Source: Parazoarcus communis SWub3 = DSM 12120
GTDB taxonomy: Bacteria > Pseudomonadota > Gammaproteobacteria > Burkholderiales > Rhodocyclaceae
Length of the DNA: 64,000 bases
Direction of reading: 5' to 3'
Assembly: GCF_003226565.1 (NCBI RefSeq)
Contig: NZ_QKOE01000004.1
Location: 186,001-250,000 of the forward strand
Below the pieces are notes generated by a model. It was not told where the DNA came from. It saw only the letters and a program-made list of their open reading frames with translations, and ran no database searches. Positions 1-64,000 of this stretch are shown piece after piece. Each line of letters starts with the position of its first letter. The stretch's first letter is position 1. The translations under genes were made by a program, and so were the position numbers.

Positions 1-515
1 GAGCCGCCGGGGCCGGCGCCGGTGGCGGGCAGCCAGGCCAGCCAGGATGAGAAGATGATCACCATCACCATGCCCAGCCAGTAGTGCGGCACGCTGACGC
101 CGAGCACCGACAATGCCGAGGCGGCACGGTCCACCCACGAGTTGCTGAAGTAGCCGGCGACGAAGCCGAACAGGCTACCCAGCACGAAGCCGATCAGCGT
201 GGCCAGGCAGGCCAGCATCAGGGTATTGCCAACCGCCTTGAACACCTCTTCGGCAACGGGCCGGCCAGATGCGATCGAAGTGCCCAGATCGCCCTGCAGC
301 GCACGCCACAGCCAGGTAAAGAATTGCTCCGGCCATGAGCGGTCGAAGCCGTACAGTGTCATCAGCTGGCGCTGCAACTCGGCCGAGGCGTCGGGCGGCA
401 GGATGGCCACCAGTGGATCACCCGGCGAGATATGCACCAGCAGGAAACAGAAAAAGGCCACCCCGAGCATGATCGGGATGGTGTAGACGATGCGTCTGAG
501 CAGGTAGAAGATCAT
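1..515 (-). CDS. ABC transporter permease, DppB/OppB-like (3' part beyond window)
   Basis: Inner-membrane permease subunit of a peptide/nickel-type ABC importer, cut by the left edge of the window (171 codons visible). The start ATG at 515 gives MIFYLLRRIVYTIPIMLGV, the standard N-terminus of this family: an R-R before the first membrane helix, then HISPGDP and a Y-G-F-D-R-S-W-P-E-Q-F segment typical of DppB homologues. The visible part covers helix 1, the periplasmic loop and the start of the permease core. It lies downstream of the binding-protein gene on the same strand, with a strong hairpin between them, so the two probably form one operon with differential expression. The substrate cannot be read from sequence. 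Confidence 0.9.
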   Translation of the reverse strand, partial: MIFYLLRRIVYTIPIMLGVAFFCFLLVHISPGDPLVAILPPDASAELQRQLMTLYGFDRSWPEQFFTWLWRALQGDLGTSIASGRPVAEEVFKAVGNTLMLACLATLIGFVLGSLFGFVAGYFSNSWVDRAASALSVLGVSVPHYWLGMVMVIIFSSWLAWLPATGAGPGG

Positions 516-632
516 CGGAAGCTCCGCGTCCTTGTGGGTTGGGGGCAGCGGTGGGGCGGCGTCTGGGCTGATCAGTAGGCCAGGTAGCCGCCCGGGTCGG
601 GCGCGCGGCGGGGTTTCCGCCTGCAGGTCCGT

Positions 633-679
633 CAGGAGGAGCGGGCCAATTCCCTTGCGGGACCGGCCGGTTCCTCCTG
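633..679 (-). terminator. Hairpin between binding-protein and permease genes
   Basis: CAGGAGGA (633-640) pairs with TCCTCCTG (672-679), and GGCC (644-647) pairs inside it with GGCC (665-668). There is no clear U-run on the minus strand, so it is more likely a partial terminator or an mRNA-stabilising structure. Such hairpins are common after binding-protein genes of ABC operons, where they raise binding-protein levels relative to the permease. Confidence 0.5.
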
Positions 680-686
680 TTAGGAC

Positions 687-2354
687 TTAGTCGATCTTCA
701 TTGGGGCGATGTCGATGAACCAGCTCTTGGGCTGGACCACGTTCTTCACCTTGGGCGACATCGCACGCGGGCCAACATCGTGCGCGATCCACACGAAGGG
801 TGCCTCTTCCACCACCCGGGCATGCAGCCTGGCCAGTGCGGCGTCACGCGCCTTGTCGTCGAAGGCGGTGCGGGCGTCGGCAATCAGCTTGTCGAACTCC
901 TCGTTGCCGAAGTAGCCCCAGTTGTTGGAAACCGGCGGCACGGTCTTGGTGCTGATGAAACGCACCATGGCAAAGAAGGGGTCCATGGCGGCGTAGCTGA
1001 TGTTGACCGCGTGCGAGCCGTTGGCCGACGGATCCTTCGCCCCCTTGCGCCAGTTGGTAAACAGCGTGTTCCACTCGATGACGTCGAACTCGACATCGAA
1101 GAAGCACTGCTTGAGGCTTTGCTGCACGTATTCGTTCATCGGCAGCGGCTGCATCTGACCCGAACCGGAGGCCGAGATCTGCACCTTGACCTTGACCGGT
1201 TTGGCGGCGGAATAACCGGCTTCGGCCATCAGCTTCTTGGCCTCGGCGGGATCAAAGCGGATGTCGAACTTGGGATTGCCCCACCACGGGTGGCCGGGTT
1301 CGACCGTACCCTTGGGGATGCCCATCATGCCGCCCAGCATCTGCTTGAGCTCCTCACGGTTCACACACAGGTTGGCGGCGTGGCGTACGCGTTTGTCCAG
1401 CCACGGCGAGCCTTCGGCGAAGGACAGCTGCCACGGCCACACATGCGGCTGCGGGTTGCTGTGGATGACGAAGCCGCGTTTCCTGATCTGGTCCATGGCG
1501 TCGGGCGAGGGCGCCTCGATCCAGTCCACCTGGCCGGACAGCAGCGCGGCGGTGCGGGCGTTGGCCTCGGGCAGCGGCACCATGACCACCTTGTCGATGG
1601 TGGGGGTACGCTTCGGATCCCAGTAGGCGGTGTTCTTGACCATTTCCAGACGTTCACGTGGCACGAAGCGGCTCATCTTGAAAGGGCCGCTGCCGGAAGC
1701 GTCCGCAGCAAAGGCCACCCAGGCCTGCTTGGCGCGTTCGGCCGGGTCGGTCACGGTCGCAGGAACGGCCGCTAGCTTGGCCTCCCAGTGCGCAGGGGAG
1801 GCCATGAACAGATTGGTCAGGTTGAGCGGCAGGAAGGCATCGGGCTCGGAGGTGGTGAGCTCGACGGTGAGGTCGTCGATCTTCTTTGCGCTGCGCAGCG
1901 TCGGCATGCGCGAGGCGGTGACGCCGACCTGGCTGGCGTCGAAGTGCTTGGCTTCCTTGTCCAGCACCTTCTGCACGTTCCACACCACGGCATCGGCGTT
2001 GAAGGCAGAGCCGTCATGGAACTTGACGCCGGGACGCAGCTTGAACACCCATTTGGTCTTGTCGGTGGCATCCACGGCCCATGAGGTTGCCAGGCCGGGG
2101 ATGAGCACGCTGGGTGCGTCAGCCTTGGACAGATCCCACTGGGTCAGCGAGTCGTACATCGGGATGCCGGTGAAGCGGTTACCTTCGAAGCCCTGGTCGG
2201 GCTGGCCGAGGGTACGCGGGATGTCGGCGGCGGTCATGCCGATGCGCAACACCTTTTCCTGCGCCATGACGGCCGTGGAGGCGCAGGACAGGGCAAGCAG
2301 GGCGCTGCCGAGCAGGGCGGGGATCATGCGGGGGGACCGGGTGACTTTGCTCAT
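687..2354 (-). CDS. ABC transporter substrate-binding protein, family 5 (peptide type)
   Basis: Periplasmic solute-binding protein of 555 residues, the usual length for family 5 (DppA/OppA). A signal peptide is visible (basic start, hydrophobic stretch to about residue 31, cleavage around AVMA-QEK). The mature protein shows family features: an early YDSLTQWDL segment, PGLATSW, a LRPGVKFHDG motif near residue 108 and the FNADAVVWN segment that follows it. It is the first gene of an operon with the permease at 1-515 and is divergent from a LysR-type regulator, its likely controller. Ligand unknown: peptides, glutathione or other small molecules are possible. Confidence 0.93.
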   Translation of the reverse strand: MSKVTRSPRMIPALLGSALLALSCASTAVMAQEKVLRIGMTAADIPRTLGQPDQGFEGNRFTGIPMYDSLTQWDLSKADAPSVLIPGLATSWAVDATDKTKWVFKLRPGVKFHDGSAFNADAVVWNVQKVLDKEAKHFDASQVGVTASRMPTLRSAKKIDDLTVELTTSEPDAFLPLNLTNLFMASPAHWEAKLAAVPATVTDPAERAKQAWVAFAADASGSGPFKMSRFVPRERLEMVKNTAYWDPKRTPTIDKVVMVPLPEANARTAALLSGQVDWIEAPSPDAMDQIRKRGFVIHSNPQPHVWPWQLSFAEGSPWLDKRVRHAANLCVNREELKQMLGGMMGIPKGTVEPGHPWWGNPKFDIRFDPAEAKKLMAEAGYSAAKPVKVKVQISASGSGQMQPLPMNEYVQQSLKQCFFDVEFDVIEWNTLFTNWRKGAKDPSANGSHAVNISYAAMDPFFAMVRFISTKTVPPVSNNWGYFGNEEFDKLIADARTAFDDKARDAALARLHARVVEEAPFVWIAHDVGPRAMSPKVKNVVQPKSWFIDIAPMKID

Positions 2355-2704
2355 GGATTCCTCGATGGAGTGAGTGGATGTTTCAGACTGCGTTGGAAGG
2401 TGCTCTGCAAACGGTGTGCCAGTTATTGCCCAGATGGTCAGGTTTGATATTTATCTTTATGAAAATAAAGCTTTTAAATTTACAGGTCGGCTGTGCGGCA
2501 TATTGCTTCTGACCGAATTCCGATATCGCATCGGTCCTGGACTGATGTGCTGTGCCCCGTTTTGGGGATCCGGGCGCTGCGCTGGTGCGCAAGCGCATTT
2601 CCCCAGATCCGTGCCCGACGGGGTGAAACATAGGCGAAGGCAATGCGTGCAAAAAACTACAAATATCGAAAACATCGTTTCCTGTTTATGAAACAATCCG
2701 GCGC
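2355..2704. promoter_or_regulatory. Divergent control region, binding-protein operon / LysR gene
   Basis: 350 bp without a supported gene, between two divergent genes. It holds an AT-rich block at about 2443-2485 that contrasts with the surrounding GC-rich DNA and is the likely promoter area. The inverted repeat CCGAT-N5-ATCGG at 2520-2534 is a candidate regulator site. A second AT-rich stretch at about 2649-2695 lies directly before the LysR start. LysR-type regulators usually act from such shared regions; the exact sites are not proven here. Confidence 0.5.
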
Positions 2705-3655
2705 ATGAAACCCCGTGCCTTGCTGAACAATCTGGCAGAGGCCGATCTACGGCTGCTGCGTATCTTCATTGCCATTGCCGAGTCCGGTGGTCTGGCTGCG
2801 GCGGAACTTCGGCTCAACATCAGCCGTTCGGTGATCAGTCGTCATCTGAAGGATCTGGAAACCCGCATCGGTGTGAGACTGTGCGAGCGTGGTCGATCGG
2901 GCTTCGCGCTCACCGAGGAAGGCCATACGGTGCTGGATGCCGCACGCCGACTGCTGGCGCAGATCGAGGGCTTTCGTCGCGAGGTCGCGGGCTTGCACGG
3001 CGGCATGCGCGGCGAGCTTAACCTTGTGATCTTCGACAAGTTCATCACCAATCCCGACTGCCACCTGGCTGAGACCATTGCCGATTTCGGTTTGCAGGCA
3101 CCTGGAGTGGCGCTCAATGTGCACGTTGCCAGCACCAGTCCGATCGAAAAGGGCTTGCTGGAGGGCCAGTTCCAGGTCGGCATCCACCCCTTTCACCGTG
3201 CCAGCGACAGTCTGCTGAGCTGGCCGCTGTTCAGCGAACAGATGTCCTTGTACGGCGCGCCCTCTCACCCCTTGTTGCGTGATGGCGCGATGCCGGACGA
3301 GGCCGCACTGCGCGGTGCGGGCTTGGTCGGGCTGGGCTACCACTCGCCCAACATGGAGCATTTCTGGCGTCTCGGCCTGCAGCCGGTGGCGCGTGCGCAT
3401 GATCAGGAGGCCAGCGTGCTGTTGATCCGCTCCGGGCGTTACCTGGGTTTCCTGCCGGATCACTATGCCCGTGCCTTTGAGGCGGAGGGCGTGTTGCGGC
3501 GGATCCCGTCCGACACCCTGCAGTATCGATGCGACTGGGTGGTGTCGGTGGCGCGTACGCCAGCGCCGGGCCGCATTGCCCGCCATTTCACTTCCTGCCT
3601 GCGTGAGCGTCATCCGCAGGCTGGCGCGGCAGGGGAGGCGCCATGTCTCGTGTGA
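2705..3655 (+). CDS. LysR-family transcriptional regulator
   Basis: A 316-residue DNA-binding regulator. Residues about 13-72 form the LysR winged helix-turn-helix ([44 protein letters not shown]), followed by the linker helix and a periplasmic-binding-protein-like effector domain (about 95-300). It is divergent from the peptide-type ABC genes, so it probably controls them and itself. Its 3' end overlaps the rluE start by 13 bp, implying co-transcription with rluE. The inducer cannot be told from sequence. Confidence 0.93.
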
Positions 3656-4287
3656 TCCTGCTCAACAAGCCCTACGGCGTGCTGTGTCAGTTCAGTGATG
3701 ACCTGGGGCGGGCGACCCTGAAGGACCATGTCGACGTGCCTGGGGTGTATGCCGCCGGCCGCCTGGATACCGACAGTGAGGGCTTGCTGCTGCTGACGGA
3801 CGACGGTGCCTTGCAGCACCGTATTGCCGACCCGCGTCACAAGCAGCCCAAGACCTATCTGGTGCAGGTCGAGGGCGAGCCCTCGGACGTGGCGCTGGCG
3901 CAATTGCGTGCCGGCGTCGATCTGGGGGACTTCGTCACCATGCCGTGTCAGGCGCGCGAGCTTGCCGAGCCGGATTGGCTGTGGCCCCGTGATCCGCCAG
4001 TGCGTTTTCGCAAGACGGTGCCCACGGCCTGGCTCGAAATCGTATTGTGTGAAGGCAAGAATCGTCAGGTGCGGCGGATGACCGCGAAGGTGGGGCTGCC
4101 AACCTTGCGTCTGATCCGTGTTGCCATCGGCGACTGGTCATTGTCCGGCCTGCAGCCCGGTCAGTGGCGGGAGGCCGAGGTTCCATCGGCGCTGCGTTCT
4201 CCGGCAGCGGTCCGCTCGGTGCCGGGGCAGCGGCAAAGGTCAGCGCCCCGACAGGAAGGTGCGCGGTGGGCTGGGCGCAAGAGGTAG
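3643..4287 (+). CDS. rluE: 23S rRNA pseudouridine synthase RluE-like (RsuA/RluB/E/F family)
   Basis: Stand-alone pseudouridine synthase without an N-terminal S4 domain, 214 residues, as in RluE. The catalytic motif is [17 protein letters not shown] at about residue 40, with the nucleophile Asp in GRLDTDSEG. The start [14 protein letters not shown] and the late [11 protein letters not shown] segment are typical of the family. E. coli RluE modifies U2457 of 23S rRNA; the same target is inferred. The start codon lies inside the end of the LysR gene with GGGGAGG just upstream. The C-terminal 30 residues are basic, low-complexity and not conserved. Confidence 0.9.
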
Positions 4288-4323
4288 AATCCGGTCCGGC
4301 CTGAAATCGAGCGAGACATTGCA

Positions 4324-4782
4324 ATGCAAGCAGCGAATTGGGGCGTCGGTGTGGCGCGAGCATGGGCGGTACTGCTGATGGCGCTGCCTGCCATGGCGGC
4401 GGCCGCAATGCCGGTGGTGGAACTGGGCGCGGGTATGTTCCGGATCCAGGTGGAGGTGGCGCATACCGATGCAAACCGCCAGTTGGGTCTGATGAACCGG
4501 CGCGAGATGCCGGCTCACAATGGTATGGTCTTCGTGTTTCCACAGGATGCGCGCCATTGCATGTGGATGCGGAACACCTTCATCCCACTGTCGGTGGCCT
4601 TTCTCGATGAGCAGGGGCGCATCCTGAACATTGCCGACATGCAGCCGCAGACCGAGGACAGTCACTGCGCGGCGGCCCCCGCGCGTTTTGCGCTGGAAAT
4701 GAACCAGGGCTGGTTTCGCGAGCGCGGCCTGAAGCCGGGGGACGCGATCCGCGGTGTGGATCGTCTGCCGGCACCACGTTGA
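4324..4782 (+). CDS. DUF192 domain protein, exported
   Basis: 152 residues with an N-terminal signal peptide (hydrophobic to about residue 27, alanine-rich cleavage region), then a DUF192 domain: RQLGLMNRREM, the N-G-M-V-F-V-F strand, the MWMRNTFIPLSVAF signature and I-L-N-I-A-D-M. DUF192 proteins are small periplasmic beta-barrel proteins of unknown function. The gene follows rluE by 36 bp on the same strand and may be co-transcribed with it. The ribosome-binding site is weak. Confidence 0.88.
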   Translation: MQAANWGVGVARAWAVLLMALPAMAAAAMPVVELGAGMFRIQVEVAHTDANRQLGLMNRREMPAHNGMVFVFPQDARHCMWMRNTFIPLSVAFLDEQGRILNIADMQPQTEDSHCAAAPARFALEMNQGWFRERGLKPGDAIRGVDRLPAPR

Positions 4783-4808
4783 GTCTGTCCGCCTGTGTCC
4801 TCTGCAGG

Positions 4809-4824
4809 CACCGCCGGGGCGGTT
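4809..4824 (+). terminator. Candidate terminator after the DUF192 gene
   Basis: A short hairpin ACCGC-CGGG-GCGGT is followed by TTTCTC, 27 bp after the DUF192 stop and well before flhB. The stem is short and the U-run weak, so this is only a plausible terminator separating the rluE/DUF192 unit from the flagellar operon. Confidence 0.35.
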
Positions 4825-4976
4825 TCTCGCGGCAAAGCGGACTGTTTGCGATTGAATTGACTGCTTTTTCCGGCGTTTATCCCGCCATGAGGCGGATGGC
4901 GTTGCCGCGATAATCTCACCATCCTGTCCTGCGTCCGTATCGTCTCCGGTACGGCGGGACGCCAGCGGAGCCGGCA

Positions 4977-6119
4977 GTGGCCGAAGAAAGCGATCTCGAG
5001 AAGACCGAACCAGCGTCACCGCGACGACTTGAACAAGCCCGTGAGGAAGGGCAGGTTCCGCAGTCGCGCGAGCTGTCGACCTTCTTCGTGACGGTGACTG
5101 GTGTCACTGCCTTGTGGATGCTGGGTGGCTGGATGGCGGAACGGATGTATGGCCTGATCCGCCAGGCCTTCGTTTTCGAACGCGAGATGGCGTTCGATGT
5201 GGTCTTGATGCTGGACGGCTTTCATCGCCTTCTCAGCGGGGCGTTGTTGACGCTGGTCCCGCTGTTCATGGTGTTGCTGGTGGCCGCGGTGGCGTCGCCG
5301 ATCGTGCTTGGTGGCCTGGTGTTTTCGCCAAAGGCATTGGGCTTCAATTTTGGTCGCATGAACCCGATCAAGGGCATTGCGCGGATGTTTTCGGTGCATG
5401 GCCTTGCCGAGATGGTGAAGGCCATTCTCAAGTCACTGCTGATCGGTGGCATTGGCGCGATGGTGCTGTGGCTGAGCAAGGACCACCTTTTTGACCTGAT
5501 GGTGGAGCCACTGGAGGTCGGCATGCCCGATTTTGCCGATACGGTGGCTTTCACCGCACTGATGATCGCGTTGAGTCTGGGCCTGCTGGCATTGATGGAT
5601 GTGCCCTTTCAGCTGTGGCAATACCACAAGAAACTGCGCATGACCAAGGAAGAGGTCAAGCGCGAGGGCAAGGAGCAGGAGGGGGATCCGCAGGTCAAGG
5701 GCCGCATCCGCGCGATGCAGCGCGAGATGGCGCGGCGCCGGATGATGGCCGAGGTGCCCAAGGCCGACGTGGTGGTGACCAACCCGACCCACTTCTCGGT
5801 TGCGCTCAAGTACGACGCCGACAAGATGGCGGCGCCGGTGGTGGTGGCCAAGGGGCGTGGCGAACTGGCACTGAAGATTCGCGAGATCGCGCGCGAGAAC
5901 AAGATCGCGATGCTCGAGGCGCCACCACTGGCGCGCGCGCTGTATGCGCATTGCGAGCTGGAGCAGGCCGTTCCGGCGACCCTGTTCACCGCGGTGGCCG
6001 AGGTCATGGCCTATGTGTATCAATTGAACTACTGGATGGCCAATGGCGGCCTGCCGCCCGACCCGCCTGATGAACTGCCGGTGCCGGAAGGGCTTGACCC
6101 CGGTGCCCCCGAAGAGTGA
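4977..6119 (+). CDS. flhB: Flagellar export apparatus protein FlhB
   Basis: Inner-membrane switch protein of the flagellar type III secretion system, 380 residues. Four membrane segments lie in the N-terminal 215 residues and the cytoplasmic autocleavage domain follows. The cleavage site NPTH sits at residues 269-272, the same numbering as in Salmonella FlhB, within VVVTNPTHFSVALKYD. The start is a GTG preceded by GGAG at 7-nt spacing; MAEESDLEKTEPASPRR is the conserved FlhB start. It is first in the flhB-flhA-flhF-flhG-fliA-motCD run. No convincing sigma-54 or sigma-28 promoter was found upstream. Confidence 0.97.
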   Translation: MAEESDLEKTEPASPRRLEQAREEGQVPQSRELSTFFVTVTGVTALWMLGGWMAERMYGLIRQAFVFEREMAFDVVLMLDGFHRLLSGALLTLVPLFMVLLVAAVASPIVLGGLVFSPKALGFNFGRMNPIKGIARMFSVHGLAEMVKAILKSLLIGGIGAMVLWLSKDHLFDLMVEPLEVGMPDFADTVAFTALMIALSLGLLALMDVPFQLWQYHKKLRMTKEEVKREGKEQEGDPQVKGRIRAMQREMARRRMMAEVPKADVVVTNPTHFSVALKYDADKMAAPVVVAKGRGELALKIREIARENKIAMLEAPPLARALYAHCELEQAVPATLFTAVAEVMAYVYQLNYWMANGGLPPDPPDELPVPEGLDPGAPEE

Positions 6120-6130
6120 TTGCCTGACCC

Positions 6131-8236
6131 ATGGCTTCGAATAACAGCCTGAACCTGCGAGAGTTGCTGTCGCCAAGCAACCTGCGCACGCTTGCGGCAC
6201 CCATCCTCATCATCATGATTCTGTCGATGATGGTGCTGCCCTTGCCGGTATTCCTGCTGGACGTGTTCTTCACGTTCAATATCGCGATTTCGGTGATGGT
6301 GATGCTGGTGGCGATGTACTCGAAGCGTCCGCTCGACTTCTCGGTGTTTCCCACCGTATTGCTGGTCACCACGCTGCTGCGCCTGTCGCTCAATGTGGCC
6401 TCGACCCGTATCGTGCTGCTGGAAGGCCACTCCGGACCGGACGCGGCCGGCAAGGTGATCGAGGCCTTTGGTGCTTTCCTGGTGGGCGGCAATACCGCGG
6501 TTGGCATCGTGGTGTTCGTGATCCTGACCCTGATCAACTTCGTCGTGATCACCAAGGGTGCCGGCCGGATTGCAGAAGTCAGCGCCCGCTTCACCCTGGA
6601 TGCAATGCCCGGCAAGCAGATGGCGATCGACGCCGATCTGAATGCCGGCCTGATCGACGAGAAGACAGCCAAGGCGCGACGCAAGGAGATCGGACAGGAG
6701 TCCGATTTCTACGGCGCGATGGACGGTGCCTCGAAGTTCGTGCGTGGTGACGCGGTGGCAGGCATCCTGATTCTGGTGATCAACATCATCGGAGGCCTGT
6801 TTGTCGGGGTCATGCAGCACGACATGGCGATGGGCGAGGCGGGCCGCACCTATACTTTGCTGACCATCGGCGATGGTCTGGTCGCCCAGATTCCCGCACT
6901 GATCATCTCGGTGGCTGCGGGTCTGGTGGTGTCGCGGGTAGGGGATGAAGGCGACATCGGTGGTCAGGTGATCAATCAGGTGTTCTCCAACCCGCAGGTA
7001 CTGACGCTGACCGCGATCATCATCGGCGTGCTGGGTCTGATTCCGGGCATGCCGAACCTGGTGTTCCTGCTGCTTGCGCTGGTTTTTGGCGCCTTGGCCT
7101 GGATGCGCCACAAGCGTCTTCAGGAGCCACAGGAATCGGCCGCGCCAGCCGAGGCTCAGGCTGCCGCTGCAGCACAACAGCCTGCCGAAGCGCAGGAAGC
7201 GAGCTGGAACGATGTAGCGCCAGTCGATGTGCTTGGACTTGAGGTGGGGTACCGCCTGATTCCGATGGTGGACAAGTCGCAGGACGGCGAGCTGCTCAAA
7301 CGCATTCGTGGTTTGCGCAAGAAGTTCGCACAGGAGGTTGGCTTCCTGTCGTCACCGGTGCATATCCGTGACAATCTCGAACTCAAGCCCAATGCCTACC
7401 GGATTGCGCTCAAGGGCGTCGAGATCGGCGCGGGCGAAGCTTATCCCGGCCAGTTCCTGGCGATCAACCCGGGTCGTGTGTCGGGGCCGCTGCAAGGGCG
7501 CGAAACCAAGGATCCCGCCTTTGGTCTGCCGGCGTTCTGGATTGACAGTGGCGGCCGCGAGCAGGCGCATGCGCTGGGTTACACGGTGGTGGATGCAAGC
7601 ACGGTGGTGGCGACGCACCTCAACCACGTCATCTTGAACCACGCATCCGAACTGCTTGGTCGGCAGGAGACCCAGGCACTGCTCGACCATATTGGCAAGG
7701 ATGCGCCCAAGCTCATCGACGACCTGGTGCCCAAGCTGTTGCCGGTGTCCTCGGTGCAGCGTGTGCTGCAGAACCTGCTTGATGAAGGCGTCAATATCCG
7801 AGACATGCGCACCATCATCGAGGTACTGGCCGAGCATGCGCCGCGCACCCAGGATCCGATCGAACTCACCGCCAAGGTCCGTGAGGCCTTGGGCAGGGCG
7901 ATCATTCAGGGCCTGTTTCCGGGCAATGCAGAGGTGCAGGTCATCGCACTCGAGCCGGGGCTGGAGCGCATCCTGCTGCAGGCCATGACCTCCGGTGGCG
8001 ATGGTGGTGCGATCGAGCCCGGGCTGGCCGACACCTTGCTGCGGCAGACGGCGCAACTGGCCCAGCGCCAGGAAGACATCGGCCTGCCACCGGTGCTGCT
8101 GGTGCCTGCGCCCTTGCGCATGTTGCTGTCGCGCTTCCTGCGTCGCGCGGTGCCTTCGCTCAAGGTCATTTCCAATGGCGAGGTGCCGGAGTCGCGCACC
8201 ATCCGCGTCACCGGCATGGTGGGCGCTGCCGCCTGA
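6131..8236 (+). CDS. flhA: Flagellar export gate protein FlhA
   Basis: Core export-gate protein of 701 residues, full length. About eight membrane helices occupy the first 330 residues, with the conserved FHIPEP-family segment (RFTLDAMPGKQMAIDADLNA) at about residue 155. An alanine/glutamine-rich linker near 335-358 leads to the cytoplasmic domain (about 365-690) that docks chaperone-substrate complexes. It starts 11 bp after flhB, so the two are one operon. FlhA forms a ring and couples proton flow to export. Confidence 0.98.
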   Translation: MASNNSLNLRELLSPSNLRTLAAPILIIMILSMMVLPLPVFLLDVFFTFNIAISVMVMLVAMYSKRPLDFSVFPTVLLVTTLLRLSLNVASTRIVLLEGHSGPDAAGKVIEAFGAFLVGGNTAVGIVVFVILTLINFVVITKGAGRIAEVSARFTLDAMPGKQMAIDADLNAGLIDEKTAKARRKEIGQESDFYGAMDGASKFVRGDAVAGILILVINIIGGLFVGVMQHDMAMGEAGRTYTLLTIGDGLVAQIPALIISVAAGLVVSRVGDEGDIGGQVINQVFSNPQVLTLTAIIIGVLGLIPGMPNLVFLLLALVFGALAWMRHKRLQEPQESAAPAEAQAAAAAQQPAEAQEASWNDVAPVDVLGLEVGYRLIPMVDKSQDGELLKRIRGLRKKFAQEVGFLSSPVHIRDNLELKPNAYRIALKGVEIGAGEAYPGQFLAINPGRVSGPLQGRETKDPAFGLPAFWIDSGGREQAHALGYTVVDASTVVATHLNHVILNHASELLGRQETQALLDHIGKDAPKLIDDLVPKLLPVSSVQRVLQNLLDEGVNIRDMRTIIEVLAEHAPRTQDPIELTAKVREALGRAIIQGLFPGNAEVQVIALEPGLERILLQAMTSGGDGGAIEPGLADTLLRQTAQLAQRQEDIGLPPVLLVPAPLRMLLSRFLRRAVPSLKVISNGEVPESRTIRVTGMVGAAA

Positions 8237-8283
8237 TCCGGATCCCCGGCTGTCTCGCGGTCACACCATAGCGCGGTGTAGAG

Positions 8284-8313
8284 GGAATAGACGGGGGAAA
8301 ACCGGTTTATTCC
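8284..8313 (+). other. Hairpin in the flhA-flhF spacer
   Basis: GGAATAGAC (8284-8292) pairs with GTTTATTCC (8305-8313) through nine base pairs including one G-U, around a G-rich loop that can pair further. No U-run follows, so it does not look like a strong terminator. It may stabilise or attenuate the mRNA between flhA and flhF, the widest gap (153 bp) in this flagellar run. Confidence 0.4.
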
Positions 8314-8389
8314 TCCCATGCAGAAAGCGCCGCCCGCGCGATACTGGACTCCAGGATGCGCTTGATGCGCAGTTGTCGGGAGATTCGTC

Positions 8390-9853
8390 ATGAACGTGAA
8401 GCGCTACTTTGCCCCTACCGCACGCGAGGCCTTGCGTGCGTTGAAGGAGGAGCTCGGTGCCGACGCGATCGTGCTGTCCAACAGGGCGGTCGATGGCGGC
8501 ATCGAGATACTGGCGCTGCCTGCCGAGGCCGTCGGTTCGCTGCATGCCAGCCGTCCTGCCGAGCCGCGGCGTGCGCCGCCAGCCCCTGCACGTGCGGCAT
8601 CGCCGATCAGCGGTATCGATGACGACGATTTTCACGTCAATCTCTCCAGCTTGGCAGCAGGTGCGATTCCGCGAAATGCGACAGCGCCGCGTGTGGCCCG
8701 TGATCCGGTGGTTCGGCCTTTCGAGCCCCCCCGCATCGAGACTGCGGATTACCTGGCGCGTCAGCCTGTCGCCGCACCGGCGCCCGCGCCCGCCATGCGC
8801 CAGCCAGCTCCCGCCCGGGTCAGGGTCGAGGATGCGCACAGTCCGGCGCCGTCATTGAGCGACCCCGCGCCGCGTCGTGGGGTGGAGGATGAGCGTGTGC
8901 GGGAACTGCAGGAGGCCAACAGCCGGCTGATGCAGGAACTGAGCGGCATCCGCGGCATGATCGAACGCCAGCTGGCGGGCTTTGCCTGGGGCGAGACCCG
9001 TCGGCGCGCACCTGCGCGGGCCAACCTGCTGGGTGAGTTGCTGGAGGCAGGCTTTTCTGCGCCGACAGCCAAGCTGCTGACCGAATCGATCGCCGACGAC
9101 GCGACGCCCGAAGTGGCCCATGCGGCGGTGCGGGCGATGCTCGACCGCAGGCTGCGGGCACGCTCGACCGACGACGACATCATCAACCGGGGCGGGGTGT
9201 ATGCGCTGGTCGGCCCGACCGGTGTGGGCAAGACCACTACCACCGCCAAGCTTGCCGCCCGTTGCGTGGTACGCCACGGTGCGAGCCGCGTCGCCCTGAT
9301 CACCACCGATGGCTACCGGATCGGGGCGCAGGAACAGTTGCGCATCTACGGCCGCATCCTGGGGGTGCCGGTGTTCTCTGTGCGCGATGGTGCCGACTTG
9401 CGTCAGACCCTGGCCGAGCTGCGCAACAAGCATATGGTGTTGATCGATACCATGGGCATGAGCCAGCGCGACCGCATGGTGGCCGAGCAGGCCGCGATGC
9501 TGAGCGGTGCGGGCGAAGTGCGTCGCCTGCTGCTGCTCAACGCCACCTGCCGCGGCGACACCCTGGACGATGTGGTCCGTGCCTACGCGGGTCCGGACCT
9601 GGCCGGTTGCATCTTCAGCAAGGTGGACGAGGCCGCGTCGCTGGCGCCGGCGATCGACGTCACCATCCGGCGCGCACTCGACATCTTCTACGTGACCAAT
9701 GGCCAGCGGGTGCCGGAGGATCTCCACCTGCCCAACCGCGCCTATCTGCTGCATCGCGCCCTGCGTGAGCACGGCGGCGAATCGCCCTGGCGTCTGCACG
9801 ACGACGAGGCCGGACTGATGCTCGCCGCGGCGGGCGAAGGAGCGCTGAGATGA
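8390..9853 (+). CDS. flhF: Flagellar biosynthesis GTPase FlhF
   Basis: SRP-like GTPase that sets flagellar position and number in polar-flagellate bacteria. 487 residues: N-terminal B domain (MNVKRYFAPTAREALR), a long proline/alanine-rich linker (about 45-165), then N and G domains. The P-loop GPTGVGKTTTTAKLAA starts at residue 275, followed by ITTDGYRIGAQEQLRIYG and the DTMG switch motif. GGGAG precedes the ATG. The last four bases overlap the flhG start (ATGA), so translation of the pair is coupled. Confidence 0.96.
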   Translation: MNVKRYFAPTAREALRALKEELGADAIVLSNRAVDGGIEILALPAEAVGSLHASRPAEPRRAPPAPARAASPISGIDDDDFHVNLSSLAAGAIPRNATAPRVARDPVVRPFEPPRIETADYLARQPVAAPAPAPAMRQPAPARVRVEDAHSPAPSLSDPAPRRGVEDERVRELQEANSRLMQELSGIRGMIERQLAGFAWGETRRRAPARANLLGELLEAGFSAPTAKLLTESIADDATPEVAHAAVRAMLDRRLRARSTDDDIINRGGVYALVGPTGVGKTTTTAKLAARCVVRHGASRVALITTDGYRIGAQEQLRIYGRILGVPVFSVRDGADLRQTLAELRNKHMVLIDTMGMSQRDRMVAEQAAMLSGAGEVRRLLLLNATCRGDTLDDVVRAYAGPDLAGCIFSKVDEAASLAPAIDVTIRRALDIFYVTNGQRVPEDLHLPNRAYLLHRALREHGGESPWRLHDDEAGLMLAAAGEGALR

Positions 9854-10647
9854 TCGACGGACGAGAAGACCAGGCGGCAGGCCTGCGCCGGTTGTTCCGG
9901 CGGACCCCGCCGGCGGTGGTGGCGCTGTATTCCACCGGTCGTCACCGGGCGGCCAATGCGATCCGTGCGGCGCATCGCATCGCCGGGCAGTCGCAACGCG
10001 TATTGCTGCTGGATGAGGCAACCGGCGATGCCGGCCTGGGCGAGGCCCTGGGGCTGCCTGCCGGGCCCGATCTGTTGCAGATGCTCGATGGGCGCCTCAC
10101 CCTGGCAGGTTTGCTGCAGCCGGTGCCCGGTCTGCTTGGGCGTGTCCCCACGGCGGCAGCGGCGCTTGCCTTGCCCCTGCTCGACGATACGCGCCGCGCC
10201 TGCCTCATTGAAGCCTTGAAAGTGCTGCACCGCCATGCGGGTTTTGTGCTGATTCATGCGGGACAGGAGTCGGCCGCGGATCCTTCGCCCTTCGTCTATG
10301 CGGCCCCGCGCCGATTGCTGGTTGCCGAGGCGAGCGCATCGGGCGCGACCGAGGCTTATCGCGTGACCAAGCAGCTTGCATCGGCGGGTGCCGGTTCCCT
10401 GCATGTCGCGGTGTGTCGTGCGCGTAGCCGCAGCGATGCACAGAGTTTCTTCAGCAGTCTGCAGAGTCTGGTCAGGCGACATGTCGGCGTACCGCTGTCC
10501 TGGGTCGGCGAGGTGGAACGCGATGATCTGGCCGAGGGATTGTCGCAACCCAACACGCTGTCGTCGCCTGCCGAACCGGCAGCGGCCTTCCTGCGCAGCC
10601 TCGCATCTGGCGGCGACGACATGCGGGTTTCCAGGCGTGCGGGGTGA
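9850..10647 (+). CDS. flhG: FlhG/FleN-like flagellar number regulator with degenerate P-loop
   Basis: 265 residues in the position of flhG (fleN), overlapping flhF by 4 bp. The fold can be followed against FlhG: an early beta-strand (VVALYS), then RVLLLDEATGDAGLGEALGL and PDLLQMLDGRLTLAGLL, which match the FlhG segments after the nucleotide-binding loop. The deviant Walker A motif (KGGxGKT) is replaced by STGRHRAANA, with no lysine, and the DAD switch is altered. It is therefore probably unable to bind and hydrolyse ATP in the usual way. Normal FlhG is a MinD-like ATPase that limits flagellar number with FlhF and restrains the master regulator; here the role may be structural only. Confidence 0.8.
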   Translation: MIDGREDQAAGLRRLFRRTPPAVVALYSTGRHRAANAIRAAHRIAGQSQRVLLLDEATGDAGLGEALGLPAGPDLLQMLDGRLTLAGLLQPVPGLLGRVPTAAAALALPLLDDTRRACLIEALKVLHRHAGFVLIHAGQESAADPSPFVYAAPRRLLVAEASASGATEAYRVTKQLASAGAGSLHVAVCRARSRSDAQSFFSSLQSLVRRHVGVPLSWVGEVERDDLAEGLSQPNTLSSPAEPAAAFLRSLASGGDDMRVSRRAG

Positions 10648-10772
10648 GTATCGTGCTGACCGCTAACTATCCTGCTGGTAATGCGTGCGGTACTGCGGGA
10701 AAATGGACCTCCCTGAACGCGCGTGCGCCTGCACCCGAGCGCGCCAAACGCAAAAAAATACAGGTCCAATGG

Positions 10773-11549
10773 ATGTACGACGCTGAAGGTCATCTCGATA
10801 CCGATCATCTGGTGGTGTCCTACGCGCCGCTGGTCAAGCGCATCGCCTATCAGTTGATGGCGAAGCTGCCGGCCAGCGTCGAGGTGGAGGACCTGATCCA
10901 GAACGGCATGATGGGCCTGCTCGACGCGATCAACCGCTACGAGGAGGGCATGGGGGCGCAGTTCGAGACTTATGCGGTACAGCGTATCCGGGGCGCCATG
11001 CTCGATGGGCTGCGGGACAACGACTGGGTGCCGCGCAGCCTGCGCCGTGACATGCGCCGTATCGAGTCGGCCATCCACATGCTGGAGCAGCAGAACGGCC
11101 GCTCTCCCAGCGAAACCGAGCTGGCGGAGGCGCTGGGCATGCCGCTGGCCGAGTACCAGCAGATGCTGCAGGAGGCACGCGGTCATCAACTAGTGTATTT
11201 CGACGACTTCGTTCATGAGGAAGGGGAGGACTACCTCGAGCGCCATCTGGGCGAGCATGAGTCCAATCCACTCGATCTGCTCGAAACCGCCGATACCCGC
11301 TCGGTGCTGGTGAAGGCGATCGAGGCTTTGCCGGAACGCGAGAAGCTCGTCATGGCCCTGTACTATGACGAAGAGTTGAACCTGCGCGAAATCGGCGAGG
11401 TACTGGGCGTGACCGAGTCAAGGGTGTGCCAGTTGCACAGTCAGGCGGTTGCCCGCCTGCGTGTGCAGGTACTGGGGGGCGCCGCTGGCAAGGCCACCGG
11501 GGCGCGGCGCGGTCGTCCGCCGAAGAATGCGGCACCGGTTGAGGGTTAG
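10773..11549 (+). CDS. fliA: Flagellar sigma factor sigma-28 (FliA)
   Basis: RNA polymerase sigma factor for late flagellar genes, 258 residues from the ATG at 10773. Region 2 is seen as PLVKRIAYQL, ASVEVEDLIQNGMMGLLDAI and FETYAVQRIRGAMLDGLR; region 4 as ALPEREKLVMALYYDEELNL and LGVTESRVCQLHSQAV. An in-frame GTG at 10644 overlapping flhG would add 43 residues without homology, so the internal ATG (with AGGTCC upstream) is preferred. Its anti-sigma factor FlgM is at 19999-20304, and two matching promoters are present in the window. A basic RRGRPPK tail ends the protein. Confidence 0.95.
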   Translation: MYDAEGHLDTDHLVVSYAPLVKRIAYQLMAKLPASVEVEDLIQNGMMGLLDAINRYEEGMGAQFETYAVQRIRGAMLDGLRDNDWVPRSLRRDMRRIESAIHMLEQQNGRSPSETELAEALGMPLAEYQQMLQEARGHQLVYFDDFVHEEGEDYLERHLGEHESNPLDLLETADTRSVLVKAIEALPEREKLVMALYYDEELNLREIGEVLGVTESRVCQLHSQAVARLRVQVLGGAAGKATGARRGRPPKNAAPVEG

Positions 11550-11571
11550 GCCATCATGAGGCCGGTCATTC

Positions 11572-12312
11572 ATGGATAGCATCAGTCTTGTCGGTCTCAC
11601 TCTCGGCATTGCCGCGATTCTGGTTGGTCAGGCGCTTGAGGGAGGGCATATCGCCTCGCTGGTCCAGCCGACGGCCTTTCTGATCGTCGTGGGTGGCACG
11701 GCTGGGGCGGTCATGCTGCAAAGCCCCCTGCCGGTGTTCCGTGAGGGCATCCGCATGGCCAAGTGGGCTTTCGTGCCCCCAGTGACCAGTCATCGGGCAA
11801 TCATCGACAAGGTGGTCAACTGGAGTACGGTGGCGCGCAAGGAAGGCCTGCTGGTGCTTGAAGGGCAGATCGATGCCTTGCCCGATCCTTTCATGCGCCG
11901 CGGCCTGCAGATGCTGGTCGATGGGGTCGAGCCCGGTCGCCTGCGCGAGGTGCTCGAGGTCGAGATCGACGCCTGGGAAGGCCAGTTGAAGCAGTGCGCG
12001 AAGATCTGGGAGGGGGCCGGGGGCTATTCGCCGACCATCGGTATTCTGGGTGCAGTGATGGGCTTGATCCATGTCATGGAGAACCTGTCCGATCCGTCCA
12101 AGCTCGGTGCCGGTATTGCCGTGGCCTTTGTCGCGACCATCTATGGCGTCGGGCTGGCCAACCTGGTCTTCCTGCCCATCGCCAAAAAACTGCAGGCCCA
12201 TATCGCCACCATGGTGGCGCAGCGCGAGATGTTCGTTGATGGCCTGGTGGGTATTGCCAGCGGTGACAATCCGCGCATCATTGAAAGTCGGATGCAGGGC
12301 TACGTGGTCTGA
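11572..12312 (+). CDS. motC: Flagellar motor stator protein, MotA family (MotC-like)
   Basis: Inner-membrane proton-channel subunit of 246 residues. It has four membrane segments, the MotA/ExbB signature (YSPTIGILGAVMGLIHVMENL near residue 150) and a large cytoplasmic loop. It sits directly after fliA and is followed by a MotB-like gene, the arrangement known for motC-motD in Pseudomonas. It differs in size and sequence from E. coli MotA (295 residues). It forms the stator with the next gene product. A second stator set elsewhere in the genome is likely but not visible. Confidence 0.92.
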   Translation: MDSISLVGLTLGIAAILVGQALEGGHIASLVQPTAFLIVVGGTAGAVMLQSPLPVFREGIRMAKWAFVPPVTSHRAIIDKVVNWSTVARKEGLLVLEGQIDALPDPFMRRGLQMLVDGVEPGRLREVLEVEIDAWEGQLKQCAKIWEGAGGYSPTIGILGAVMGLIHVMENLSDPSKLGAGIAVAFVATIYGVGLANLVFLPIAKKLQAHIATMVAQREMFVDGLVGIASGDNPRIIESRMQGYVV

Positions 12313-12330
12313 GGCCGGAGCCCATCCATC

Positions 12331-13197
12331 ATGGCACGCAGACGCAAAAGCGAGGACGAGCATGAAAATCACGAGCGCTGGCTCGTGTCCTATGCTGACT
12401 TCATTACCTTGCTGTTTGCGTTCTTTGTCGTCATGTATTCGCTGAGTTCGCTCAACGAAGGCAAATACCGGATCCTGTCGGATTCCCTGGTGCAGGCCTT
12501 TCGCAGCGTCAATATCAATGAAAGTGGGCAGCAGATCGTGGTGCCGCCGGTAACGGTCGTGACGCCGTCGATTGCCCCGCCCGCACAGCGTAACCGCACC
12601 CCGGAAGAGGAACAGACCGAACAGCGTCGCCAGCAGACTGCTCAGCGCATGCGCAGCATGGCCGACGAGATCCGCCGTGTGCTGCAACCCTTGACTCAGG
12701 ACGGGCAGGTCAGTGTCACCGAAGGTGCATTCGGCATCACGGTCGAGATCAATGCCAGCGTATTGTTCTCGCCGGGCGAGGCGGTGCTTGGAGTGCCCGC
12801 GGTGGCGGCGCTACGTGCGGTGGCGGGGGTGCTGGCGACGGCCTCGTTTCCTGTGACCATCGAAGGTCACACCGACAATATCCCGATCAATACTTTCCGT
12901 TTTCCATCGAACTGGGAGTTGTCGGCCGTGCGGGCCTCGTCGGTGGTCAGGCTGTTCATCGACTCAGGCGTCTCTCCTGAGCGCTTGACCGTGGCCGGTT
13001 ACGGCGATCAGCGTCCGGTGGCGGACAACAGCACCGAAGAAGGGCGAGCGCGCAATCGCAGGGTGGCGATCATGATTGAATCCCGGGTGGCGGATGTGCC
13101 GGCCCCGGATCAGGGGCCTGGGGTGATTCCACGCAACGACCCGCTGCGCTCCATCCTGCCGCCTGCGCCGGACGGCAGCGCCCAAGCGGGCGGTTGA
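12331..13197 (+). CDS. motD: Flagellar motor stator protein, MotB family (MotD-like)
   Basis: 288-residue partner of the upstream MotA-family protein. A single N-terminal helix carries the proton-binding Asp (WLVSYADFITLLFAFFVVMY, Asp at about residue 24). A linker and the plug region follow, then an OmpA-like peptidoglycan-binding domain (VTIEGHTDNIPI, NWELSAVRASSVVR, GYGDQRPVADN, ARNRRVAIMI). The stator anchors to the cell wall through this domain. It ends the flhB-to-motD run; a strong hairpin follows. Confidence 0.94.
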   Translation: MARRRKSEDEHENHERWLVSYADFITLLFAFFVVMYSLSSLNEGKYRILSDSLVQAFRSVNINESGQQIVVPPVTVVTPSIAPPAQRNRTPEEEQTEQRRQQTAQRMRSMADEIRRVLQPLTQDGQVSVTEGAFGITVEINASVLFSPGEAVLGVPAVAALRAVAGVLATASFPVTIEGHTDNIPINTFRFPSNWELSAVRASSVVRLFIDSGVSPERLTVAGYGDQRPVADNSTEEGRARNRRVAIMIESRVADVPAPDQGPGVIPRNDPLRSILPPAPDGSAQAGG

Positions 13198-13291
13198 GTT
13201 GCCCGGCAGGTGTCGAGTCGAGGGGCTGGCCGCAGACTCGCTATCCCCCTTTGGTTGCTGGCCCACGTCAAGCTGGCTGATCGCTTGAATC

Positions 13292-13322
13292 CTCACCTTG
13301 TCCACCGTGGTGGCAAGGTGAG
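13292..13322. terminator. Hairpin between convergent motD and parC
   Basis: CTCACCTTG (13292-13300) pairs perfectly with CAAGGTGAG (13314-13322), and inside it CCACC pairs with GGTGG. It lies in the 133-bp gap between two genes that converge, so a bidirectional terminator is the natural reading. U-runs are lacking on both sides, so efficiency is uncertain. Confidence 0.55.
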
Positions 13323-13330
13323 AATCGTGC

Positions 13331-15667
13331 TCAGTACATCCGTTCAGGCTTCAAACGGATGGCCAGGGGTGCGCCCTTGCGCGCGCGGCGATGACGCAAG
13401 CCCTCGCGCTGAGCCGGTTTCAGTGTGACGCTGGCCGGTTTGCTGCCGCGGCCGATGCCTTCGACCGTCAGCACCGCATCGTCCGCGGGCACGGCCACTG
13501 CACACAGCGTTTCTCCTTCGTCCATGCCCATGACGATGACCCCACGGCCGCCGGCCTGCACCTTCATCTCGGCGCGCGGGAAGATCAGTACCCGGCCGCC
13601 TTCCGAGGCTGCGGCAATCCATTCACCGTGGACCTTGGCCGGCGTCAACACGGTTTCGCCTTTCTCCAGCGCCATGAAGGCCTTGCCGGCGCGCTGTCGG
13701 CTGGTGGCGTCGGCCAGCGTGCAGATGAAACCATAGCTGCCGCTGTTGGCGAAGAAGTAGCGGGTGTCCGGCGCGTCGGCGAGTACCTGTGCGGGCTTGC
13801 CGCCGTCCTGGAAGTCCGCCAGGGTGGCAATCGGTACGCCGTCACCACGTCCGCCCGGTAGTTCGGCGGCCTTGATGGTATAGGCGCGGCCATGGGTATC
13901 GATCACCACCAGTGGCCAGGTGGTACGGGTTTCGAGCAGGGCGAAGGCAAAGTCGCCAGCCTTGTAGGTGATGCCGGCCGGATCGATGCCGTGACCCTGG
14001 CGTGAGCGGATCCAGCCATTCCGCGACAGGATCACGGTGATCGGTTCGTCTGGCACGCTGATCTCGGCGGGGGCGACGGCAGCAACCGCTTCGATGAGGG
14101 TGCGGCGGTCGTCGCCGTACTTCTTCGCGTCGTCGGTGATCTCCTTGAGGATCAGTCGGGTCATGGCCGGGCGACTGTCGAGCAGATGCTGCAGGCCGTC
14201 GCGCTCCTCGCGCAGTTCGGCCAGCTCCTTCTCGATCTTGAAGCCTTCCAGGCGGGCGAGCTGGCGCAGGCGGATCTCGAGGATGTCTTCGGCCTGGATA
14301 TCGGTCAGGCCAAAGGCCGCGATCAGTGCCGGCTTGGGCTCGTCCGACTCGCGGATCACGCGGATCACTTCCTCGATGTGCAGGAAGGCAATCATGCGGC
14401 CTTCGAGGATGTGGATGCGGCGGTCGACCTCGTCCAGGCGGTGCCGGGTGCGACGTTCGACGGTGACGTAGCGGAAGTCGATCCACTCGCGCAGGATCTG
14501 CACCAGGTTCTTTTGCTGCGGGCGGCCGTCGCGGCCGATCATGGTCATGTTGACCGAAACCGAGGTTTCCAGGCTGGTATGGGCCAGCAGCACGGCCATG
14601 AACTCATCGCGGTTCTGGCGGCTGGATTTGGGCTCCAGCACGATGCGCACCGGCGCCTTGTCGCTGGATTCGTCACGTATGCTGTCGAGTGCGCCCAGTA
14701 CCAGTTGCTTGAGGTTCTTCTGCTCCTGACTGAGTTCCTTCTTGCCCGTACGTGGCTGGGGGTTGGTCAGTGTCTCGATCTCCGACAGCACGCCGGCAGC
14801 AGAGACGCCATGCGGCAACTGGTCGACGATGACGCGCCACTGGCCGCGCGCAAGCTCCTCGAAGTGCCAGCGGGCGCGGACCCGCAGCGAGCCCCGGCCA
14901 CCGGCGTAAGCGTCGCGGATCGCATCGGGCGAGGAGATCAGCTGACCGCCGCCGGGGAAGTCCGGCCCTGGCAGCAGTGGCAGGATGTCGTTTAGCCCGG
15001 CCTCCGGGTGGCGGATCAGGTGGCAGGTGGCTTCGGCGACCTCGCGCAGGTTGTGCGGCGGAATCTCGGTGGCCATGCCCACGGCGATTCCGGACGCACC
15101 GTTGAGCAGCACGAAGGGCAGGCGGGCGGGCAGCAACTGCGGCTCTTCGAAGGCGCCGTCGTAGTTGGGGACGAAATCCACCGTGCCGCGGTCGATCTCA
15201 GACAGCAGCAACTCGGCAATCGGGGTCAGGCGGCATTCGGTGTAACGCATGGCCGCGGCAGAGTCGCCGTCACGCGAGCCGAAGTTGCCCTGGCCATCGA
15301 CTAGCGGATAGCGCAGTGAAAAATCCTGCGCGACCCGCACCATGGCGTCGTAGACCGAGCTGTCGCCGTGAGGGTGGTACTTACCGATGACGTCACCCAC
15401 CACACGGGCTGACTTGACGTGTTTCGCGCCGGGCGACAGCCGCATCTCGCTCATTGCGTACAGGATGCGGCGCTGCACCGGCTTGAGTCCGTCCTCGACC
15501 TGGGGCAGGGCACGCGACTTGACCACGCTCATTGCGTAGGCAAGGTAGGCACGTTCGGCGTACAGGTCGAGCGGCAGGGTGCCGTCTGCACCGAGTTCGG
15601 CAGGCGGCGGAGAAGGCGGCTGCACGGGGGAAGCCGGATCGGGAGTATCGAAAATGTCGTTGCTCAT
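13331..15667 (-). CDS. parC: DNA topoisomerase IV subunit A (ParC)
   Basis: Type IIA topoisomerase cleavage subunit, 778 residues. The winged-helix region has [19 protein letters not shown] (about 94-112) and the catalytic tyrosine lies in [11 protein letters not shown] (Tyr142). The coiled coil and a C-terminal beta-propeller part follow. It lacks the intact GyrA box expected of gyrase A, and the paired gene at 17473-19446 is ParE-like, so topoisomerase IV is preferred over gyrase. It decatenates daughter chromosomes. It is separated from parE by three small genes. Confidence 0.94.
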
Positions 15668-15846
15668 CGGAGAAAGGCCGGATGGAAGCTCAATAGGGCC
15701 GTGGGCGCATGCCGCGCCGGGTGATGGGCCGGAAAGGGGGCGATCTTAACCCGAGTGAGGGGGTGGGGGACAGGCCGGAGTTGGAGCAGACGAGCACGCG
15801 GTGCTGGCTTTTGCCATCAGGGCGACAGGATCCAGGGAGGCTTTGC

Positions 15847-16185
15847 TCAAAGTCTGACACCTTCCCGATGAATGTTGTGTAGCAAGGCGGGGTTGGAGAA
15901 CCGCTCGGGTTGCTCCCATTCATCCAGCCAGACAGGAAGTGGCGAGATCAGAATGCCCGTATCGAGCAGGACGTCGAAAGCGATGTCTGCCATAGCGAGT
16001 TTGGTGGTCTGGAAGCGCTCGTGCTCGCCACGCAACAAAACGGCAAGGTCCGCATCGCTATCCGGACGGTGCGTCCCGCGCGCACGACTGCCGTAGACGA
16101 CGGCGCCCGCCACGTCATACTGGGTGCTGATGAGGGCGAGGAAACGACGGACTGCTTCCTCGGTGAGTGCATCGATCCGCTTCAT
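15847..16185 (-). CDS. MNT-type nucleotidyltransferase domain protein (orphan)
   Basis: 112-residue minimal nucleotidyltransferase. The motif GSRARGTHRPDSDADLAVLL (about residues 32-51) holds the GS-x10-D-x-D pattern that binds metal and NTP, with a further acidic position in the D-I-A-F-D-V-L strand. Such proteins usually pair with a HEPN protein, where they AMPylate and neutralise a HEPN RNase. No HEPN-like reading frame was found on either side, so this is an orphan or a remnant. The ribosome-binding site is weak. The 179-bp gap downstream (to parC) and the 201-bp gap upstream show nothing further. Confidence 0.8.
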   Translation of the reverse strand: MKRIDALTEEAVRRFLALISTQYDVAGAVVYGSRARGTHRPDSDADLAVLLRGEHERFQTTKLAMADIAFDVLLDTGILISPLPVWLDEWEQPERFSNPALLHNIHREGVRL

Positions 16186-16386
16186 TGGAGAGGCTCATCC
16201 AGTGTGCGGTCATGATATCGCGGTTGTCGTAGCGTGCCTACGGTGCACGTGCCGTGAGCTCACGATGACCACACCGAACGAGGCTTTGCCGCGTTGTTGT
16301 CGTGCGGGATGCGACGAGCCGCATCCGCTTGTCACAAGGTTGACGCACCCGGGGGTGCCAGGGTTCGTCTGGAGGGTCAGGGTTGT

Positions 16387-16893
16387 TCAGTCGGTCTCTG
16401 TTTCGGCGTCGTCGTCGAGCAGGGCGGCGATGACCGAGTGGCCGACGCCGTCTTCCGGGTCCAGACGCTGCAGATGGGTGACGATGTTGCGGCTGACCTC
16501 GGTGTTGTCGCGGCGCAGTTCGATGAAGGCAGTGGCTTTCAGGAAGGACAGCAGGAAGCGTTGCGGGATGGTGCGCTGGGTGGCGGAACCGACGTCGGCA
16601 AGCGTCCATTTACGCCAGTCCTGATCCACCCGGGCTTGATGTGCGGCCTCTGCAAGGCCGTCGAGCGCGGTGGCCAGGGCGTCGTCGAATTCGCGTTGCT
16701 GGTTCTGCAGCTTGAACAGGCAGCGGTAGGCGGGTAGTGATTTGGGTGAGATCTCGATCGCGTGACGGAACAGTGCGCGGGCGCGTGGTGGATCACTGCG
16801 GTGGCAGGCGACGCCTTGTTGCAGCAGCTCGTTGACGTGTGCCGGAAGCGGGCCGAAGGCGATGAGGTTCTCGGTGGACTTGGATCGGGACAT
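16387..16893 (-). CDS. Small TPR-like protein
   Basis: 168 residues from the ATG at 16893 (MSRSKSTENLIAFGPLPAHV). The segment RARALFRHAIEISPKSLPAY is a typical TPR helix pair, and a weaker repeat follows (REFDDALATALDGLAEAAHQ); the C-terminus is acidic. No signal peptide or membrane segment. It is divergent from the NifX-like gene at 17064, with 170 bp between them. Function is not known; TPR proteins usually serve as protein-binding scaffolds. Confidence 0.65.
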   Translation of the reverse strand: MSRSKSTENLIAFGPLPAHVNELLQQGVACHRSDPPRARALFRHAIEISPKSLPAYRCLFKLQNQQREFDDALATALDGLAEAAHQARVDQDWRKWTLADVGSATQRTIPQRFLLSFLKATAFIELRRDNTEVSRNIVTHLQRLDPEDGVGHSVIAALLDDDAETETD

Positions 16894-17063
16894 GATGGCG
16901 ACGCAATACACGGTGGGCAGGAGTGGCGGCTGGTCATGCCCATGCAAGACGCGTTCCTGCTGTCTTGCCTGTGTGTCGGACGCCAGCGGATCTGCTGGCA
17001 TCGAAACTGCTTGCCTGATCTGGACACCATTGCGTGTGTCGCCGACCCACCCGGAACCCCGAT

Positions 17064-17447
17064 ATGAAGATCGCGATCGCGACCGAGCATTTTGAACATG
17101 TTGCAGGCCACGCTGGCAAGGTTGCTGACTGGCTGGTATTTGACTGCGAACCCGGGCAGCCGCTACCCGACCCCGCACGTATCGCGCTGGAAAAGCCGCA
17201 ATTGATGCATTACTGGAAGGACGACGGCCCGCACCCGCTCGACGGAGTCGAGATCGTGGTGGCGGCAAGCGCCGGTGAGGGCTTCATCCGTCACATGCAC
17301 CAGCGGGGCGCCGAGGTGCTGCTGACGGGTGAGGATGATCCGGTCGCGGCCCTGAAGTGCGTGCTGGCAGGCGAGGTGCTGCCGGACACGCGCTTCGATG
17401 TGACGACGACGCTGTGCAAGCTGAAGGATCTGTTCTCGCGTTACTGA
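17064..17447 (+). CDS. NifX/NifB-type (dinitrogenase FeMo-cofactor family) domain protein
   Basis: 127-residue single-domain protein. The start MKIAIATEHFEHVAGHAGK matches the first strand and loop of the NifX/NafY/NifB C-terminal fold. ALEKPQLMHYWKDDGPHPLDGVEIVVAASAG is followed by GFIRHMHQRGAEVLLTGEDD, the usual second half. The family binds Fe-S or FeMo cluster precursors, but many members lie outside nif clusters and have unknown roles. No nif gene is near. It is convergent with parE and divergent from the TPR gene. Confidence 0.75.
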   Translation: MKIAIATEHFEHVAGHAGKVADWLVFDCEPGQPLPDPARIALEKPQLMHYWKDDGPHPLDGVEIVVAASAGEGFIRHMHQRGAEVLLTGEDDPVAALKCVLAGEVLPDTRFDVTTTLCKLKDLFSRY

Positions 17448-17452
17448 TGCGG

Positions 17453-17474
17453 AGCCGCCGCTGGCGGGGGCTTT
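17453..17474 (+). terminator. Candidate terminator after the NifX-like gene
   Basis: AGCC...GGCT arms enclose a GC-rich CCGCC/GGCGG stem and are followed by TTT, directly after the NifX-like stop and touching the parE stop codon. It may serve both convergent genes. The U-run is short. Confidence 0.45.
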
Positions 17475-19446
17475 AGATGTCTGCCTCGACCGAGTCGCCT
17501 TTTTCTTCCATCCAGGCGCGGCGGCCAGAGGCTTCGCCCTTGCCCATCAGCAGGGTAAACATGCGCAGGGTGTCTTCCAGGGCTTCCGGGCGGACGTGCA
17601 CCGGCAGCACCCGGCGTGTGGCCGGATCCATGGTGGTTTCGCGCAGCTGGTCGGGGTTCATCTCGCCCAGCCCCTTGAAGCGGCCGATCTCGATCGCCTC
17701 GGGTTTGAAGCCTTCCTGTGCCAGACGGTCGCGGATGGCGGTCAGTTCGCCTTCGTCCAGTGCGTACAGGCGGCGCGCAGGGCGCTTCTTGCCTTGCGCT
17801 GGCACGTCGACGCGATAGAGCGGTGGCTGTGCCACATAGACATGGCCGCGCTCGATCAGCTTGGGGAAGTGGCGGAAGAACAGCGTCAGCAGCAGGGTCT
17901 GGATGTGCGCGCCGTCGACGTCCGCATCCGACATGATCACCACCTTGCCATAGCGCAGGCCGGACAGGTCGGGGTTGCTGTCGGCGCGATGCGCATCGAC
18001 CCCGAGTGCCACGGCGATGTCGTGGATCTCGGCGTTGGCGAGCAGGCGATCGGGGTCGATCTCCCAGGCGTTCTGCACCTTGCCGCGTAGTGGCAGGATG
18101 GCCTGGGTTTCCTTGTTGCGGGCCATCTTGGCCGAACCGCCGGCGGAGTCGCCCTCGACCAGGAAGAGTTCGTTGTCGGCGATGTCTTCCGATTCGCAGT
18201 CGGACAGCTTGCCCGGCAGCACGGCGACGCCGGAGGTCTTTTTCTTTTCGACTTTCTGCGCGCTTTTCTGGCGGGCAAGGGCCTGCTTGATCGACAGCTC
18301 GGCAATCGCCTTGCCGGCTTCGACATGGTTGTTCAGCCAGATTTCGAACGGATCGCGAAGTTGCGCCGACACCAGCTTGACCGCCTCGCGCGAGTTGAGC
18401 TTTTCCTTGACCTGACCCTGGAACTGGGGGTCGAGCAGACGGGCTGAGAGTACGAAGCTCATCTTGCCGCAGACGTCTTCCTGCTGCAGCTTGACGCCGC
18501 GCGGCAACAGGGTGTGATGGTCGATGAAGGACTTCAGCGCTTCGAACACGCCAGCCCGCAGGCCGGATTCGTGCGTGCCGCCATTTACGGTGGGGATCAG
18601 ATTGACGTAGGACTCGCTTGGCACGGCCGACTCGAACCAGGCAAGCGCCCAGGCTGCACCCTCGCCCGGGGCAAAGCTGGCGTCGTCCTTGCCCGCGTAC
18701 TTTTCACCGGTGAAGATCGGGGCGACGGATTCGACGTCGCCGGCAAGCTCTTTCAGATAGCCTGCCAGGCCTTCCGGGTAACTCCAGGTCTTGGTCAGCA
18801 CGGGGCCGGTGGTCTGCTCGATGTCGAGCCGCACCGCAACGCCGGACAGCAGCACGGCCTTGGAGCGCAGCAGGCGCTCGAGTTCGTTCATCGGTACCCG
18901 GGGGGACTCGAAGTACTTCGGGTCTGGCCAGACTCGCACCCGGGTGCCGGTCTGGCGGCCGCAGTCACCTTCGATGCGGACTTCTCCAATGTTTTCGCCG
19001 CCATTGGAGAAGTCGATGCGGTGAATCTTGCCATCGCGTTTGACTTCGACCTCGATACGGGTCGACAGCGCGTTGGTGACCGAAACGCCAACCCCATGCA
19101 GGCCGCCGGAAAAGGCGTAGGCCGAATTGCCCTCGCGCTTGTCGAACTTGCCGCCCGCGTGCAGGCGGGTATAGGCCAGTACCACCACGGGCACCCCTTC
19201 TTCAGGGTGGAGACCGACAGGAATGCCGCGGCCGTCGTCGGCAACGGTGACCGAGCCGTCCAGATGCAGGGTGACATGGATCTTGCGGGCGAAACCCGCC
19301 AGCGCCTCATCTGCGGCGTTGTCGATGACTTCCTGGATGATGTGTGCCGGGCTGTCGGTGCGGGTGTACATGCCGGGCCGTTCGCGGACCGGTTCGAGTC
19401 CCTTTAGGACGCGGAAGGAGGATTCGTCGTATTGCTTGCCAGCCAT
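17473..19446 (-). CDS. parE: DNA topoisomerase IV subunit B (ParE)
   Basis: ATPase subunit of topoisomerase IV, 657 residues. GHKL ATPase motifs occur in order: E-V-I-D-N-A-A-D-E-A, DDGRGIPVG and GGLHGVGVSVTNALS. The transducer domain follows, then the Toprim domain with EGDSAGGSAK (about 427) and MSDADVDGAHIQTLLL (about 497). The length and the absence of the extra gyrase B insert favour ParE. It works with ParC at 13331-15667. It ends 25 bp from the convergent NifX-like gene. Confidence 0.94.
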   Translation of the reverse strand: MAGKQYDESSFRVLKGLEPVRERPGMYTRTDSPAHIIQEVIDNAADEALAGFARKIHVTLHLDGSVTVADDGRGIPVGLHPEEGVPVVVLAYTRLHAGGKFDKREGNSAYAFSGGLHGVGVSVTNALSTRIEVEVKRDGKIHRIDFSNGGENIGEVRIEGDCGRQTGTRVRVWPDPKYFESPRVPMNELERLLRSKAVLLSGVAVRLDIEQTTGPVLTKTWSYPEGLAGYLKELAGDVESVAPIFTGEKYAGKDDASFAPGEGAAWALAWFESAVPSESYVNLIPTVNGGTHESGLRAGVFEALKSFIDHHTLLPRGVKLQQEDVCGKMSFVLSARLLDPQFQGQVKEKLNSREAVKLVSAQLRDPFEIWLNNHVEAGKAIAELSIKQALARQKSAQKVEKKKTSGVAVLPGKLSDCESEDIADNELFLVEGDSAGGSAKMARNKETQAILPLRGKVQNAWEIDPDRLLANAEIHDIAVALGVDAHRADSNPDLSGLRYGKVVIMSDADVDGAHIQTLLLTLFFRHFPKLIERGHVYVAQPPLYRVDVPAQGKKRPARRLYALDEGELTAIRDRLAQEGFKPEAIEIGRFKGLGEMNPDQLRETTMDPATRRVLPVHVRPEALEDTLRMFTLLMGKGEASGRRAWMEEKGDSVEADI

Positions 19447-19493
19447 GGCGGGCCCTGAGTGTTGCGCGAAGGGCGCAAGGATATCAGAGCTGA

Positions 19494-19973
19494 TCAGGCA
19501 CTGCCGAGGATGCGGCCGCTGCCGGTGGGGCGGGACTGCCCGCTGGCGTCGTAGAGTTGGGGGTGATCGGCAGCAGACAACAGCACCGACAGCGCGGCCT
19601 GATTGTGCTGCATGCGTTCGGTGATCAGCTTGCCGTTCAGATCGTTGCGTTGCTGCGCCTGCCGGGCAAGGTCGAGAATCTCTTCCCAGCGCGCAAGAAT
19701 GCGGGGCAGGGACGCCAGCAGGCTGCGTACCGACTGCGCGTTGTTGGGAAGACCCAGGCGGCCAAGCACCAGTGCGCGATCATCATGCAGGCGCTGCAAT
19801 TGGCGGTAGCGGTCGGTCTTGTCGTGGGTGAGCGCCAGCAGTCCGTCGGTGTCACCACCAACGAGCAGACCTTCTTCACGCTCGAGCAGCGCAAGGAATT
19901 CCTTCAGCTGAATCGCCTCGGCTTCGATCAGCAGGGCGATACGCTGGATGTCGGCAGGTCCCGGTTTGTTCAT
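19494..19973 (-). CDS. flgN: Flagellar export chaperone FlgN
   Basis: 159-residue, mostly helical, acidic protein that ends the flgA-flgM-flgN set. FlgN is the cytoplasmic chaperone for the hook-filament junction proteins FlgK and FlgL, both encoded in this window. The family feature is a long N-terminal helix rich in Leu and Glu (EAIQLKEFLALLEREEGLLV) and a conserved L-L-A-L-T-H-D-K segment. It lies 25 bp downstream of flgM and shares its sigma-28 promoter. Confidence 0.9.
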   Translation of the reverse strand: MNKPGPADIQRIALLIEAEAIQLKEFLALLEREEGLLVGGDTDGLLALTHDKTDRYRQLQRLHDDRALVLGRLGLPNNAQSVRSLLASLPRILARWEEILDLARQAQQRNDLNGKLITERMQHNQAALSVLLSAADHPQLYDASGQSRPTGSGRILGSA

Positions 19974-19998
19974 GTCCGGAAGTCTAGCGCGAAATTCC

Positions 19999-20304
19999 TC
20001 AGATGCGCGACGACTGGTTGTCGAGCATGTTGCGTACGCTGTCGATCAGGCCGTCGGCAATCCGGTTGGCGTCGATCTTGAAACGCCCCTCGCTGATGGC
20101 GGCCTTGATCTCGGCGACCCGTCCCGCGTCCACAACGGGGGTTTCCGCAATGGCGGCTTCTGCTTTTTGCAGGCTGGACGATAGCGCCGACAATTCGACT
20201 TTCTCCGATGCACTGCCTGACTTCGCGCTGACGGCGTCCGCCTTGGCGCGGCTTTCCGAGGGCTGGACGACGCCCATCGGTTTTCCGGTACTTTCGATCT
20301 TCAT
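19999..20304 (-). CDS. flgM: Anti-sigma-28 factor FlgM
   Basis: 101-residue anti-sigma factor that holds FliA inactive until it is exported through the completed hook-basal body. The N-terminal half is disordered and Ser/Lys/Ala-rich. The C-terminal half has the FliA-binding helices (RVAEIKAAISEGRFKIDANR, then IADGLIDSVRNML). A near-consensus sigma-28 promoter lies just upstream, giving the usual autoregulatory loop. It lies between flgA and flgN. Confidence 0.95.
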   Translation of the reverse strand: MKIESTGKPMGVVQPSESRAKADAVSAKSGSASEKVELSALSSSLQKAEAAIAETPVVDAGRVAEIKAAISEGRFKIDANRIADGLIDSVRNMLDNQSSRI

Positions 20305-20337
20305 GATGAAGCTCCAGATAAATCTTGTCTGACAGGT

Positions 20338-20364
20338 ACATCGGCTACTTTCCGCAAAACTTTA
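20338..20364 (-). promoter_or_regulatory. Sigma-28 promoter of flgM-flgN
   Basis: On the minus strand TAAAGTTT (20357-20364) is followed by an 11-base spacer and GCCGATGT (20338-20345). The consensus is TAAAGTTT-N11-GCCGATAA, so 8/8 and 6/8 bases match at the exact spacing. It lies 33 bp before the flgM start and 30 bp after the flgA stop, as expected for a class III flgM promoter. Confidence 0.9.
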
Positions 20365-20394
20365 GCGGATTTTTTTGCTGCGATGCAAAAAGGC

Positions 20395-21105
20395 TCAGAA
20401 ACGGATCTCGACATTGCCGTCGGTCGTCGCCGTACCGGTGATCACCTGCCCATTGGGCATGCGTACCCGTACCGCTTCACCCGGTGATGCGTTGTTGAGC
20501 GAGCGACCTTCCCCGGCCACCTGAAAGCCCTCGCCGCGGGTGATGACCCGGACATTCTGCCCTTGCCTGACCGCCGCGGGGATACGCAGCATGTCACCGC
20601 GCAAGGGGGTGCCCTGTGCGAGCGCAAACCGGGTGTGGTGCCCGCCCGCCTGAGTCAGGTCGGTCAGCGTGTTGTCGGGCAGGGTCGCGAGGTCGCCGTG
20701 GCGGAAGCTCAGGTCAGCCGGGCCAAGTACCTGTCCCGCACGGATGGGGCGTGCGGTGACCAGGTAGTCGGCCATGACAATGATCCTGGCCTGAAGGTAG
20801 ATCGTCCAGGTGATTGGCGAGTCGCAGCGCACGCCGACGCTGACCGTGCCCCAGGCGCGTGTGCCTGCGGGCAGGAAGGCCTCCATCGACGCGCAGGCGG
20901 GAAGTTGATTGCGGGCGTCCAGCGGAGCAAGTTCGATGGCGACCTTACCCGGCAGGCCCGCCGTCTCGCGTTCAAGGAATGCACGGGCGGCGGATTCGAC
21001 CGGATGGCTGGCTTGCTGGGCCAGACTCAGCGACGGGAGCAGGGCGAGCACGCTTGCCGCCAGTAGCGGCAGGAGTCGTGAGGCAGGTCTTGTTGATGCA
21101 TTCAT
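20395..21105 (-). CDS. flgA: Flagellar P-ring assembly chaperone FlgA
   Basis: 236 residues from the ATG at 21105; an upstream in-frame extension carries no homology and would bury the signal peptide. The signal peptide (RLLPLLAASVLALLPSLSLA) is followed by an N-terminal domain and the C-terminal SAF domain (VTARPIRAGQVLGPADLSFR) with the terminal PNGQVITGTATTDGNVEIRF. FlgA assists P-ring (FlgI) assembly in the periplasm. It is divergent from flgB. Confidence 0.93.
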   Translation of the reverse strand: MNASTRPASRLLPLLAASVLALLPSLSLAQQASHPVESAARAFLERETAGLPGKVAIELAPLDARNQLPACASMEAFLPAGTRAWGTVSVGVRCDSPITWTIYLQARIIVMADYLVTARPIRAGQVLGPADLSFRHGDLATLPDNTLTDLTQAGGHHTRFALAQGTPLRGDMLRIPAAVRQGQNVRVITRGEGFQVAGEGRSLNNASPGEAVRVRMPNGQVITGTATTDGNVEIRF

Positions 21106-21230
21106 GGTCGGATTGCAGCACGTTGGTCCGGCATAGGCAACCGTTCGCTGCCGATGTTCCCCGGCAATAACTGCCGGCGGACGGGCGGTCCTTGCCGCAC
21201 GAAGGGTGAATTGACCGGGCTTTTCCGCCT

Positions 21231-21238
21231 TTATCGGC
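21231..21238 (-). promoter_or_regulatory. Possible sigma-28 -10 box upstream of flgA
   Basis: GCCGATAA, a perfect sigma-28 -10 box, occurs on the minus strand 126 bp before the flgA start. The expected -35 position (CGAGAACA) does not match TAAAGTTT, so this is weak evidence for a second sigma-28 input at flgA. Confidence 0.3.
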
Positions 21239-21271
21239 AAAAGAGGCCGTGTTCTCGAGGGCTAGACTTGG

Positions 21272-21287
21272 TGGCATGGAAGGTGCG
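21272..21287 (+). promoter_or_regulatory. Sigma-54 promoter of the flgB operon
   Basis: TGGCATG-N4-GTGCG matches the sigma-54 consensus TGGCACG-N4-TTGCW with both invariant GG and GC at the right spacing. It lies 65 bp before the flgB ATG at 21353 and downstream of an alternative in-frame start region, which supports the 21353 start. Middle flagellar genes under sigma-54 and a FleQ-type activator are usual in polar-flagellate bacteria. Confidence 0.8.
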
Positions 21288-21352
21288 TTGTGCTTGTCGA
21301 GAGCAATCCTTGCGAGAGAAGCCAAATGCACGAACAAGAACGAGGTGAAGCC

Positions 21353-21775
21353 ATGAGAACGCTGCTCGACAACCAGTTGCGTGTGCATCAGACCGCGTTG
21401 AACCTGCAGGCGCACCGGCAGCAGTTGCTGGCGTCCAATATCGCCAATGCGGACACCCCGCACTACAAGGCCAAGGATATCGACTTCCGCGAAGCGATGC
21501 GCGGTGCGCTGGGCAAGGGGGCGATGGGCGAGCGGCTGGGCCCACTTGCGCTGGCAACGACTCGACCCGCACATATCGCGGCCGGCGGCGATTCGCATCC
21601 GCTGGAGGCGTTTGCCAAGTACCGCACCGAGTTCCAGTCGGCGGTGGATGGCAACACGGTGAATATGGATGTGGAGCGTGCTGCCTTTGCCGAGAATGCG
21701 GTGAACTATGAGGCCAGCATCACCTTCATCAACGGTTTGCTGCGTGGCATGCAGACGGCCATCTCCGGTCAGTAA
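21353..21775 (+). CDS. flgB: Flagellar proximal rod protein FlgB
   Basis: 140-residue rod subunit that links the MS-ring/export side to the rod. The start ATG at 21353 has GAGGTGAAG upstream. The N-terminal rod/hook signature reads LQAHRQQLLASNIANADTP, and NYEASITFINGLLRGMQTAI ends the protein. It is exported by the type III apparatus without a signal peptide. It begins the flgBCDEF operon. Confidence 0.95.
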   Translation: MRTLLDNQLRVHQTALNLQAHRQQLLASNIANADTPHYKAKDIDFREAMRGALGKGAMGERLGPLALATTRPAHIAAGGDSHPLEAFAKYRTEFQSAVDGNTVNMDVERAAFAENAVNYEASITFINGLLRGMQTAISGQ

Positions 21776-21795
21776 CCGTGTCGGGAGCGTGAATC

Positions 21796-22200
21796 ATGAG
21801 CATGTTCAACGTCTTCAATATCGCGGGTTCTGCGCTTAATGCGCAGTCGATGCGGCTCAATACCACCGCCTCCAACCTCGCCAACGCCGACAGCGTGATC
21901 GCGGAGGATGGCCAGCCCTATCGTGCCAAGCAGGTGGTGTTTGCCGCCAAGCCGGTCAATGGTCCGGCAGCGGTTGGCGTGCAGGTGACGCAGATCGTCG
22001 AGAGTGCGGCGCCGATGCGGATGGTGTTCGAGCCCAACAACCCGGCGGCCAACGAAGAGGGCTATGTCGAGATGCCCAATGTGAATGTGGTCGAGGAGAT
22101 GGTGAACATGATCTCCGCATCACGCTCTTACCAGAACAACGCTGAAGTCATGAACACGGCACGAACCTTGCTGCAGCGTACCTTGCAGATCGGCCAGTAA
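21796..22200 (+). CDS. flgC: Flagellar proximal rod protein FlgC
   Basis: 134-residue proximal rod subunit. It shows the rod-protein N-terminus ([27 protein letters not shown]) and the C-terminal [20 protein letters not shown] motif shared by axial proteins, ending in [11 protein letters not shown]. It follows flgB by 20 bp. Confidence 0.96.
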
Positions 22201-22238
22201 GGCCAACCGGCAAACTTCGCCGCCCGCAGGAGATTGAA

Positions 22239-22913
22239 ATGAGCACCGTCGGATCCACCAGTCAGACCACGCAGAGCGTCCTCGCCGGATTGCAACGCAC
22301 CGAGTCGGTCAACAAAAAAAGTACCGATGATCAGAAGACCCAGTTTCTGACCTTGTTGACCACCCAGTTGCGCAACCAGGATCCGATGAACCCGATGGAA
22401 AACGCCGAGGTCACCTCGCAACTGGCTCAGATGAGTACGGTCGATGGCATCGAGCGCCTGAACGGTTTGTTCCAGTCTTTTGTCGATGGCCAGGCTTCGG
22501 CCGACGGAGTCAATGCCGCAGCCTTGCTTGGCCGGGGTGTGCTGGTCGAGGGTAAAGCCCTCAGCCTGACCGAAGCCGGCGCAGTGGGCGGACTGGAGAT
22601 CGACGGACCGGCCGACAAGGTGACCCTGACCATACGCGACAGCTCGGGTATTGCCGTTGCCAATATCGAGATGAAGGATCTTGACGCGGGCAGTCACAAC
22701 TTCGTCTGGGACGGTACCGCAGACGATGGCACGCGCGCGGCAGACGGGGTGTATTCGATCAGCGTCGCAGCGACCCTTGGCGGCGAGAAGGTAACCGGCA
22801 GGACGCTGCAGTTCGCGCCTGTCACCAGCATCATCCGCGGTCCCACCAGCACCGATGTGCAGGTCGGTTCGCTCGGTATTTTCAAGCTTTCAGACATCAA
22901 GCAGATTCTCTGA
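22239..22913 (+). CDS. flgD: Flagellar hook assembly scaffold FlgD
   Basis: 224-residue hook cap. The N-terminal export and self-assembly region has FLTLLTTQLRNQDPMNPMEN and TSQLAQMSTVDGIERLN. The C-terminal half folds as a FlgD tudor/Ig-like pair with DLDAGSHNFVWDGTADDGTR. It caps the growing hook while FlgE is added. It lies between flgC and flgE in the same operon. Confidence 0.96.
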   Translation: MSTVGSTSQTTQSVLAGLQRTESVNKKSTDDQKTQFLTLLTTQLRNQDPMNPMENAEVTSQLAQMSTVDGIERLNGLFQSFVDGQASADGVNAAALLGRGVLVEGKALSLTEAGAVGGLEIDGPADKVTLTIRDSSGIAVANIEMKDLDAGSHNFVWDGTADDGTRAADGVYSISVAATLGGEKVTGRTLQFAPVTSIIRGPTSTDVQVGSLGIFKLSDIKQIL

Positions 22914-22928
22914 TCCGGAGTAGCGATC

Positions 22929-24206
22929 ATGGCATTCCAACAAGGCCTCAGTGGCCTGGCGTCTTCTTCCAAGGCACTCGACGTCATCTCCAATAACGTC
23001 GCCAATGCCAGCACTGCCGGTTTCAAGCAAAGCTCGGTCGTGTTTGCCGACGTGTATGCGTCGGCGCTGACGGGGGCCGTGTCCACCATCCAGATCGGCA
23101 TTGGCAGCACGGTAAACGCGGTACGCCAGGCCTTCACCCAGGGCAATATCACCACGACCAACAATCCATTGGATATGGCCCTGAACGGTAATGGCTTTTT
23201 TGTCATTGCCCGTAATGACGGAACGACGGCGTATAGCCGGAATGGCCAGTTCGATGTCGATAACCAGGGTTACATCATCACGCCGCTGAACGAGCGACTG
23301 GTCGGCTATCAGCGTGATGAGGCGACGGGCTTGATTCCGGCGTCTGGTGGCAGCATCGGGCCGCTGCTCATTCCTCAGAACGAGATCCAGCCCCGGGCAA
23401 CGACCGATGTCGAGATCGCCGGCGCCAATCTCAACGCAGACGATGTCAATCCGGCTAACCGGGTACCGCCAGGGCCGGGCACCTTCAGCCAGACCGATCC
23501 TGACTCCTACAATGCGACCACGTCGATCGATGTGTTCGACAGTCTTGGACAGAAGCACGCATTATCGCTTTACTGGGTGCGAACCACGGCGACCGCGAAT
23601 AACGAATGGACGGTCTACGCAAGTCTTGATGGTGATCCTGCGACCCAGCTCATCGATTCCGCTACGAACGCGCCGGGCACGCTGCAGTTCAGCAATCTCG
23701 GATTGTTGTCTTCAGGTACGTCGAACTTCACCTTCGAGCGGACGCTCACGACCGGTGCTGCCGACCTGTCGATGAATATCGATCTCGACAAGATGACCCA
23801 GTTCGGTTCGCCGTTCTCGGTGACCGATGTCAGCCAGGATGGCTTTACCTCTGGTCAGATTGCCGGTATCGCGATCAGCCAGGCCGGCATCATCCAGGGC
23901 AGATACACCAACGGTCAGACCCAGGATCTGGGGCAGGTGGCGCTGGTGACCTTTCGCAGTCCGAACGGGCTGACCTCGCTGGGTAACAACCTTTGGGCGG
24001 CATCGCCGGATTCCGGCCCGGCCGTACTGGGACGCCCGGGCACGGGTCTGAACGGGGTGATTTCCGCTGGCCAGATCGAAGAGTCCAACGTCGACCTGAC
24101 GCAGGAGTTGGTGCAGATGATCATCCAGCAGCGCAACTACCAGGCCAATGCGCAATCCATCCGCACCCAGGACCAGATCCTGCAGACCCTGGTCAACCTC
24201 AGGTAA
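22929..24206 (+). CDS. flgE: Flagellar hook protein FlgE
   Basis: Hook subunit of 425 residues. It has the N-terminal flg_bb_rod motif (SSKALDVISNNVANASTAGF), the FlgE D1/D2 body with DSLGQKHALSLYW, and the C-terminal ESNVDLTQELVQMIIQQRNY with a final LVNLR. Length is typical for FlgE. It starts 15 bp after flgD. A stable hairpin lies between flgE and flgF. Confidence 0.97.
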   Translation: MAFQQGLSGLASSSKALDVISNNVANASTAGFKQSSVVFADVYASALTGAVSTIQIGIGSTVNAVRQAFTQGNITTTNNPLDMALNGNGFFVIARNDGTTAYSRNGQFDVDNQGYIITPLNERLVGYQRDEATGLIPASGGSIGPLLIPQNEIQPRATTDVEIAGANLNADDVNPANRVPPGPGTFSQTDPDSYNATTSIDVFDSLGQKHALSLYWVRTTATANNEWTVYASLDGDPATQLIDSATNAPGTLQFSNLGLLSSGTSNFTFERTLTTGAADLSMNIDLDKMTQFGSPFSVTDVSQDGFTSGQIAGIAISQAGIIQGRYTNGQTQDLGQVALVTFRSPNGLTSLGNNLWAASPDSGPAVLGRPGTGLNGVISAGQIEESNVDLTQELVQMIIQQRNYQANAQSIRTQDQILQTLVNLR

Positions 24207-24215
24207 GACCTGAAC

Positions 24216-24235
24216 ACGGGTCGTTCGCGACCCGT
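24216..24235 (+). other. UUCG-capped hairpin before flgF
   Basis: ACGGGTCG (24216-24223), loop TTCG, then CGACCCGT (24228-24235): an eight-pair stem with a four-base UUCG loop. It ends just before the flgF Shine-Dalgarno sequence AGGAG. It may protect the abundant flgE message from 3' decay or tune flgF translation. Confidence 0.5.
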
Positions 24236-24249
24236 TAGGAGACATCATC

Positions 24250-24978
24250 ATGGATCGCCTGATCTACACCGCGATGACCGGCGCGCGCAGCACCATGGAC
24301 CAGCAGGCCGCGGTGGCGCACAACCTGGCCAATGCCACGTCTACCGGCTTCCGCACCGAGATGCACAAGCTGCGTGCGGTCGAGATCCAGACCGAGGCTT
24401 CGCGCACCCGCGCTTTTGTTGTCGATGCCAGTGTGGCGACCGATTTTTCGCCGGGTCCGCTGCAATACACCGCGCGCCCCTACGATGTCGCGGTGGAAGG
24501 CAAGGGCTGGTTGAGCGTGCAGATGCCCGATGGTACCGAGGCCTACACTCGTGATGGCAGCCTGGAAGTCAGCCCCAATGGGGTGTTGCAGACCCGCAGC
24601 GGCCTGCCGATCGTTGGCGATGGCGGCCCGGTCACCTTGCCGCCGGACAGCGAGATTGTCATTGGCAAGGACGGTTCGATCTCTGCTCTGCAGAACGGGC
24701 TGGTCAATGTGGTGGCACAACTGAAGCTGGTGAACCCGCCCGAGGCCGATCTGGTGCGCGGCGATGATGGTCTGTTTCGCCTGCAGCAGGGTGGAGTGGC
24801 ACCGGTCGATGAGAACGTGCGCGTCGCCGGCGGCTACCTGGAAGGCAGCAATGTGAACGTGGTCGACCAGATGGTGACGATGATCTCGCTTGCCCGCCAG
24901 TTCGAGATGCAGACCCGCATGCTGCAGACCGCCGAACAGAACGATCGTGCGGCAACCCAGGTGTTGGCGGCACGATGA
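24250..24978 (+). CDS. flgF: Flagellar rod protein FlgF
   Basis: 242-residue proximal rod protein. Start MDRLIYTAMTGARSTMDQQA; N-terminal motif VAHNLANATSTGFRTEMH; C-terminal GSNVNVVDQMVTMISLARQF. Homologous to FlgG and encoded before it. It ends 126 bp before flgG, the longest gap within this flg series. Confidence 0.95.
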   Translation: MDRLIYTAMTGARSTMDQQAAVAHNLANATSTGFRTEMHKLRAVEIQTEASRTRAFVVDASVATDFSPGPLQYTARPYDVAVEGKGWLSVQMPDGTEAYTRDGSLEVSPNGVLQTRSGLPIVGDGGPVTLPPDSEIVIGKDGSISALQNGLVNVVAQLKLVNPPEADLVRGDDGLFRLQQGGVAPVDENVRVAGGYLEGSNVNVVDQMVTMISLARQFEMQTRMLQTAEQNDRAATQVLAAR

Positions 24979-24992
24979 CCGGCAAACGCGAT

Positions 24993-25008
24993 TAGCACGG
25001 TTTTTGCA
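24993..25008 (+). promoter_or_regulatory. Sigma-54-like site before flgG
   Basis: TAGCACGG-TTT-TTGCA matches 15 of 16 positions of TGGCACG-N4-TTGCW where defined, but the first G of the invariant GG is A. It lies 97 bp before flgG in the only sizeable gap of the flgB-J series. A TGGCCG/CGGCCA hairpin follows at 25024-25041. It may be a weak second promoter that raises flgG-flgH-flgI-flgJ expression. Confidence 0.45.
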
Positions 25009-25104
25009 CTGTTAATCGCAGGATGGCCGGATGCACGGCCAGCGTAAGCTGACACCATCGAAAGCGGCAAATGCTGCCGCCCGCAACGCTAAGAGGACTT
25101 CATC

Positions 25105-25887
25105 ATGATCCGCTCACTGTGGACCGCCCGTACCGGGCTGGATGCCCAGCAGACCTCGCTGGACGTGATTTCCAACAACCTTGCCAACGTCTCCACCAAC
25201 GGCTTCAAGCGGCAGCGGGCGATTTTCGAGGACCTGCTGTACCAGACCATGCGTCAGCCGGGTGCGCAGAACACCCAGCAGAATCAGATCTCCAGTGGTC
25301 TGCAGATTGGTACGGGTGTCAAGCCGGTGGCCACCGAGCGCATCTTCACCCAGGGCAACCTGCAGCAGACCGGGGGCTCGCTTGACCTGGGCATGCAGGG
25401 TAACGGCTTCTTCCAGGTTGCGATGCCGGATGGCTCCACCGCTTATACCCGCGACGGCGCCTTTCAGCTGGACAACCAGGGCAATGTGGTGACCGCCAGT
25501 GGTTATCCGCTGGCCGACAACATCAACATTCCGGCTGATGCGATTTCGATCACCGTGGGCAAGGATGGCACGGTCAGCGTGTTGCAGCCCAATGCAGTCA
25601 ATCCGGTGCAGATCGGCGCGATCCAGGTCGCAACCTTCATCAACCCGGGCGGGCTGCAGAGTGCGGGTGAGAACCTGTTCTACGAAACCGCTTCCAGCGG
25701 CGTGGCGACGCCCACCCAGCCGGGTACCAATGGGGCGGGGGTGATCAACCAGGGTTATGTCGAGACCTCCAACGTCAACGTTGCCGAAGAACTGGTCAGC
25801 ATGATCGTCACCCAGCGTGCGTACGAGCTCAATTCGCGGGCGATCTCGACCTCGGACCAGATGCTGGGCCGGCTGACCCAGCTCTAA
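25105..25887 (+). CDS. flgG: Flagellar distal rod protein FlgG
   Basis: 260 residues, the exact usual length of FlgG. Start [20 protein letters not shown], then [21 protein letters not shown]-terminal [20 protein letters not shown] and [10 protein letters not shown]. It forms the distal rod that passes through the P- and L-rings. It precedes flgH by 10 bp. Confidence 0.98.
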
Positions 25888-25897
25888 GGGGATCATC

Positions 25898-26575
25898 ATG
25901 AGAGCCCTTGCCTTGCTCGCGCTGCTGGCCTTGAGCGGCTGCGCGTCGATGTATGCCACACCGCCGACCCAGGTGCATCAGCCAACCTCGATCCGGCCCG
26001 AGCCAAGACCGCAATATGTGACGCCCGGTGGCAGCATCTACCAGGCCAGCATGGCGCGGCCGCTGTTCGAAGACCGGCGCGCGCGCAATGTCGGCGACAT
26101 CATCACCATCAACCTGGTCGAGCGCAACACGGCCCAGAAAAGTGCAAATGCCTCTGCCGCGAAAGGCTCCAGCCTGGGGGGCAGCGTCAGCCTGACTGCG
26201 CCCAATATTCCATCAGTGGCGACGTCCAAGCTCAACGGATTGGGTGCGGATATCGGTGTTGATTCGGATTTCTCGGGCTCGGGCGCCGCTGCGGCCAACA
26301 ACGTGTTCAACGGTACCATCACGGTCACCGTGATTGACGTCTATCCCAATGGCAATCTGCTGGTGTCGGGTGAAAAAATGGTGGCAATCAACCAGGGGAA
26401 CGAGTTCATCCGCTTCTCGGGTGTCATCAATCCGACGACGGTGACGGCCAGCAACACGGTGCAGTCCACCCAGGTCGCGGATGCGCGTATTGAATACCGC
26501 GGTAGTGGTTTCATCGACGAGTCGAACACCATGGGCTGGCTGCAGCGCTTCTTCGTCGCCTTCCTGCCGTTCTGA
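25898..26575 (+). CDS. flgH: Flagellar L-ring protein FlgH
   Basis: Outer-membrane lipoprotein of 225 residues. The lipobox LALSGC places the lipidated Cys at residue 15. Conserved body: [20 protein letters not shown] near residue 48, [20 protein letters not shown], and a C-terminal [15 protein letters not shown]. It forms the L-ring bushing with FlgI and FlgT. Ten bp follow flgG. Confidence 0.97.
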
Positions 26576-26586
26576 GGGGCTTCATC

Positions 26587-27696
26587 ATGTTCTCCTGTCA
26601 TCGCCTGATTGCCACTGCCATCACCGCCTGCTTGCTGGCGGTGTTGCCGGTCAACGCGGCTGAACGGATCAAGGATCTGGCCTCGATTGCCGGCGTGCGC
26701 GACAACCAACTGGTTGGTTACGGCCTGGTGGTGGGCCTGGATGGATCGGGTGACCAGACCACTCAGACACCCTTCACGGTGCAGAGCATCATCAACATGC
26801 TCGGCAACATGGGGGTGACCTTGCCGCCGGGCACCAACCTGCAGCTGAAGAACGTGGCTGCCGTCATGGTGACCGCCACCTTGCCACCCTTCGCACGACC
26901 GGGGCAGGCGCTGGACATTACCGTGTCGTCGATGGGCAATGCCAAGAGTCTGCGCGGCGGTACGCTGGTGATGACGCCGTTGAAGGGGGCCGATGGTCAG
27001 ATCTACGCGATTGCCCAGGGCAATATGGTCGTGGGCGGTGCTGGAGCCCAGGCCGGTGGCGCAGCACAGACCATCAACCACCTGTCGGCCGGTCGGATTC
27101 CGAACGGTGCCATCGTCGAGCGGGCGGTACCTTCGGCATTGGGGCAGGGCGACTACATCGTGCTTGAGCTCAAGGACACCGATTTCGGCACCGCCAAGCG
27201 GGTGGTGGATGCGATCAACCTCACCTCGCCGGGTGCTGCAGAGGCGATCGATGGCCGCAGCATCCAGGTACGGGCGCCAATCGATGCCAACTCCCGCGTG
27301 GCTTTCCTCGGGCGTATCGAGAATCTCGAAGTCACGCCGATGCAACAGGTCGCAAAAGTCATTGTCAACTCGCGCACCGGCTCGGTGGTCATGAACCAGA
27401 AGGTGTCCTTGCAGGATTGCGCGGTGGCGCATGGCAGCCTGACCGTGACGGTCAATAACCAGACCCAGGTCAATCAGCCGCCGCCGCTGTCCGGTGGCCA
27501 GACGGTGGTGTCGCGTGCCGGGCTGGTCAATATCGACCAGGAGGGCGGGGCGCTGATGAACATCCGCGGCGGCACCAATCTGGCTGATGTGGTGAAGGCG
27601 CTCAATGCGCTTGGCGCCAACCCGATGGATCTGGTCAGCATCCTTCAGGCAATGAAATCAGCCGGCGCCCTGCGTGCCGAGCTCGAGGTGATCTGA
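26587..27696 (+). CDS. flgI: Flagellar P-ring protein FlgI
   Basis: Periplasmic P-ring subunit, 369 residues, with a Sec signal peptide ending near NAAERIKD. Conserved segments: [40 protein letters not shown] and the C-terminal [20 protein letters not shown]. Assembly is helped by FlgA. It overlaps no neighbour and starts 11 bp after flgH. Confidence 0.98.
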
Positions 27697-27707
27697 GGCT
27701 GCCGATC

Positions 27708-28763
27708 ATGAATCCGGGAGTGCAGCTCAACGCTTTCGACCCGAATTCGCTGGGCGATCTCAAGCGCCTGGCGCGTACCGACGGCCAGTCGGACGAGACC
27801 CTGCGTGCTGCTGCCAAGCAGTTCGAGGCGATGTTCATGCAGATGGTCATGAAGTCGATGCGGGCGGCCACGCCGGCCAGTCCCTTGACCGACAACGAGC
27901 AGAGCAAGATGTATCAGAGCCTGCTCGATCAGCAACTGGCCCTGAACATGAGCCAGGCCAAGGGCACCGGGTTGTCGGAAACCATCTTCCGGCAACTCGG
28001 TGGCGGACGCAGTGCTCCAGGATCCGGTCCGAACGAGGACGGCAGTTTTCCGCTCGACAATGTTCCCCGTATTGCCGCGGCGGCGCGCGTGCACGGAGCG
28101 TCGTCTGCTGAAGCGAAGATGGATGACACGATGGCGGACGCAGCGCCGGGTGTGGCCCGCATGCTGGCCAATGGCGCACTGGTGCCCGGGCAGCGGGATG
28201 CCCTGTCGATCAGCGAGTCGGCGGCAATGGCGGCAAAGCTTGCCGATGCCATCCGTGGCGCGCGTGAGGCCGGTGGAACCGCTTCGCAGCGGGCGCGGGA
28301 GTTCGTTGCCGAGGTCTGGCCGCACGCGGTCGAAGCCAGTCGCAAGACCGGTATTCCGCCGCAGTTCATGGTGGCTCAGGCCGCGCTTGAAACCGGATGG
28401 GGTGAAAAGCAGCTCCGCACCGCGTCCGGCGCGCCAACGCACAACCTGTTCAACATCAAGGCCGGTAGCAGCTGGACGGGCAGGGTGACCACCGTGGCGA
28501 CCACCGAGTATGCAGGCGGGCGGCCTTATACCGAACAGGCGCGTTTCCGCGCCTATGGCTCGTATGCAGAATCGTTTGCCGACTACGCCAGGCTGCTGTC
28601 CACCAGCCCGCGTTACGAGGCCGTGCTCGGCCAGACCGATGCCGCCAAGTTTGCCCGCGGCCTGCAGACCGCCGGCTATGCGACCGACCCCATGTATGCC
28701 GACAAGCTGACCCGCATCATCGGCGGTGCAACCCTGAAGAGCGCATTGGCCACTTCCGGCTGA
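27708..28763 (+). CDS. flgJ: Rod-cap peptidoglycan hydrolase FlgJ
   Basis: 351-residue two-domain protein: N-terminal rod-scaffold domain (AAKQFEAMFMQMVMKSMR near residue 30) and a C-terminal glucosaminidase/muramidase-type domain (FMVAQAALETGWGEKQLRT, HNLFNIKAGSSWTGR, FRAYGSYAESFADYARLL). The hydrolase part opens the peptidoglycan for the rod. The dual-domain form is normal for beta- and gammaproteobacteria. It ends 87 bp before flgK, and that gap holds a sigma-54 promoter. Confidence 0.96.
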   Translation: MNPGVQLNAFDPNSLGDLKRLARTDGQSDETLRAAAKQFEAMFMQMVMKSMRAATPASPLTDNEQSKMYQSLLDQQLALNMSQAKGTGLSETIFRQLGGGRSAPGSGPNEDGSFPLDNVPRIAAAARVHGASSAEAKMDDTMADAAPGVARMLANGALVPGQRDALSISESAAMAAKLADAIRGAREAGGTASQRAREFVAEVWPHAVEASRKTGIPPQFMVAQAALETGWGEKQLRTASGAPTHNLFNIKAGSSWTGRVTTVATTEYAGGRPYTEQARFRAYGSYAESFADYARLLSTSPRYEAVLGQTDAAKFARGLQTAGYATDPMYADKLTRIIGGATLKSALATSG

Positions 28764-28798
28764 TACCGCGAAGCGGCTGAATTTGCCGGTTTTTCAGT

Positions 28799-28814
28799 TG
28801 GCAAGCTTATTGCT
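28799..28814 (+). promoter_or_regulatory. Sigma-54 promoter of flgK-flgL
   Basis: TGGCAAG-N4-TTGCT matches the sigma-54 consensus at all but one defined base with invariant GG/GC spacing. It lies 37 bp before the flgK start with AGGGGAACATC as ribosome-binding region. This places the hook-filament junction genes in the sigma-54 class as well. Confidence 0.85.
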
Positions 28815-28850
28815 GTTACTGGATAAAACCGAGAGATTCAGGGGAACATC

Positions 28851-30818
28851 ATGGCGGGCTTGCTCAGCATCGGACTGACCGGACTCAACGCTGCGCAGAA
28901 TCAGTTGTCGACGGCCAGTCACAACATCACCAATGCGAACACTGCAGGATTTCACCGGCAGTATGTGGTTCAGACCACGCAGGATCCGATGTTTACCGGT
29001 GCCGGTTTCTTTGGCAACGGGACCCGTATCGCATCGGTCAATCGCGCCTACGATCAGTTCCTGGAGAATCAGGTCGCGGTCGCTGACAATCGCCGTGCCC
29101 AGTACAGCGCCTACAACGCCCAGATCAGCCAGATCAACAATCTGCTGGCCGACCCTTCGTCGGGTCTGAGCACGGCCATGGACGGCTTTTTTGCCGGCGT
29201 GCAGGAGGTCGCGGCAAATCCGACCAGTATTGCCGCCCGTCAGGCACTGATCTCCAGCGGCGAAGCCCTGGTGACTCGTTTTCAGGCGCTGGACAGCCGT
29301 CTCAGCGAGATTCGCCAAGGAGTCGAAACCGAGATCGCTTCGACCGTGGGCCTGATCAATGCCTACGCCGGCGCGATTGCCGAGATGAACCAGCGCATCA
29401 CCATCGCGCAGTCGGCCGGGGCCGGTGTCCCGGCAAATGATCTTCTGGATCAACGTGGGCAGCTTGTGGCTGAGCTGAATCAGTTGATCCGCGTCACCAC
29501 CACTACCCAGGCAGACGGGTCGCTGTCGGTGTTTGTCGGTTCGGGTCAGAATCTGGTGTCCGGCAATACCACCAGCACGCTGGCTGCAGTACCCAGCGCG
29601 GAGGACCCTACCCGTTCATCGATCGCGCTGGTCTCCGCCAACGGCAACCAGATCGTGTTGCCCGAGCGTCTGCTGACCGGTGGCCAGCTTGCTGGTCTGC
29701 TGGAGTTTCGCAGTGGTTCGCTTGATGCGACGCAGAACCGCATTGGCCTGATTGCGGCCACGATCGCTTCGGCCTTCAATGAGCAACACAAGCTTGGGGT
29801 GGATCTCGACGGCGTGCTGGGGCAGGACTTCTTCCGTCTGCCGACCCCGCGGATGATTCCGTCGGGCGCTGCCGACGTGCAACTGGACAGCGCCAATATC
29901 GGTGCGTTGACCGATAGCGACTACCAGCTCGCATACGATGGCACCAATTACACCCTGACCAACCTCAATTCCAAGGCCAGTGTCGTGGTCGGCGCAGGCG
30001 CCACGGTGTCCTTCGAGGGACTGACGCTGACGACTCCGGCAACGGCAAGTCTTGCCGCCGGCGAAAGCGCCCTGATCCAGCCGACCCGGTTCATGGCACG
30101 TGACATTGCGATGGGTATTTCCGATACCCGCAAGGTCGCTGCCGGCAATCCGGTGTCGAGCAACACGCCTACCACCAATGCGGGCAACGGCAAGGTGTCG
30201 GACATCGTCATCAACGACGTCTCGGGCATGGTGAGCGCCCCCTCGACAACGCCGAACTTCGGCGCCATCACGCTGACCTTCGATAGCGCGACCAACAGTT
30301 TCTCGGTCAATCCGGCCGCAGACTTTGTCCTCAGCCCGGCCAGCTACAACCCGTCCACCGAGAGCGTGGGCAAGACCTTTACCTTGACCGGCACGACTGC
30401 ACCAGCCTTGTTCGAGTTCGAGTTCACGATCTCCGGCAGCCCGGCCAACGGCGACACCTTCACGCTTCAACCCACTGAAAAGGGCGTGGCCGACAACCGC
30501 AATGCCACCCTGCTGGGGGCACTGCAGACTGCCAAGCTGCTGTTCGATAGCGGAACGGGCGGCACGGCCACCCTGGGTACCGCCTATTCGCAGATGGTCA
30601 GCACCATCGGCAATCAGGCGCGTACGGCCCAGGTCAACGAAGCCACGCAAAAGGCTTTGCTCAGCCAAGCCACCGATGCCCGTGACTCCTTGTCCGGGGT
30701 GAACCTCGATGAAGAGGCCGCCAACCTGGTGCGCTACCAGCAAGCGTATCAGGCCGCCGGCCGGGTGATGTCCATTGCTCAACGCCTGTTCGACGAAGTC
30801 CTGTCGATCGGCCGCTAA
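28851..30818 (+). CDS. flgK: Hook-filament junction protein FlgK (HAP1)
   Basis: 655-residue junction protein. N-terminus SIGLTGLNAAQNQLSTASHN followed by ITNANTAGFHRQ; C-terminus GVNLDEEAANLVRYQQAYQA and MSIAQRLFDEVLSI. The central region is longer than in E. coli FlgK (547), as is common in betaproteobacteria. FlgN is its export chaperone. Confidence 0.96.
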   Translation: MAGLLSIGLTGLNAAQNQLSTASHNITNANTAGFHRQYVVQTTQDPMFTGAGFFGNGTRIASVNRAYDQFLENQVAVADNRRAQYSAYNAQISQINNLLADPSSGLSTAMDGFFAGVQEVAANPTSIAARQALISSGEALVTRFQALDSRLSEIRQGVETEIASTVGLINAYAGAIAEMNQRITIAQSAGAGVPANDLLDQRGQLVAELNQLIRVTTTTQADGSLSVFVGSGQNLVSGNTTSTLAAVPSAEDPTRSSIALVSANGNQIVLPERLLTGGQLAGLLEFRSGSLDATQNRIGLIAATIASAFNEQHKLGVDLDGVLGQDFFRLPTPRMIPSGAADVQLDSANIGALTDSDYQLAYDGTNYTLTNLNSKASVVVGAGATVSFEGLTLTTPATASLAAGESALIQPTRFMARDIAMGISDTRKVAAGNPVSSNTPTTNAGNGKVSDIVINDVSGMVSAPSTTPNFGAITLTFDSATNSFSVNPAADFVLSPASYNPSTESVGKTFTLTGTTAPALFEFEFTISGSPANGDTFTLQPTEKGVADNRNATLLGALQTAKLLFDSGTGGTATLGTAYSQMVSTIGNQARTAQVNEATQKALLSQATDARDSLSGVNLDEEAANLVRYQQAYQAAGRVMSIAQRLFDEVLSIGR

Positions 30819-30832
30819 TCAGGGAGACGATC

Positions 30833-32023
30833 ATGCGTATCTCGACCAACATGATCTACGAGAAGGGCACTTCTGCGATCCAGCAGCAGTGGCAGACACT
30901 GACCCACCTTGGCCAGCAGGTGTCCACCGGTCGCCGGGTGCTTACGCCGGCCGACGATCCGATTGCCGCTGCCCGTGCGCTCGACCTGACCCAGTCGCGC
31001 GGCATCAATGCCCAGTTTGCCACCAATCAGAACTACGCCAACGACAACCTGAAGTTGCTGGAGAACAAGCTCAGCGGGGCCGGCGACATCCTGCAGTACG
31101 CGCGCGAGCGTGCCGTACAGGCGGGTAACGCGACCATGACGCCAAAGGATCTGGGCTACATCGCCACCGACATGCGGGCGCAGTTCGAGGCCTTGCTGGC
31201 GCTGGCCAATACCCAGGATGCCAACAACGAATACCTGTTCGCCGGCTACAAGTCGCAGACCAAGCCTTTTGAAGGGAATATTGCCGGCATCAGCTACCAG
31301 GGCGATCAGGGCGGGCGCACCATGCAGGTGTCCAACTCGCGCTTCATGCCGATCAGCCTGGCCGGTACTGATGTTTTCGACAACACCCGTCAGCTCGCGG
31401 GCTCGCTGTACAACTTCAACAACACCGAGAACACCGGTACCGGCTCGCTGACCCTGGCCTTCAACCCCGCCCAGCCTGCGGCGGGCGACACCGGCCGCCG
31501 CTACGACATCACATACAACGGCGCCACCTATGACGTGGTCGAGTACCAGCCGGGTGGCCTGGATGCCATTCCGGTTGCGTCCGGCCTGACCGGCCCGACG
31601 CTGAGCTTCAATGGCCTGGAGGTCAACGTTGGGGGCGCTCCCGCGGCAGGGGATTCGTTCGAGGTCATCGTTGCCTCCAAGAACGTCTTCGAGAACTTCG
31701 CCATCTTCATCGATACGCTGGAAAACCCGGGTGCCGGCGGCGCCAGCAGCGGCGTGGCTTTTGCGCTGGAGAACCTTGACTACGGCATCGAGAACGTCCT
31801 GAAGGTACGCGCCCAGATCGGCTCGCAGATGGTGGAAATCGAGCAACTGCAGTCCGTCGGCAGCGATCTTGACCTGCAGTACGCCAGCACGCTGTCGCGT
31901 CTGCAGGATGTCGACTATGCCGAGGCGATCTCCAACCTGACACAGCAGCAGACCTACCTGCAGGCGGCGCAGCAGTCCTTCCTGCGGATTACGGGTCTGT
32001 CCCTGTTCAACTTCCTGCAGTAG
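30833..32023 (+). CDS. flgL: Hook-filament junction protein FlgL (HAP3)
   Basis: 396-residue flagellin-like junction protein. N-terminus MRISTNMIYEKGTSAIQQQW, then LGQQVSTGRRVLTPADDPIA; C-terminus DVDYAEAISNLTQQQTYLQA. It starts 14 bp after flgK and ends the flg gene run; an inverted repeat that probably ends transcription follows. Confidence 0.96.
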   Translation: MRISTNMIYEKGTSAIQQQWQTLTHLGQQVSTGRRVLTPADDPIAAARALDLTQSRGINAQFATNQNYANDNLKLLENKLSGAGDILQYARERAVQAGNATMTPKDLGYIATDMRAQFEALLALANTQDANNEYLFAGYKSQTKPFEGNIAGISYQGDQGGRTMQVSNSRFMPISLAGTDVFDNTRQLAGSLYNFNNTENTGTGSLTLAFNPAQPAAGDTGRRYDITYNGATYDVVEYQPGGLDAIPVASGLTGPTLSFNGLEVNVGGAPAAGDSFEVIVASKNVFENFAIFIDTLENPGAGGASSGVAFALENLDYGIENVLKVRAQIGSQMVEIEQLQSVGSDLDLQYASTLSRLQDVDYAEAISNLTQQQTYLQAAQQSFLRITGLSLFNFLQ

Positions 32024-32042
32024 TTGGTTTTCCGCCGATATT

Positions 32043-32071
32043 CGCACAGGCGTTTTTTTCACGCCTGTGCG
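32043..32071 (+). terminator. Strong hairpin after flgL
   Basis: CGCACAGGCGT (32043-32053) pairs perfectly with ACGCCTGTGCG (32061-32071) across a TTTTTTC loop. It marks the boundary between the flg operons and the accessory usher/GT41 block. The T-run is in the loop rather than downstream. Confidence 0.65.
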
Positions 32072-32222
32072 TCGTGATTGGTGTGCCGATCAATTGGGGT
32101 CGTAAACCACCTTTTTTCTGCCCCTTGCATTTGCACCCTCGCTAGCACAATGCATTCAAGCGAGGAAGGGTCTGCGCTGGTGTCTTGATTGCCATCCACT
32201 GGAGCAGCCCAGGAGAACCAAC

Positions 32223-35200
32223 ATGAATTCACTGTATCGGCGTGGGACTGCATTCTGCGGCCAGGGACGCATCTCTTCACGTTTGCGCCTGGCGCTTTGC
32301 TGCGCGCTGGCGTGTGCTTCCTTCACTGCTACGCCAGCGCATTCCGCCGTGTTCAGTGAGGATGATCTGCTGCTGCTGGACGTCATGCTCGAACGCCAGC
32401 GCCTGGCAACATCCATTACGGCATACAACCACAACGGCGCGCTGCTGGTTTCCCTTGCGGAGATGGGGGGGGCGCTGGAGTTCCCAATCGACGTCAATGT
32501 GGCGGCTGGACGTGCAAGCGGTTATTTCATCAATCCGCAGCGCCGGTTTGAATTGAGTCTTTCGACGTCTTCCGTCGAAGTCGATGGAAAACGGTTCTCT
32601 TACTCTGCGGATGAGGTCGTTGTTCAAGGCGATTCCATTTTCGTCGCCATCACAACGCTGGCACGCTGGTTTCCGGTTGATTTTGAACTGCAGATGCGCA
32701 GCCTCTCCATTGCGGTGGCGCCGCGTGAATCCTTGCCGGTTCAGGCCCGTGAGCAAAGGCGCAGGGAGGCGGGCCAGATCAGCATGGTCGGGCCTGCGAC
32801 CCTGCCGCCTGTGAACAATGACTATCGTCTGTTGGGCCCTCACGCGCTGGATCTTGGCGTGGGCTATTCGATCCGTCGCAATCAGCGGGGTGATCAACCC
32901 ACAACCGGGCTGACCTATTCCGCGCTATTGGCCGGCGATGTTGCCTACATGGATTCCAGAATCTACCTTGGCGGTGACAAAAACGACGCGCTGACGAATT
33001 TCCGGGCCAGCCTTTCACGCAGCGACCTGAACGGGCCCTTGGGGCTGCGATACGTCGAGATCGGCGACATCCTGCCGCCTCAGGTTTCGGGTGTCGTGGG
33101 TGGCAGTGTTGAACGGGGCCTGCTGATTCAAGGCGGGGGTTCTGCGACCGGCCGGGACGACCTCATCGATGGCGACCAGATCCGTATTGCCGGTGATGCG
33201 CTTGAGGGTTGGGATGTCGAACTGTTCCAGAATGGCATGCGGATCGGCTTTCAGACGGTAGGGCTGAATGGCCGCTACAGTTTCGAGAACATTGAGCCGC
33301 TTGCCGGCGAGAACGACTTCGAACTGGTGTTTTACGGTCCGAACGGTGAGCAGCGGCGGGAGAAGGTGACGCGCTACAGCGGCCTGACACCTGACCAGCC
33401 TGGCAGTGTGAGATATCAGTTTTCGGTGTCGCAAAAAGGGCAGCAACTCTATGACCCGCAGGAAGACGACTATCTGAATCAGCAGCAGGATCTGATCAGC
33501 AATCGCGGATCGTTGCGTATGGCGGCGGGGGTGGATGTCCGCGTGCTGTCGCGCTTGTCCTTGCGTGCCGCGTGGAACAGCGTGGAGGTCAACGACAAGC
33601 GGCTCAACTATTACACCCTGGGTGCGAGGGCGGGGCTGGGGCCGAGCACCTTCGGGATCGATGCCACACGCGACCCCTATGGCGGCACCCGTTGGGATGC
33701 GTCGTTGCAGCTCCCTGCCGGGCTGGATATCTGGGGCTTTGACACCCGCTTTGTGCATAGCCAGTATCTGAATTTCGTCCCCGAAGATGAGAATGACACC
33801 GAGCAGCTGAATCTGAACAGCCGTACGGGTGTGACCATCACCGGACCGATCGGCCCTGTCGCAACCCGGTTCTCGGCGTTTCACAACCGAGCGTCGGACT
33901 ACAGCTACAACGTCTACACCGCGGGGTTCACCAGCCATCTGAAAGGCGTGCACTTTGGCAGCAACCTGAACTACGAACAGTTTGGCAAGGATTCCAGTGG
34001 ATTCCGGGAAGAAGACCGGGTGACGGGCAACGTCTTCTTCACCAGCCGGTCGGGGCCGATCTCTTTGCGCGGTGGTGCGAACTACACGATCAGCCCGGTC
34101 AGCGAATTCAATCGCTACTACATCGACAGCAACCTGCGCGTCGCGCGTGACATGTCGATGACCTTCGGCCTGAGTTACGACCCTTTGCGCGAGATCACGC
34201 GCTACACCGCCGGTCTGAACTGGCATATGCCGCAGGTCATTCTCAGCCCAAGGTTGAACTACGATAGTGATGGGGAGTACAGCGGCTTCCTGTATGCAAC
34301 CCTGTCCATGGGGCCGCGTCCCGACCGCACCGGTGTCATGTTCAGCAGCCGCTCGCTCGCCAATAATGGGGCGGTGATGGCTCGGGTATTCCTGGACAAG
34401 GATGGAAATGGCGTTTTCTCGTCCGGGGATCAAGTCCTGCAAGGCGTCAAGGTGCTTGCGCCGCAGGCCGGTAGAACCGCTACAACGGATGCCGAAGGGG
34501 TGGCACAGCTGACCGCGCTGTCGGCGGATCGACCCACAGACATCATGATCGACCCGGCATCCTTGCCGTCGACCTCGATGGTCGCGGCACATGGGGGCAA
34601 CTCGGTGCAGGCCCGGGCGACGACGACGACCCTGGTCGACTTCCCGATCATGCTCACCGGCGAAATCGAGGGGCGTGTCCTGTCTCAGCGCAACGGTGGA
34701 CGCGCGCCGATGGCAGGTGCCCTGGTGGAGTTACTGGATCCACAAGGGCAGGTCGTGGCATTCAAGGCCAGTGCCCACGACGGCTTCTTCGTGTTTGAAG
34801 GCGTCCCGTTCGGCAACTATACGGTGACGCTCGGCGGTACGCGGCGCACGCAGGTAGAGGCAAAACGTGTATCCCTCAGTGAGACGCGGTCGGACCTCCG
34901 GGGGGTGGACCTGCTCGTGCGTGATGTGGCCAGTGCGGCTCCGCCGGCCGCCTCGATACAGCCTGTTTCGGCCCCGCCAGTGCCGCCAGTGGCAGTGGTT
35001 CCACCCTTGCCGTCACCTCAGGCCAGCGTCAGGCCTGCCGTCCAGGAGCCTGTCCGGGTCCCGACTCAGCCTGCCGCGCCGCGTGCGGGTAGCGATGGCC
35101 GTCTGGTTCAGCTTGGTGCATTCAGTAGCGCGGAGAACGCCCAGACCGAGCTCAATCGTCTGGTCGGTCGTGGTGTCCTGCAAGCGAATCAGGCGACCAT

Positions 35201-35339
35201 TCTGGCAAGCGATTCGACAGAGCGCGGCATTCTGCACCGCATCGTGCTGTCGCCCGGATCGGGCTCTGCAGAGTCGGCTTGCCGGACCATCAAGGTGCGT
35301 GGCGGCGCTTGCATCAGCATCGATCCCAAGGTGCTGTGA
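32223..35339 (+). CDS. Usher-like outer-membrane protein with C-terminal SPOR domain
   Basis: 1038 residues. Signal peptide (to about residue 41), a periplasmic N-terminal region (about 45-170) and a large beta-strand-rich body (about 200-715) rich in alternating aromatic/polar strands, as in an outer-membrane barrel. A plug-like Ig segment lies near 313-385 (DVELFQNGMRIGFQTVGLNG, FYGPNGEQRREKVTRYSGL), as in fimbrial ushers. Next come an EF-like DKDGNGVFSSGDQ domain (about 720), a carboxypeptidase-regulatory-like Ig domain (about 810-870), a Pro/Ala linker and a SPOR-like domain (about 957-1038, GRLVQLGAFSSAENAQTEL). Canonical ushers are about 800-870 residues and lack SPOR. The chaperone and pilin-like partners are at 46567 and 44722. 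The usher assignment is an inference from these features. Confidence 0.7.
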   Translation: MNSLYRRGTAFCGQGRISSRLRLALCCALACASFTATPAHSAVFSEDDLLLLDVMLERQRLATSITAYNHNGALLVSLAEMGGALEFPIDVNVAAGRASGYFINPQRRFELSLSTSSVEVDGKRFSYSADEVVVQGDSIFVAITTLARWFPVDFELQMRSLSIAVAPRESLPVQAREQRRREAGQISMVGPATLPPVNNDYRLLGPHALDLGVGYSIRRNQRGDQPTTGLTYSALLAGDVAYMDSRIYLGGDKNDALTNFRASLSRSDLNGPLGLRYVEIGDILPPQVSGVVGGSVERGLLIQGGGSATGRDDLIDGDQIRIAGDALEGWDVELFQNGMRIGFQTVGLNGRYSFENIEPLAGENDFELVFYGPNGEQRREKVTRYSGLTPDQPGSVRYQFSVSQKGQQLYDPQEDDYLNQQQDLISNRGSLRMAAGVDVRVLSRLSLRAAWNSVEVNDKRLNYYTLGARAGLGPSTFGIDATRDPYGGTRWDASLQLPAGLDIWGFDTRFVHSQYLNFVPEDENDTEQLNLNSRTGVTITGPIGPVATRFSAFHNRASDYSYNVYTAGFTSHLKGVHFGSNLNYEQFGKDSSGFREEDRVTGNVFFTSRSGPISLRGGANYTISPVSEFNRYYIDSNLRVARDMSMTFGLSYDPLREITRYTAGLNWHMPQVILSPRLNYDSDGEYSGFLYATLSMGPRPDRTGVMFSSRSLANNGAVMARVFLDKDGNGVFSSGDQVLQGVKVLAPQAGRTATTDAEGVAQLTALSADRPTDIMIDPASLPSTSMVAAHGGNSVQARATTTTLVDFPIMLTGEIEGRVLSQRNGGRAPMAGALVELLDPQGQVVAFKASAHDGFFVFEGVPFGNYTVTLGGTRRTQVEAKRVSLSETRSDLRGVDLLVRDVASAAPPAASIQPVSAPPVPPVAVVPPLPSPQASVRPAVQEPVRVPTQPAAPRAGSDGRLVQLGAFSSAENAQTELNRLVGRGVLQANQATILASDSTERGILHRIVLSPGSGSAESACRTIKVRGGACISIDPKVL

Positions 35340-35349
35340 GGAGAAAACC

Positions 35350-36165
35350 ATGGAACTCCGATTCGGGAACACACAGCATCAATGCGCAAGCCTGTCGCTT
35401 GCCGTCGGTATCGTGGTGCTGGCGGTGTCGCCGGCCTGTGCCAGTCAGGCCAACGAAGAGGGGGTGCTGGATGGTGCCTCGGTCTACATGCAGGACTATC
35501 TTTCTGATCGGCGTCGTGTGGGCTCGCTGGTTGGCAGCATCGTGGGGGGGGCCTTGACGGCACACCCGGTCGGTCCTGTGATTGGTAGCCTGGTCGGCTT
35601 CCTGATCGGCAAGAGTTCGATGTACGAGAAAGTCGACGAGCAGAAGGCCAGCGTTGTCAGCGCGGTGGACCCACGGCGTGCAATCGTGCCGCCGGGTGGG
35701 TTGCCTGCGGCCTCGGTGTCCTTCGATCCCGGGGCTGGCAGCTCGATCAGTTTTGCACCGGAGGTGCCCGTCACCCTCCCGGTGGAGGCAGCGCCACGAC
35801 TTGCGACGCCTGCAGCGCCCCCAATGCAGGCGGCACCAATGCCGCAAGCCCGTCAGCCTGCACCATCCGTTGCCGTGCATCAGCCAGTATTGGCACCGTC
35901 GCCAGCCTCTCTACCCGAGATGGCCCCCGCGGTGCCTGCCCAAGTGCCTGCCTCGTCGCCCCGTGTAACCCTTGCCCAGCCAGCGCCGGCGGCGCCTGCC
36001 GCTGCAGAGCCAGTGCCGCAGGTGTTCGCCCCGACTCCTGTTCAACCCGCTTTGCCGCGGCCCGCGATGAACCGGGAGCAGATTGCCTCCCTCTGCAGTG
36101 GTGGGTCCCAGGGGCCTGTTGATCCCCGTCTGCGCAATGTCTGTTTTTATTTTCGTGGTAATTGA
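35350..36165 (+). CDS. Exported glycine-zipper, Pro/Ala-rich protein of unknown function
   Basis: 271 residues from the ATG at 35350 (GGAGAAAACC upstream), 10 bp after the usher-like gene and so probably translated with it. Signal peptide to about residue 32, then a glycine-zipper-like membrane segment (RRVGSLVGSIVGGALTAHPV, GPVIGSLVGFLIGKS). A long, probably unstructured Pro/Ala/Val region (about 120-240) and a conserved-looking Cys-containing end (ASLCSGGSQGPVDPRLRNVC) follow. I do not recognise a family. The layout suggests a periplasm-spanning or envelope-anchored accessory protein of the usher. Confidence 0.7.
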   Translation: MELRFGNTQHQCASLSLAVGIVVLAVSPACASQANEEGVLDGASVYMQDYLSDRRRVGSLVGSIVGGALTAHPVGPVIGSLVGFLIGKSSMYEKVDEQKASVVSAVDPRRAIVPPGGLPAASVSFDPGAGSSISFAPEVPVTLPVEAAPRLATPAAPPMQAAPMPQARQPAPSVAVHQPVLAPSPASLPEMAPAVPAQVPASSPRVTLAQPAPAAPAAAEPVPQVFAPTPVQPALPRPAMNREQIASLCSGGSQGPVDPRLRNVCFYFRGN

Positions 36166-36287
36166 AGGCGTTTGACGCGAATGACGCTCATGCTCCTCTT
36201 CTTCCGCAGGCAAGATGGCGGCCAGTCCGTTCCGGCGTCCGCCGCGGAGAGGTCGTCCCCTGACATTCTTGTGAAAGCACTCAAACC

Positions 36288-39200
36288 ATGATGGCAACGA
36301 TTTCTGCTTCCAGTGCGATGGTCGAGTCCTTTCGCCAGGCTGTCTCGCATCACCAGGCAGGGCGCCTGGCCGAGGCCGAGAGCGCTTATCGCGACTTGCT
36401 GTCCAGTTGGCCCGGTCATCCAGGTGCCAGTCATAACCTGGGTTTGCTGCTGCTTGGCAAGGGGCTGCGGGAAGAGGGGCTTGCATTGTTGAGTGCGGCT
36501 TTCGACGGCGATCGACAGGTGGTGCAGTATGGTCTGAGCTATCTGGACGCCTTGCTGCATTTCGGTGATGTCGTGCGTGCGGCAGCCGTGCTGGCTGAGG
36601 CACGGGTGCGCGGTGTCGATGCCTCAGCCCTGGCGCCCAGGGCCGATCGCTTGCAGCAGTTGCAATCGCCCACCCCACAGTGGCCCACTGCAGAAGAGAC
36701 CCAGCGCCTGGTCGAGTTGTTCAACGCCGGACAGCATGGAGCGCTTGAGGCCCATGCTCGCACATTGACCGAGTGCTATCCGGGTTTTGCCACTGGCTGG
36801 AAGGCGCTGGGCCTGGCACTGCACGCGCTGGAGCGGCATGATGAGGCTGCGGAGGCGCTGCGGCGCTGTACGGAGCTCAGTCCGGATGATGCCGAGGCAC
36901 ACAACAATCTTGGTGCCGTGTTGCAGGCCGGCCGTCGTTTTCCGGAGGCAGAGGCGTGTTTTCGCCGTGCGCTGATCCTGCAGCCTGGTTTCGCCGGTGC
37001 GCAACGCAATCTGGCTGTTGCCCTGCGTGACCAGGGGCGCCATGCCGAAGCTGAAACCTGCTTGCGCAGCCTGCTCCAGGCCCATTCCGGTGATGCACTT
37101 CTGCATAGCAACCTGGGTTTGCTGTTTGCCGTGCAAGGCAGAATGCCGGAGGCGGAGGTCTGCTATCGGAAGGCGCTTGAAATCAAACCCGATTTTGCCG
37201 AGTGTATTGCCCAACTGGCAGATGTCCATCGCGAGCTGGGCAGGCTCACCGAGGCGGAGTCGGGCTTTAATCGGGCGCTGGCACTGGATCCGGCGCTGCC
37301 TGCAGCGTTCGAAGGCCTTGCCAATCTGGCGCTGGCCAGTGGGCAGCCAGGGCGGGCCGTGGAGGCCTACTCGCGGGCAATCGAGCTGGCACCGAACCGT
37401 CTGACTGCACATAGCAGCTTGTTGTTTGCGCTGAATTACGCCAGTGGCGCATATTCGGTCGAGGCGCTGACGATCGCGAGCGCCTACGGCGAGCGTCTTG
37501 CCACGCAGGTGCGACAGCGCTACGCGGCCTGGCTTTGTACTGCACAGCCCGCGCGACTCCGTGTAGGTTTCGTATCTGGCGACTTGCGGCAGCATCCGGT
37601 CGGATTCTTCCTGGAAGGGATTCTCCCGTTGCTGGATCGCGATCGTTTCGAGCTCATCGCCTTTCCTACCGTCGATACGTCTGACCTGTTGACGGAGCAG
37701 TTGCGCGCGAGCTTTGCTGCCTGGTGTCCCATCACCCGTCTGAGTGACGATGAGGCTGCGGCGCAGATTCACGCCTACGGCGTGCATCTGCTGATCGATC
37801 TGTCGGGTCATACCGCCCATCAACGTCTGGGGGTGTTTGCCCGTCGGCCTGCGCCTGTACAACTGAGTTGGCCAGGCTACTTTGCAACGACAGGGGTTGC
37901 GGAGATCGACTGGTTCCTCGCTGATGAGGTCACTGTCCCGTCCGAGTCACGACGCTATTTTGTGGAGCAGGTCTGGTACTTGCCGGAGACTCGTTTGTGC
38001 TTTACCCCGCCGATCGATGCCCCGGCGGTTTCCCCCCTGCCCATGTCCAGCCGGCCTGGGCCGACGCTGGGGTGTTTCCAGAACCTGAACAAGGTGACCG
38101 ACGACGTGTTGCGACTCTGGGCGCGGGTGCTGCAGGCGCTACCGGCGGCACGCCTGCGCCTGCAGTCGCACCAACTGCGGGAGGCCGAGGGTGTCGAGCG
38201 TATCCGGGTTCGTCTGTCGTCCTGCGGGATTGATCTGGACCGGGTCAGTCTTCACCCTGCCACCTCGCGCCTCGCATATCTGGCCGCGCATGCCGAAGTC
38301 GATTTCATCCTCGACACCTTCCCTTATACCGGCGGTACGACCAGCTGCGAAGCGTTATGGATGGGGGTGCCGACGCTGACCTTGCGCGGTGAGACACTGA
38401 TCGCACGGCAGGGGGCGAGCATCATGCAGGCCGCAGGATTGAGTGCGTGGGTGGCTGACAACCCGGATGACTATGTCGCCCGAGCGGTCCGTCTTGCTGC
38501 CGATCACATTGCGCTCGCACATCTGCGTGCAGGTATGCGGGCGCGTCTCGTGCAATGTGCCCTGTTCGATACGCCGCGGTTTACCCGGCAGCTGGAGGAT
38601 GCGCTGTGGGGAATGTGGCGCGAGGCGGGCTCGATCGCAAGGGTCCCGGGTTGCGAGCCACCCGTACTCGAATCATTGCAGGACGCGACGCCGTCCGAAC
38701 GGGACGACCATTACGATACCCAGCAGCTGGTCGAACTGTTCAAGGCGGACAAGCACGAGGCTTTGGTTGCCCATGCTCGAGCGCTGACGCAACGGCAGCC
38801 TGGACATGGTCTGGCCTGGAAAGTGATGGGTGTGGCCTTGAGGACGCTCGGGCGGCTGGATGAGGCGCTTGCCGCAATGGAGCAGGCGGTCGAGCGCCTG
38901 CCTGAAGATGTCGAGGCGCGTGGCAATCTGGGACTGGTGCTGTTCGACCTCGGACGCCATGCGCAGGCGGCAGAATGCCAGCGACAGGCGCTTGCACTGG
39001 ATCCGGCAGATCCCGACTCCATCGTCAATCTGGTCGCGGCCTTGTTTGCGCAGGGGCAGTTGGACGAAGCCCTGCAGGTCCTGCAGGATGGCGATCAGCG
39101 GATCCCGCGCAATTTCCAGATCAATCTGCGCCTGGCTGAGGTGTTCTGGCGACAGAACAGATTGTCCGAGGCCGAGACCCATCTGAAGATGGCCAGCGAG

Positions 39201-40772
39201 CTCAGTCTTAATGACCCGGAGGCACATTTCAAGCTGGGAACCTTGCTCTATGAGCAGCGACGCCATGGCGAAGCCGAACGGGTCTTGCGTTATGTGCTCA
39301 CCTTGAAACCCGATCACGCCCGCGCGCATGGCAACCTTGGGCTCATTCAGCAGGTGCAACACCGCTATGAGGCAGCGGAGCAACATTTCCGTGATGCGCT
39401 CGCGCTTGAGCCGGAGCTGGCTGCACTGCACAGCAATCTTGGTAGTGCATTGCTCAAGCAGGGACGCCTCATCGAGGCGCTGGCGTGCTTCCGACAAGCG
39501 CTGGTTTTGCGGCCTGACTGGGCGGTCGTGCATAGCAACATTCTGTTTACGCTCAACTACGTCGCAGAGGACTCACCGCAGACGCTGCTCGAGGAGGCAA
39601 AAGCCTTCGGTTGCCGCATTGCGGTGCCGGAAGCGCGCCGTCATGCGGACTGGCGGGTACAGGCCGAGCCGGCACGGTTGCGTGTCGGCTTTGTATCCGG
39701 CGATCTGTGCCAGCACCCGGTGGGCTACTTTCTCGAGGGTATCCTGCCGGCGCTCGATCGCAGCCGGCTGGAGCTGATTGCGTATCCGACCGGGGATCGC
39801 AGCGATGTCCTGACCGAGCAGCTGAAGGCCAGTTTCTCGGCCTGGCACCCTTTGAATGAACTGGATGACGATGCAGCCGCTGCCCGGATTCGCGATGATG
39901 GCGTGCATGTGTTGATCGATCTGTCGGGTCATACCGCCCTGAACCGGCTTGAGGTGTTTGCGCGCAAGCCCGCGCCGGTACAGGTCAGCTGGCCGGGCTA
40001 TTTCGCAACGACCGGTGTTGCCGAGATGGACTGGTTCATTGCCGACAGGGTGACCGTGCCGGAAACCCATCAAGGCTATTTCACCGAGCGGATCTGGTAT
40101 CTGCCGGATACCCGCTTGTGCTTCACGCCGCCCGTCGATGCGCCGCCCGTTGCGCCTTTACCCATGCTGCGGAAAGGAGCCCCTGTCCTCGGGTGTTTCC
40201 AGAATCTGACCAAGGTCAGCGACGCGGTATTGCGACTCTGGGCCAGGGTGCTCGATGCCGTTCCCCAGGCGACATTGCGATTCCAGGCGCTGCAGTTGTC
40301 CGAGCCCGCGGGCCAGGCAAAGCTTCATGATCGCTTGCTGGCTTGCGGGATCGAGCCGTCACGGGTCGAAATGCATCCCTCGTCGTCCCGTCGTGACTAT
40401 CTGGTTGCGCATGCTGAGGTTGATCTCATCCTCGATACCTTCCCCTTCACCGGCGGCACCACCACTTGTGAAGCCTTGTGGATGGGGGTACCGACCCTGA
40501 CCCTGGCTGGTGACACGCTGATTGCCCGGCAGGGTGCGAGCATCATGCAGGCTGCCGGCTTGAGCGACTGGGTGCTTGAGTCCCACGATGCCTATGTCGA
40601 ACGTGCGGTGGCCCTGCTGGCCGCGCCCGCCGAACTTGCCAGCTTGCGAAGCGGTCTGCGCGAACGCCTGTTGCGTACCGCTTTGTTTGATACCCCGCGC
40701 TTTGCCCGCCACCTTGAAGAGGTCCTGTGGGGCATGTGGCGGCATTTCACCTTCTCCGAGATCAAGGAGTAA
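36288..40772 (+). CDS. Double TPR-GT41 protein (two O-GlcNAc-transferase-like modules)
   Basis: 1494 residues containing two complete copies of a TPR array plus a GT41 (OGT/SPINDLY-type) domain. Module 1: TPRs about 8-415, GT41 about 422-770 (GDLRQHPVGFFLEGILP, APVQLSWPGYFATTGVAEID, GCFQNLNKVTDDVL, DTFPYTGGTTSCEALWMGVP). Module 2: TPRs about 805-1110, GT41 about 1127-1485 with the same motifs (GDLCQHPVGYF, APVQVSWPGYFATTGVAEMD, DTFPFTGGTTTCEALWMGVP). The HP histidine, the FQN-x-x-K lysine and the TGG loop used for UDP-sugar binding are kept in both, so both may be active. GT41 enzymes add GlcNAc or related sugars to Ser/Thr of proteins in the cytoplasm. A third module follows 6 bp downstream. 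Flagellins or cytoplasmic proteins are possible targets. Confidence 0.85.
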   Translation: MMATISASSAMVESFRQAVSHHQAGRLAEAESAYRDLLSSWPGHPGASHNLGLLLLGKGLREEGLALLSAAFDGDRQVVQYGLSYLDALLHFGDVVRAAAVLAEARVRGVDASALAPRADRLQQLQSPTPQWPTAEETQRLVELFNAGQHGALEAHARTLTECYPGFATGWKALGLALHALERHDEAAEALRRCTELSPDDAEAHNNLGAVLQAGRRFPEAEACFRRALILQPGFAGAQRNLAVALRDQGRHAEAETCLRSLLQAHSGDALLHSNLGLLFAVQGRMPEAEVCYRKALEIKPDFAECIAQLADVHRELGRLTEAESGFNRALALDPALPAAFEGLANLALASGQPGRAVEAYSRAIELAPNRLTAHSSLLFALNYASGAYSVEALTIASAYGERLATQVRQRYAAWLCTAQPARLRVGFVSGDLRQHPVGFFLEGILPLLDRDRFELIAFPTVDTSDLLTEQLRASFAAWCPITRLSDDEAAAQIHAYGVHLLIDLSGHTAHQRLGVFARRPAPVQLSWPGYFATTGVAEIDWFLADEVTVPSESRRYFVEQVWYLPETRLCFTPPIDAPAVSPLPMSSRPGPTLGCFQNLNKVTDDVLRLWARVLQALPAARLRLQSHQLREAEGVERIRVRLSSCGIDLDRVSLHPATSRLAYLAAHAEVDFILDTFPYTGGTTSCEALWMGVPTLTLRGETLIARQGASIMQAAGLSAWVADNPDDYVARAVRLAADHIALAHLRAGMRARLVQCALFDTPRFTRQLEDALWGMWREAGSIARVPGCEPPVLESLQDATPSERDDHYDTQQLVELFKADKHEALVAHARALTQRQPGHGLAWKVMGVALRTLGRLDEALAAMEQAVERLPEDVEARGNLGLVLFDLGRHAQAAECQRQALALDPADPDSIVNLVAALFAQGQLDEALQVLQDGDQRIPRNFQINLRLAEVFWRQNRLSEAETHLKMASELSLNDPEAHFKLGTLLYEQRRHGEAERVLRYVLTLKPDHARAHGNLGLIQQVQHRYEAAEQHFRDALALEPELAALHSNLGSALLKQGRLIEALACFRQALVLRPDWAVVHSNILFTLNYVAEDSPQTLLEEAKAFGCRIAVPEARRHADWRVQAEPARLRVGFVSGDLCQHPVGYFLEGILPALDRSRLELIAYPTGDRSDVLTEQLKASFSAWHPLNELDDDAAAARIRDDGVHVLIDLSGHTALNRLEVFARKPAPVQVSWPGYFATTGVAEMDWFIADRVTVPETHQGYFTERIWYLPDTRLCFTPPVDAPPVAPLPMLRKGAPVLGCFQNLTKVSDAVLRLWARVLDAVPQATLRFQALQLSEPAGQAKLHDRLLACGIEPSRVEMHPSSSRRDYLVAHAEVDLILDTFPFTGGTTTCEALWMGVPTLTLAGDTLIARQGASIMQAAGLSDWVLESHDAYVERAVALLAAPAELASLRSGLRERLLRTALFDTPRFARHLEEVLWGMWRHFTFSEIKE

Positions 40773-40778
40773 TCCCAG

Positions 40779-42887
40779 ATGTCCTCTTCCGAATTTGTTA
40801 CCGCGCTTCAGGGGCGCGGCCCCACTGCCGCCGATGATCAGGCGCTGATTGCGCTGTTCTCGGCTGGCAACATGCAGGCCTTGCTCGAGCAAGCCGGTGC
40901 TTGGGTGATGGCCCATCCGGGCTATGCGTTTGGCTGGAAGGCACAGGGGCTGGCCTTGCTGAATCTGCAGCGTCCGGATGAGGCTGCGCAGGCCCTGCGC
41001 CGGGCGCTCGATCTGCAGCCTGACGATGCCGAAGGCTGGGCGAATCTCGGCATCCTGCTACAGGAAAGCGGCAAGCTGCCCGAAGCGGAAGACGCGCTCA
41101 GACGGGCACTTGCCGTCGATTCGCAACTGGCCGCAGCGCACGGCGCACTCGGCGTGCTGTTGTCGCGTGAGGGACGGGATGATGAGGCAGAAGCCGTCCT
41201 GCGCCAGGCGTTGTCACTGCAGCCCCAGTTGCCGAGGGTCAATGGCGCCTTGGGCGAGATCCTGGCGCGCCGGGGGCAGTTTGCCGATGCCGAACAAAGC
41301 TTCAAGCAGGAGTTGGCGCTGGAACCGGGTAATCCGGCGTTGATCAACCAGATTGGCCGTCTGATCCTGCGGCAGCGGCGACTGGGCGATGCGGTGGCAG
41401 TATTCCGCTACCTTGTCGAGCTTGCACCGGACTTTGTCGAGGGGCACAACAACCTGGGCGTCGTGCTTCAGCAGGCTGGCCATCTGACGGGGGCGGAAGA
41501 GGCTTTTCGCAACGCGCTGTCCTTGCGTGCCGACAGTGCGGAGATCTACAGCAACCTCGGTAACGTATTGCAGCGCCAGGGACGTTTCATCGAGGCACAA
41601 AGTGCTTACCGGCGTGCGTTGGCACTGAACCCAAGGTTCTACGACGCCCACAGTAATCTGGTGGGCGCGATGAACGAATGCGAAAACGTGACCCCGCAGA
41701 TGCGACTCAACGAAGCCCTGCGGTATGGCGAGAATCTTGCGCGCAATGTCGCTCACCGTTACTCGGAGTGGATCTGTCCGGAACAGCCTGTCCGCCTGCG
41801 GGTCGGCCTGGTGTCCGGTGACCTGCGTACCCATCCGGTGGCCTATTTCACGTTGGGGGTGTTGCGCGCGCTGGATCGATCCCGTGTGGAGGTCTTTGCC
41901 TACCCCAGTACGCTCGAGGCCGATGCAATGACAGCGGAGATCAGGGCTGCATGCGACCACTGGACACCGATCGCGGGATTGTCTGATCAGGCCGCAGCAG
42001 ATCGGATCCATGCCGATGGCGTTCATGTGCTGATCGACATGTCCGGACACACGGCGGACAACCGCCTGCCGGTGTTCGCGTCACGCCCGGCACCGGTACA
42101 ACTGAGCTGGCCGGGCTATTTTGCGACAACCGGGGTAGCGGAAATCGACTGGTTCCTGGCCGATGCGATCAGTGTTCCGCCTCAGCAGGCAGGCCAGTTT
42201 GTCGAGCGTATTCATTACCTGCCTGATACCCGTTTGTGCTTCACCCCGCCGCCGCAGGCCCCCGATGTTGTGCCGCCTCCACTGCTGCAACGTGGACGGC
42301 CGACATTCGGCTGTTTCCAGAACCTGTCCAAGCTCAATGATGCCGTGCTGAGCCTGTGGGCGAGGGTGCTGGTGGCCGTGCCGCAGTCCCGCTTGCGTGT
42401 CCAGAGCCGTCAACTTGACGAACCGGAGAGCCGTCAGCGTCTGATGCAGCGGATGCAGGCCTGTGGCCTGGACCTTGCGAATGTCGATCTGTATGGCGGC
42501 CTGAGCCGGGAGGACTATCTGGCTGCGTATGCCGAAGTAGACGTGGTATTGGACACCTTTCCCTACACCGGCGGCACGACGACCTGTGAGGCGCTGTGGA
42601 TGGGGGTGCCGACCCTCACCGTCGTGGGCGACTCGCTGATTGCCCGTCAGGGTGCCAGTCTGATGTCGGCAGCCGGCTTGCCCGAATGGGTCTGCGAGAC
42701 CGCCGATGACTACGTCGCCAAGGCGGTGGAAGTGGTTTCGGACCCTGGACATCTGGCGGAACTGCGCGCGGGTTTGCGGGCGCGGGTGAGCGCCTCGGCA
42801 CTGTGCGATGCACCGCGCTTTGCCCGCCAACTCGAAGCAGCATTGTGGAGCATGTGGTCGCAACGCGATGCCGTTGGCAAGCGTTGA
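40779..42887 (+). CDS. TPR-GT41 glycosyltransferase (single module)
   Basis: 702 residues: an N-terminal TPR array (about 45-310, e.g. DEAAQALRRALDLQPDDAEG) and a GT41 domain from about residue 335 (GDLRTHPVAYFTLGVL, APVQLSWPGYFATTGVAEID, GCFQNLSKLNDAVL, DTFPYTGGTTTCEALWMGVP). It starts 6 bp after the double-module gene, whose modules it resembles throughout, so the three modules most likely arose by tandem duplication. Key residues are intact. Function as for the upstream gene: protein O-glycosyltransferase, target unknown. Confidence 0.88.
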   Translation: MSSSEFVTALQGRGPTAADDQALIALFSAGNMQALLEQAGAWVMAHPGYAFGWKAQGLALLNLQRPDEAAQALRRALDLQPDDAEGWANLGILLQESGKLPEAEDALRRALAVDSQLAAAHGALGVLLSREGRDDEAEAVLRQALSLQPQLPRVNGALGEILARRGQFADAEQSFKQELALEPGNPALINQIGRLILRQRRLGDAVAVFRYLVELAPDFVEGHNNLGVVLQQAGHLTGAEEAFRNALSLRADSAEIYSNLGNVLQRQGRFIEAQSAYRRALALNPRFYDAHSNLVGAMNECENVTPQMRLNEALRYGENLARNVAHRYSEWICPEQPVRLRVGLVSGDLRTHPVAYFTLGVLRALDRSRVEVFAYPSTLEADAMTAEIRAACDHWTPIAGLSDQAAADRIHADGVHVLIDMSGHTADNRLPVFASRPAPVQLSWPGYFATTGVAEIDWFLADAISVPPQQAGQFVERIHYLPDTRLCFTPPPQAPDVVPPPLLQRGRPTFGCFQNLSKLNDAVLSLWARVLVAVPQSRLRVQSRQLDEPESRQRLMQRMQACGLDLANVDLYGGLSREDYLAAYAEVDVVLDTFPYTGGTTTCEALWMGVPTLTVVGDSLIARQGASLMSAAGLPEWVCETADDYVAKAVEVVSDPGHLAELRAGLRARVSASALCDAPRFARQLEAALWSMWSQRDAVGKR

Positions 42888-42952
42888 GCCCTCGTTTGGC
42901 GGTAATGGGTGGACCTGAACTTGATATGGACGGCTGACGCCGGACGGGAGAC

Positions 42953-43564
42953 ATGATGAGCAATACCAAGACATTCCTGCATGTGGGCTGCGGGCCCCAA
43001 CGCAAGGCGGGTACGACCCGGGGCTTCAACACCGACGAATGGGTTGAACTGCGTCTGGATATCGATGAATCGGTCTCGCCAGATATTGTCGGCACCATGA
43101 CCGATATGTCGGCGGTGCCCAGTGAGTCCGTGGACGCGGTCTTTTCCAGTCATAACATCGAGCATCTCTATGCGCACGAGGTGCCCGTCGCGCTGGCCGA
43201 GTTCATGCGGGTATTGAAACCGGACGGCATCGCCGTGATCACCTGCCCGGACCTGCGTTCGGTCTGCGCACTGGTCGCCGAGAACAAGCTCATCGAAGCC
43301 GCTTATGTGTCGCCTGCGGGGCCCATCACGCCGCTCGACATGCTCTATGGGCTGCGTTCCTCGATGGCACAGGGCAATCTGTTCATGGCCCACCGCTGCG
43401 GATTTACCGAAGATGTACTGAGCGGAACCCTGTATGGCGCCGGGTTCAAGATTGTTGCCACGATCAGCCGGCCGGCTGCCTTCGACCTTTGGGCAGTGGC
43501 CAGCAAGAGTCCGCGCAGCGAGGCCGAAATGCGCGACCTGGCAGCCATGCATTTTGTCCGCTGA
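42953..43564 (+). CDS. Class I SAM-dependent methyltransferase
   Basis: 203 residues. Motif I appears as FLHVGCGPQRK near residue 8, then an acidic strand (ELRLDIDESVSPDIVG) and SVDAVFSSHNIEHLYAHE with VLKPDGIAVITCPDL, typical of Methyltransf_11-like proteins. No signal peptide. It is the last plus-strand gene of the accessory block, 65 bp after the third GT41 module, so glycan or sugar methylation is a reasonable guess. The exact substrate is unknown. Confidence 0.85.
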   Translation: MMSNTKTFLHVGCGPQRKAGTTRGFNTDEWVELRLDIDESVSPDIVGTMTDMSAVPSESVDAVFSSHNIEHLYAHEVPVALAEFMRVLKPDGIAVITCPDLRSVCALVAENKLIEAAYVSPAGPITPLDMLYGLRSSMAQGNLFMAHRCGFTEDVLSGTLYGAGFKIVATISRPAAFDLWAVASKSPRSEAEMRDLAAMHFVR

Positions 43565-43590
43565 GCTTCCTTGGAGCGCGATTCTCGAAC

Positions 43591-43617
43591 CGGGTTGCCA
43601 GTCGTTTTGGCAGCCCG
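43591..43617. terminator. Bidirectional hairpin between convergent methyltransferase and DUF4402 genes
   Basis: CGGGTTGCCA (43591-43600) pairs with TGGCAGCCCG (43608-43617) with one G-U pair. It lies in the 62-bp gap between convergent genes and is followed on the plus strand by CTTTACCCTT. A shared terminator is likely. Confidence 0.6.
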
Positions 43618-43626
43618 CTTTACCCT

Positions 43627-44616
43627 TCAGTAGCTGACGGTCAGGGTATAGCTGCCCCGGTATTCTCCATCCGCATAGCCTTGGCTGGTGGTTTCGGTTT
43701 CGAGGCTGGCGCCGACCGAGATCGACAGCGCACCCAGTGCATTGGTCTGTGCCGGTGAGGCGGGAAAGGTGGTGAAGTCCTTGACCACGAAGCGCGCGCT
43801 GGCCAGGCCGAGCGTGGTATGGGTCATGAAGATGCTGCCTGTCTGTACGTTGATGTTGATCGACGTATTGGGCGCCGCACTACTGAGCTGAAACTTGCCA
43901 GCCTGGGCACCGGTGAGCGCCAGCAGGCGTGCGCCGCCGGTGCTGACGCTGCTCAGGCTGCCATTGGGGCTGAGCGTGAGGCGAGCGGTGCCGCCCGCCG
44001 TGGGGAAGGCCGCAACCGTACCGAACGAGAGCGCCTGCTCTTCGGTCAGGGTCAGGGTAGATTGCACTTGCGCTGAGACATCCAGTTGCTCGATGAAGGT
44101 CAGGAATCCGCCTTCACTTTCCGACCAGTACGAAACACGCAATTGCGCACCACCCGTGTAAGGCGCATCGCCATAGGGTGTTCCACTGCCGCTACTTTGC
44201 AGGCGTGCGCCGAGTTTTAGCTCGGCTTCTCCAGTCAGGTTGCTGACCAGCGTCTCCGGGTGTTCCCATGCGGTCACCCGAAAAAATTCCGGCAGGCCAA
44301 AGCCGCCCTCGCTGAGTTGGGCGTCATCGATCTCGAAGCGCAGGATCACGCCGGGGGGGAAGCCGCTGAGGCGATACTCGCCTCGCGCTGCGCCCGAAAT
44401 CGCGATCATCTCGCCGGAGCTTGTCAGTCCTCCCGCAGGGGACAAGCGGAGTGCAGATACGGTGGCGTTGTGACGAATTGCAAACAGGCCGAAATTCAGG
44501 GGAGTCACCGTTTCGATGGCCGGCGCTGCAAGCAACAGGTGCGGATACAAGCACACAGCGGCCAGCAGGCTTGCTAGTGCTGAGCGGGTGTAATGGGCGC
44601 TGAGTATCCGAAGCAT
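43627..44616 (-). CDS. Two-domain DUF4402 protein, possible tip or adaptor subunit
   Basis: 329 residues. A signal peptide (to about residue 30) precedes two tandem DUF4402-like domains. Domain 1 is about 33-165 (VTPLNFGLFAIRHNATVSAL, ISGAARGEYRLSGFPPG). Domain 2 is about 185-329 (LTLTEEQALSFGTVAAFPTA, LTGAQAGKFQLSSAAPNTSI), ending in YRGSYTLTVSY. DUF4402 proteins are secreted beta-rich proteins found with chaperone-usher type genes. It lies downstream of the single-domain pilin-like gene, beyond a strong terminator and with a weak ribosome-binding site, so lower expression is expected. That suits a tip/adhesin or assembly-base subunit. Confidence 0.7.
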   Translation of the reverse strand: MLRILSAHYTRSALASLLAAVCLYPHLLLAAPAIETVTPLNFGLFAIRHNATVSALRLSPAGGLTSSGEMIAISGAARGEYRLSGFPPGVILRFEIDDAQLSEGGFGLPEFFRVTAWEHPETLVSNLTGEAELKLGARLQSSGSGTPYGDAPYTGGAQLRVSYWSESEGGFLTFIEQLDVSAQVQSTLTLTEEQALSFGTVAAFPTAGGTARLTLSPNGSLSSVSTGGARLLALTGAQAGKFQLSSAAPNTSININVQTGSIFMTHTTLGLASARFVVKDFTTFPASPAQTNALGALSISVGASLETETTSQGYADGEYRGSYTLTVSY

Positions 44617-44660
44617 GGAAGCCCGTGGTGTTTGACAGTAGGAGTGATAATACCGTCTGG

Positions 44661-44693
44661 AAAAAAAACAGGCAGGGGATTGTCCCCTGCCTG
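44661..44693 (-). terminator. Intrinsic terminator after the DUF4402 pilin-like gene
   Basis: On the minus strand an 11-bp perfect stem (CAGGCAGGGGA / TCCCCTGCCTG, loop CAA) is followed by eight T residues. It lies 29 bp after the pilin-like stop and before the two-domain gene. This is the strongest rho-independent terminator in the window and would make the downstream gene depend on read-through. Confidence 0.92.
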
Positions 44694-44721
44694 CTGAGCT
44701 TGAAGCTGGCGAAACGCGAAC

Positions 44722-45396
44722 TTAGTAAGCTGCAGTGACTTCGAAGCTGCCGGTGTAGGTGGCGTCTTCGTACGCAATCCGCGAGCCACCGGCAACGTCG
44801 GTAACCAGGGTCGCGCCGATACCGAACGAGATGCTGGTCTGACCGAAGGCCGGGGTGATGGTGCATACGTTGCTTGAGCTGCAGTTGCCGCTGGTCGAGC
44901 CACCACTTGCTGCACCGGCACGGAAGTTACCCAGGTAGAAGCGAGCTGCCAGGGGGTCGCCGAGGCGCACTTCCACCGCGTTGGACGAACCCTGCTCGGC
45001 GAGAAGCTGGGCAACACTGCCTGCAATGGTGCCAGTTGCTTCGAGAGAAGCAAATGTTGCGGTGGGCAGCGTGATCTTCACCGGGGTCGTGCCGCCGACG
45101 GCGACGCTACCACGGGCTGCCTGCTGGCCACCTAGCGTCAGCAGCGTGAGGGTGGTCGCGCCCGAGCCCTGGACCGTGCCGTAGGTGCCGGCAGGTGCCA
45201 GATCGACATACTTGTATGCGGATGCTGCAGCCGCAGTCGCGAAAAGGGTACCAAGGTTCAGATCCTGAACCTTGGTCACGGTCAGGGTGTTTTGCACCGT
45301 GGCAGTGACGTCGAACGTGGTCTGGGCAGAAACACCACCCGCCACACCGAGGATGGCGACGGCAGCCGCAGCCTTGGGAAGGATGTTGGAACTCAT
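44722..45396 (-). CDS. DUF4402 pilin-like exported protein
   Basis: 224 residues. Sec signal peptide (ILPKAAAAVAILGVAGGVSA, cleavage before QTTFDV), then one DUF4402 domain: VTATVQNTLTVTKVQDLNLG at the start, Thr/Gly/Ala-rich beta strands, one Cys pair (GNCSSSNVC) and a C-terminal YTGSFEVTAAY strand resembling the last strand of pilins. Good ribosome-binding site (CAGGAG). A sigma-28 promoter lies about 180 bp upstream and a strong terminator follows, so it is probably an abundant single-gene transcript of the late flagellar class. It is the candidate major subunit of a chaperone-usher-like filament. Confidence 0.75.
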   Translation of the reverse strand: MSSNILPKAAAAVAILGVAGGVSAQTTFDVTATVQNTLTVTKVQDLNLGTLFATAAAASAYKYVDLAPAGTYGTVQGSGATTLTLLTLGGQQAARGSVAVGGTTPVKITLPTATFASLEATGTIAGSVAQLLAEQGSSNAVEVRLGDPLAARFYLGNFRAGAASGGSTSGNCSSSNVCTITPAFGQTSISFGIGATLVTDVAGGSRIAYEDATYTGSFEVTAAY

Positions 45397-45574
45397 GTGA
45401 ATCTCCTGATTTAGTCAAGTGGTACTGCTAACAACGGCCGGCGTAAAACAATCTTGACCAACCCCGATGCCGTTACCATCAGGCTTACCTGCCTTCTCGC
45501 TCATCCCCGGTTCCTGTGGTCGGAAGGGGCCGGGAAACACTTCTGGGCAATAAGGAAGACCCTTGGTATGCAGG

Positions 45575-45601
45575 TGAACGGCGTCGCTACAACAAACTTT
45601 A
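45575..45601 (-). promoter_or_regulatory. Sigma-28 promoter of the DUF4402 pilin-like gene
   Basis: On the minus strand TAAAGTTT (45594-45601), spacer of exactly 11, then GCCGTTCA (45575-45582). The -35 is a perfect match and shares GCTAAAGTTT with the flgM promoter; the -10 matches 6 of 8 including GCCG. It lies in the 241-bp gap between the TylF-type gene and the pilin-like gene and would leave a leader of about 170 nt. Confidence 0.75.
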
Positions 45602-45637
45602 GCCTTATTTACGGGCGGCGATGAATTTCTTGCAAGT

Positions 45638-46522
45638 TCAGCGTTTACGCCAGAAAACAGACATTTCGTCGATGCGCACCAGCTCGTCCTGGATGCCGTG
45701 GTGGCGGCGGAAGTCGGTGATGGCCTGTTCGCACTGCGGAAGTGCGTTGTAGTCATCCACAATGACGAATCCGCCCGGCGAGAGCTTGTGATACAGGGCA
45801 TTGAGGGCATCCATCGTCGATTCGTACAGGTCGCCATCCAGGCGCAATACGGCAAGCTTGTCGATATCGGCTGTCGGCAGGGTGTCCTTGAACCAGCCCT
45901 TGAGGAACATGACCTGCTCGTCCAGCAACTCGTAGCGCTCGAACAATTCCCTGACTTCTTCCTCACTCACGGCAAGATAGGGCATGACATCGGCGGACAG
46001 ATCCCAGTTTTCATCTTCTGGCAAGGAGGGCTTGGGCAGGCCCTCGAAAGAGTCGGCGACCCAGACCTTGCGGTCATGGATGTTGTGCGCCTGCAGGAAA
46101 CCCCGCATGAAGATCGTGCTGCCGCCCTTCCAGACGCCGGTCTCGATGAAGTCGCCGGGAATCCGGTCGGCAAGGACCGCATTCATGCAGTCGTGCAGGT
46201 TGTCCATGCGGGCACGACCAATCATGGAGTGGGCGACAAAGGCGAAGTTTCTGGCTGCAACCAGTTCGGAAGAGGTGCCATCGGCGGTGTTGGTTCGAAT
46301 CTGTATCCAGCCACCACCCCGGCGCATTTCCTGCACTCTTGCGTACAGCTCACCGTGGCGGGCGTTCAGAAATTCACGTGCCATCTCATCCAGCGTGGTC
46401 TGGCGTGGGAACAGTAACTGCATCAACAGCCCGAGGATGCGGGCCTCGTTCTCCAGGTAAAGTTCATTGAGCAGGCTCTTCTTGAGCAGGGACAGGTAAC
46501 GTTCGGTCATTGCAGTCGACAT
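45638..46522 (-). CDS. TylF/MycF-family methyltransferase
   Basis: 294 residues from the ATG at 46522 (AGAGGCTCC upstream). Conserved TylF/MycF features: FIETGVWKGGSTIFMRGFL (SAM binding), VWVADSFEGLPKP, RLDGDLYESTMDALNAL and GGFVIVDDY, with the Asp residues used for Mg2+. An N-terminal extension of about 90 residues is present. Known members O-methylate deoxysugars of macrolides; homologues occur in glycan clusters. It lies between the chaperone and the pilin-like gene and may methylate the sugar used by the GT41 enzymes (inference). Confidence 0.85.
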   Translation of the reverse strand: MSTAMTERYLSLLKKSLLNELYLENEARILGLLMQLLFPRQTTLDEMAREFLNARHGELYARVQEMRRGGGWIQIRTNTADGTSSELVAARNFAFVAHSMIGRARMDNLHDCMNAVLADRIPGDFIETGVWKGGSTIFMRGFLQAHNIHDRKVWVADSFEGLPKPSLPEDENWDLSADVMPYLAVSEEEVRELFERYELLDEQVMFLKGWFKDTLPTADIDKLAVLRLDGDLYESTMDALNALYHKLSPGGFVIVDDYNALPQCEQAITDFRRHHGIQDELVRIDEMSVFWRKR

Positions 46523-46566
46523 GGTGGAGCCTCTTTGCACTAGGACGATCGGTTTAAGGGAACGGC

Positions 46567-47430
46567 TCAGCGAACCTGCAGGACCTGCTCATGCCAGAGC
46601 TTGCCGCGATATTCATCGGTGCCCTCGTAGGCCACCCGGATCAGCGCGCCGGAGGGGAAGCTGCGGTCGCGCAGGATCAGGACCAGATGGCGCTCGCCCA
46701 CATCCGGGAACACGCTGATGCTCTCCTGCAGGCCGATCCTTTCCACTGGGGTGGTCATCGAGGTTTGCAGGTCGACGGTGACGCGCCCGAAGCTGCTGGT
46801 GTTGCCCTTGTGCTTCAGGGTGACGGCCAGGCGCGCATTCTGTTCGTTGCCTGTTGCCGGAATCGGGGTGACCTGGGTGATCTGGACCTCGGGTGGGGTG
46901 TCCATCTGATAGCGCACCACGACGGGAACCGCGATCGACATCTGCATGTCGAGTTGCAGCCGGACCTTGTCATCCGCATTGCCGATTTCCGACCTGGACA
47001 CGGGCTCGGAGACTTCGGGAACGACCCGGAACAGCAGGTGCGAGCGGTACTCGCCAGGGGCGAGATTGCCTTCGGGGCGGAAATTGATGCGCACCGTCTG
47101 GCTGGTGTTGGGTTCGACCGTGACCTGACGGGGGGTGAAGCGCAGGTGCGGGCTGGCAGGGGGGTGCGGCACCGGGGCGCCGTCCGCAATGCGTTCGCCA
47201 ACGCCGTCCCGCGTCTGGGTCTGCTCGATCCACTCCAGTCGATAGGTGCGCGAGCCGTTGCTGGGATTGCGCAGGATGAAATTTGCGGTCTCTCCGGGTT
47301 GTTGCAGCAGCAGGCGCACGGGGCTGACAAGCATGTCCGCGTGTGCCCAAGAGGTGAGCAGGCAGAACAGGATGCTGGCTGCGACCCAGTTCAGGAAAGC
47401 GGTGGGGTTGAAGCGTTTCAGGCCGGGCAT
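46567..47430 (-). CDS. PapD-like fimbrial periplasmic chaperone
   Basis: 287 residues from the ATG at 47430 (AGAGGAGG upstream). Signal peptide to about residue 30 (SWAHA-DMLVSP), then the two Ig-like domains of a pilus chaperone: SPVRLLLQQPGETANFILRN, FTPRQVTVEPNTSQTVRINF and PGEYRSHLLFRVVPEV, then a second domain of about 110 residues. Such chaperones complete the fold of subunits and hand them to the usher, here presumably the DUF4402 proteins and the protein at 32223. It lies 58 bp downstream of flgT on the same strand, so read-through from the fli operon is possible. Confidence 0.8.
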   Translation of the reverse strand: MPGLKRFNPTAFLNWVAASILFCLLTSWAHADMLVSPVRLLLQQPGETANFILRNPSNGSRTYRLEWIEQTQTRDGVGERIADGAPVPHPPASPHLRFTPRQVTVEPNTSQTVRINFRPEGNLAPGEYRSHLLFRVVPEVSEPVSRSEIGNADDKVRLQLDMQMSIAVPVVVRYQMDTPPEVQITQVTPIPATGNEQNARLAVTLKHKGNTSSFGRVTVDLQTSMTTPVERIGLQESISVFPDVGERHLVLILRDRSFPSGALIRVAYEGTDEYRGKLWHEQVLQVR

Positions 47431-47488
47431 GGCGCCTCCTCTGGTGTGGTCTTGTTTGTGATGAGTGTGGTGGACGTGCGATGGGCGT

Positions 47489-48475
47489 TTACCACGCGCG
47501 GACGTAGGCGCTTGCGCGTAGTTCGGGCTGGATCGGGAAGTCGATCTGGCCGATGGCGTGCTCGGGATAGACGTGACTGACGACGAATTCGCCAAGCGGT
47601 CGCTCCTGCCAGGTGGGGGGCGAACCAGTCACAACCGGTGTGGGTTCGTGCAGGAATACACGTAGTCGTTGCCCCGGCTCGACATTGCTGCTTGAACCGG
47701 CGTTGATCTGCAGTTTGCCGGGCGCGGCAGGCAGCAGCCTTGCCTGCATCGGCAGGCAGGCGAGTTCGTCCACTACGTCGTCAAACTGGCGGCTGATCAG
47801 CGTGTCGATGCCGGCACCGAGCGGTGATTCAGGATTTGAAGCCAGTGTGTTGCCGTCCACCCGACCCTTGATCGCATCGTGATGGGTGAGCTGCCTGATC
47901 AGGGTGCCGGAGAATCCGTCGTAAATATCGAGTACTGCCGACAAGGTGCGACGATCGGCAAAGGGTTGGGGAATGGGCTTGAACGGGCCAAGATCGATGC
48001 GGCCGCGTTGAACGCTGAGATCGTTGACTTCGCCGGCGACGATGAACTGCACGTCAAACTGACGTGCCAGCGTCCGTATTTGCTGGTGTGTATCCTCTGC
48101 CGGATTCAGTGCCAGCGAACTGCCGTCGCGGAGCAGGAATCGGTCGCTTGTCCGCAGGCGGCGCTGCAACTCGCGAGACCACGTGGAGGAGAGCCCCGGC
48201 AGATCCGCTGCCTGAAGTGGGCGGCTGACGGGCAGGCCGAGTACCAGCACTTTCTTGCGCAGTGCAAAGGGTGAGCCGGGGTCTGCCGCGCACAGCGATG
48301 AGGGACGTGCCGCCTGGCGGGCTTGCTCGGCCAGTTCGGCCTGGCGCCGGGCTTCTTCATTCTGGGGCGACGGGAGCGAAGCGCAAGCTGTCAGCAGACT
48401 GGCCGACATGACCATGGCCAGCAGACGCACGCCTGTCTGGTTGGTCTGGGGGAAGGGATAAGTCAGCGTTCGCAT
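47489..48475 (-). CDS. flgT: Flagellar H-ring protein FlgT-like lipoprotein
   Basis: 328 residues from the ATG at 48475, 11 bp after fliR. The lipobox LLTAC puts the lipidated Cys at residue 31. The middle domain (KKVLVLGLPVSRPLQAADLP, QFIVAGEVNDLSVQRGR, LDIYDGFSGTLIRQLTH) and the C-terminal SH3-like part (GKLQINAGSSSNVEPGQRLR, FVVSHVYPEHAIGQIDF) match FlgT. FlgT forms the H-ring around the L/P-rings in Vibrio and supports high-torque polar flagella. The lipoprotein signal is a difference from Vibrio FlgT. Confidence 0.8.
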   Translation of the reverse strand: MRTLTYPFPQTNQTGVRLLAMVMSASLLTACASLPSPQNEEARRQAELAEQARQAARPSSLCAADPGSPFALRKKVLVLGLPVSRPLQAADLPGLSSTWSRELQRRLRTSDRFLLRDGSSLALNPAEDTHQQIRTLARQFDVQFIVAGEVNDLSVQRGRIDLGPFKPIPQPFADRRTLSAVLDIYDGFSGTLIRQLTHHDAIKGRVDGNTLASNPESPLGAGIDTLISRQFDDVVDELACLPMQARLLPAAPGKLQINAGSSSNVEPGQRLRVFLHEPTPVVTGSPPTWQERPLGEFVVSHVYPEHAIGQIDFPIQPELRASAYVRAW

Positions 48476-48486
48476 GATGTGAGGCC

Positions 48487-49287
48487 TCAGCGTGGAGGGG
48501 CCACCGGCGCCAGCGCTTCCAGCATCACTGGTACCGTATCGAAACCGCGCTCGAACAGGCTTTGTACGACGGGTCCGAAGTTGGTCATGATCAGCACGAT
48601 GGCGAAGAAGCCCATGGCAAGCGTGATCGGGAAGCCCACTGCGAACAGGTTCAACTGCGGTGCAGCGCGGGTGAGGATGCCCATGGCGATGTTGGCGACC
48701 AGCAGGACCGCGATGACCGGCAGCGAGATCAGCAGGCCGGTGGCGAATACGGTCGCACCGGCGCGGGCAATGTAGCCCCAGCCATTGGCGGTAATGGGCG
48801 TGGTGCTGACCGGTAGCCAGTCGAAGCTGCGGATCAACAGGTCGATCAGGATCAGGTGGCCGTTGATGGCCAGAAAGAGCAATGTGGCGACGAGGCTGAG
48901 GAAGTCGGACAGCACCGCCGTCTGACCGCCGGCATCGGGGTCGAAGAAGATGGCGAAGGACAGGCCCATCTGCATGCCGATCAGCGAACCGGCCATATCG
49001 ACCGCGGCGAACACCAGCCGCACCATGAAGCCGATGGCAATGCCGATGAACATCTGCTGCACCATGATCATCAATCCGATGCCGCCGCCCGGGGCAACGT
49101 CGGGCATTGGCGGCATCACCGGCAGCAGGGCGAGGGCAATGCCCAGGCCGATGGCCAGACGTACGCGGACCGACACGCCGCGATTGGAAAAGATGGGGGC
49201 GGTAGCGAACAGACCGAGCAGGCGGGCCAGCGGAAACATCAGCGCGGCCAGCCAGGCGTCCAGTTGTGCCGAGGTGACGTTGAGCAT
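48487..49287 (-). CDS. fliR: Flagellar export gate protein FliR
   Basis: 266-residue membrane subunit of the FliPQR export gate. About six hydrophobic helices; conserved PIFSNRGVSVRVRLAIGLGI, ADMAGSLIG-type segment (AVDMAGSLIGMQMGLSFAIF) and DPDAGGQTAVLSDFL. It follows fliQ by 17 bp and is followed by flgT. Confidence 0.97.
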   Translation of the reverse strand: MLNVTSAQLDAWLAALMFPLARLLGLFATAPIFSNRGVSVRVRLAIGLGIALALLPVMPPMPDVAPGGGIGLMIMVQQMFIGIAIGFMVRLVFAAVDMAGSLIGMQMGLSFAIFFDPDAGGQTAVLSDFLSLVATLLFLAINGHLILIDLLIRSFDWLPVSTTPITANGWGYIARAGATVFATGLLISLPVIAVLLVANIAMGILTRAAPQLNLFAVGFPITLAMGFFAIVLIMTNFGPVVQSLFERGFDTVPVMLEALAPVAPPR

Positions 49288-49304
49288 GATCGGATGTCTG
49301 CCGT

Positions 49305-49574
49305 TCAGCCAATCATGACCGGGATGGATTCGAACAGCCGGCGCATGAAGTCAGTCATCAGCGTCAACATCCAGGGGCCGGCCAGGACCATGGTGATGAA
49401 GATGGCGATCAGTTTGGGGACGAAGGAGAGCGTCATCTCGTTGATCTGGGTGGCGGCCTGGAAGATGCTGATGATCAGGCCGGTGATCAGCGCGGCGAGG
49501 AATAGCGGCGCCGAGATCATCAGTGTGACTTCGATGGCTTGGCGGCCAAGGTCGATGACAGCGGTAGGGGTCAT
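49305..49574 (-). CDS. fliQ: Flagellar export gate protein FliQ
   Basis: 89 residues with two membrane helices, the normal length. Start MTPTAVIDLGRQAIEVTLMI; second half ATQINEMTLSFVPKLIAIFI. It lies between fliP and fliR with short gaps and assembles with them into the helical export gate. Confidence 0.97.
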   Translation of the reverse strand: MTPTAVIDLGRQAIEVTLMISAPLFLAALITGLIISIFQAATQINEMTLSFVPKLIAIFITMVLAGPWMLTLMTDFMRRLFESIPVMIG

Positions 49575-49584
49575 GAGCGCGCTC

Positions 49585-50334
49585 CTAGATCGCGAAGCTC
49601 TGCACCAGCGAGCCGATCAGCAAGGTCCAGCCATCGACCAGCACGAACAGCATGATCTTGAACGGCAGCGAGACGATGACCGGTGACATCATCATCATCC
49701 CCATCGACATCAGCACCGACGCGACCACCATGTCGATGATGATGAAGGGGATGAAGATGATGAAGCCGATCTGGAAGGCGGTTTTCAGCTCGGAGGTGAC
49801 GAAGGCGGGGATGATGACCCGCATCGGCAGATCCTCGGCCTTTTCTACCGGCGGTACCTTGGCGAGGCCGGCGAACAGGGTGAGGTCAGGCTCGCGCACT
49901 TGCTTGAGCATGAAGGCCTTGACCGGCACCGAGGCGCGCTCGAGGGCCACATCCAGGCCGATCTGACCTTCGGACATCGGCAGGTAGGCATCGGTATAGA
50001 CCTTGTCTGCAACCGGCGCCATGATGAAGAAGGTCAGGAACAGGGCCAGCCCCAGCAACACCTGATTGGGTGGCGAGGTCTGGGTGCCCAAGGCCTGGCG
50101 CAGCAGCGAGAACACGATGATGATGCGGGTGAAGCTGGTCATCATCAGCACCATCGCCGGGATGAAGCTGAGCAGGGTCAGCAGCAGCAGGGTCTGGACG
50201 GTGAGGCTGTAGGTGGTGCCGCCGTTTGCTGCCGGGGCGGTGGTCAGTGCCGGCAGCACCTGGGCCGATGCGAGGCTTGGCACCAACATCAGCAGGGCAA
50301 ACGGCAGCAGGCGCAACATCGATTCAGCTCGCAT
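49585..50334 (-). CDS. fliP: Flagellar export gate protein FliP
   Basis: About 249 residues. A cleavable signal peptide ([20 protein letters not shown]) is followed by the membrane core: [46 protein letters not shown]-type segment ([20 protein letters not shown]) and [17 protein letters not shown]. The ATG at 50334 overlaps the fliO end and has GGAG upstream; an ATG at 50319 is an equally possible start 5 residues later. Confidence 0.95.
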
Positions 50335-50797
50335 CGTTGCGGCGCTCCAAGGACTTGCGCAGCCAGCCGGCAAAATCATTACGTGTGCCTGCAGCGGGGG
50401 CGGTCGATGTTGGCAGCTGACTGGCATCCATGATGTGTAGCGTACGTACGTTGCCGGGTGCGACGCCCAGCACCAGAACCTGGGGACCGACCTCGACCAG
50501 GACGACACGCTCGCGCGGTCCGACCGCAGTGCTGCCCAGGATCTTCAGCGCACCACTGGCACCTTGTGCAGCTGACAGGCGCTTGATCAGCCACAGGCAG
50601 GCGATCAGCGCGGCGATGACCACTGCCAGACCAAACAACATCTGTCCCAGACTGGAGGCCAGGTCGGTGACTGGCTGTGCGGTGGCGTCGTCCGCGGCGC
50701 AGGCGCTGGCGACGGGGGTTGCGGTGAGCAGCGCACACAGGCTCAGGTGGGCCGCATATGGCCCCGAACGGTGGCAGAATCGATTGGCAGTGAGCAC
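50324..50797 (-). CDS. fliO: Flagellar export accessory protein FliO
   Basis: 157 residues: N-terminal signal-like segment, then one membrane helix ([20 protein letters not shown]) and a C-terminal cytoplasmic FliO domain ([35 protein letters not shown]). It helps assemble the FliP ring. Its 3' end overlaps the preferred fliP start. Confidence 0.92.
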
Positions 50798-50801
50798 GGT
50801 A

Positions 50802-51278
50802 TCAGTGGCGAATTTTTCGCATGCGTTCGGCGGGGGTGATGATGTCGGTCAGGCGGATGCCGAACTTGTCATTGACCACCACCACCTCGCCCTGCGCAAT
50901 CAGGGTGCCGTTGACCAGTACGTCCATTGGCTCGCCGGCCAGACCGTCGAGCTCGACCACCGAGCCGTGGGCCAGCTGCAGCAGATTGCGGATCGACAGC
51001 TTGGTGCGACCCAGCTCGACGGTGAGCTGCACCGGAATATCGAGGATCATGTCGAAGTCGTTCAGCGTGCTCGACTTGGTGCCGCTGGAGCCGAAGTCTT
51101 CGAAGATCTGACTGGCGGGTTTTGCCTGATAGGGTGAGTCGCCCAGTGCAGCGGCCGCCAGATCGGCCGCAACCTGTGCGGCTTCGTTGTCCATGCCGGT
51201 ATCTTCACTGGCGGCCTGCTCCTGCATGGCAGCGGCCCAGTCATCCTCGGTGATCTGGTTGTCGATTTCGTCAGCCAT
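50802..51278 (-). CDS. fliN: Flagellar C-ring switch protein FliN
   Basis: 158 residues. An acidic, alanine-rich N-terminus precedes the SpoA domain (MILDIPVQLTVELGRTKLSI, LLQLAHGSVVELDGLAGEPM, LIAQGEVVVVNDKFGIRLTD). It forms the lower C-ring with FliM and takes part in rotation switching. Its start overlaps the fliM end by 8 bp. Confidence 0.96.
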   Translation of the reverse strand: MADEIDNQITEDDWAAAMQEQAASEDTGMDNEAAQVAADLAAAALGDSPYQAKPASQIFEDFGSSGTKSSTLNDFDMILDIPVQLTVELGRTKLSIRNLLQLAHGSVVELDGLAGEPMDVLVNGTLIAQGEVVVVNDKFGIRLTDIITPAERMRKIRH

Positions 51279-52281
51279 TGGGGCCTCCTGCTAGCATGTT
51301 GGGTTCGCTGTCTTCGGCAGCGAGAAAGCGATCGATCTTGATCGCGTACTGTCCGTTCTGGGTGCCATAGCGACAGTCGAGAACAGGCACGCCGTCGACC
51401 TCCGCCTTGAGAACTTCCTGCACGTTCAGCGGAATGACGTCACCCACCCGCATGTTGACGATGTCGCGTAGCGTGACTCGCGCTGAACCGAGATTGCAGG
51501 TGAGCTCGACCTCGGCGGTCTGCAACTGGCGTGACAGCAGATTGACCCAGCGCCGGTCCTGGGTCAGGTGGTCACTCTGCATCGTCGAATACAGCAGGTC
51601 GCGGATCGGTTCGACCATGGAATAGGGAAAGCAGAAGTGCATTTCCGCCTGTGCGCCACCCAGCTCAAGCGAGAAGCTGGTGGCAACGACGATTTCGGAC
51701 GGCGTGGCGATGTTGGCGAACTGCGAGTTCATCTCCGAGCGGACGTACTCGAGGTCGATCTTGAAGACCGGCGCCCAGGCCTTGCTGTATTCGGTGAACA
51801 CTACATTGAGCATGCCCTGGATGATGCGCTGCTCGGTGGGGGTGAAGTCACGGCCTTCCACCCGGGTGTGGAAGCGGCCATCACCACCGAACATGTTGTC
51901 CACCACCAGGAAGACCAGGTTGGGGTCGAACACCACCAGACCGGTGCCGCGCAAGGGCTTGGCGACCACCAGGTTGAGGTTGGTGGGTACGACCAGGTTA
52001 CGGACGAACTCGGCGTATTTCTGCACCCGGATCGGGCCGACCGAAACCTCGGCGTTGCGGTGCATGTAATTGAACAGACCGATGCGCAGGTAGCGGGCGA
52101 AACGCTCGTTGATGAGCTCCATGGTGGGCATGCGCCCACGCACGATGCGTTCTTGCGTTGCCATGTTGTAGGGGCGAACCCCGCCGTCGTCGACCTCCTC
52201 GGCGGCGGGTTCGTCGGACTCTCCGCTGACGCCCCGGAGCAGGGCATCAACTTCTTCCTGGGAGAGAAAGTCCGAAGACAT
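51271..52281 (-). CDS. fliM: Flagellar C-ring switch protein FliM
   Basis: 336 residues. N-terminal CheY-P-binding segment (MSSDFLSQEEVDALLRG), middle CheC-like domain (MPTMELINERFARYLRIGLF, MFGGDGRFHTRVEGRDFTPT) and a C-terminal SpoA domain (ELTCNLGSARVTLRDIVNMR). It follows fliL by 12 bp. No chemotaxis genes are in this window, but the CheY-binding motif implies they exist. Confidence 0.97.
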   Translation of the reverse strand: MSSDFLSQEEVDALLRGVSGESDEPAAEEVDDGGVRPYNMATQERIVRGRMPTMELINERFARYLRIGLFNYMHRNAEVSVGPIRVQKYAEFVRNLVVPTNLNLVVAKPLRGTGLVVFDPNLVFLVVDNMFGGDGRFHTRVEGRDFTPTEQRIIQGMLNVVFTEYSKAWAPVFKIDLEYVRSEMNSQFANIATPSEIVVATSFSLELGGAQAEMHFCFPYSMVEPIRDLLYSTMQSDHLTQDRRWVNLLSRQLQTAEVELTCNLGSARVTLRDIVNMRVGDVIPLNVQEVLKAEVDGVPVLDCRYGTQNGQYAIKIDRFLAAEDSEPNMLAGGPNG

Positions 52282-52293
52282 GGCAGTGCCTCG

Positions 52294-52872
52294 TTACTGG
52301 ATGATGAACGAGTTGAACAGCACCGCCTGGATTGGCGGCTGTGCGGCGGCAATCACGCGACCGGGCTGCTGACGCGGAAAACCGAGTGACTCGTTGATCT
52401 GGTCAAGAATTTCCTGCGCGAGCAGTTCGCGGCCTTCGATGGTCTGCACCTCGGATGGCAGCTTGCTGGACAGCAGCAGGTTGATGCGGTGACGAATCTC
52501 CGGCATGAAGCCCTTGAGTGCATCGGCGGTCTTCTGGTCGGCCACACGCAGCGCGATGACCGCCTGCAGGTAGTGATCGCTGCCTTCACGGCGCAGATTG
52601 ACGGTAAAGGGGTCGAGCGCGGCAAAGACGGGCGGCTTGGTCAGATCAACCGCGGTCGGTGGTGGCGGGACAAGTTGCTCGGCTGCGGCGGGCGCTTTTT
52701 CGGCGTGCTCATCGCCCCCCCCTTTCTTCAGCAGCAGCAGCGCCGCCAGCGCGCCGCCGACCAGCAGGATCAGGACCAGAACCACGATGATGATGATCAA
52801 TACCATCTTGCCGCCCTTCTTGGGGGGGGCATCACCTGCGGGGGCTTCTGGTTTGGCAGGGGCTTTCGCCAT
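52294..52872 (-). CDS. fliL: Flagellar basal-body protein FliL
   Basis: 192 residues from the ATG at 52872 (AAAGGAG upstream); an upstream in-frame extension has no support. A Lys-rich start, one membrane helix (VLIIIIVVLVLILLVGGALA) and the periplasmic FliL domain (FAALDPFTVNLRREGSDHYL, RELLAQEILDQINESL). It supports stator function. Confidence 0.94.
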   Translation of the reverse strand: MAKAPAKPEAPAGDAPPKKGGKMVLIIIIVVLVLILLVGGALAALLLLKKGGGDEHAEKAPAAAEQLVPPPPTAVDLTKPPVFAALDPFTVNLRREGSDHYLQAVIALRVADQKTADALKGFMPEIRHRINLLLSSKLPSEVQTIEGRELLAQEILDQINESLGFPRQQPGRVIAAAQPPIQAVLFNSFIIQ

Positions 52873-52936
52873 GAACTTTCTCCTTTTACACGCTTCGATT
52901 ATGTTCCGGATCAACCCCGGCCGAAGCGTGGAAAAG

Positions 52937-52954
52937 TGGGGCAGAGTTGCCCCA
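52937..52954 (-). terminator. Hairpin between fliK and fliL
   Basis: TGGGGCA (52948-52954 on the minus strand side) pairs with TGCCCCA around a 4-base loop; CTTTTCC follows on the minus strand. It lies just after the fliK stop. A partial terminator or processing site is plausible since fliL-fliR otherwise continue the operon. A second inverted repeat CGCTTCG/CGAAGCG spans 52891-52928. Confidence 0.45.
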
Positions 52955-52965
52955 ATTCAATCGCT

Positions 52966-54207
52966 TCAGACGAAGGTGTCCACGAGTCCCATCAACTGTT
53001 GCACACGCTGCGCGCCAACCGGCAAGCTGTCGGTGTCCGCCGCGCCGTGCGAGCCTCGCCCGCCGGACGAGTGCCCGCCGTGTTCCGCACCTTGCTCGGA
53101 CGATGTGCCGACACTTGTCTGACCCAGGCTGATGCCCGATTGTGCCAGCAACTCGCGCAGCTTCGGCATGGACTGCTCCAGTGCGTCGCGCGCGGCCTGC
53201 GACGCGGCAACAAACTGTGCTGTGGTCTGGTCGCCATTGAGGTTGATCGACACCTCGACCTTGCCCAGGTTGGCCGGAGTCAACACCAACTCAGCCTTGC
53301 TCTCGGCCCGGCCGACCATCCACATGACCCGGTTGTTGACCTCCTCGGCCCAACCCTGCTGGTTTGCTGGTGTAGCGACCGGCAGTTGTGGCGTGGTGGC
53401 GGCACTGGTGTGCCGGGTAGGTTGCAGCATCAGGCCAGGGTGCAGGTTAGGTTGTTCGACGCTGGCTTGCGCCGATACCGAGGGGCGTTCGCCGAGCACG
53501 AGGCGCGGGTCGGCTTTGGTCTGCAGTGCAGCCGCCGCATTGGCCTGTGGTGTGTTGCTTGCCGGTGGTTCGACCTTGTCCTTGAGCAGATCGGGATTCT
53601 GAAGCGATTTGCCCGGAGTGTCACCTTTTCCGGTCAGCATGGCGCCAAGCGTCGTGTCGTCGCTGGCGATTGGCTCGGCGAGCGGGTCGGCATCATCCGC
53701 TGCGGCCGTCTGCGGCGTACCGGCAAGTGCCGGCATCAGGGCGGCAATCAATGCCGGCAGGGCGGCAAGTGCCGGCTCGCTGGCAGGGGACTCGGTGGTG
53801 TCGACGGTGGCGGTTTCGGGCTCGGCCGTGGTGCCGGTGCTGTCGCCTTGCGTTGCGTCGGCGTTCGTGTCCTGTTGTGATGTCTGCTGCCCGGTTTCAC
53901 CTTTGGCAGAGGGGCGCGCCGAGGCGGGTTCGGTGTTGCGATTGCCATCTGCTGCCTGCTTGGGGCGGGACGCATTATCGCTGGATGATGCCTGAGGGCG
54001 CGGGGTTTCAGCCCGCGATGTGGCTCGATTCTGCGCGTTGGTGTTGGCAGTGCTTGCGCCGCGCTCCGCTGCGCGGCTGCTGTTCAACTGACTTTGCAGC
54101 GCGCGCTGGAAGTCGGTGGCGCTCGCACTGCGCGAGGTATTCTCGACGAGCGATGCCGTGTTCAGAAAGGCGAACGGTGATGCGGTCGCGGTGACGGGGG
54201 TGGCCAT
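52966..54207 (-). CDS. fliK: Flagellar hook-length control protein FliK
   Basis: About 413 residues. A long Ser/Thr/Ala/Gln-rich, low-complexity N-terminal ruler region and a C-terminal Flg_hook domain (AELVLTPANLGKVEVSINLN, ARDALEQSMPKLRELLAQSG). It measures hook length and triggers the FlhB switch. The start is uncertain: the ATG at 54207 is used; a TTG at 54228 with AGGGTG upstream is possible. It follows fliJ in the operon. Confidence 0.92.
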   Translation of the reverse strand: MATPVTATASPFAFLNTASLVENTSRSASATDFQRALQSQLNSSRAAERGASTANTNAQNRATSRAETPRPQASSSDNASRPKQAADGNRNTEPASARPSAKGETGQQTSQQDTNADATQGDSTGTTAEPETATVDTTESPASEPALAALPALIAALMPALAGTPQTAAADDADPLAEPIASDDTTLGAMLTGKGDTPGKSLQNPDLLKDKVEPPASNTPQANAAAALQTKADPRLVLGERPSVSAQASVEQPNLHPGLMLQPTRHTSAATTPQLPVATPANQQGWAEEVNNRVMWMVGRAESKAELVLTPANLGKVEVSINLNGDQTTAQFVAASQAARDALEQSMPKLRELLAQSGISLGQTSVGTSSEQGAEHGGHSSGGRGSHGAADTDSLPVGAQRVQQLMGLVDTFV

Positions 54208-54277
54208 GGCAAGTGCCCTATTCAGCAAGTTTCACCCTGGCTATGCAAGCCCCGTGCCATTGCGTCTGGCCAGCGGT

Positions 54278-54730
54278 TTATTCGTCGTCGCGGGTCTGGT
54301 TGCGATGCTGGCGCAGCGCATGTTCGTCGGTGGATTTCTGCTCCTGGCGGGACTCACGCTGCGTCTGCTGCTGTTGATGTCGTTGCGACAGCGTATCGAA
54401 GGCCTTGACCTTGTTACGCTGTGCCATCCACACCTGCTGACCCTGGGTGGTATGTGCCCTTGACTGCTCGACGACGCGAAGCTGTGCAGCGATGGCATCA
54501 TCGATGCGGTTGATGAAGGCGGTGAAGTTGCGCATTGCATCCGGGCCGATCCCGTCGCGCGTGGCCTGCACGAAGCGTTCGTGGTACTCCGCCCGGTAGG
54601 TCTTGAGCATGTCCAGCTTTTGCACACCGCTACGCTCGGACGCAATCAATTCGCCGAGTCGGCGGGCAGATTCGTCCAGTCGGGTGTTGGCGATGTCGAG
54701 CAGGGGCTGGAGCTGGAACTTCCCTGTCAT
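54278..54730 (-). CDS. fliJ: Flagellar export chaperone FliJ
   Basis: 150-residue coiled-coil protein (FQLQPLLDIANTRLDESARR, then long Gln/Arg/Glu-rich helices). FliJ links the FliI ATPase to FlhA and escorts chaperones. It begins the fliJKLMNOPQR-flgT run. In most bacteria fliI is directly upstream; here a diguanylate cyclase gene is, so the fliEFGHI set must be elsewhere. The 77-bp upstream gap shows no convincing promoter. Confidence 0.93.
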   Translation of the reverse strand: MTGKFQLQPLLDIANTRLDESARRLGELIASERSGVQKLDMLKTYRAEYHERFVQATRDGIGPDAMRNFTAFINRIDDAIAAQLRVVEQSRAHTTQGQQVWMAQRNKVKAFDTLSQRHQQQQTQRESRQEQKSTDEHALRQHRNQTRDDE

Positions 54731-54807
54731 GGCGTGTAGCGTCTGGAGTGATGATTCAATTGTAACCGAGCTGCTGCCACGGGCGCGGACCGATTTAACA
54801 GTGTCCG

Positions 54808-56598
54808 TCAGACATCCCGGGTGACGACCCGGTTCTTGCCTGCCTGTTTGGCTTCATACATGGCTGCGTCGGCCCGGGTCAGCACCTGTTCAAGGTGCTC
54901 GCCGGCGCGACGTGGGGTCACCCCGGCGCTGAAGGTGACCACCACGCGCTGTTCACCCGCCATGAAAAAGGCGCGGGTCAGCTCGCGCTGAAGGCGGACC
55001 AGCGCCTGCTCGGCTTGCTCGAGTTCTGTGTCGGGCAGGATGATGACGAATTCCTCGCCGCCATATCGTGCCAGGGTGTCCTGTGGTCGGAGGTGTTCGC
55101 GGACGACACGGGTCAGTTGGACCAGGGCTTCGTCGCCAACCTGGTGCCCCAGGGTGTCATTCAGGCGCTTGAAGTTGTCGATATCCAGCAAGGCCAGGCA
55201 CGCGGGGCACTGGTAGCGTTCGCAGCGCGCGATCTCGCGCTGGAAGACTTCTTCCAGACCGCGGCGGTTCAGGGCCCCGGTCAGCTGGTCATGGCGTACC
55301 AGGCGGCTGGCCTCGTCCAGTGCCTGCTGCATCGCGGCGATCTGCGCCTCGGCCGTCATTGCACGCTGCTGGGCGGCGATGAGCTCTCCGCGTGACTGCT
55401 CGGCCTTGAACTGGATGGAGCGGGTCTCGGCCATGACTTCATCGAGCAGCGGGCCGATCTCGGTGATGTCACGCGCGGCGCTGATACGTTGGGCGCAGGC
55501 ACCCATCTTGTCGTGATAGCTGCCGGTGCTGGCGGCAAAGCTGGCCAGTTGATCGACGAAGCCTGCCAGCATGGTCTTCAGCTGAGTTTGTGCTTGCACC
55601 AGATTGTGCTTGAGCTGGCTCTGCTTGTAGATGACTTCCTTCAGACGCTGTTCGGCATCGTCAATGATGCGTGGTGTGGCAGGCTTGTCTACGATGTCAC
55701 GCAGGATTGCGATCTGCCCCTGCAGCCATTGGTCGTCCAGCACCAGCTCGTCGATGTTCTGCAACAGCAGGCGCAGCAGTTCGAGCAGGCCGGCACGTAC
55801 TTCCGCCGCTTCGCCGGCCGTCATTTCGATGCGATGGGCAAATTTGCGCAGTTGCTGGCCGATGACCGCGAGCGTGGCGCCGTCGCTGGCGCGTCGTGCG
55901 AGGTCGGCGATCAGGCCCGCATCCTGGATCAGCTCCGGATGGTCCGCAAGAAATGCCGGAACCACTGATTGCAGCGTGAGCAGCAGGAGGTCCCGCAGGG
56001 CTTGCGCAATGCCGTCGTCAGTGCCTGCAGCGGCTAGGGTTGGTGCCGGGTTCAGGCCGGTGACCAGGGGGGCCAGCGTTGGAGCGCGAGCTTCGAACTC
56101 CGGTGCGGGTAGTTCGGGGTCGATCGGCGCCTGATCCCAGGCTCGCAGCAAGGCCTGCAGCCGGGCGAAGAGGGCGTTGCTGTCCCCGGCATTGAGCACG
56201 CGGTTCAGTGAATCCCGCTTGCGTGCGGTGGTCCAGCCCAGCTGGCGACCCTCCCACTGCCGTATCAGTTGCGGAATCAGTTCGTTCCAGGCCGGGGTTT
56301 CCTCTGCAGACAGCTGATCGAAGTAGGCGTTGAGCGCGGCCTGGGCGGCACTTGCATCCCGTGCTGCAAGTGCCTGTTCCAGCTGGCGGGCAAGGCGGGT
56401 GCGTTCGGCGTTGTTTCGCGGCAGCTGACGCGCGAGCTGACGGACGAAGGCCTCCGGAAAGGCCGTCTCAGTGGGGGTACTGCCAGCAATCTCGTGATAG
56501 ATGCGCAGGTAGTTGTCGGGCGTGGGCGGTGTGCGGCTCATCGCCAGCCGCCGCAGGGTTTCGCGTGCGATTTCGGAGGGGTTGGTCAACTCGGCCAT
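54808..56598 (-). CDS. Diguanylate cyclase (GGDEF), paralogue 2
   Basis: 596 residues. A helical N-terminal sensory or regulatory region of about 425 residues (SEIARETLRRLAMSRTPPTP at the start) without membrane segments leads into a GGDEF domain. The active site is GGEEF at about residue 513 and the inhibitory I-site RPQD lies five residues before it, so it should make c-di-GMP and be product-inhibited. It is closely related to the next gene upstream (56630-58462), with a 31-bp gap, and lies directly before fliJ. A role in the motile/sessile switch is likely. Confidence 0.92.
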   Translation of the reverse strand: MAELTNPSEIARETLRRLAMSRTPPTPDNYLRIYHEIAGSTPTETAFPEAFVRQLARQLPRNNAERTRLARQLEQALAARDASAAQAALNAYFDQLSAEETPAWNELIPQLIRQWEGRQLGWTTARKRDSLNRVLNAGDSNALFARLQALLRAWDQAPIDPELPAPEFEARAPTLAPLVTGLNPAPTLAAAGTDDGIAQALRDLLLLTLQSVVPAFLADHPELIQDAGLIADLARRASDGATLAVIGQQLRKFAHRIEMTAGEAAEVRAGLLELLRLLLQNIDELVLDDQWLQGQIAILRDIVDKPATPRIIDDAEQRLKEVIYKQSQLKHNLVQAQTQLKTMLAGFVDQLASFAASTGSYHDKMGACAQRISAARDITEIGPLLDEVMAETRSIQFKAEQSRGELIAAQQRAMTAEAQIAAMQQALDEASRLVRHDQLTGALNRRGLEEVFQREIARCERYQCPACLALLDIDNFKRLNDTLGHQVGDEALVQLTRVVREHLRPQDTLARYGGEEFVIILPDTELEQAEQALVRLQRELTRAFFMAGEQRVVVTFSAGVTPRRAGEHLEQVLTRADAAMYEAKQAGKNRVVTRDV

Positions 56599-56629
56599 GT
56601 CGGGCCTGCAAGGATGGCGGGAGGGAGGG

Positions 56630-58462
56630 TCAGAGCGCGTTGATGACCCGGTTCTTGCCGGCGCGTTTGGCAGTGTACATGGCCTTATCTGCGCGGTCGA
56701 TGGCGATCAAGGGGTCCTCGTCCGGATCCAGGCAGGCGACGCCCGCGCTGAAGGTGATCAACAGGCGTTGTTCATTGGCAAGGAAGAAGCGGCGGGTCAG
56801 CTCGCGCTGAAGACGGACCAGAATGGCGTTGGCTTGATCGAGATCGGTTTCGGGCAGCAGGATCAGGAACTCTTCGCCACCATAACGGGCAACGGCGTCT
56901 TGCGGGCGCAGCGTATCGCGGATGACCCCGGCCAGGTGGCGCAGTGCGTCGTCTCCGACCACATGTCCGTGCTGGTCGTTGATCTGCTTGAAATTGTCGA
57001 TGTCCAGCAGTGACAGGCACAAGGATGTCCCCAGCCTGCGCATGCGCGAGATCTCGCGTGCCAGCGCTTCATCCAGACCTTTGCGGTTGAGCGCGCCGGT
57101 GAGTGGATCATGACGCACCATTTCACTGGTCTCGTCGAGCTCGCGTTGAAGGCGCAGGATGTGCTGGTTGGCAGAGCTGACCTGTTCCCGCAGCGAGCTG
57201 AGCTCTTCGCCGGAGCGGATGGCCGACTCACGCGTGTTATGGGTTTCGCGCAGGATCTCGTCGATGACGTCCGACAGTTCGCTGATGTCCTTGGCCTGCG
57301 CGATGCGGTCTGCGCTGCGTCCGAGCACCAGTTCATAATCGCCGGTGGTGGCGGAAAACGCCGAAAGCTGGTCGATGAAGCCGGCCAGCATTGATTTGAG
57401 GCGTTGCTGCGCATCGGACAGCTGGCGTTTGAGGTGTCCCTGTTTCTGGATGACGTCACGCAGGCGGTGTTCGACTTCGTCCAGCAGGCGGATGTCCAGC
57501 GGATTGACGAACACTTCGGAAATGACCGCTAGCTGACCATGCAACCAGCTGTCGTCGATGACCAATTCACGGATGTTGTCGATGATCAGGTGCAGCAGGT
57601 TGAGCAGGGCAGCGCGGATGGTCTGACGCTCCTCACCTTCCCACTCCGCACGGGCCAGCAGGTGATCGACCTGCTCGATCAGGGGGGCCAGATCGTGCCC
57701 GGGGCTCACGGCGCCCAGTGCGGCGGCGATGGCCTGGGCTTCGTTGGCCAGCTGCTGATTGTTCTCGGCAAGTGCCACGATGCCGCGGGTCAAGACCTTG
57801 TTCAGGAGCGCGGTCAGCGCCTTGCCGTTGATGTCCTTGTCCGCCACGCCGGACGCTGCGGACAGCTTGTCCGCCACGGGTGCCGCAAGTTTTACCGCCG
57901 GGTCGTCTTCGGTCTGACTCCAGCTTCGAACCAGTGCGCTCAAGCGCATGTGCAACTGGTCTGCAGCAGCGTTGGTGCCAAGTACATGCTCAAGGGCATC
58001 GCGTTTGCGTGCCTGGGTGATGCCGAGGTGGCGCCGCTCCAGTTGTTGCGTCAGCTCCCGGATCAGGGGGCTCCATTGGCGTTGTTCGCTGTCACGCCCC
58101 TCGCAAAGGGCGAGGACGGCCTGCTTCAGCGCCGGCCATTGCCCGCTTGCGACGCCGCGTTCGAACTGCTGGGCCAAACGCAGCGACTCCGGGGTGCTGC
58201 GCGGCAGGGAAGATGCGATGGCCTTGAGGGCGCGCACCGGAAAGGCTTCATCGGCGATGCTGCCGGAGATCTGATAGTAAAGCTCTCGGTAGTTGTCAGG
58301 CGTCGGGGGGACACGTTTGACCGCAAGTTGCCGCAAGGCTTCGCGTGCAATTTCAGATGGCGAGGCATTTGCTGTACCTCCGCCGCCCCCGCCCTGGTTG
58401 CGGCCTTCGGCGTCGGCTGAGCTGCCGCTCATGGGTTTGGCTGGAGGGGAGGTACGCGTCAT
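56630..58462 (-). CDS. Diguanylate cyclase (GGDEF), paralogue 1
   Basis: 610 residues from the ATG at 58462; an upstream extension is Arg/Pro-rich noise. Same architecture as its neighbour: SEIAREALRQLAVKRVPPTP near residue 33, a long soluble helical region with a coiled coil, and a C-terminal GGDEF domain with GGEEF at about residue 528 and I-site RPQD. Cytoplasmic. It probably forms a two-gene operon with the 54808-56598 gene; the pair looks like a tandem duplication. Confidence 0.92.
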   Translation of the reverse strand: MTRTSPPAKPMSGSSADAEGRNQGGGGGGTANASPSEIAREALRQLAVKRVPPTPDNYRELYYQISGSIADEAFPVRALKAIASSLPRSTPESLRLAQQFERGVASGQWPALKQAVLALCEGRDSEQRQWSPLIRELTQQLERRHLGITQARKRDALEHVLGTNAAADQLHMRLSALVRSWSQTEDDPAVKLAAPVADKLSAASGVADKDINGKALTALLNKVLTRGIVALAENNQQLANEAQAIAAALGAVSPGHDLAPLIEQVDHLLARAEWEGEERQTIRAALLNLLHLIIDNIRELVIDDSWLHGQLAVISEVFVNPLDIRLLDEVEHRLRDVIQKQGHLKRQLSDAQQRLKSMLAGFIDQLSAFSATTGDYELVLGRSADRIAQAKDISELSDVIDEILRETHNTRESAIRSGEELSSLREQVSSANQHILRLQRELDETSEMVRHDPLTGALNRKGLDEALAREISRMRRLGTSLCLSLLDIDNFKQINDQHGHVVGDDALRHLAGVIRDTLRPQDAVARYGGEEFLILLPETDLDQANAILVRLQRELTRRFFLANEQRLLITFSAGVACLDPDEDPLIAIDRADKAMYTAKRAGKNRVINAL

Positions 58463-58630
58463 TCGCCGTGTCCGGTCAGGGGGGGCTTGCCTACCCGGAA
58501 GGCATGGATGTCGTTCCGGGACACGCAGATTATGCCCGCGTCCCGTGCGATCACCAACACCCCTGCGTGTAGTGGGTGATCCGGTAGACCTCCCCTGGCG
58601 CAGTGGGCGCTGGCGCAATCGGCGCGGTGG

Positions 58631-58969
58631 TCAGGAGGCGCGCTTGAGTGTCGCAGCCAGCGGCAGGGTCAGCGCAGCGGCGAGGGCGCCGAAGCCACCT
58701 GCAATGGCAGCGAGGTTGGCCCAGTCGACCCAGTACTTGAGTTCGCCCAGCGAAGAGAGTGTCAGGCTGGGGGTCAGCAAGATCATGACGCCAGTGACCA
58801 CGATGCCGATCACGATGGCAGGCCGTCGTGCTGCACACCATGCGGCCTGACCGCGAACGATGGCTACGGCCATCAGCGCGGCCCAGACTGCTCCAAGCAG
58901 GATCAGGGTGGGCAGGTACATCAGACCGAGTTCAAAGAGGATATTGAGGGCGAGCCAGATTTCGTACAT
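58631..58969 (-). CDS. Small membrane protein of unknown function
   Basis: 112 residues with three hydrophobic helices (about 5-40 containing LALNILFELGLMYLPTLILL, 52-68, and 84-108). GGAG precedes the ATG, 14 bp after the sulfide:quinone oxidoreductase stop, so translation is probably linked. I do not recognise a family. Context suggests a membrane partner of the exported flavoprotein or of quinone reduction. Confidence 0.75.
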   Translation of the reverse strand: MYEIWLALNILFELGLMYLPTLILLGAVWAALMAVAIVRGQAAWCAARRPAIVIGIVVTGVMILLTPSLTLSSLGELKYWVDWANLAAIAGGFGALAAALTLPLAATLKRAS

Positions 58970-58983
58970 GTCAGGTGCTCCGG

Positions 58984-60336
58984 TCAGACGCGGCCCTTGG
59001 CCACGGCGAGATAGGCGGGTTTGAGCAGGCGGTACTTCATCAGCCAGGCGAAATAGCTTTCCTGCAGCGGGTCGATCATTGGCAGCGACGGCGTCAACTT
59101 GCCGTCGTAGTCGAATTCGATCAGCAGCGCGGAGCCTTCGCGCAGCAGCAGCGGGCAGGAGGTGTAACCGTCGAACTGCTGAGAGGGTTCGCGTCCGGCG
59201 ATGACGTCGACCAGATTCTGCGCGACCAGCGGAGCGCTTTTCTTGACTGTGGCGGCAGTCTTGCCGCGCGGTGTGCCGTTGATGTCGCCCAGGCCGAACA
59301 CGTTGGGAAAGCGCCGGTGACGCAAGGTCTGACGGTCGACCTCCAGCCAGCCACCCGCGGCAAAGCCGCCTTCCTGCCAGGGCAGGGGGCTGTTCCTTAC
59401 TGCATCCGGTGCGCGCATCGGGGGGACGACGTGAATGAAATCGTAAGACTGTTCGGTGCGTTCACCCTCCGGGCTAACAAAGGTGGCACGACGGGAACCA
59501 AGGTCGATGGCAGCCAGTTTGCTGTTGAAGTGCACCGGAATCTGCAGTGCCGCCCAGCGTGAAAGAACCTCGTCGTTGATACGGGGGACACTGAACACGT
59601 TGCCCAGCGCAGAGTGAAAATTGATGCTGGAGCCTGCGCGGGTACCGACCTGGCGCAGGCGGTCGTCGAGCATGAAGGTCATCTTCAACGGTGCACCGGC
59701 ACATTTGAGTGCGGTGGCGGGCAGGGTCATCAAGGCCTCTCCGCCTTTCTGGCGGAAGGTCTCCATTGCCTGCCAACTGGCCTCGGCTGCGGTGTGGCTG
59801 TAGTACACGCTGGCCATGCCGTCCTGGCCAATGCGGTTGACGTCCATCCCTTCGATCTGGGCGTAGTCCAGATGCACGCCGGTTGCCACGACCAGATAGT
59901 CGTAGGCAATGCGTTTGCCGGTGTCGGTGATCACGGCGTTGCCGATGGGGTCGAACTCCGCGACCATCTCACGCACCCAATCGACGCCGCCGGGTTGCAG
60001 GTCGATGTTGCGATCAACCACCTTGTCCACCGGCCAGATGCCGGTGGCGACCAAGGTATAACCAGGCTGGTAATTGTGCATTTCCTTGCGGTCAACAATG
60101 GTGATGCGGGCGCCGTCGAGATCGCGCGCCAGGCGGTTGGCGATGGCGAGCCCCGCCAGGCCACTGCCGGCGATGACGATGTGGGCTGACGTCTTGACGG
60201 TGGCCCGTGCCTTGCCGCTGCTCAGGCTCAGGGCAAGGGTTCCGGCGATGGGCGCAGCAGAGGCACCCAGCAGAAAGCGGCGACGACTGCTGTCCTGTGG
60301 GTGAGTGGATAATGTTTTGGGTGGATGTTGTTTCAT
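58984..60336 (-). CDS. Sulfide:quinone oxidoreductase-like flavoprotein with Tat signal
   Basis: 450 residues. A twin-arginine signal (SRRRFLLGAS, residues 17-26) sends the folded protein to the periplasm. FAD-binding GSGLAG at about 57-62; ATGVHLDY follows the second strand; C-terminal FAD site FPNVFGLGDINGTPRGKT. Two cysteines are present: Cys212 in KCAGAPLK and Cys394 in TSCPLL, the positions used for sulfide oxidation in mitochondrial/type II SQR. It would oxidise sulfide and pass electrons to quinone. A persulfide dioxygenase lies 111 bp upstream and cytochrome bd genes beyond it. Confidence 0.85.
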   Translation of the reverse strand: MKQHPPKTLSTHPQDSSRRRFLLGASAAPIAGTLALSLSSGKARATVKTSAHIVIAGSGLAGLAIANRLARDLDGARITIVDRKEMHNYQPGYTLVATGIWPVDKVVDRNIDLQPGGVDWVREMVAEFDPIGNAVITDTGKRIAYDYLVVATGVHLDYAQIEGMDVNRIGQDGMASVYYSHTAAEASWQAMETFRQKGGEALMTLPATALKCAGAPLKMTFMLDDRLRQVGTRAGSSINFHSALGNVFSVPRINDEVLSRWAALQIPVHFNSKLAAIDLGSRRATFVSPEGERTEQSYDFIHVVPPMRAPDAVRNSPLPWQEGGFAAGGWLEVDRQTLRHRRFPNVFGLGDINGTPRGKTAATVKKSAPLVAQNLVDVIAGREPSQQFDGYTSCPLLLREGSALLIEFDYDGKLTPSLPMIDPLQESYFAWLMKYRLLKPAYLAVAKGRV

Positions 60337-60393
60337 GATCTCCTCTCCGGCTCTTGAAGGACAGAGTCTATGTAATGAGTTTTGAGAAAATAA

Positions 60394-60417
60394 TTATATA
60401 AGCAAAAACTTAAGTAT
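60394..60417. promoter_or_regulatory. AT-rich imperfect inverted repeat before the SQR gene
   Basis: TTATATAAG (60394-60402) and CTTAAGTAT (60409-60417) form an imperfect inverted repeat around CAAAAA in an AT-rich island within GC-rich DNA, 58 bp before the SQR start. On the minus strand it overlaps a TATAAT -10-like box. It could be an operator for an ArsR-type persulfide sensor (BigR/SqrR class), but no such regulator gene is in the window. Confidence 0.4.
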
Positions 60418-60447
60418 TGTTCGGTCACATTCGTCGGGTCGTGTCTT

Positions 60448-61116
60448 TCAGTTGGCCGGGTTCAGCAGTTCTTCCAGCGCGGGACGCGCCAGGCGGCGAA
60501 AGGCCATTTCCGTGACGAACGCCTCGCGTGAGTGTCGGGTCACCTGAGACAGCCGACGGCGTTGTTCGCCGATGGTGCTGACGCGCTGACCGCGTATGCC
60601 ATGAGCGGGAAATACCAGTGTTTCATCGGGTAAAGTCAAGATGCGCCGGGTCAGGCTGTCAAACAGCGCCCCGGCGTCGGCCTCGATGTTGCCTGCCGCA
60701 CAACTGCCGATGTCAAAGACGTCCCCGCAGAACAGTCTGTCGCGCCAGCGGTAGCTGATGCAGCCGGCGGTGTGCCCGGGGGTGGCAATGGCATGGATGA
60801 GCTCGTCACCCACGGTCAGCGTGTCGTCCTCTTCGAGCAAGGTAGCCGCTTCGGGGGGGTGGGCGACAAGCTTGCCCAGTCGGATTGCGGCGCCCGTATG
60901 CTGACCCAGCGCCAGCACCTCGTGGCCATCATCGTTTGCGTGCAGATGGGTCAGCAGCACGTCACTCAGTTGCAGGCGACGCTCATCGAGCAGGGCGCAG
61001 ATCAACGATCGCGATGTAGCGGGTGGATCGATCACGACGGCTCGATGGTGACCCAGATCGGCCAGCAGGTAGCCGGCGACATCATGCTGGGCATTTTCCA
61101 GAATGCGGAAGTACAT
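60448..61116 (-). CDS. ETHE1-like persulfide dioxygenase (metallo-beta-lactamase fold)
   Basis: 222 residues. The three iron ligands of ETHE1 can be matched: His57 in LLTHLHA, His115 in ATPGHTAGC and Asp132 in FCGDVFDIGSCA. The end segment VFPAHGIRGQRVSTIGEQRR parallels the ETHE1 P-A-H-D-Y-x-G-x-T-V-S-T region. The usual HxHxDH motif reads HLHAND, so the second half is altered. ETHE1 enzymes oxidise glutathione persulfide to sulfite and glutathione with O2, the step after SQR. It follows ybgE by 30 bp, in the cyd operon. Confidence 0.78.
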   Translation of the reverse strand: MYFRILENAQHDVAGYLLADLGHHRAVVIDPPATSRSLICALLDERRLQLSDVLLTHLHANDDGHEVLALGQHTGAAIRLGKLVAHPPEAATLLEEDDTLTVGDELIHAIATPGHTAGCISYRWRDRLFCGDVFDIGSCAAGNIEADAGALFDSLTRRILTLPDETLVFPAHGIRGQRVSTIGEQRRRLSQVTRHSREAFVTEMAFRRLARPALEELLNPAN

Positions 61117-61146
61117 GGTCGGACTTGTTGGTTCGTGTCTGCCGGC

Positions 61147-61437
61147 TCAGCCGATCAGCCACAGTCGCGCCAGCCCCGCAGTCAGCGCGAGCAGACACGA
61201 GGCGGGTGAGAACAGCGTGCGCCAGACGACATGCCGAGGGCGAAAGCCCACCCCGGAGATGAAGCCGGTGCTCATTGCCCAGAACAATGCGGTCGCTGCC
61301 CAGTGGTCCGCTGCGCCGGCTGCACTCGCCAGTACATTTGGATAGATCGACGTGCCCAGCATGATCATGATGGCCAGTGCCAGCAGGCCCGGACGCAAAC
61401 GGCCTGCAGGTGCCGCCGGAGTGGCTGTGCTGCTCAT
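61147..61437 (-). CDS. ybgE: Cyd operon protein YbgE-like
   Basis: 96 residues from the ATG at 61437 that overlaps the cydX stop (ATGA). Three membrane helices; LLALAIMIMLGTSIYPNVLA and ATALFWAMSTGFISGVGFRP match YbgE of cyd operons. Its role in cytochrome bd function is not well defined. It links cydABX to the downstream persulfide dioxygenase gene. Confidence 0.8.
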   Translation of the reverse strand: MSSTATPAAPAGRLRPGLLALAIMIMLGTSIYPNVLASAAGAADHWAATALFWAMSTGFISGVGFRPRHVVWRTLFSPASCLLALTAGLARLWLIG

Positions 61438-61574
61438 GGCGTGCTCTCCGGATGCTCCCCGCGCGCTTCGCGCAGGGCGTCTTCGCGGGCGCTTTCGTTC
61501 TCGCCCCACAGTGCATTCAGGATGGCCAGCAGCACGGCGAAGCCGATACCCAGTACCCAGGCGAAATACCACAT
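61434..61574 (-). CDS. cydX: Cytochrome bd small subunit CydX
   Basis: 46-residue protein: MWYFAWVLGIGFAVLLAILN followed by ALWGENESARED. The MWYF-x-W-x-L-G start and one membrane helix are the CydX signature. CydX binds CydA and stabilises the haems of cytochrome bd. It starts 24 bp after the cydB stop, with GGAGCGTCACC as ribosome-binding region, and overlaps ybgE by 4 bp. Confidence 0.92.
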   Translation of the reverse strand: MWYFAWVLGIGFAVLLAILNALWGENESAREDALREARGEHPESTP

Positions 61575-61598
61575 GGTGACGCTCCTTTATTGACCGGC

Positions 61599-62741
61599 TC
61601 AGTAGGCCGAGTGTTCGTTTTCGCGGATGTAGGCCGTCGTGACCTTGCCGGCCATGACTTTGTAGGCCCAACTGGTGTAAAGCACGATGATCGGCATGAA
61701 GATCAGGGTTGCCCAGAACATGATGCCCAGGGTGCGCTGGCTCGAAACCGCATCCCAGACGGTCAGGCTGGCGTCAGGCATGGTGGAGGACGGCATCACG
61801 AAGGGGAACATCGAAACCCCTGCGGTACCGATGACGCCGACGATGGCGAACGACGATGCGACGAAGGCAGCCAGCGTGCGGCGGGTGGCGACCAGTGCCA
61901 GGGCCGCGATGCCGCCAAGGTAGGCGAGGGCGGGTACGATCATCGTCAATGGGGCGGTGGCGTAGTTGGTGAGCCAGGCGCCTGGCTGTTGAGCCACGGT
62001 CTTGGACAGTGGGTTGGGGAGGGCTGCCGGGTCGATGACCGAGGTGATGGCGTAGCCGAACCCGCCTTTCGCCAGCCACACGCCGGCTGCCGAGAAGCCC
62101 AGCAACATCAACGCGCCGAAGATTAGCGCGGCAGTGACGGCCCGCCGCTGGATATCGCCTTCGGTGCGGTGAGCCAGGTAGATGGCACCATGAAAGGTGA
62201 TCATCGCGGTGCTGACCACGCCGGCGAGCAAGGCAAAGGGGTTCAGCAGGCCCCAGAAACTACCGGTGTAGTACGGCACCAGGCTGTCGTCGAAGTGGAA
62301 GGGCACACCTTGCAGCAGGTTGCCGAAGGCGACGCCGAAGATCAGCGGCGGGACCGCGCCGCCAATGAACAAGCCCCAGTCCCAGGTGCTGCGCCAGGTG
62401 GCGTTGTGGATCTTGCTGCGGTAGTCGAAGCCCACCGGACGGAAGAACAGCGCCCAGAGTACCGCCAGCATTGCCCAGTAGAAACCCGAGAACGCAGTGG
62501 CATAGACGATGGGCCAGGCGGCGAAGATGGCGCCGCCGCCCGTGATGAACCAGACCTGGTTGCCATCCCAGTGTGGGCCGACGGTATTGATGACGACGCG
62601 ACGTTCCTCGTCGTTGCGGCCGACAAAGGGCAGCAGGGTGCCGACGCCCATGTCGTGGCCGTCCATGATGGCAAAACCGACCAGCAGTACGCCGACCAGC
62701 AGCCACCAGATGAGTTTGAGGGTGGGGTAATCGAAGATCAT
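61599..62741 (-). CDS. cydB: Cytochrome bd ubiquinol oxidase subunit II (CydB)
   Basis: 380 residues from the ATG at 62741 (MIFDYPTLKLIWWLLVGVLL). Eight or so membrane helices; conserved GFAIMDGHDMGVGTLLPFVG, NTVGPHWDGNQVWFITGGGA and IFAAWPIVYAT. Length is standard. CydB pairs with CydA in the high-affinity, uncoupling-resistant quinol oxidase. It starts 14 bp after cydA. Confidence 0.97.
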   Translation of the reverse strand: MIFDYPTLKLIWWLLVGVLLVGFAIMDGHDMGVGTLLPFVGRNDEERRVVINTVGPHWDGNQVWFITGGGAIFAAWPIVYATAFSGFYWAMLAVLWALFFRPVGFDYRSKIHNATWRSTWDWGLFIGGAVPPLIFGVAFGNLLQGVPFHFDDSLVPYYTGSFWGLLNPFALLAGVVSTAMITFHGAIYLAHRTEGDIQRRAVTAALIFGALMLLGFSAAGVWLAKGGFGYAITSVIDPAALPNPLSKTVAQQPGAWLTNYATAPLTMIVPALAYLGGIAALALVATRRTLAAFVASSFAIVGVIGTAGVSMFPFVMPSSTMPDASLTVWDAVSSQRTLGIMFWATLIFMPIIVLYTSWAYKVMAGKVTTAYIRENEHSAY

Positions 62742-62755
62742 GACTAGGCTCCGGA

Positions 62756-64000
62756 TCAAGCGTGGGCGTGGTGGGCTTCGTTCAGGTAGCGGCCGGTGCC
62801 GAGACTGCCCGGGCCCTGGCGGGCGAAACGCACCATCAGGTACATCTCGACGATCAGCAGTACCGTGTAGAAGCCGACGAAACCGGCCAGCGAGCCGTAA
62901 AGGCTTTCGACCGTCAGCGTGGAGACCGACAGGTGGGTGGGGAGCACGCCGTAGATGGTCCAGGGCTGACGACCATATTCGGCGACGAACCAGCCCATCT
63001 CGCAGGCAATCCAGGGTACGGGCAGGAACCACAGTGCCCAGCGCAGCAGCCAGCGGCGCTCGGCGAAGTCGCCCTTCACCGAGTACCACAGGGCCAGGCC
63101 GAACAGCGCCAGCATGGCGAAGCCGAGCGCGACCATGATGCGGAAAGTCCAGAACAGCGGTGCGACCTTGGGCAGGGTGTCGCGGGCGGCGCGGTCGATC
63201 AGTTCAGGTGTGACTTTGTCCATCGAGCGGACATACTTCTTCAGCAGAAGCCCGAAGCCGAGGTCGGCCTGCACCTTGGCGAACTCGGTGCGCAAGGTTT
63301 CATCCTTCGGCGCCTTGCGCAGGGCTTCGAGCAGCCTGACGGCCTCGATGCCAGTGATCACGCGCTCGCGGTTGGCGGCGTAGATGGCGTTGAGGCCGGG
63401 CAGTTCCTTGTCGAGCGAGCGCGTGCCGATGAGGCCCATCACCCAGGGGATGTGGATGGCAAAGTCGTTTTTCATCTCTGCTTCGTTCGGTACGGCGATC
63501 AGGTTGAAGCTGGCCGGTGCCGGTTCGGTCTCCCACATGGCTTCCATCGCCGCGAGCTTGGTCTGCTGTGCCTCGCCCACGGTGTAACCGGATTCGTCGC
63601 CGAGCACGATGACCGAGCAGATCGAGGCAAAGCCGAAAGCTGCCGCGATCCGGAAGCTGCGTTTGGCAAACTCCACGTCACGGCCGCGCAGCAGGTAGAA
63701 GGCCGAGATCGACAGCACGAACATCGCGCCGGTCACATAACCTGCGGACACGGTATGCACGAACTTGCCCTGTGCCACCGGGTTGAAGATCACGGCCCAG
63801 AAGTCGGTGAGTTCCATGCGCATGGTTTCGAAGCTGAATTCGGCACCCACCGGGTTCTGCATCCAGCCGTTGGCGATCAGGATCCACAGCGCGGACAGAT
63901 TGGTGCCCACCGCCATCAGCAGGGTGACAAGCAGGTGCTGCTGGCGCGACAGTCGATCCCAGCCGAAGAAGAACAGGCCGATGAAGGTCGACTCCAGGAA
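62756..64000 (-). CDS. cydA: Cytochrome bd ubiquinol oxidase subunit I (CydA), 5' part beyond window
   Basis: 414 residues visible; the first roughly 110 lie outside the window. The reading frame is open to the window end and begins with FLESTFIGLFFFGWDRLSR. Haem b558 ligands are seen as the His in FVHTVSAGYVTG and the Met in CEMGWFVAEYGRQPW. The Q-loop is of the long, E. coli type (WETEPAPASFNLIAVPNEAE onward, with LGFGLLLKKYV). Bd oxidases are known to resist sulfide, which fits the SQR and persulfide dioxygenase genes downstream. Confidence 0.97.
   Translation of the reverse strand, partial: FLESTFIGLFFFGWDRLSRQQHLLVTLLMAVGTNLSALWILIANGWMQNPVGAEFSFETMRMELTDFWAVIFNPVAQGKFVHTVSAGYVTGAMFVLSISAFYLLRGRDVEFAKRSFRIAAAFGFASICSVIVLGDESGYTVGEAQQTKLAAMEAMWETEPAPASFNLIAVPNEAEMKNDFAIHIPWVMGLIGTRSLDKELPGLNAIYAANRERVITGIEAVRLLEALRKAPKDETLRTEFAKVQADLGFGLLLKKYVRSMDKVTPELIDRAARDTLPKVAPLFWTFRIMVALGFAMLALFGLALWYSVKGDFAERRWLLRWALWFLPVPWIACEMGWFVAEYGRQPWTIYGVLPTHLSVSTLTVESLYGSLAGFVGFYTVLLIVEMYLMVRFARQGPGSLGTGRYLNEAHHAHA

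What the first reader, a model, noticed from the sequence alone, without database searches (positions are those of the whole stretch)
32223..47430. Putative flagellar-regulon chaperone-usher filament system with its own glycosylation genes
Between flgL and the fliJ-flgT operon lie an usher-like protein, an envelope accessory protein, three GT41 modules, two methyltransferases, two DUF4402 proteins and a PapD-like chaperone. All parts of a chaperone-usher export route are present, but with DUF4402 subunits instead of classical pilins. It is bounded on both sides by flagellar genes and tied to sigma-28. One reading is a surface filament or flagellum-associated coat made together with late flagellar genes; another is two independent units (filament, flagellin glycosylation) sharing a site.
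Basis: inference. Interest (0 to 1): 0.85.

Follow-up and report, generated by a model that had tools for sequence, protein, structure and literature searches.

The report
Flagellar-clock-controlled chaperone-usher filament
The window holds an overlooked, very divergent relative of the bacterial pilus-building (chaperone-usher) machine whose building block carries the same kind of switch as the flagellar filament, so the cell may make this second surface fibre only once a flagellum is being finished.

Summary
In detail: between flgL and fliR lie a usher-like protein, a glycine-zipper protein, three GT41 modules, two methyltransferases, two DUF4402-type proteins and a PapD-like chaperone. Profile comparison makes the large protein a remote usher (99.2%, E 6.7e-20; LptD control 0.3%) and the chaperone a non-classical PapD relative (98.8%). 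Usher, chaperone and subunits lie together in 27 of 31 genomes compared, few of them beside flagellar genes. GT41 genes adjoin the module only in the Azoarcus/Pseudothauera group (one other locus has one 6 kb away), and their three closest relatives outside it sit beside flagellin genes: probably two units sharing a site. The flagellar link is nevertheless real: a sigma-28 site (14/16) precedes the major subunit gene; sites of at least 13/16 stand there in 9 of 31 assessable loci (12/16 in a tenth), against none of that score in nine ordinary chaperone-usher loci. But eleven loci fetched later had none, and five FliA-bearing genomes lack it. The 'flgT' gene is a FlgT-like lipoprotein travelling with the module in 8 of 31 genomes. 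Best model: a non-classical chaperone-usher fibre whose major subunit waits for sigma-28. No structure could be predicted; function is inferred.

The parts
10809..11468 (+). fliA (sigma-28) region matched by TIGR02479; regulator, not part of the module
   Evidence: G000:C176:196809-197468, E 1.6e-85, over cut-off
19999..20304 (-). flgM (anti-sigma-28), with a sigma-28 site at 20364-20338; used as a positive control
   Evidence: named by reading its sequence and place, no family search run on it
32223..35339 (+). divergent usher: N-domain, barrel with plug, C-terminal beta domains, Pro-rich linker, SPOR domain (barrel and plug by alignment to ushers)
   Evidence: Pfam; hhalign to 11 ushers 99.2%, E 6.7e-20
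35350..36165 (+). glycine-zipper protein travelling with SPOR-type ushers
   Evidence: PF13488 E 1.6e-4, below cut-off; found in 9 genomes besides the window
36288..40772 (+). tandem TPR-GT41 glycosyltransferase (two modules), probably for flagellar proteins
   Evidence: relatives
40779..42887 (+). TPR-GT41 glycosyltransferase (third module)
42953..43564 (+). class I methyltransferase (Methyltransf_11), accessory
43627..44616 (-). two-domain DUF4402 protein, probable tip or minor subunit
   Evidence: PF14352, two stretches, E 3.9e-19
44667..44695 (-). hairpin plus T-tract right after the major subunit gene (probable partial terminator)
44722..45396 (-). DUF4402-type probable major subunit, signal peptide then an N-terminal stretch of alternating hydrophobic residues (read by eye)
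45575..45601 (-). sigma-28 promoter site TAAAGTTT-N11-GCCGTTCA (14/16)
45638..46522 (-). TylF-type methyltransferase, accessory; present at this place in Azoarcus sp. L1K30, absent in Pseudothauera lacus
   Evidence: E 1.3e-98
46567..47430 (-). PapD-like periplasmic chaperone with the non-classical signature arginine (R129)
47489..48475 (-). FlgT-like lipoprotein that travels with the module (lipobox read by eye)
   Evidence: FlgT_M 47.9 bits, cut-off 31.2
48487..49287 (-). fliR, flagellar border; 11 bp before the FlgT-like gene

Best explanation
It is a divergent non-classical chaperone-usher system. The PapD-like chaperone carries DUF4402 subunits through the periplasm; the usher-like outer-membrane protein polymerises and exports them as a fibre with the two-domain DUF4402 protein as probable tip. 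The assembly parts are coded inside flagellar gene runs (usher and zipper after flgL; FlgT-like protein and chaperone after fliR, the first at 11 bp). The major subunit has a sigma-28 promoter, so like flagellin it would be made only after hook completion lets FlgM leave the cell; a hairpin after its gene keeps the tip gene lower. The usher's SPOR domain and the FlgT-like partner would place the usher at the septum or new pole near the flagellum. Shown by sequence: gene content, usher and chaperone homology, sigma-28 sites, FlgT and SPOR association, hairpin. Inferred: fibre formation, timing, location, adhesive role. The GT41 genes are most likely a separate flagellar glycosylation unit sharing the site.
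For: Usher: 21-sequence profile against 11 PF00577 ushers 99.2%, E 6.7e-20 over 698 columns including plug and C-terminal domains; LptD barrel 0.28%, reversed ushers 5.0% (frames checked); sub-threshold PF00577 hits in relatives L175, L177, L182. Chaperone: 20-sequence profile against 11 PapD chaperones 98.8%, E 5.8e-17, 211 columns; 97.9% with signal peptides cut by a rough rule, reversed 0.7%. R129 in 20 of 20; the matching YR motif in 8 of 9 archaic-type comparison chaperones and FW in the 2 classical ones, in line with the arginine that PMC4654587 gives for archaic and alternative chaperones (passages seen). Module: usher, chaperone and subunit together in 27 of 31 genomes; this genome has no PF00577 usher and no PF00345 chaperone at E 1e-3. 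Sigma-28: of 16 sites of at least 13/16 in 22 loci (934 kb counting both strands), 10 stand before a module subunit gene in 9 loci, 2 before flgM (the second by synteny), 4 elsewhere; both boxes kept while spacers differ; nine ordinary chaperone-usher loci have none of 13 or more and four of 12, none of these reading into a pilin gene. FliA over cut-off in 16 of 22 usher genomes, including 9 of the 10 with a site of at least 12; Flagellin_N matches in 8 of 8 usher genomes tested, four of them weak. FlgT-like gene in 8 of 31 genomes; SPOR with site (at least 12) 9 of 13, without SPOR 1 of 13. Hairpin after the subunit gene.
Against: In the loci fetched later the sigma-28 rule failed: 0 of 6 assessable in the class search and 0 of 5 on plasmids; FliA was not looked for in those eleven. 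Five genomes with FliA over cut-off also lack the site (G337, G393, G066, G664, G718). So it holds for some lineages only. The subunit-to-archaic-pilin match fell from 93% to 16% once signal peptides were removed. In the window no site precedes the usher or chaperone (best 11 and 9 of 16). No structure could be predicted. No expression data.
Confidence: 0.7

Rival explanations
1. Flagellum-associated structure: the usher-like protein and FlgT-like lipoprotein form an outer-membrane assembly around the flagellar base, and DUF4402 proteins coat or brace the flagellum rather than form an independent fibre.
For: FlgT-like gene travels with the module in 8 of 31 genomes, also where no flg/fli gene like the window's is nearby (L013, L175, L177); SPOR domain; sigma-28 site on the subunit gene; one more locus lies near cheV, flgA, flgM and flgN (L178).
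Against: The core trio also lives in five genomes with no FliA over cut-off (G672, G688, G780, G800 and, with a near-miss, G786) and on plasmids without flagellar genes annotated beside it, which suggests that the core does not need a flagellum. Flagellin was not looked for in those five.
Confidence: 0.15
2. An ordinary stand-alone pilus cassette that landed in a flagellar cluster by chance; neighbourhood and promoter matches carry no functional meaning.
For: The module is patchy: full-length usher in this genome and one other of 61 close relatives, 4 of 399 order genomes, own included; on plasmids beside IS elements; 0 of 11 later loci have the sigma-28 site.
Against: Sigma-28 sites of at least 13/16 recur before the subunit gene in loci with different neighbours (L013, L014, L054, L055, L062, L063), against 4 stray sites elsewhere in 934 kb.
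Confidence: 0.13
3. The GT41 and methyltransferase genes belong to the filament and glycosylate the DUF4402 subunits in the cytoplasm before Sec export.
For: GT41 genes in the same place in the window, Azoarcus sp. L1K30 and Pseudothauera lacus; this genome has another GT41 beside its flagellins, so three more may have another target; one further module locus (L182) has a GT41 about 6 kb from the usher; four of eight GT41 neighbourhoods looked at are not beside flagellins.
Against: No GT41 match to the window's in the other module loci fetched; the three closest GT41 relatives outside the group (G007, G004, G021) and the C22 copy in this genome sit beside flagellin-like genes.
Confidence: 0.15

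Closest known systems
Archaic (sigma-class) chaperone-usher pathway, e.g. Csu of Acinetobacter
   Same: Chaperone and usher profiles match sets that I take to be mostly archaic (by pilin neighbours and chaperone motif); chaperone carries the non-classical arginine; order subunit-chaperone-usher in most loci.
   Different: No Pfam usher match over cut-off; extra C-terminal beta domains and often SPOR; 8 of 22 subunits have no cysteine while archaic pilins have invariant cysteines (PMC4654587, passages); DUF4402-type instead of SCPU subunits; sigma-28 site in some lineages.
Alternative (alpha-class, CFA/I, Ecp) chaperone-usher pathway
   Same: Shares the chaperone arginine described in PMC4654587 (passages).
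   Different: Usher profile matches three TcfC-type proteins at only 44% (small set, weak test); no PF16967 hit in this genome.
FlgT of the Vibrio flagellar H-ring (recalled)
   Same: FlgT_M over cut-off, FlgT_C weaker.
   Different: Here a lipoprotein coded beside a chaperone-usher module, also away from flg/fli genes.
GT41 beside flagellin genes
   Same: TPR-GT41 architecture, 47-50% identity.
   Different: Three modules placed between flgL and the DUF4402 genes.

Membership tests
Chaperone-usher pathway (any class) | Outer-membrane usher homologous to known ushers over N-domain, barrel, plug and C-terminal domain | tested here: met
   hhalign 99.2%, E 6.7e-20, 698 columns, controls negative; but no PF00577 hit over cut-off
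Chaperone-usher pathway (any class) | PapD-like periplasmic chaperone | tested here: met
   98.8%, 97.9% with signal peptides cut, reversed 0.7%; Pfam PapD_N only sub-threshold
Chaperone-usher pathway (any class) | Incomplete-Ig pilin subunits joined by donor strands | tested here: inconclusive
   16% without signal peptides (7-55% in five subsamples); the same test gives 0.6% for two pilin sets, so it has little power
Chaperone-usher pathway (any class) | Fibre on the cell surface | not testable with these tools
   needs microscopy
Archaic (sigma) class | Chaperone arginine in the YR motif, absent from classical chaperones | tested here: met
   R129 in 20 of 20; YR motif in 8 of 9 archaic-type comparison chaperones, not in L091; FW in 2 of 2 classical. 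The feature is shared with the alternative class
Archaic (sigma) class | Invariant cysteines in the pilin domain | tested here: not met
   8 of 22 subunits have no cysteine; the window's has two
Archaic (sigma) class | Pfam Usher PF00577 over cut-off | tested here: not met
   best relative E 6.9e-4, below cut-off
Sigma-28 (FliA) regulon | Match to TAAAGTTT-N11-GCCGATAA before the gene | tested here: met
   14/16 before D4402; consensus recalled, checked on flgM and on flagellin genes, 3 of 6 at 13 or more
Sigma-28 (FliA) regulon | Loss of expression without fliA | not testable with these tools
   needs experiment
FlgT family | FlgT_M domain over Pfam cut-off | tested here: met
   47.9 bits, cut-off 31.2; FlgT_C 22.2, cut-off 27, not reached

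The most novel reading that the evidence does not exclude
A chaperone-usher fibre under the flagellar assembly checkpoint: the export machine is coded with early flagellar genes, while its major subunit is held back, like flagellin, until the hook is finished and FlgM is exported; the usher is set at the new pole by its SPOR domain and a FlgT-like partner, giving one cell pole a flagellum and a matching fibre built on one clock.
Probability: 0.35. Interest if true: 0.85.

Novelty: new variant of a known kind. Interest (0 to 1): 0.7.

Why it matters
It would add a branch to the best-studied pilus pathway that standard models miss: five plasmid records looked at call its parts carboxypeptidase regulatory-like, SdrD B-like, DUF4402, molecular chaperone, fimbria/pilus chaperone or hypothetical proteins, none an usher. 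It would also be a pilus subunit timed by the flagellar sigma-28/FlgM checkpoint. Motility and pilus-mediated attachment are usually seen as opposed programmes (general knowledge); a fibre made with late flagellar genes would invert that and is directly testable with one reporter and one fliA deletion.

Tried and rejected
Structure: the only job (usher, A3) was interrupted and the tool then switched off; replaced by profile-profile comparison. Sequence searches of the PDB with usher and chaperone, single and as profiles, found no usher and for the chaperone nothing better than E 0.31. Subunit to archaic pilin: 93% proved to rest on signal peptides; claim dropped. One search used a wrong-strand frame for L066 and is superseded. 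The PapD set held two wrong frames (L091, L097) picked by my script; redone clean, which raised the score (95.9% to 98.8%). Signal trimming was too crude and is not used; that is rough too (it missed in L008, L052 and L063). Class and plasmid loci as a test of the sigma-28 rule: it failed in both. Assessable means that the stretch before the first subunit gene was fetched: 20 of the first 21 genomes, 6 of 10 class genomes (in L183 that frame is not recognised by the profile), 5 plasmids of 7 hit. Not fetched: G759, G644, G670, G798. The SPOR/sigma-28 association (Fisher p 0.0036, counts typed in) was noticed after the data were seen, counts L011 at 12/16, rests for L015 on a marginal Pfam hit that my local model does not give, is not corrected for kinship and leaves out the plasmid loci. 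Papers: 'DUF4402' and 'PF14352' gave 0 papers; chaperone-usher + FliA + flagellar regulon gave 4, none on this by listing; searches gave nothing on this system in the rows listed. Only PMC4654587 was opened (passages).
Full report
What is there. On the plus strand after flgL come a 1038-residue protein (32223-35339), a glycine-zipper protein, three GT41 modules in two genes and a small methyltransferase. On the minus strand, reading from fliR, come a FlgT-like lipoprotein, a PapD-like chaperone, a TylF methyltransferase, a 224-residue DUF4402-type protein and a two-domain DUF4402 protein. Only the last hits PF14352.

The large protein is a remote usher. Pfam sees only CarboxypepD_reg, SdrD_B and SPOR over cut-off, NCBIfam nothing over cut-off, the PDB no usher. 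A profile of 21 homologues against 11 PF00577 ushers gives 99.2%, E 6.7e-20 over 698 columns, running through N-domain, barrel, plug and C-terminal domain; LptD gives 0.28% and reversed ushers 5.0% (frames checked). Against nine ushers that I take to be archaic it is 98.95%, against two classical ones 85%, against three TcfC-type ones 44%; these sets differ in size, so the ranking is rough. In relatives L175, L177 and L182 PF00577 itself appears, below cut-off.

The chaperone. PapD_N is sub-threshold in the three tested. The 20-sequence profile matches 11 PapD chaperones at 98.8%, E 5.8e-17 over 211 columns, and at 97.9% with signal peptides roughly cut; reversed 0.7%. R129 in the motif GEYRSHL is in 20 of 20 and aligns with the YR motif found in 8 of 9 archaic-type comparison chaperones, where the two classical ones have FW. 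[quoted passage not shown] that R129 is that arginine is my reading of the alignment.

The subunits. The D4402 protein has a signal peptide followed by an alternating hydrophobic stretch and ends in a strand resembling the last strand of pilins. Homology to archaic pilins is not shown: the score falls to 16% without signal peptides. Eight of 22 subunits have no cysteine, against the invariant cysteines of archaic pilins (PMC4654587, passages). A hairpin with T-tract follows the subunit gene in the window; similar ones stand after a subunit gene in L065, L011, L014, L055, L062 and L063, a hairpin without T-tract in L008, none seen in L013 (places compared by me). Partial termination between major and later genes is an inference.

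A conserved module. In 31 genomes examined, usher, chaperone and at least one subunit lie together in 27; the other four are two contig ends (L174, L180), a short contig (L012) and L178. The first 21 of these genomes helped build the models; among the ten of the later class search it is 7 of 10. Genes like the window's flg/fli genes were found near the module only in the window's group and in L178; L063 has two flagellin-like frames a few kb away; L011 and L014 share a partial match to an unidentified window frame at 12331-13197. The system is patchy: full-length in this genome and one other of 61 close relatives, 4 of 399 genomes of the order, 16 of 398 of the phylum, some by partial matches, and 11 of 369 of the class, own genome counted each time. 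This genome has no other usher or PapD chaperone by Pfam. Five plasmid records carry the cassette under other names.

The FlgT-like lipoprotein and SPOR. The gene taken as flagellar border matches FlgT_M over cut-off, yet is beside the module in 8 of 31 genomes, including L013, L175 and L177 without flg/fli-like genes in the stretch. It comes with the glycine-zipper protein and with ushers carrying SPOR. SPOR is fused to the usher or coded beside it in the window group, L011-L014, L053, L054, L062, L063, L175, L177 and L178, marginally in L015.

Sigma-28. The site before D4402 scores 14/16. Scanning 22 loci of 21 genomes (934 kb counting both strands) gave 16 sites of at least 13: 10 before module subunit genes in 9 loci, 2 before flgM (one named by synteny), 4 elsewhere. 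L011 adds one at 12. Nine ordinary chaperone-usher loci (236 kb) gave none of 13 or more and four of 12; 3 of 6 flagellin genes had one of at least 13. Spacers differ while both boxes are kept. FliA is over cut-off in 16 of 22 usher genomes; of the ten with a site only the incomplete G062 lacks it, and five with FliA have no site. Of loci fetched later, 0 of 6 assessable class loci and 0 of 5 plasmid loci have a site there: 9 of 31 in all at 13 or more, 10 of 31 at 12. The sites are in the Azoarcus/Pseudothauera group, L011/L013/L014, G782, G687/G751 and G641. Loci within a group are related, so the number of independent cases is about five.

GT41. Of eight GT41 neighbourhoods fetched, four lie beside flagellin-like genes: the three closest relatives outside the window's group (G007, G004, G021, 47-50% identical) and a more distant copy in this genome (G000:C22); four more distant ones (G012, G017, G046, G047) do not. 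One other module locus, L182, has a GT41 about 6 kb from its usher. I read the window's GT41 genes as flagellar glycosylation, with the DUF4402 proteins as a possible second target.

How it may work. The FlgT-like gene starts 11 bp after fliR and the chaperone 58 bp after that; the usher follows flgL. The subunit has its own sigma-28 site. If it is used, FlgM export on hook completion would release flagellin and this subunit together. SPOR domains bind septal peptidoglycan (general knowledge), which would put the usher at the new pole. None of these steps has been shown by experiment.

Filing. It works like, and by profile is homologous to, chaperone-usher systems, closest to the non-classical ones, but fails two marks of the archaic class (pilin cysteines, PF00577 over cut-off). 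I file it as a new variant of a known kind. Searches of the paper library for DUF4402/PF14352 returned none; this library lacks most subscription journals, so absence from print is not claimed.

Noticed in passing
genome G000, contigs C22 and C187: Flagellin_N hits on two further contigs (two flagellins near a GT41 on C22; three more hits plus a second FliA over cut-off on C187), suggesting two flagellar systems.
   Followed up: partly
L184 (Polaromonas sp. JS666 plasmid 2) and L188 (Polaromonas sp. E5S plasmid): The DUF4402-chaperone-usher cassette sits on plasmids beside IS6 transposases, so it can probably move.
   Followed up: no
L178:939-15932: Usher, glycine-zipper and FlgT-like genes near cheV, flgA, flgM, flgN and a YcgR-like gene, with a 14/16 sigma-28 site before flgM, but no chaperone or subunit gene recognised in the 20 kb fetched.
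   Followed up: partly
L063:451-2731: Two flagellin-like frames a few kb upstream of the module, which itself has two sigma-28-like sites before its subunit gene.
   Followed up: no
L053, L054, L185: SPOR is a separate small protein coded right after the usher, instead of fused to it.
   Followed up: partly
L183:7326-10040: Usher gene broken into three frames; left as found.
   Followed up: no
L182:277-2109: A GT41-like frame (34% to the window's third module) about 6 kb from the usher.
   Followed up: no
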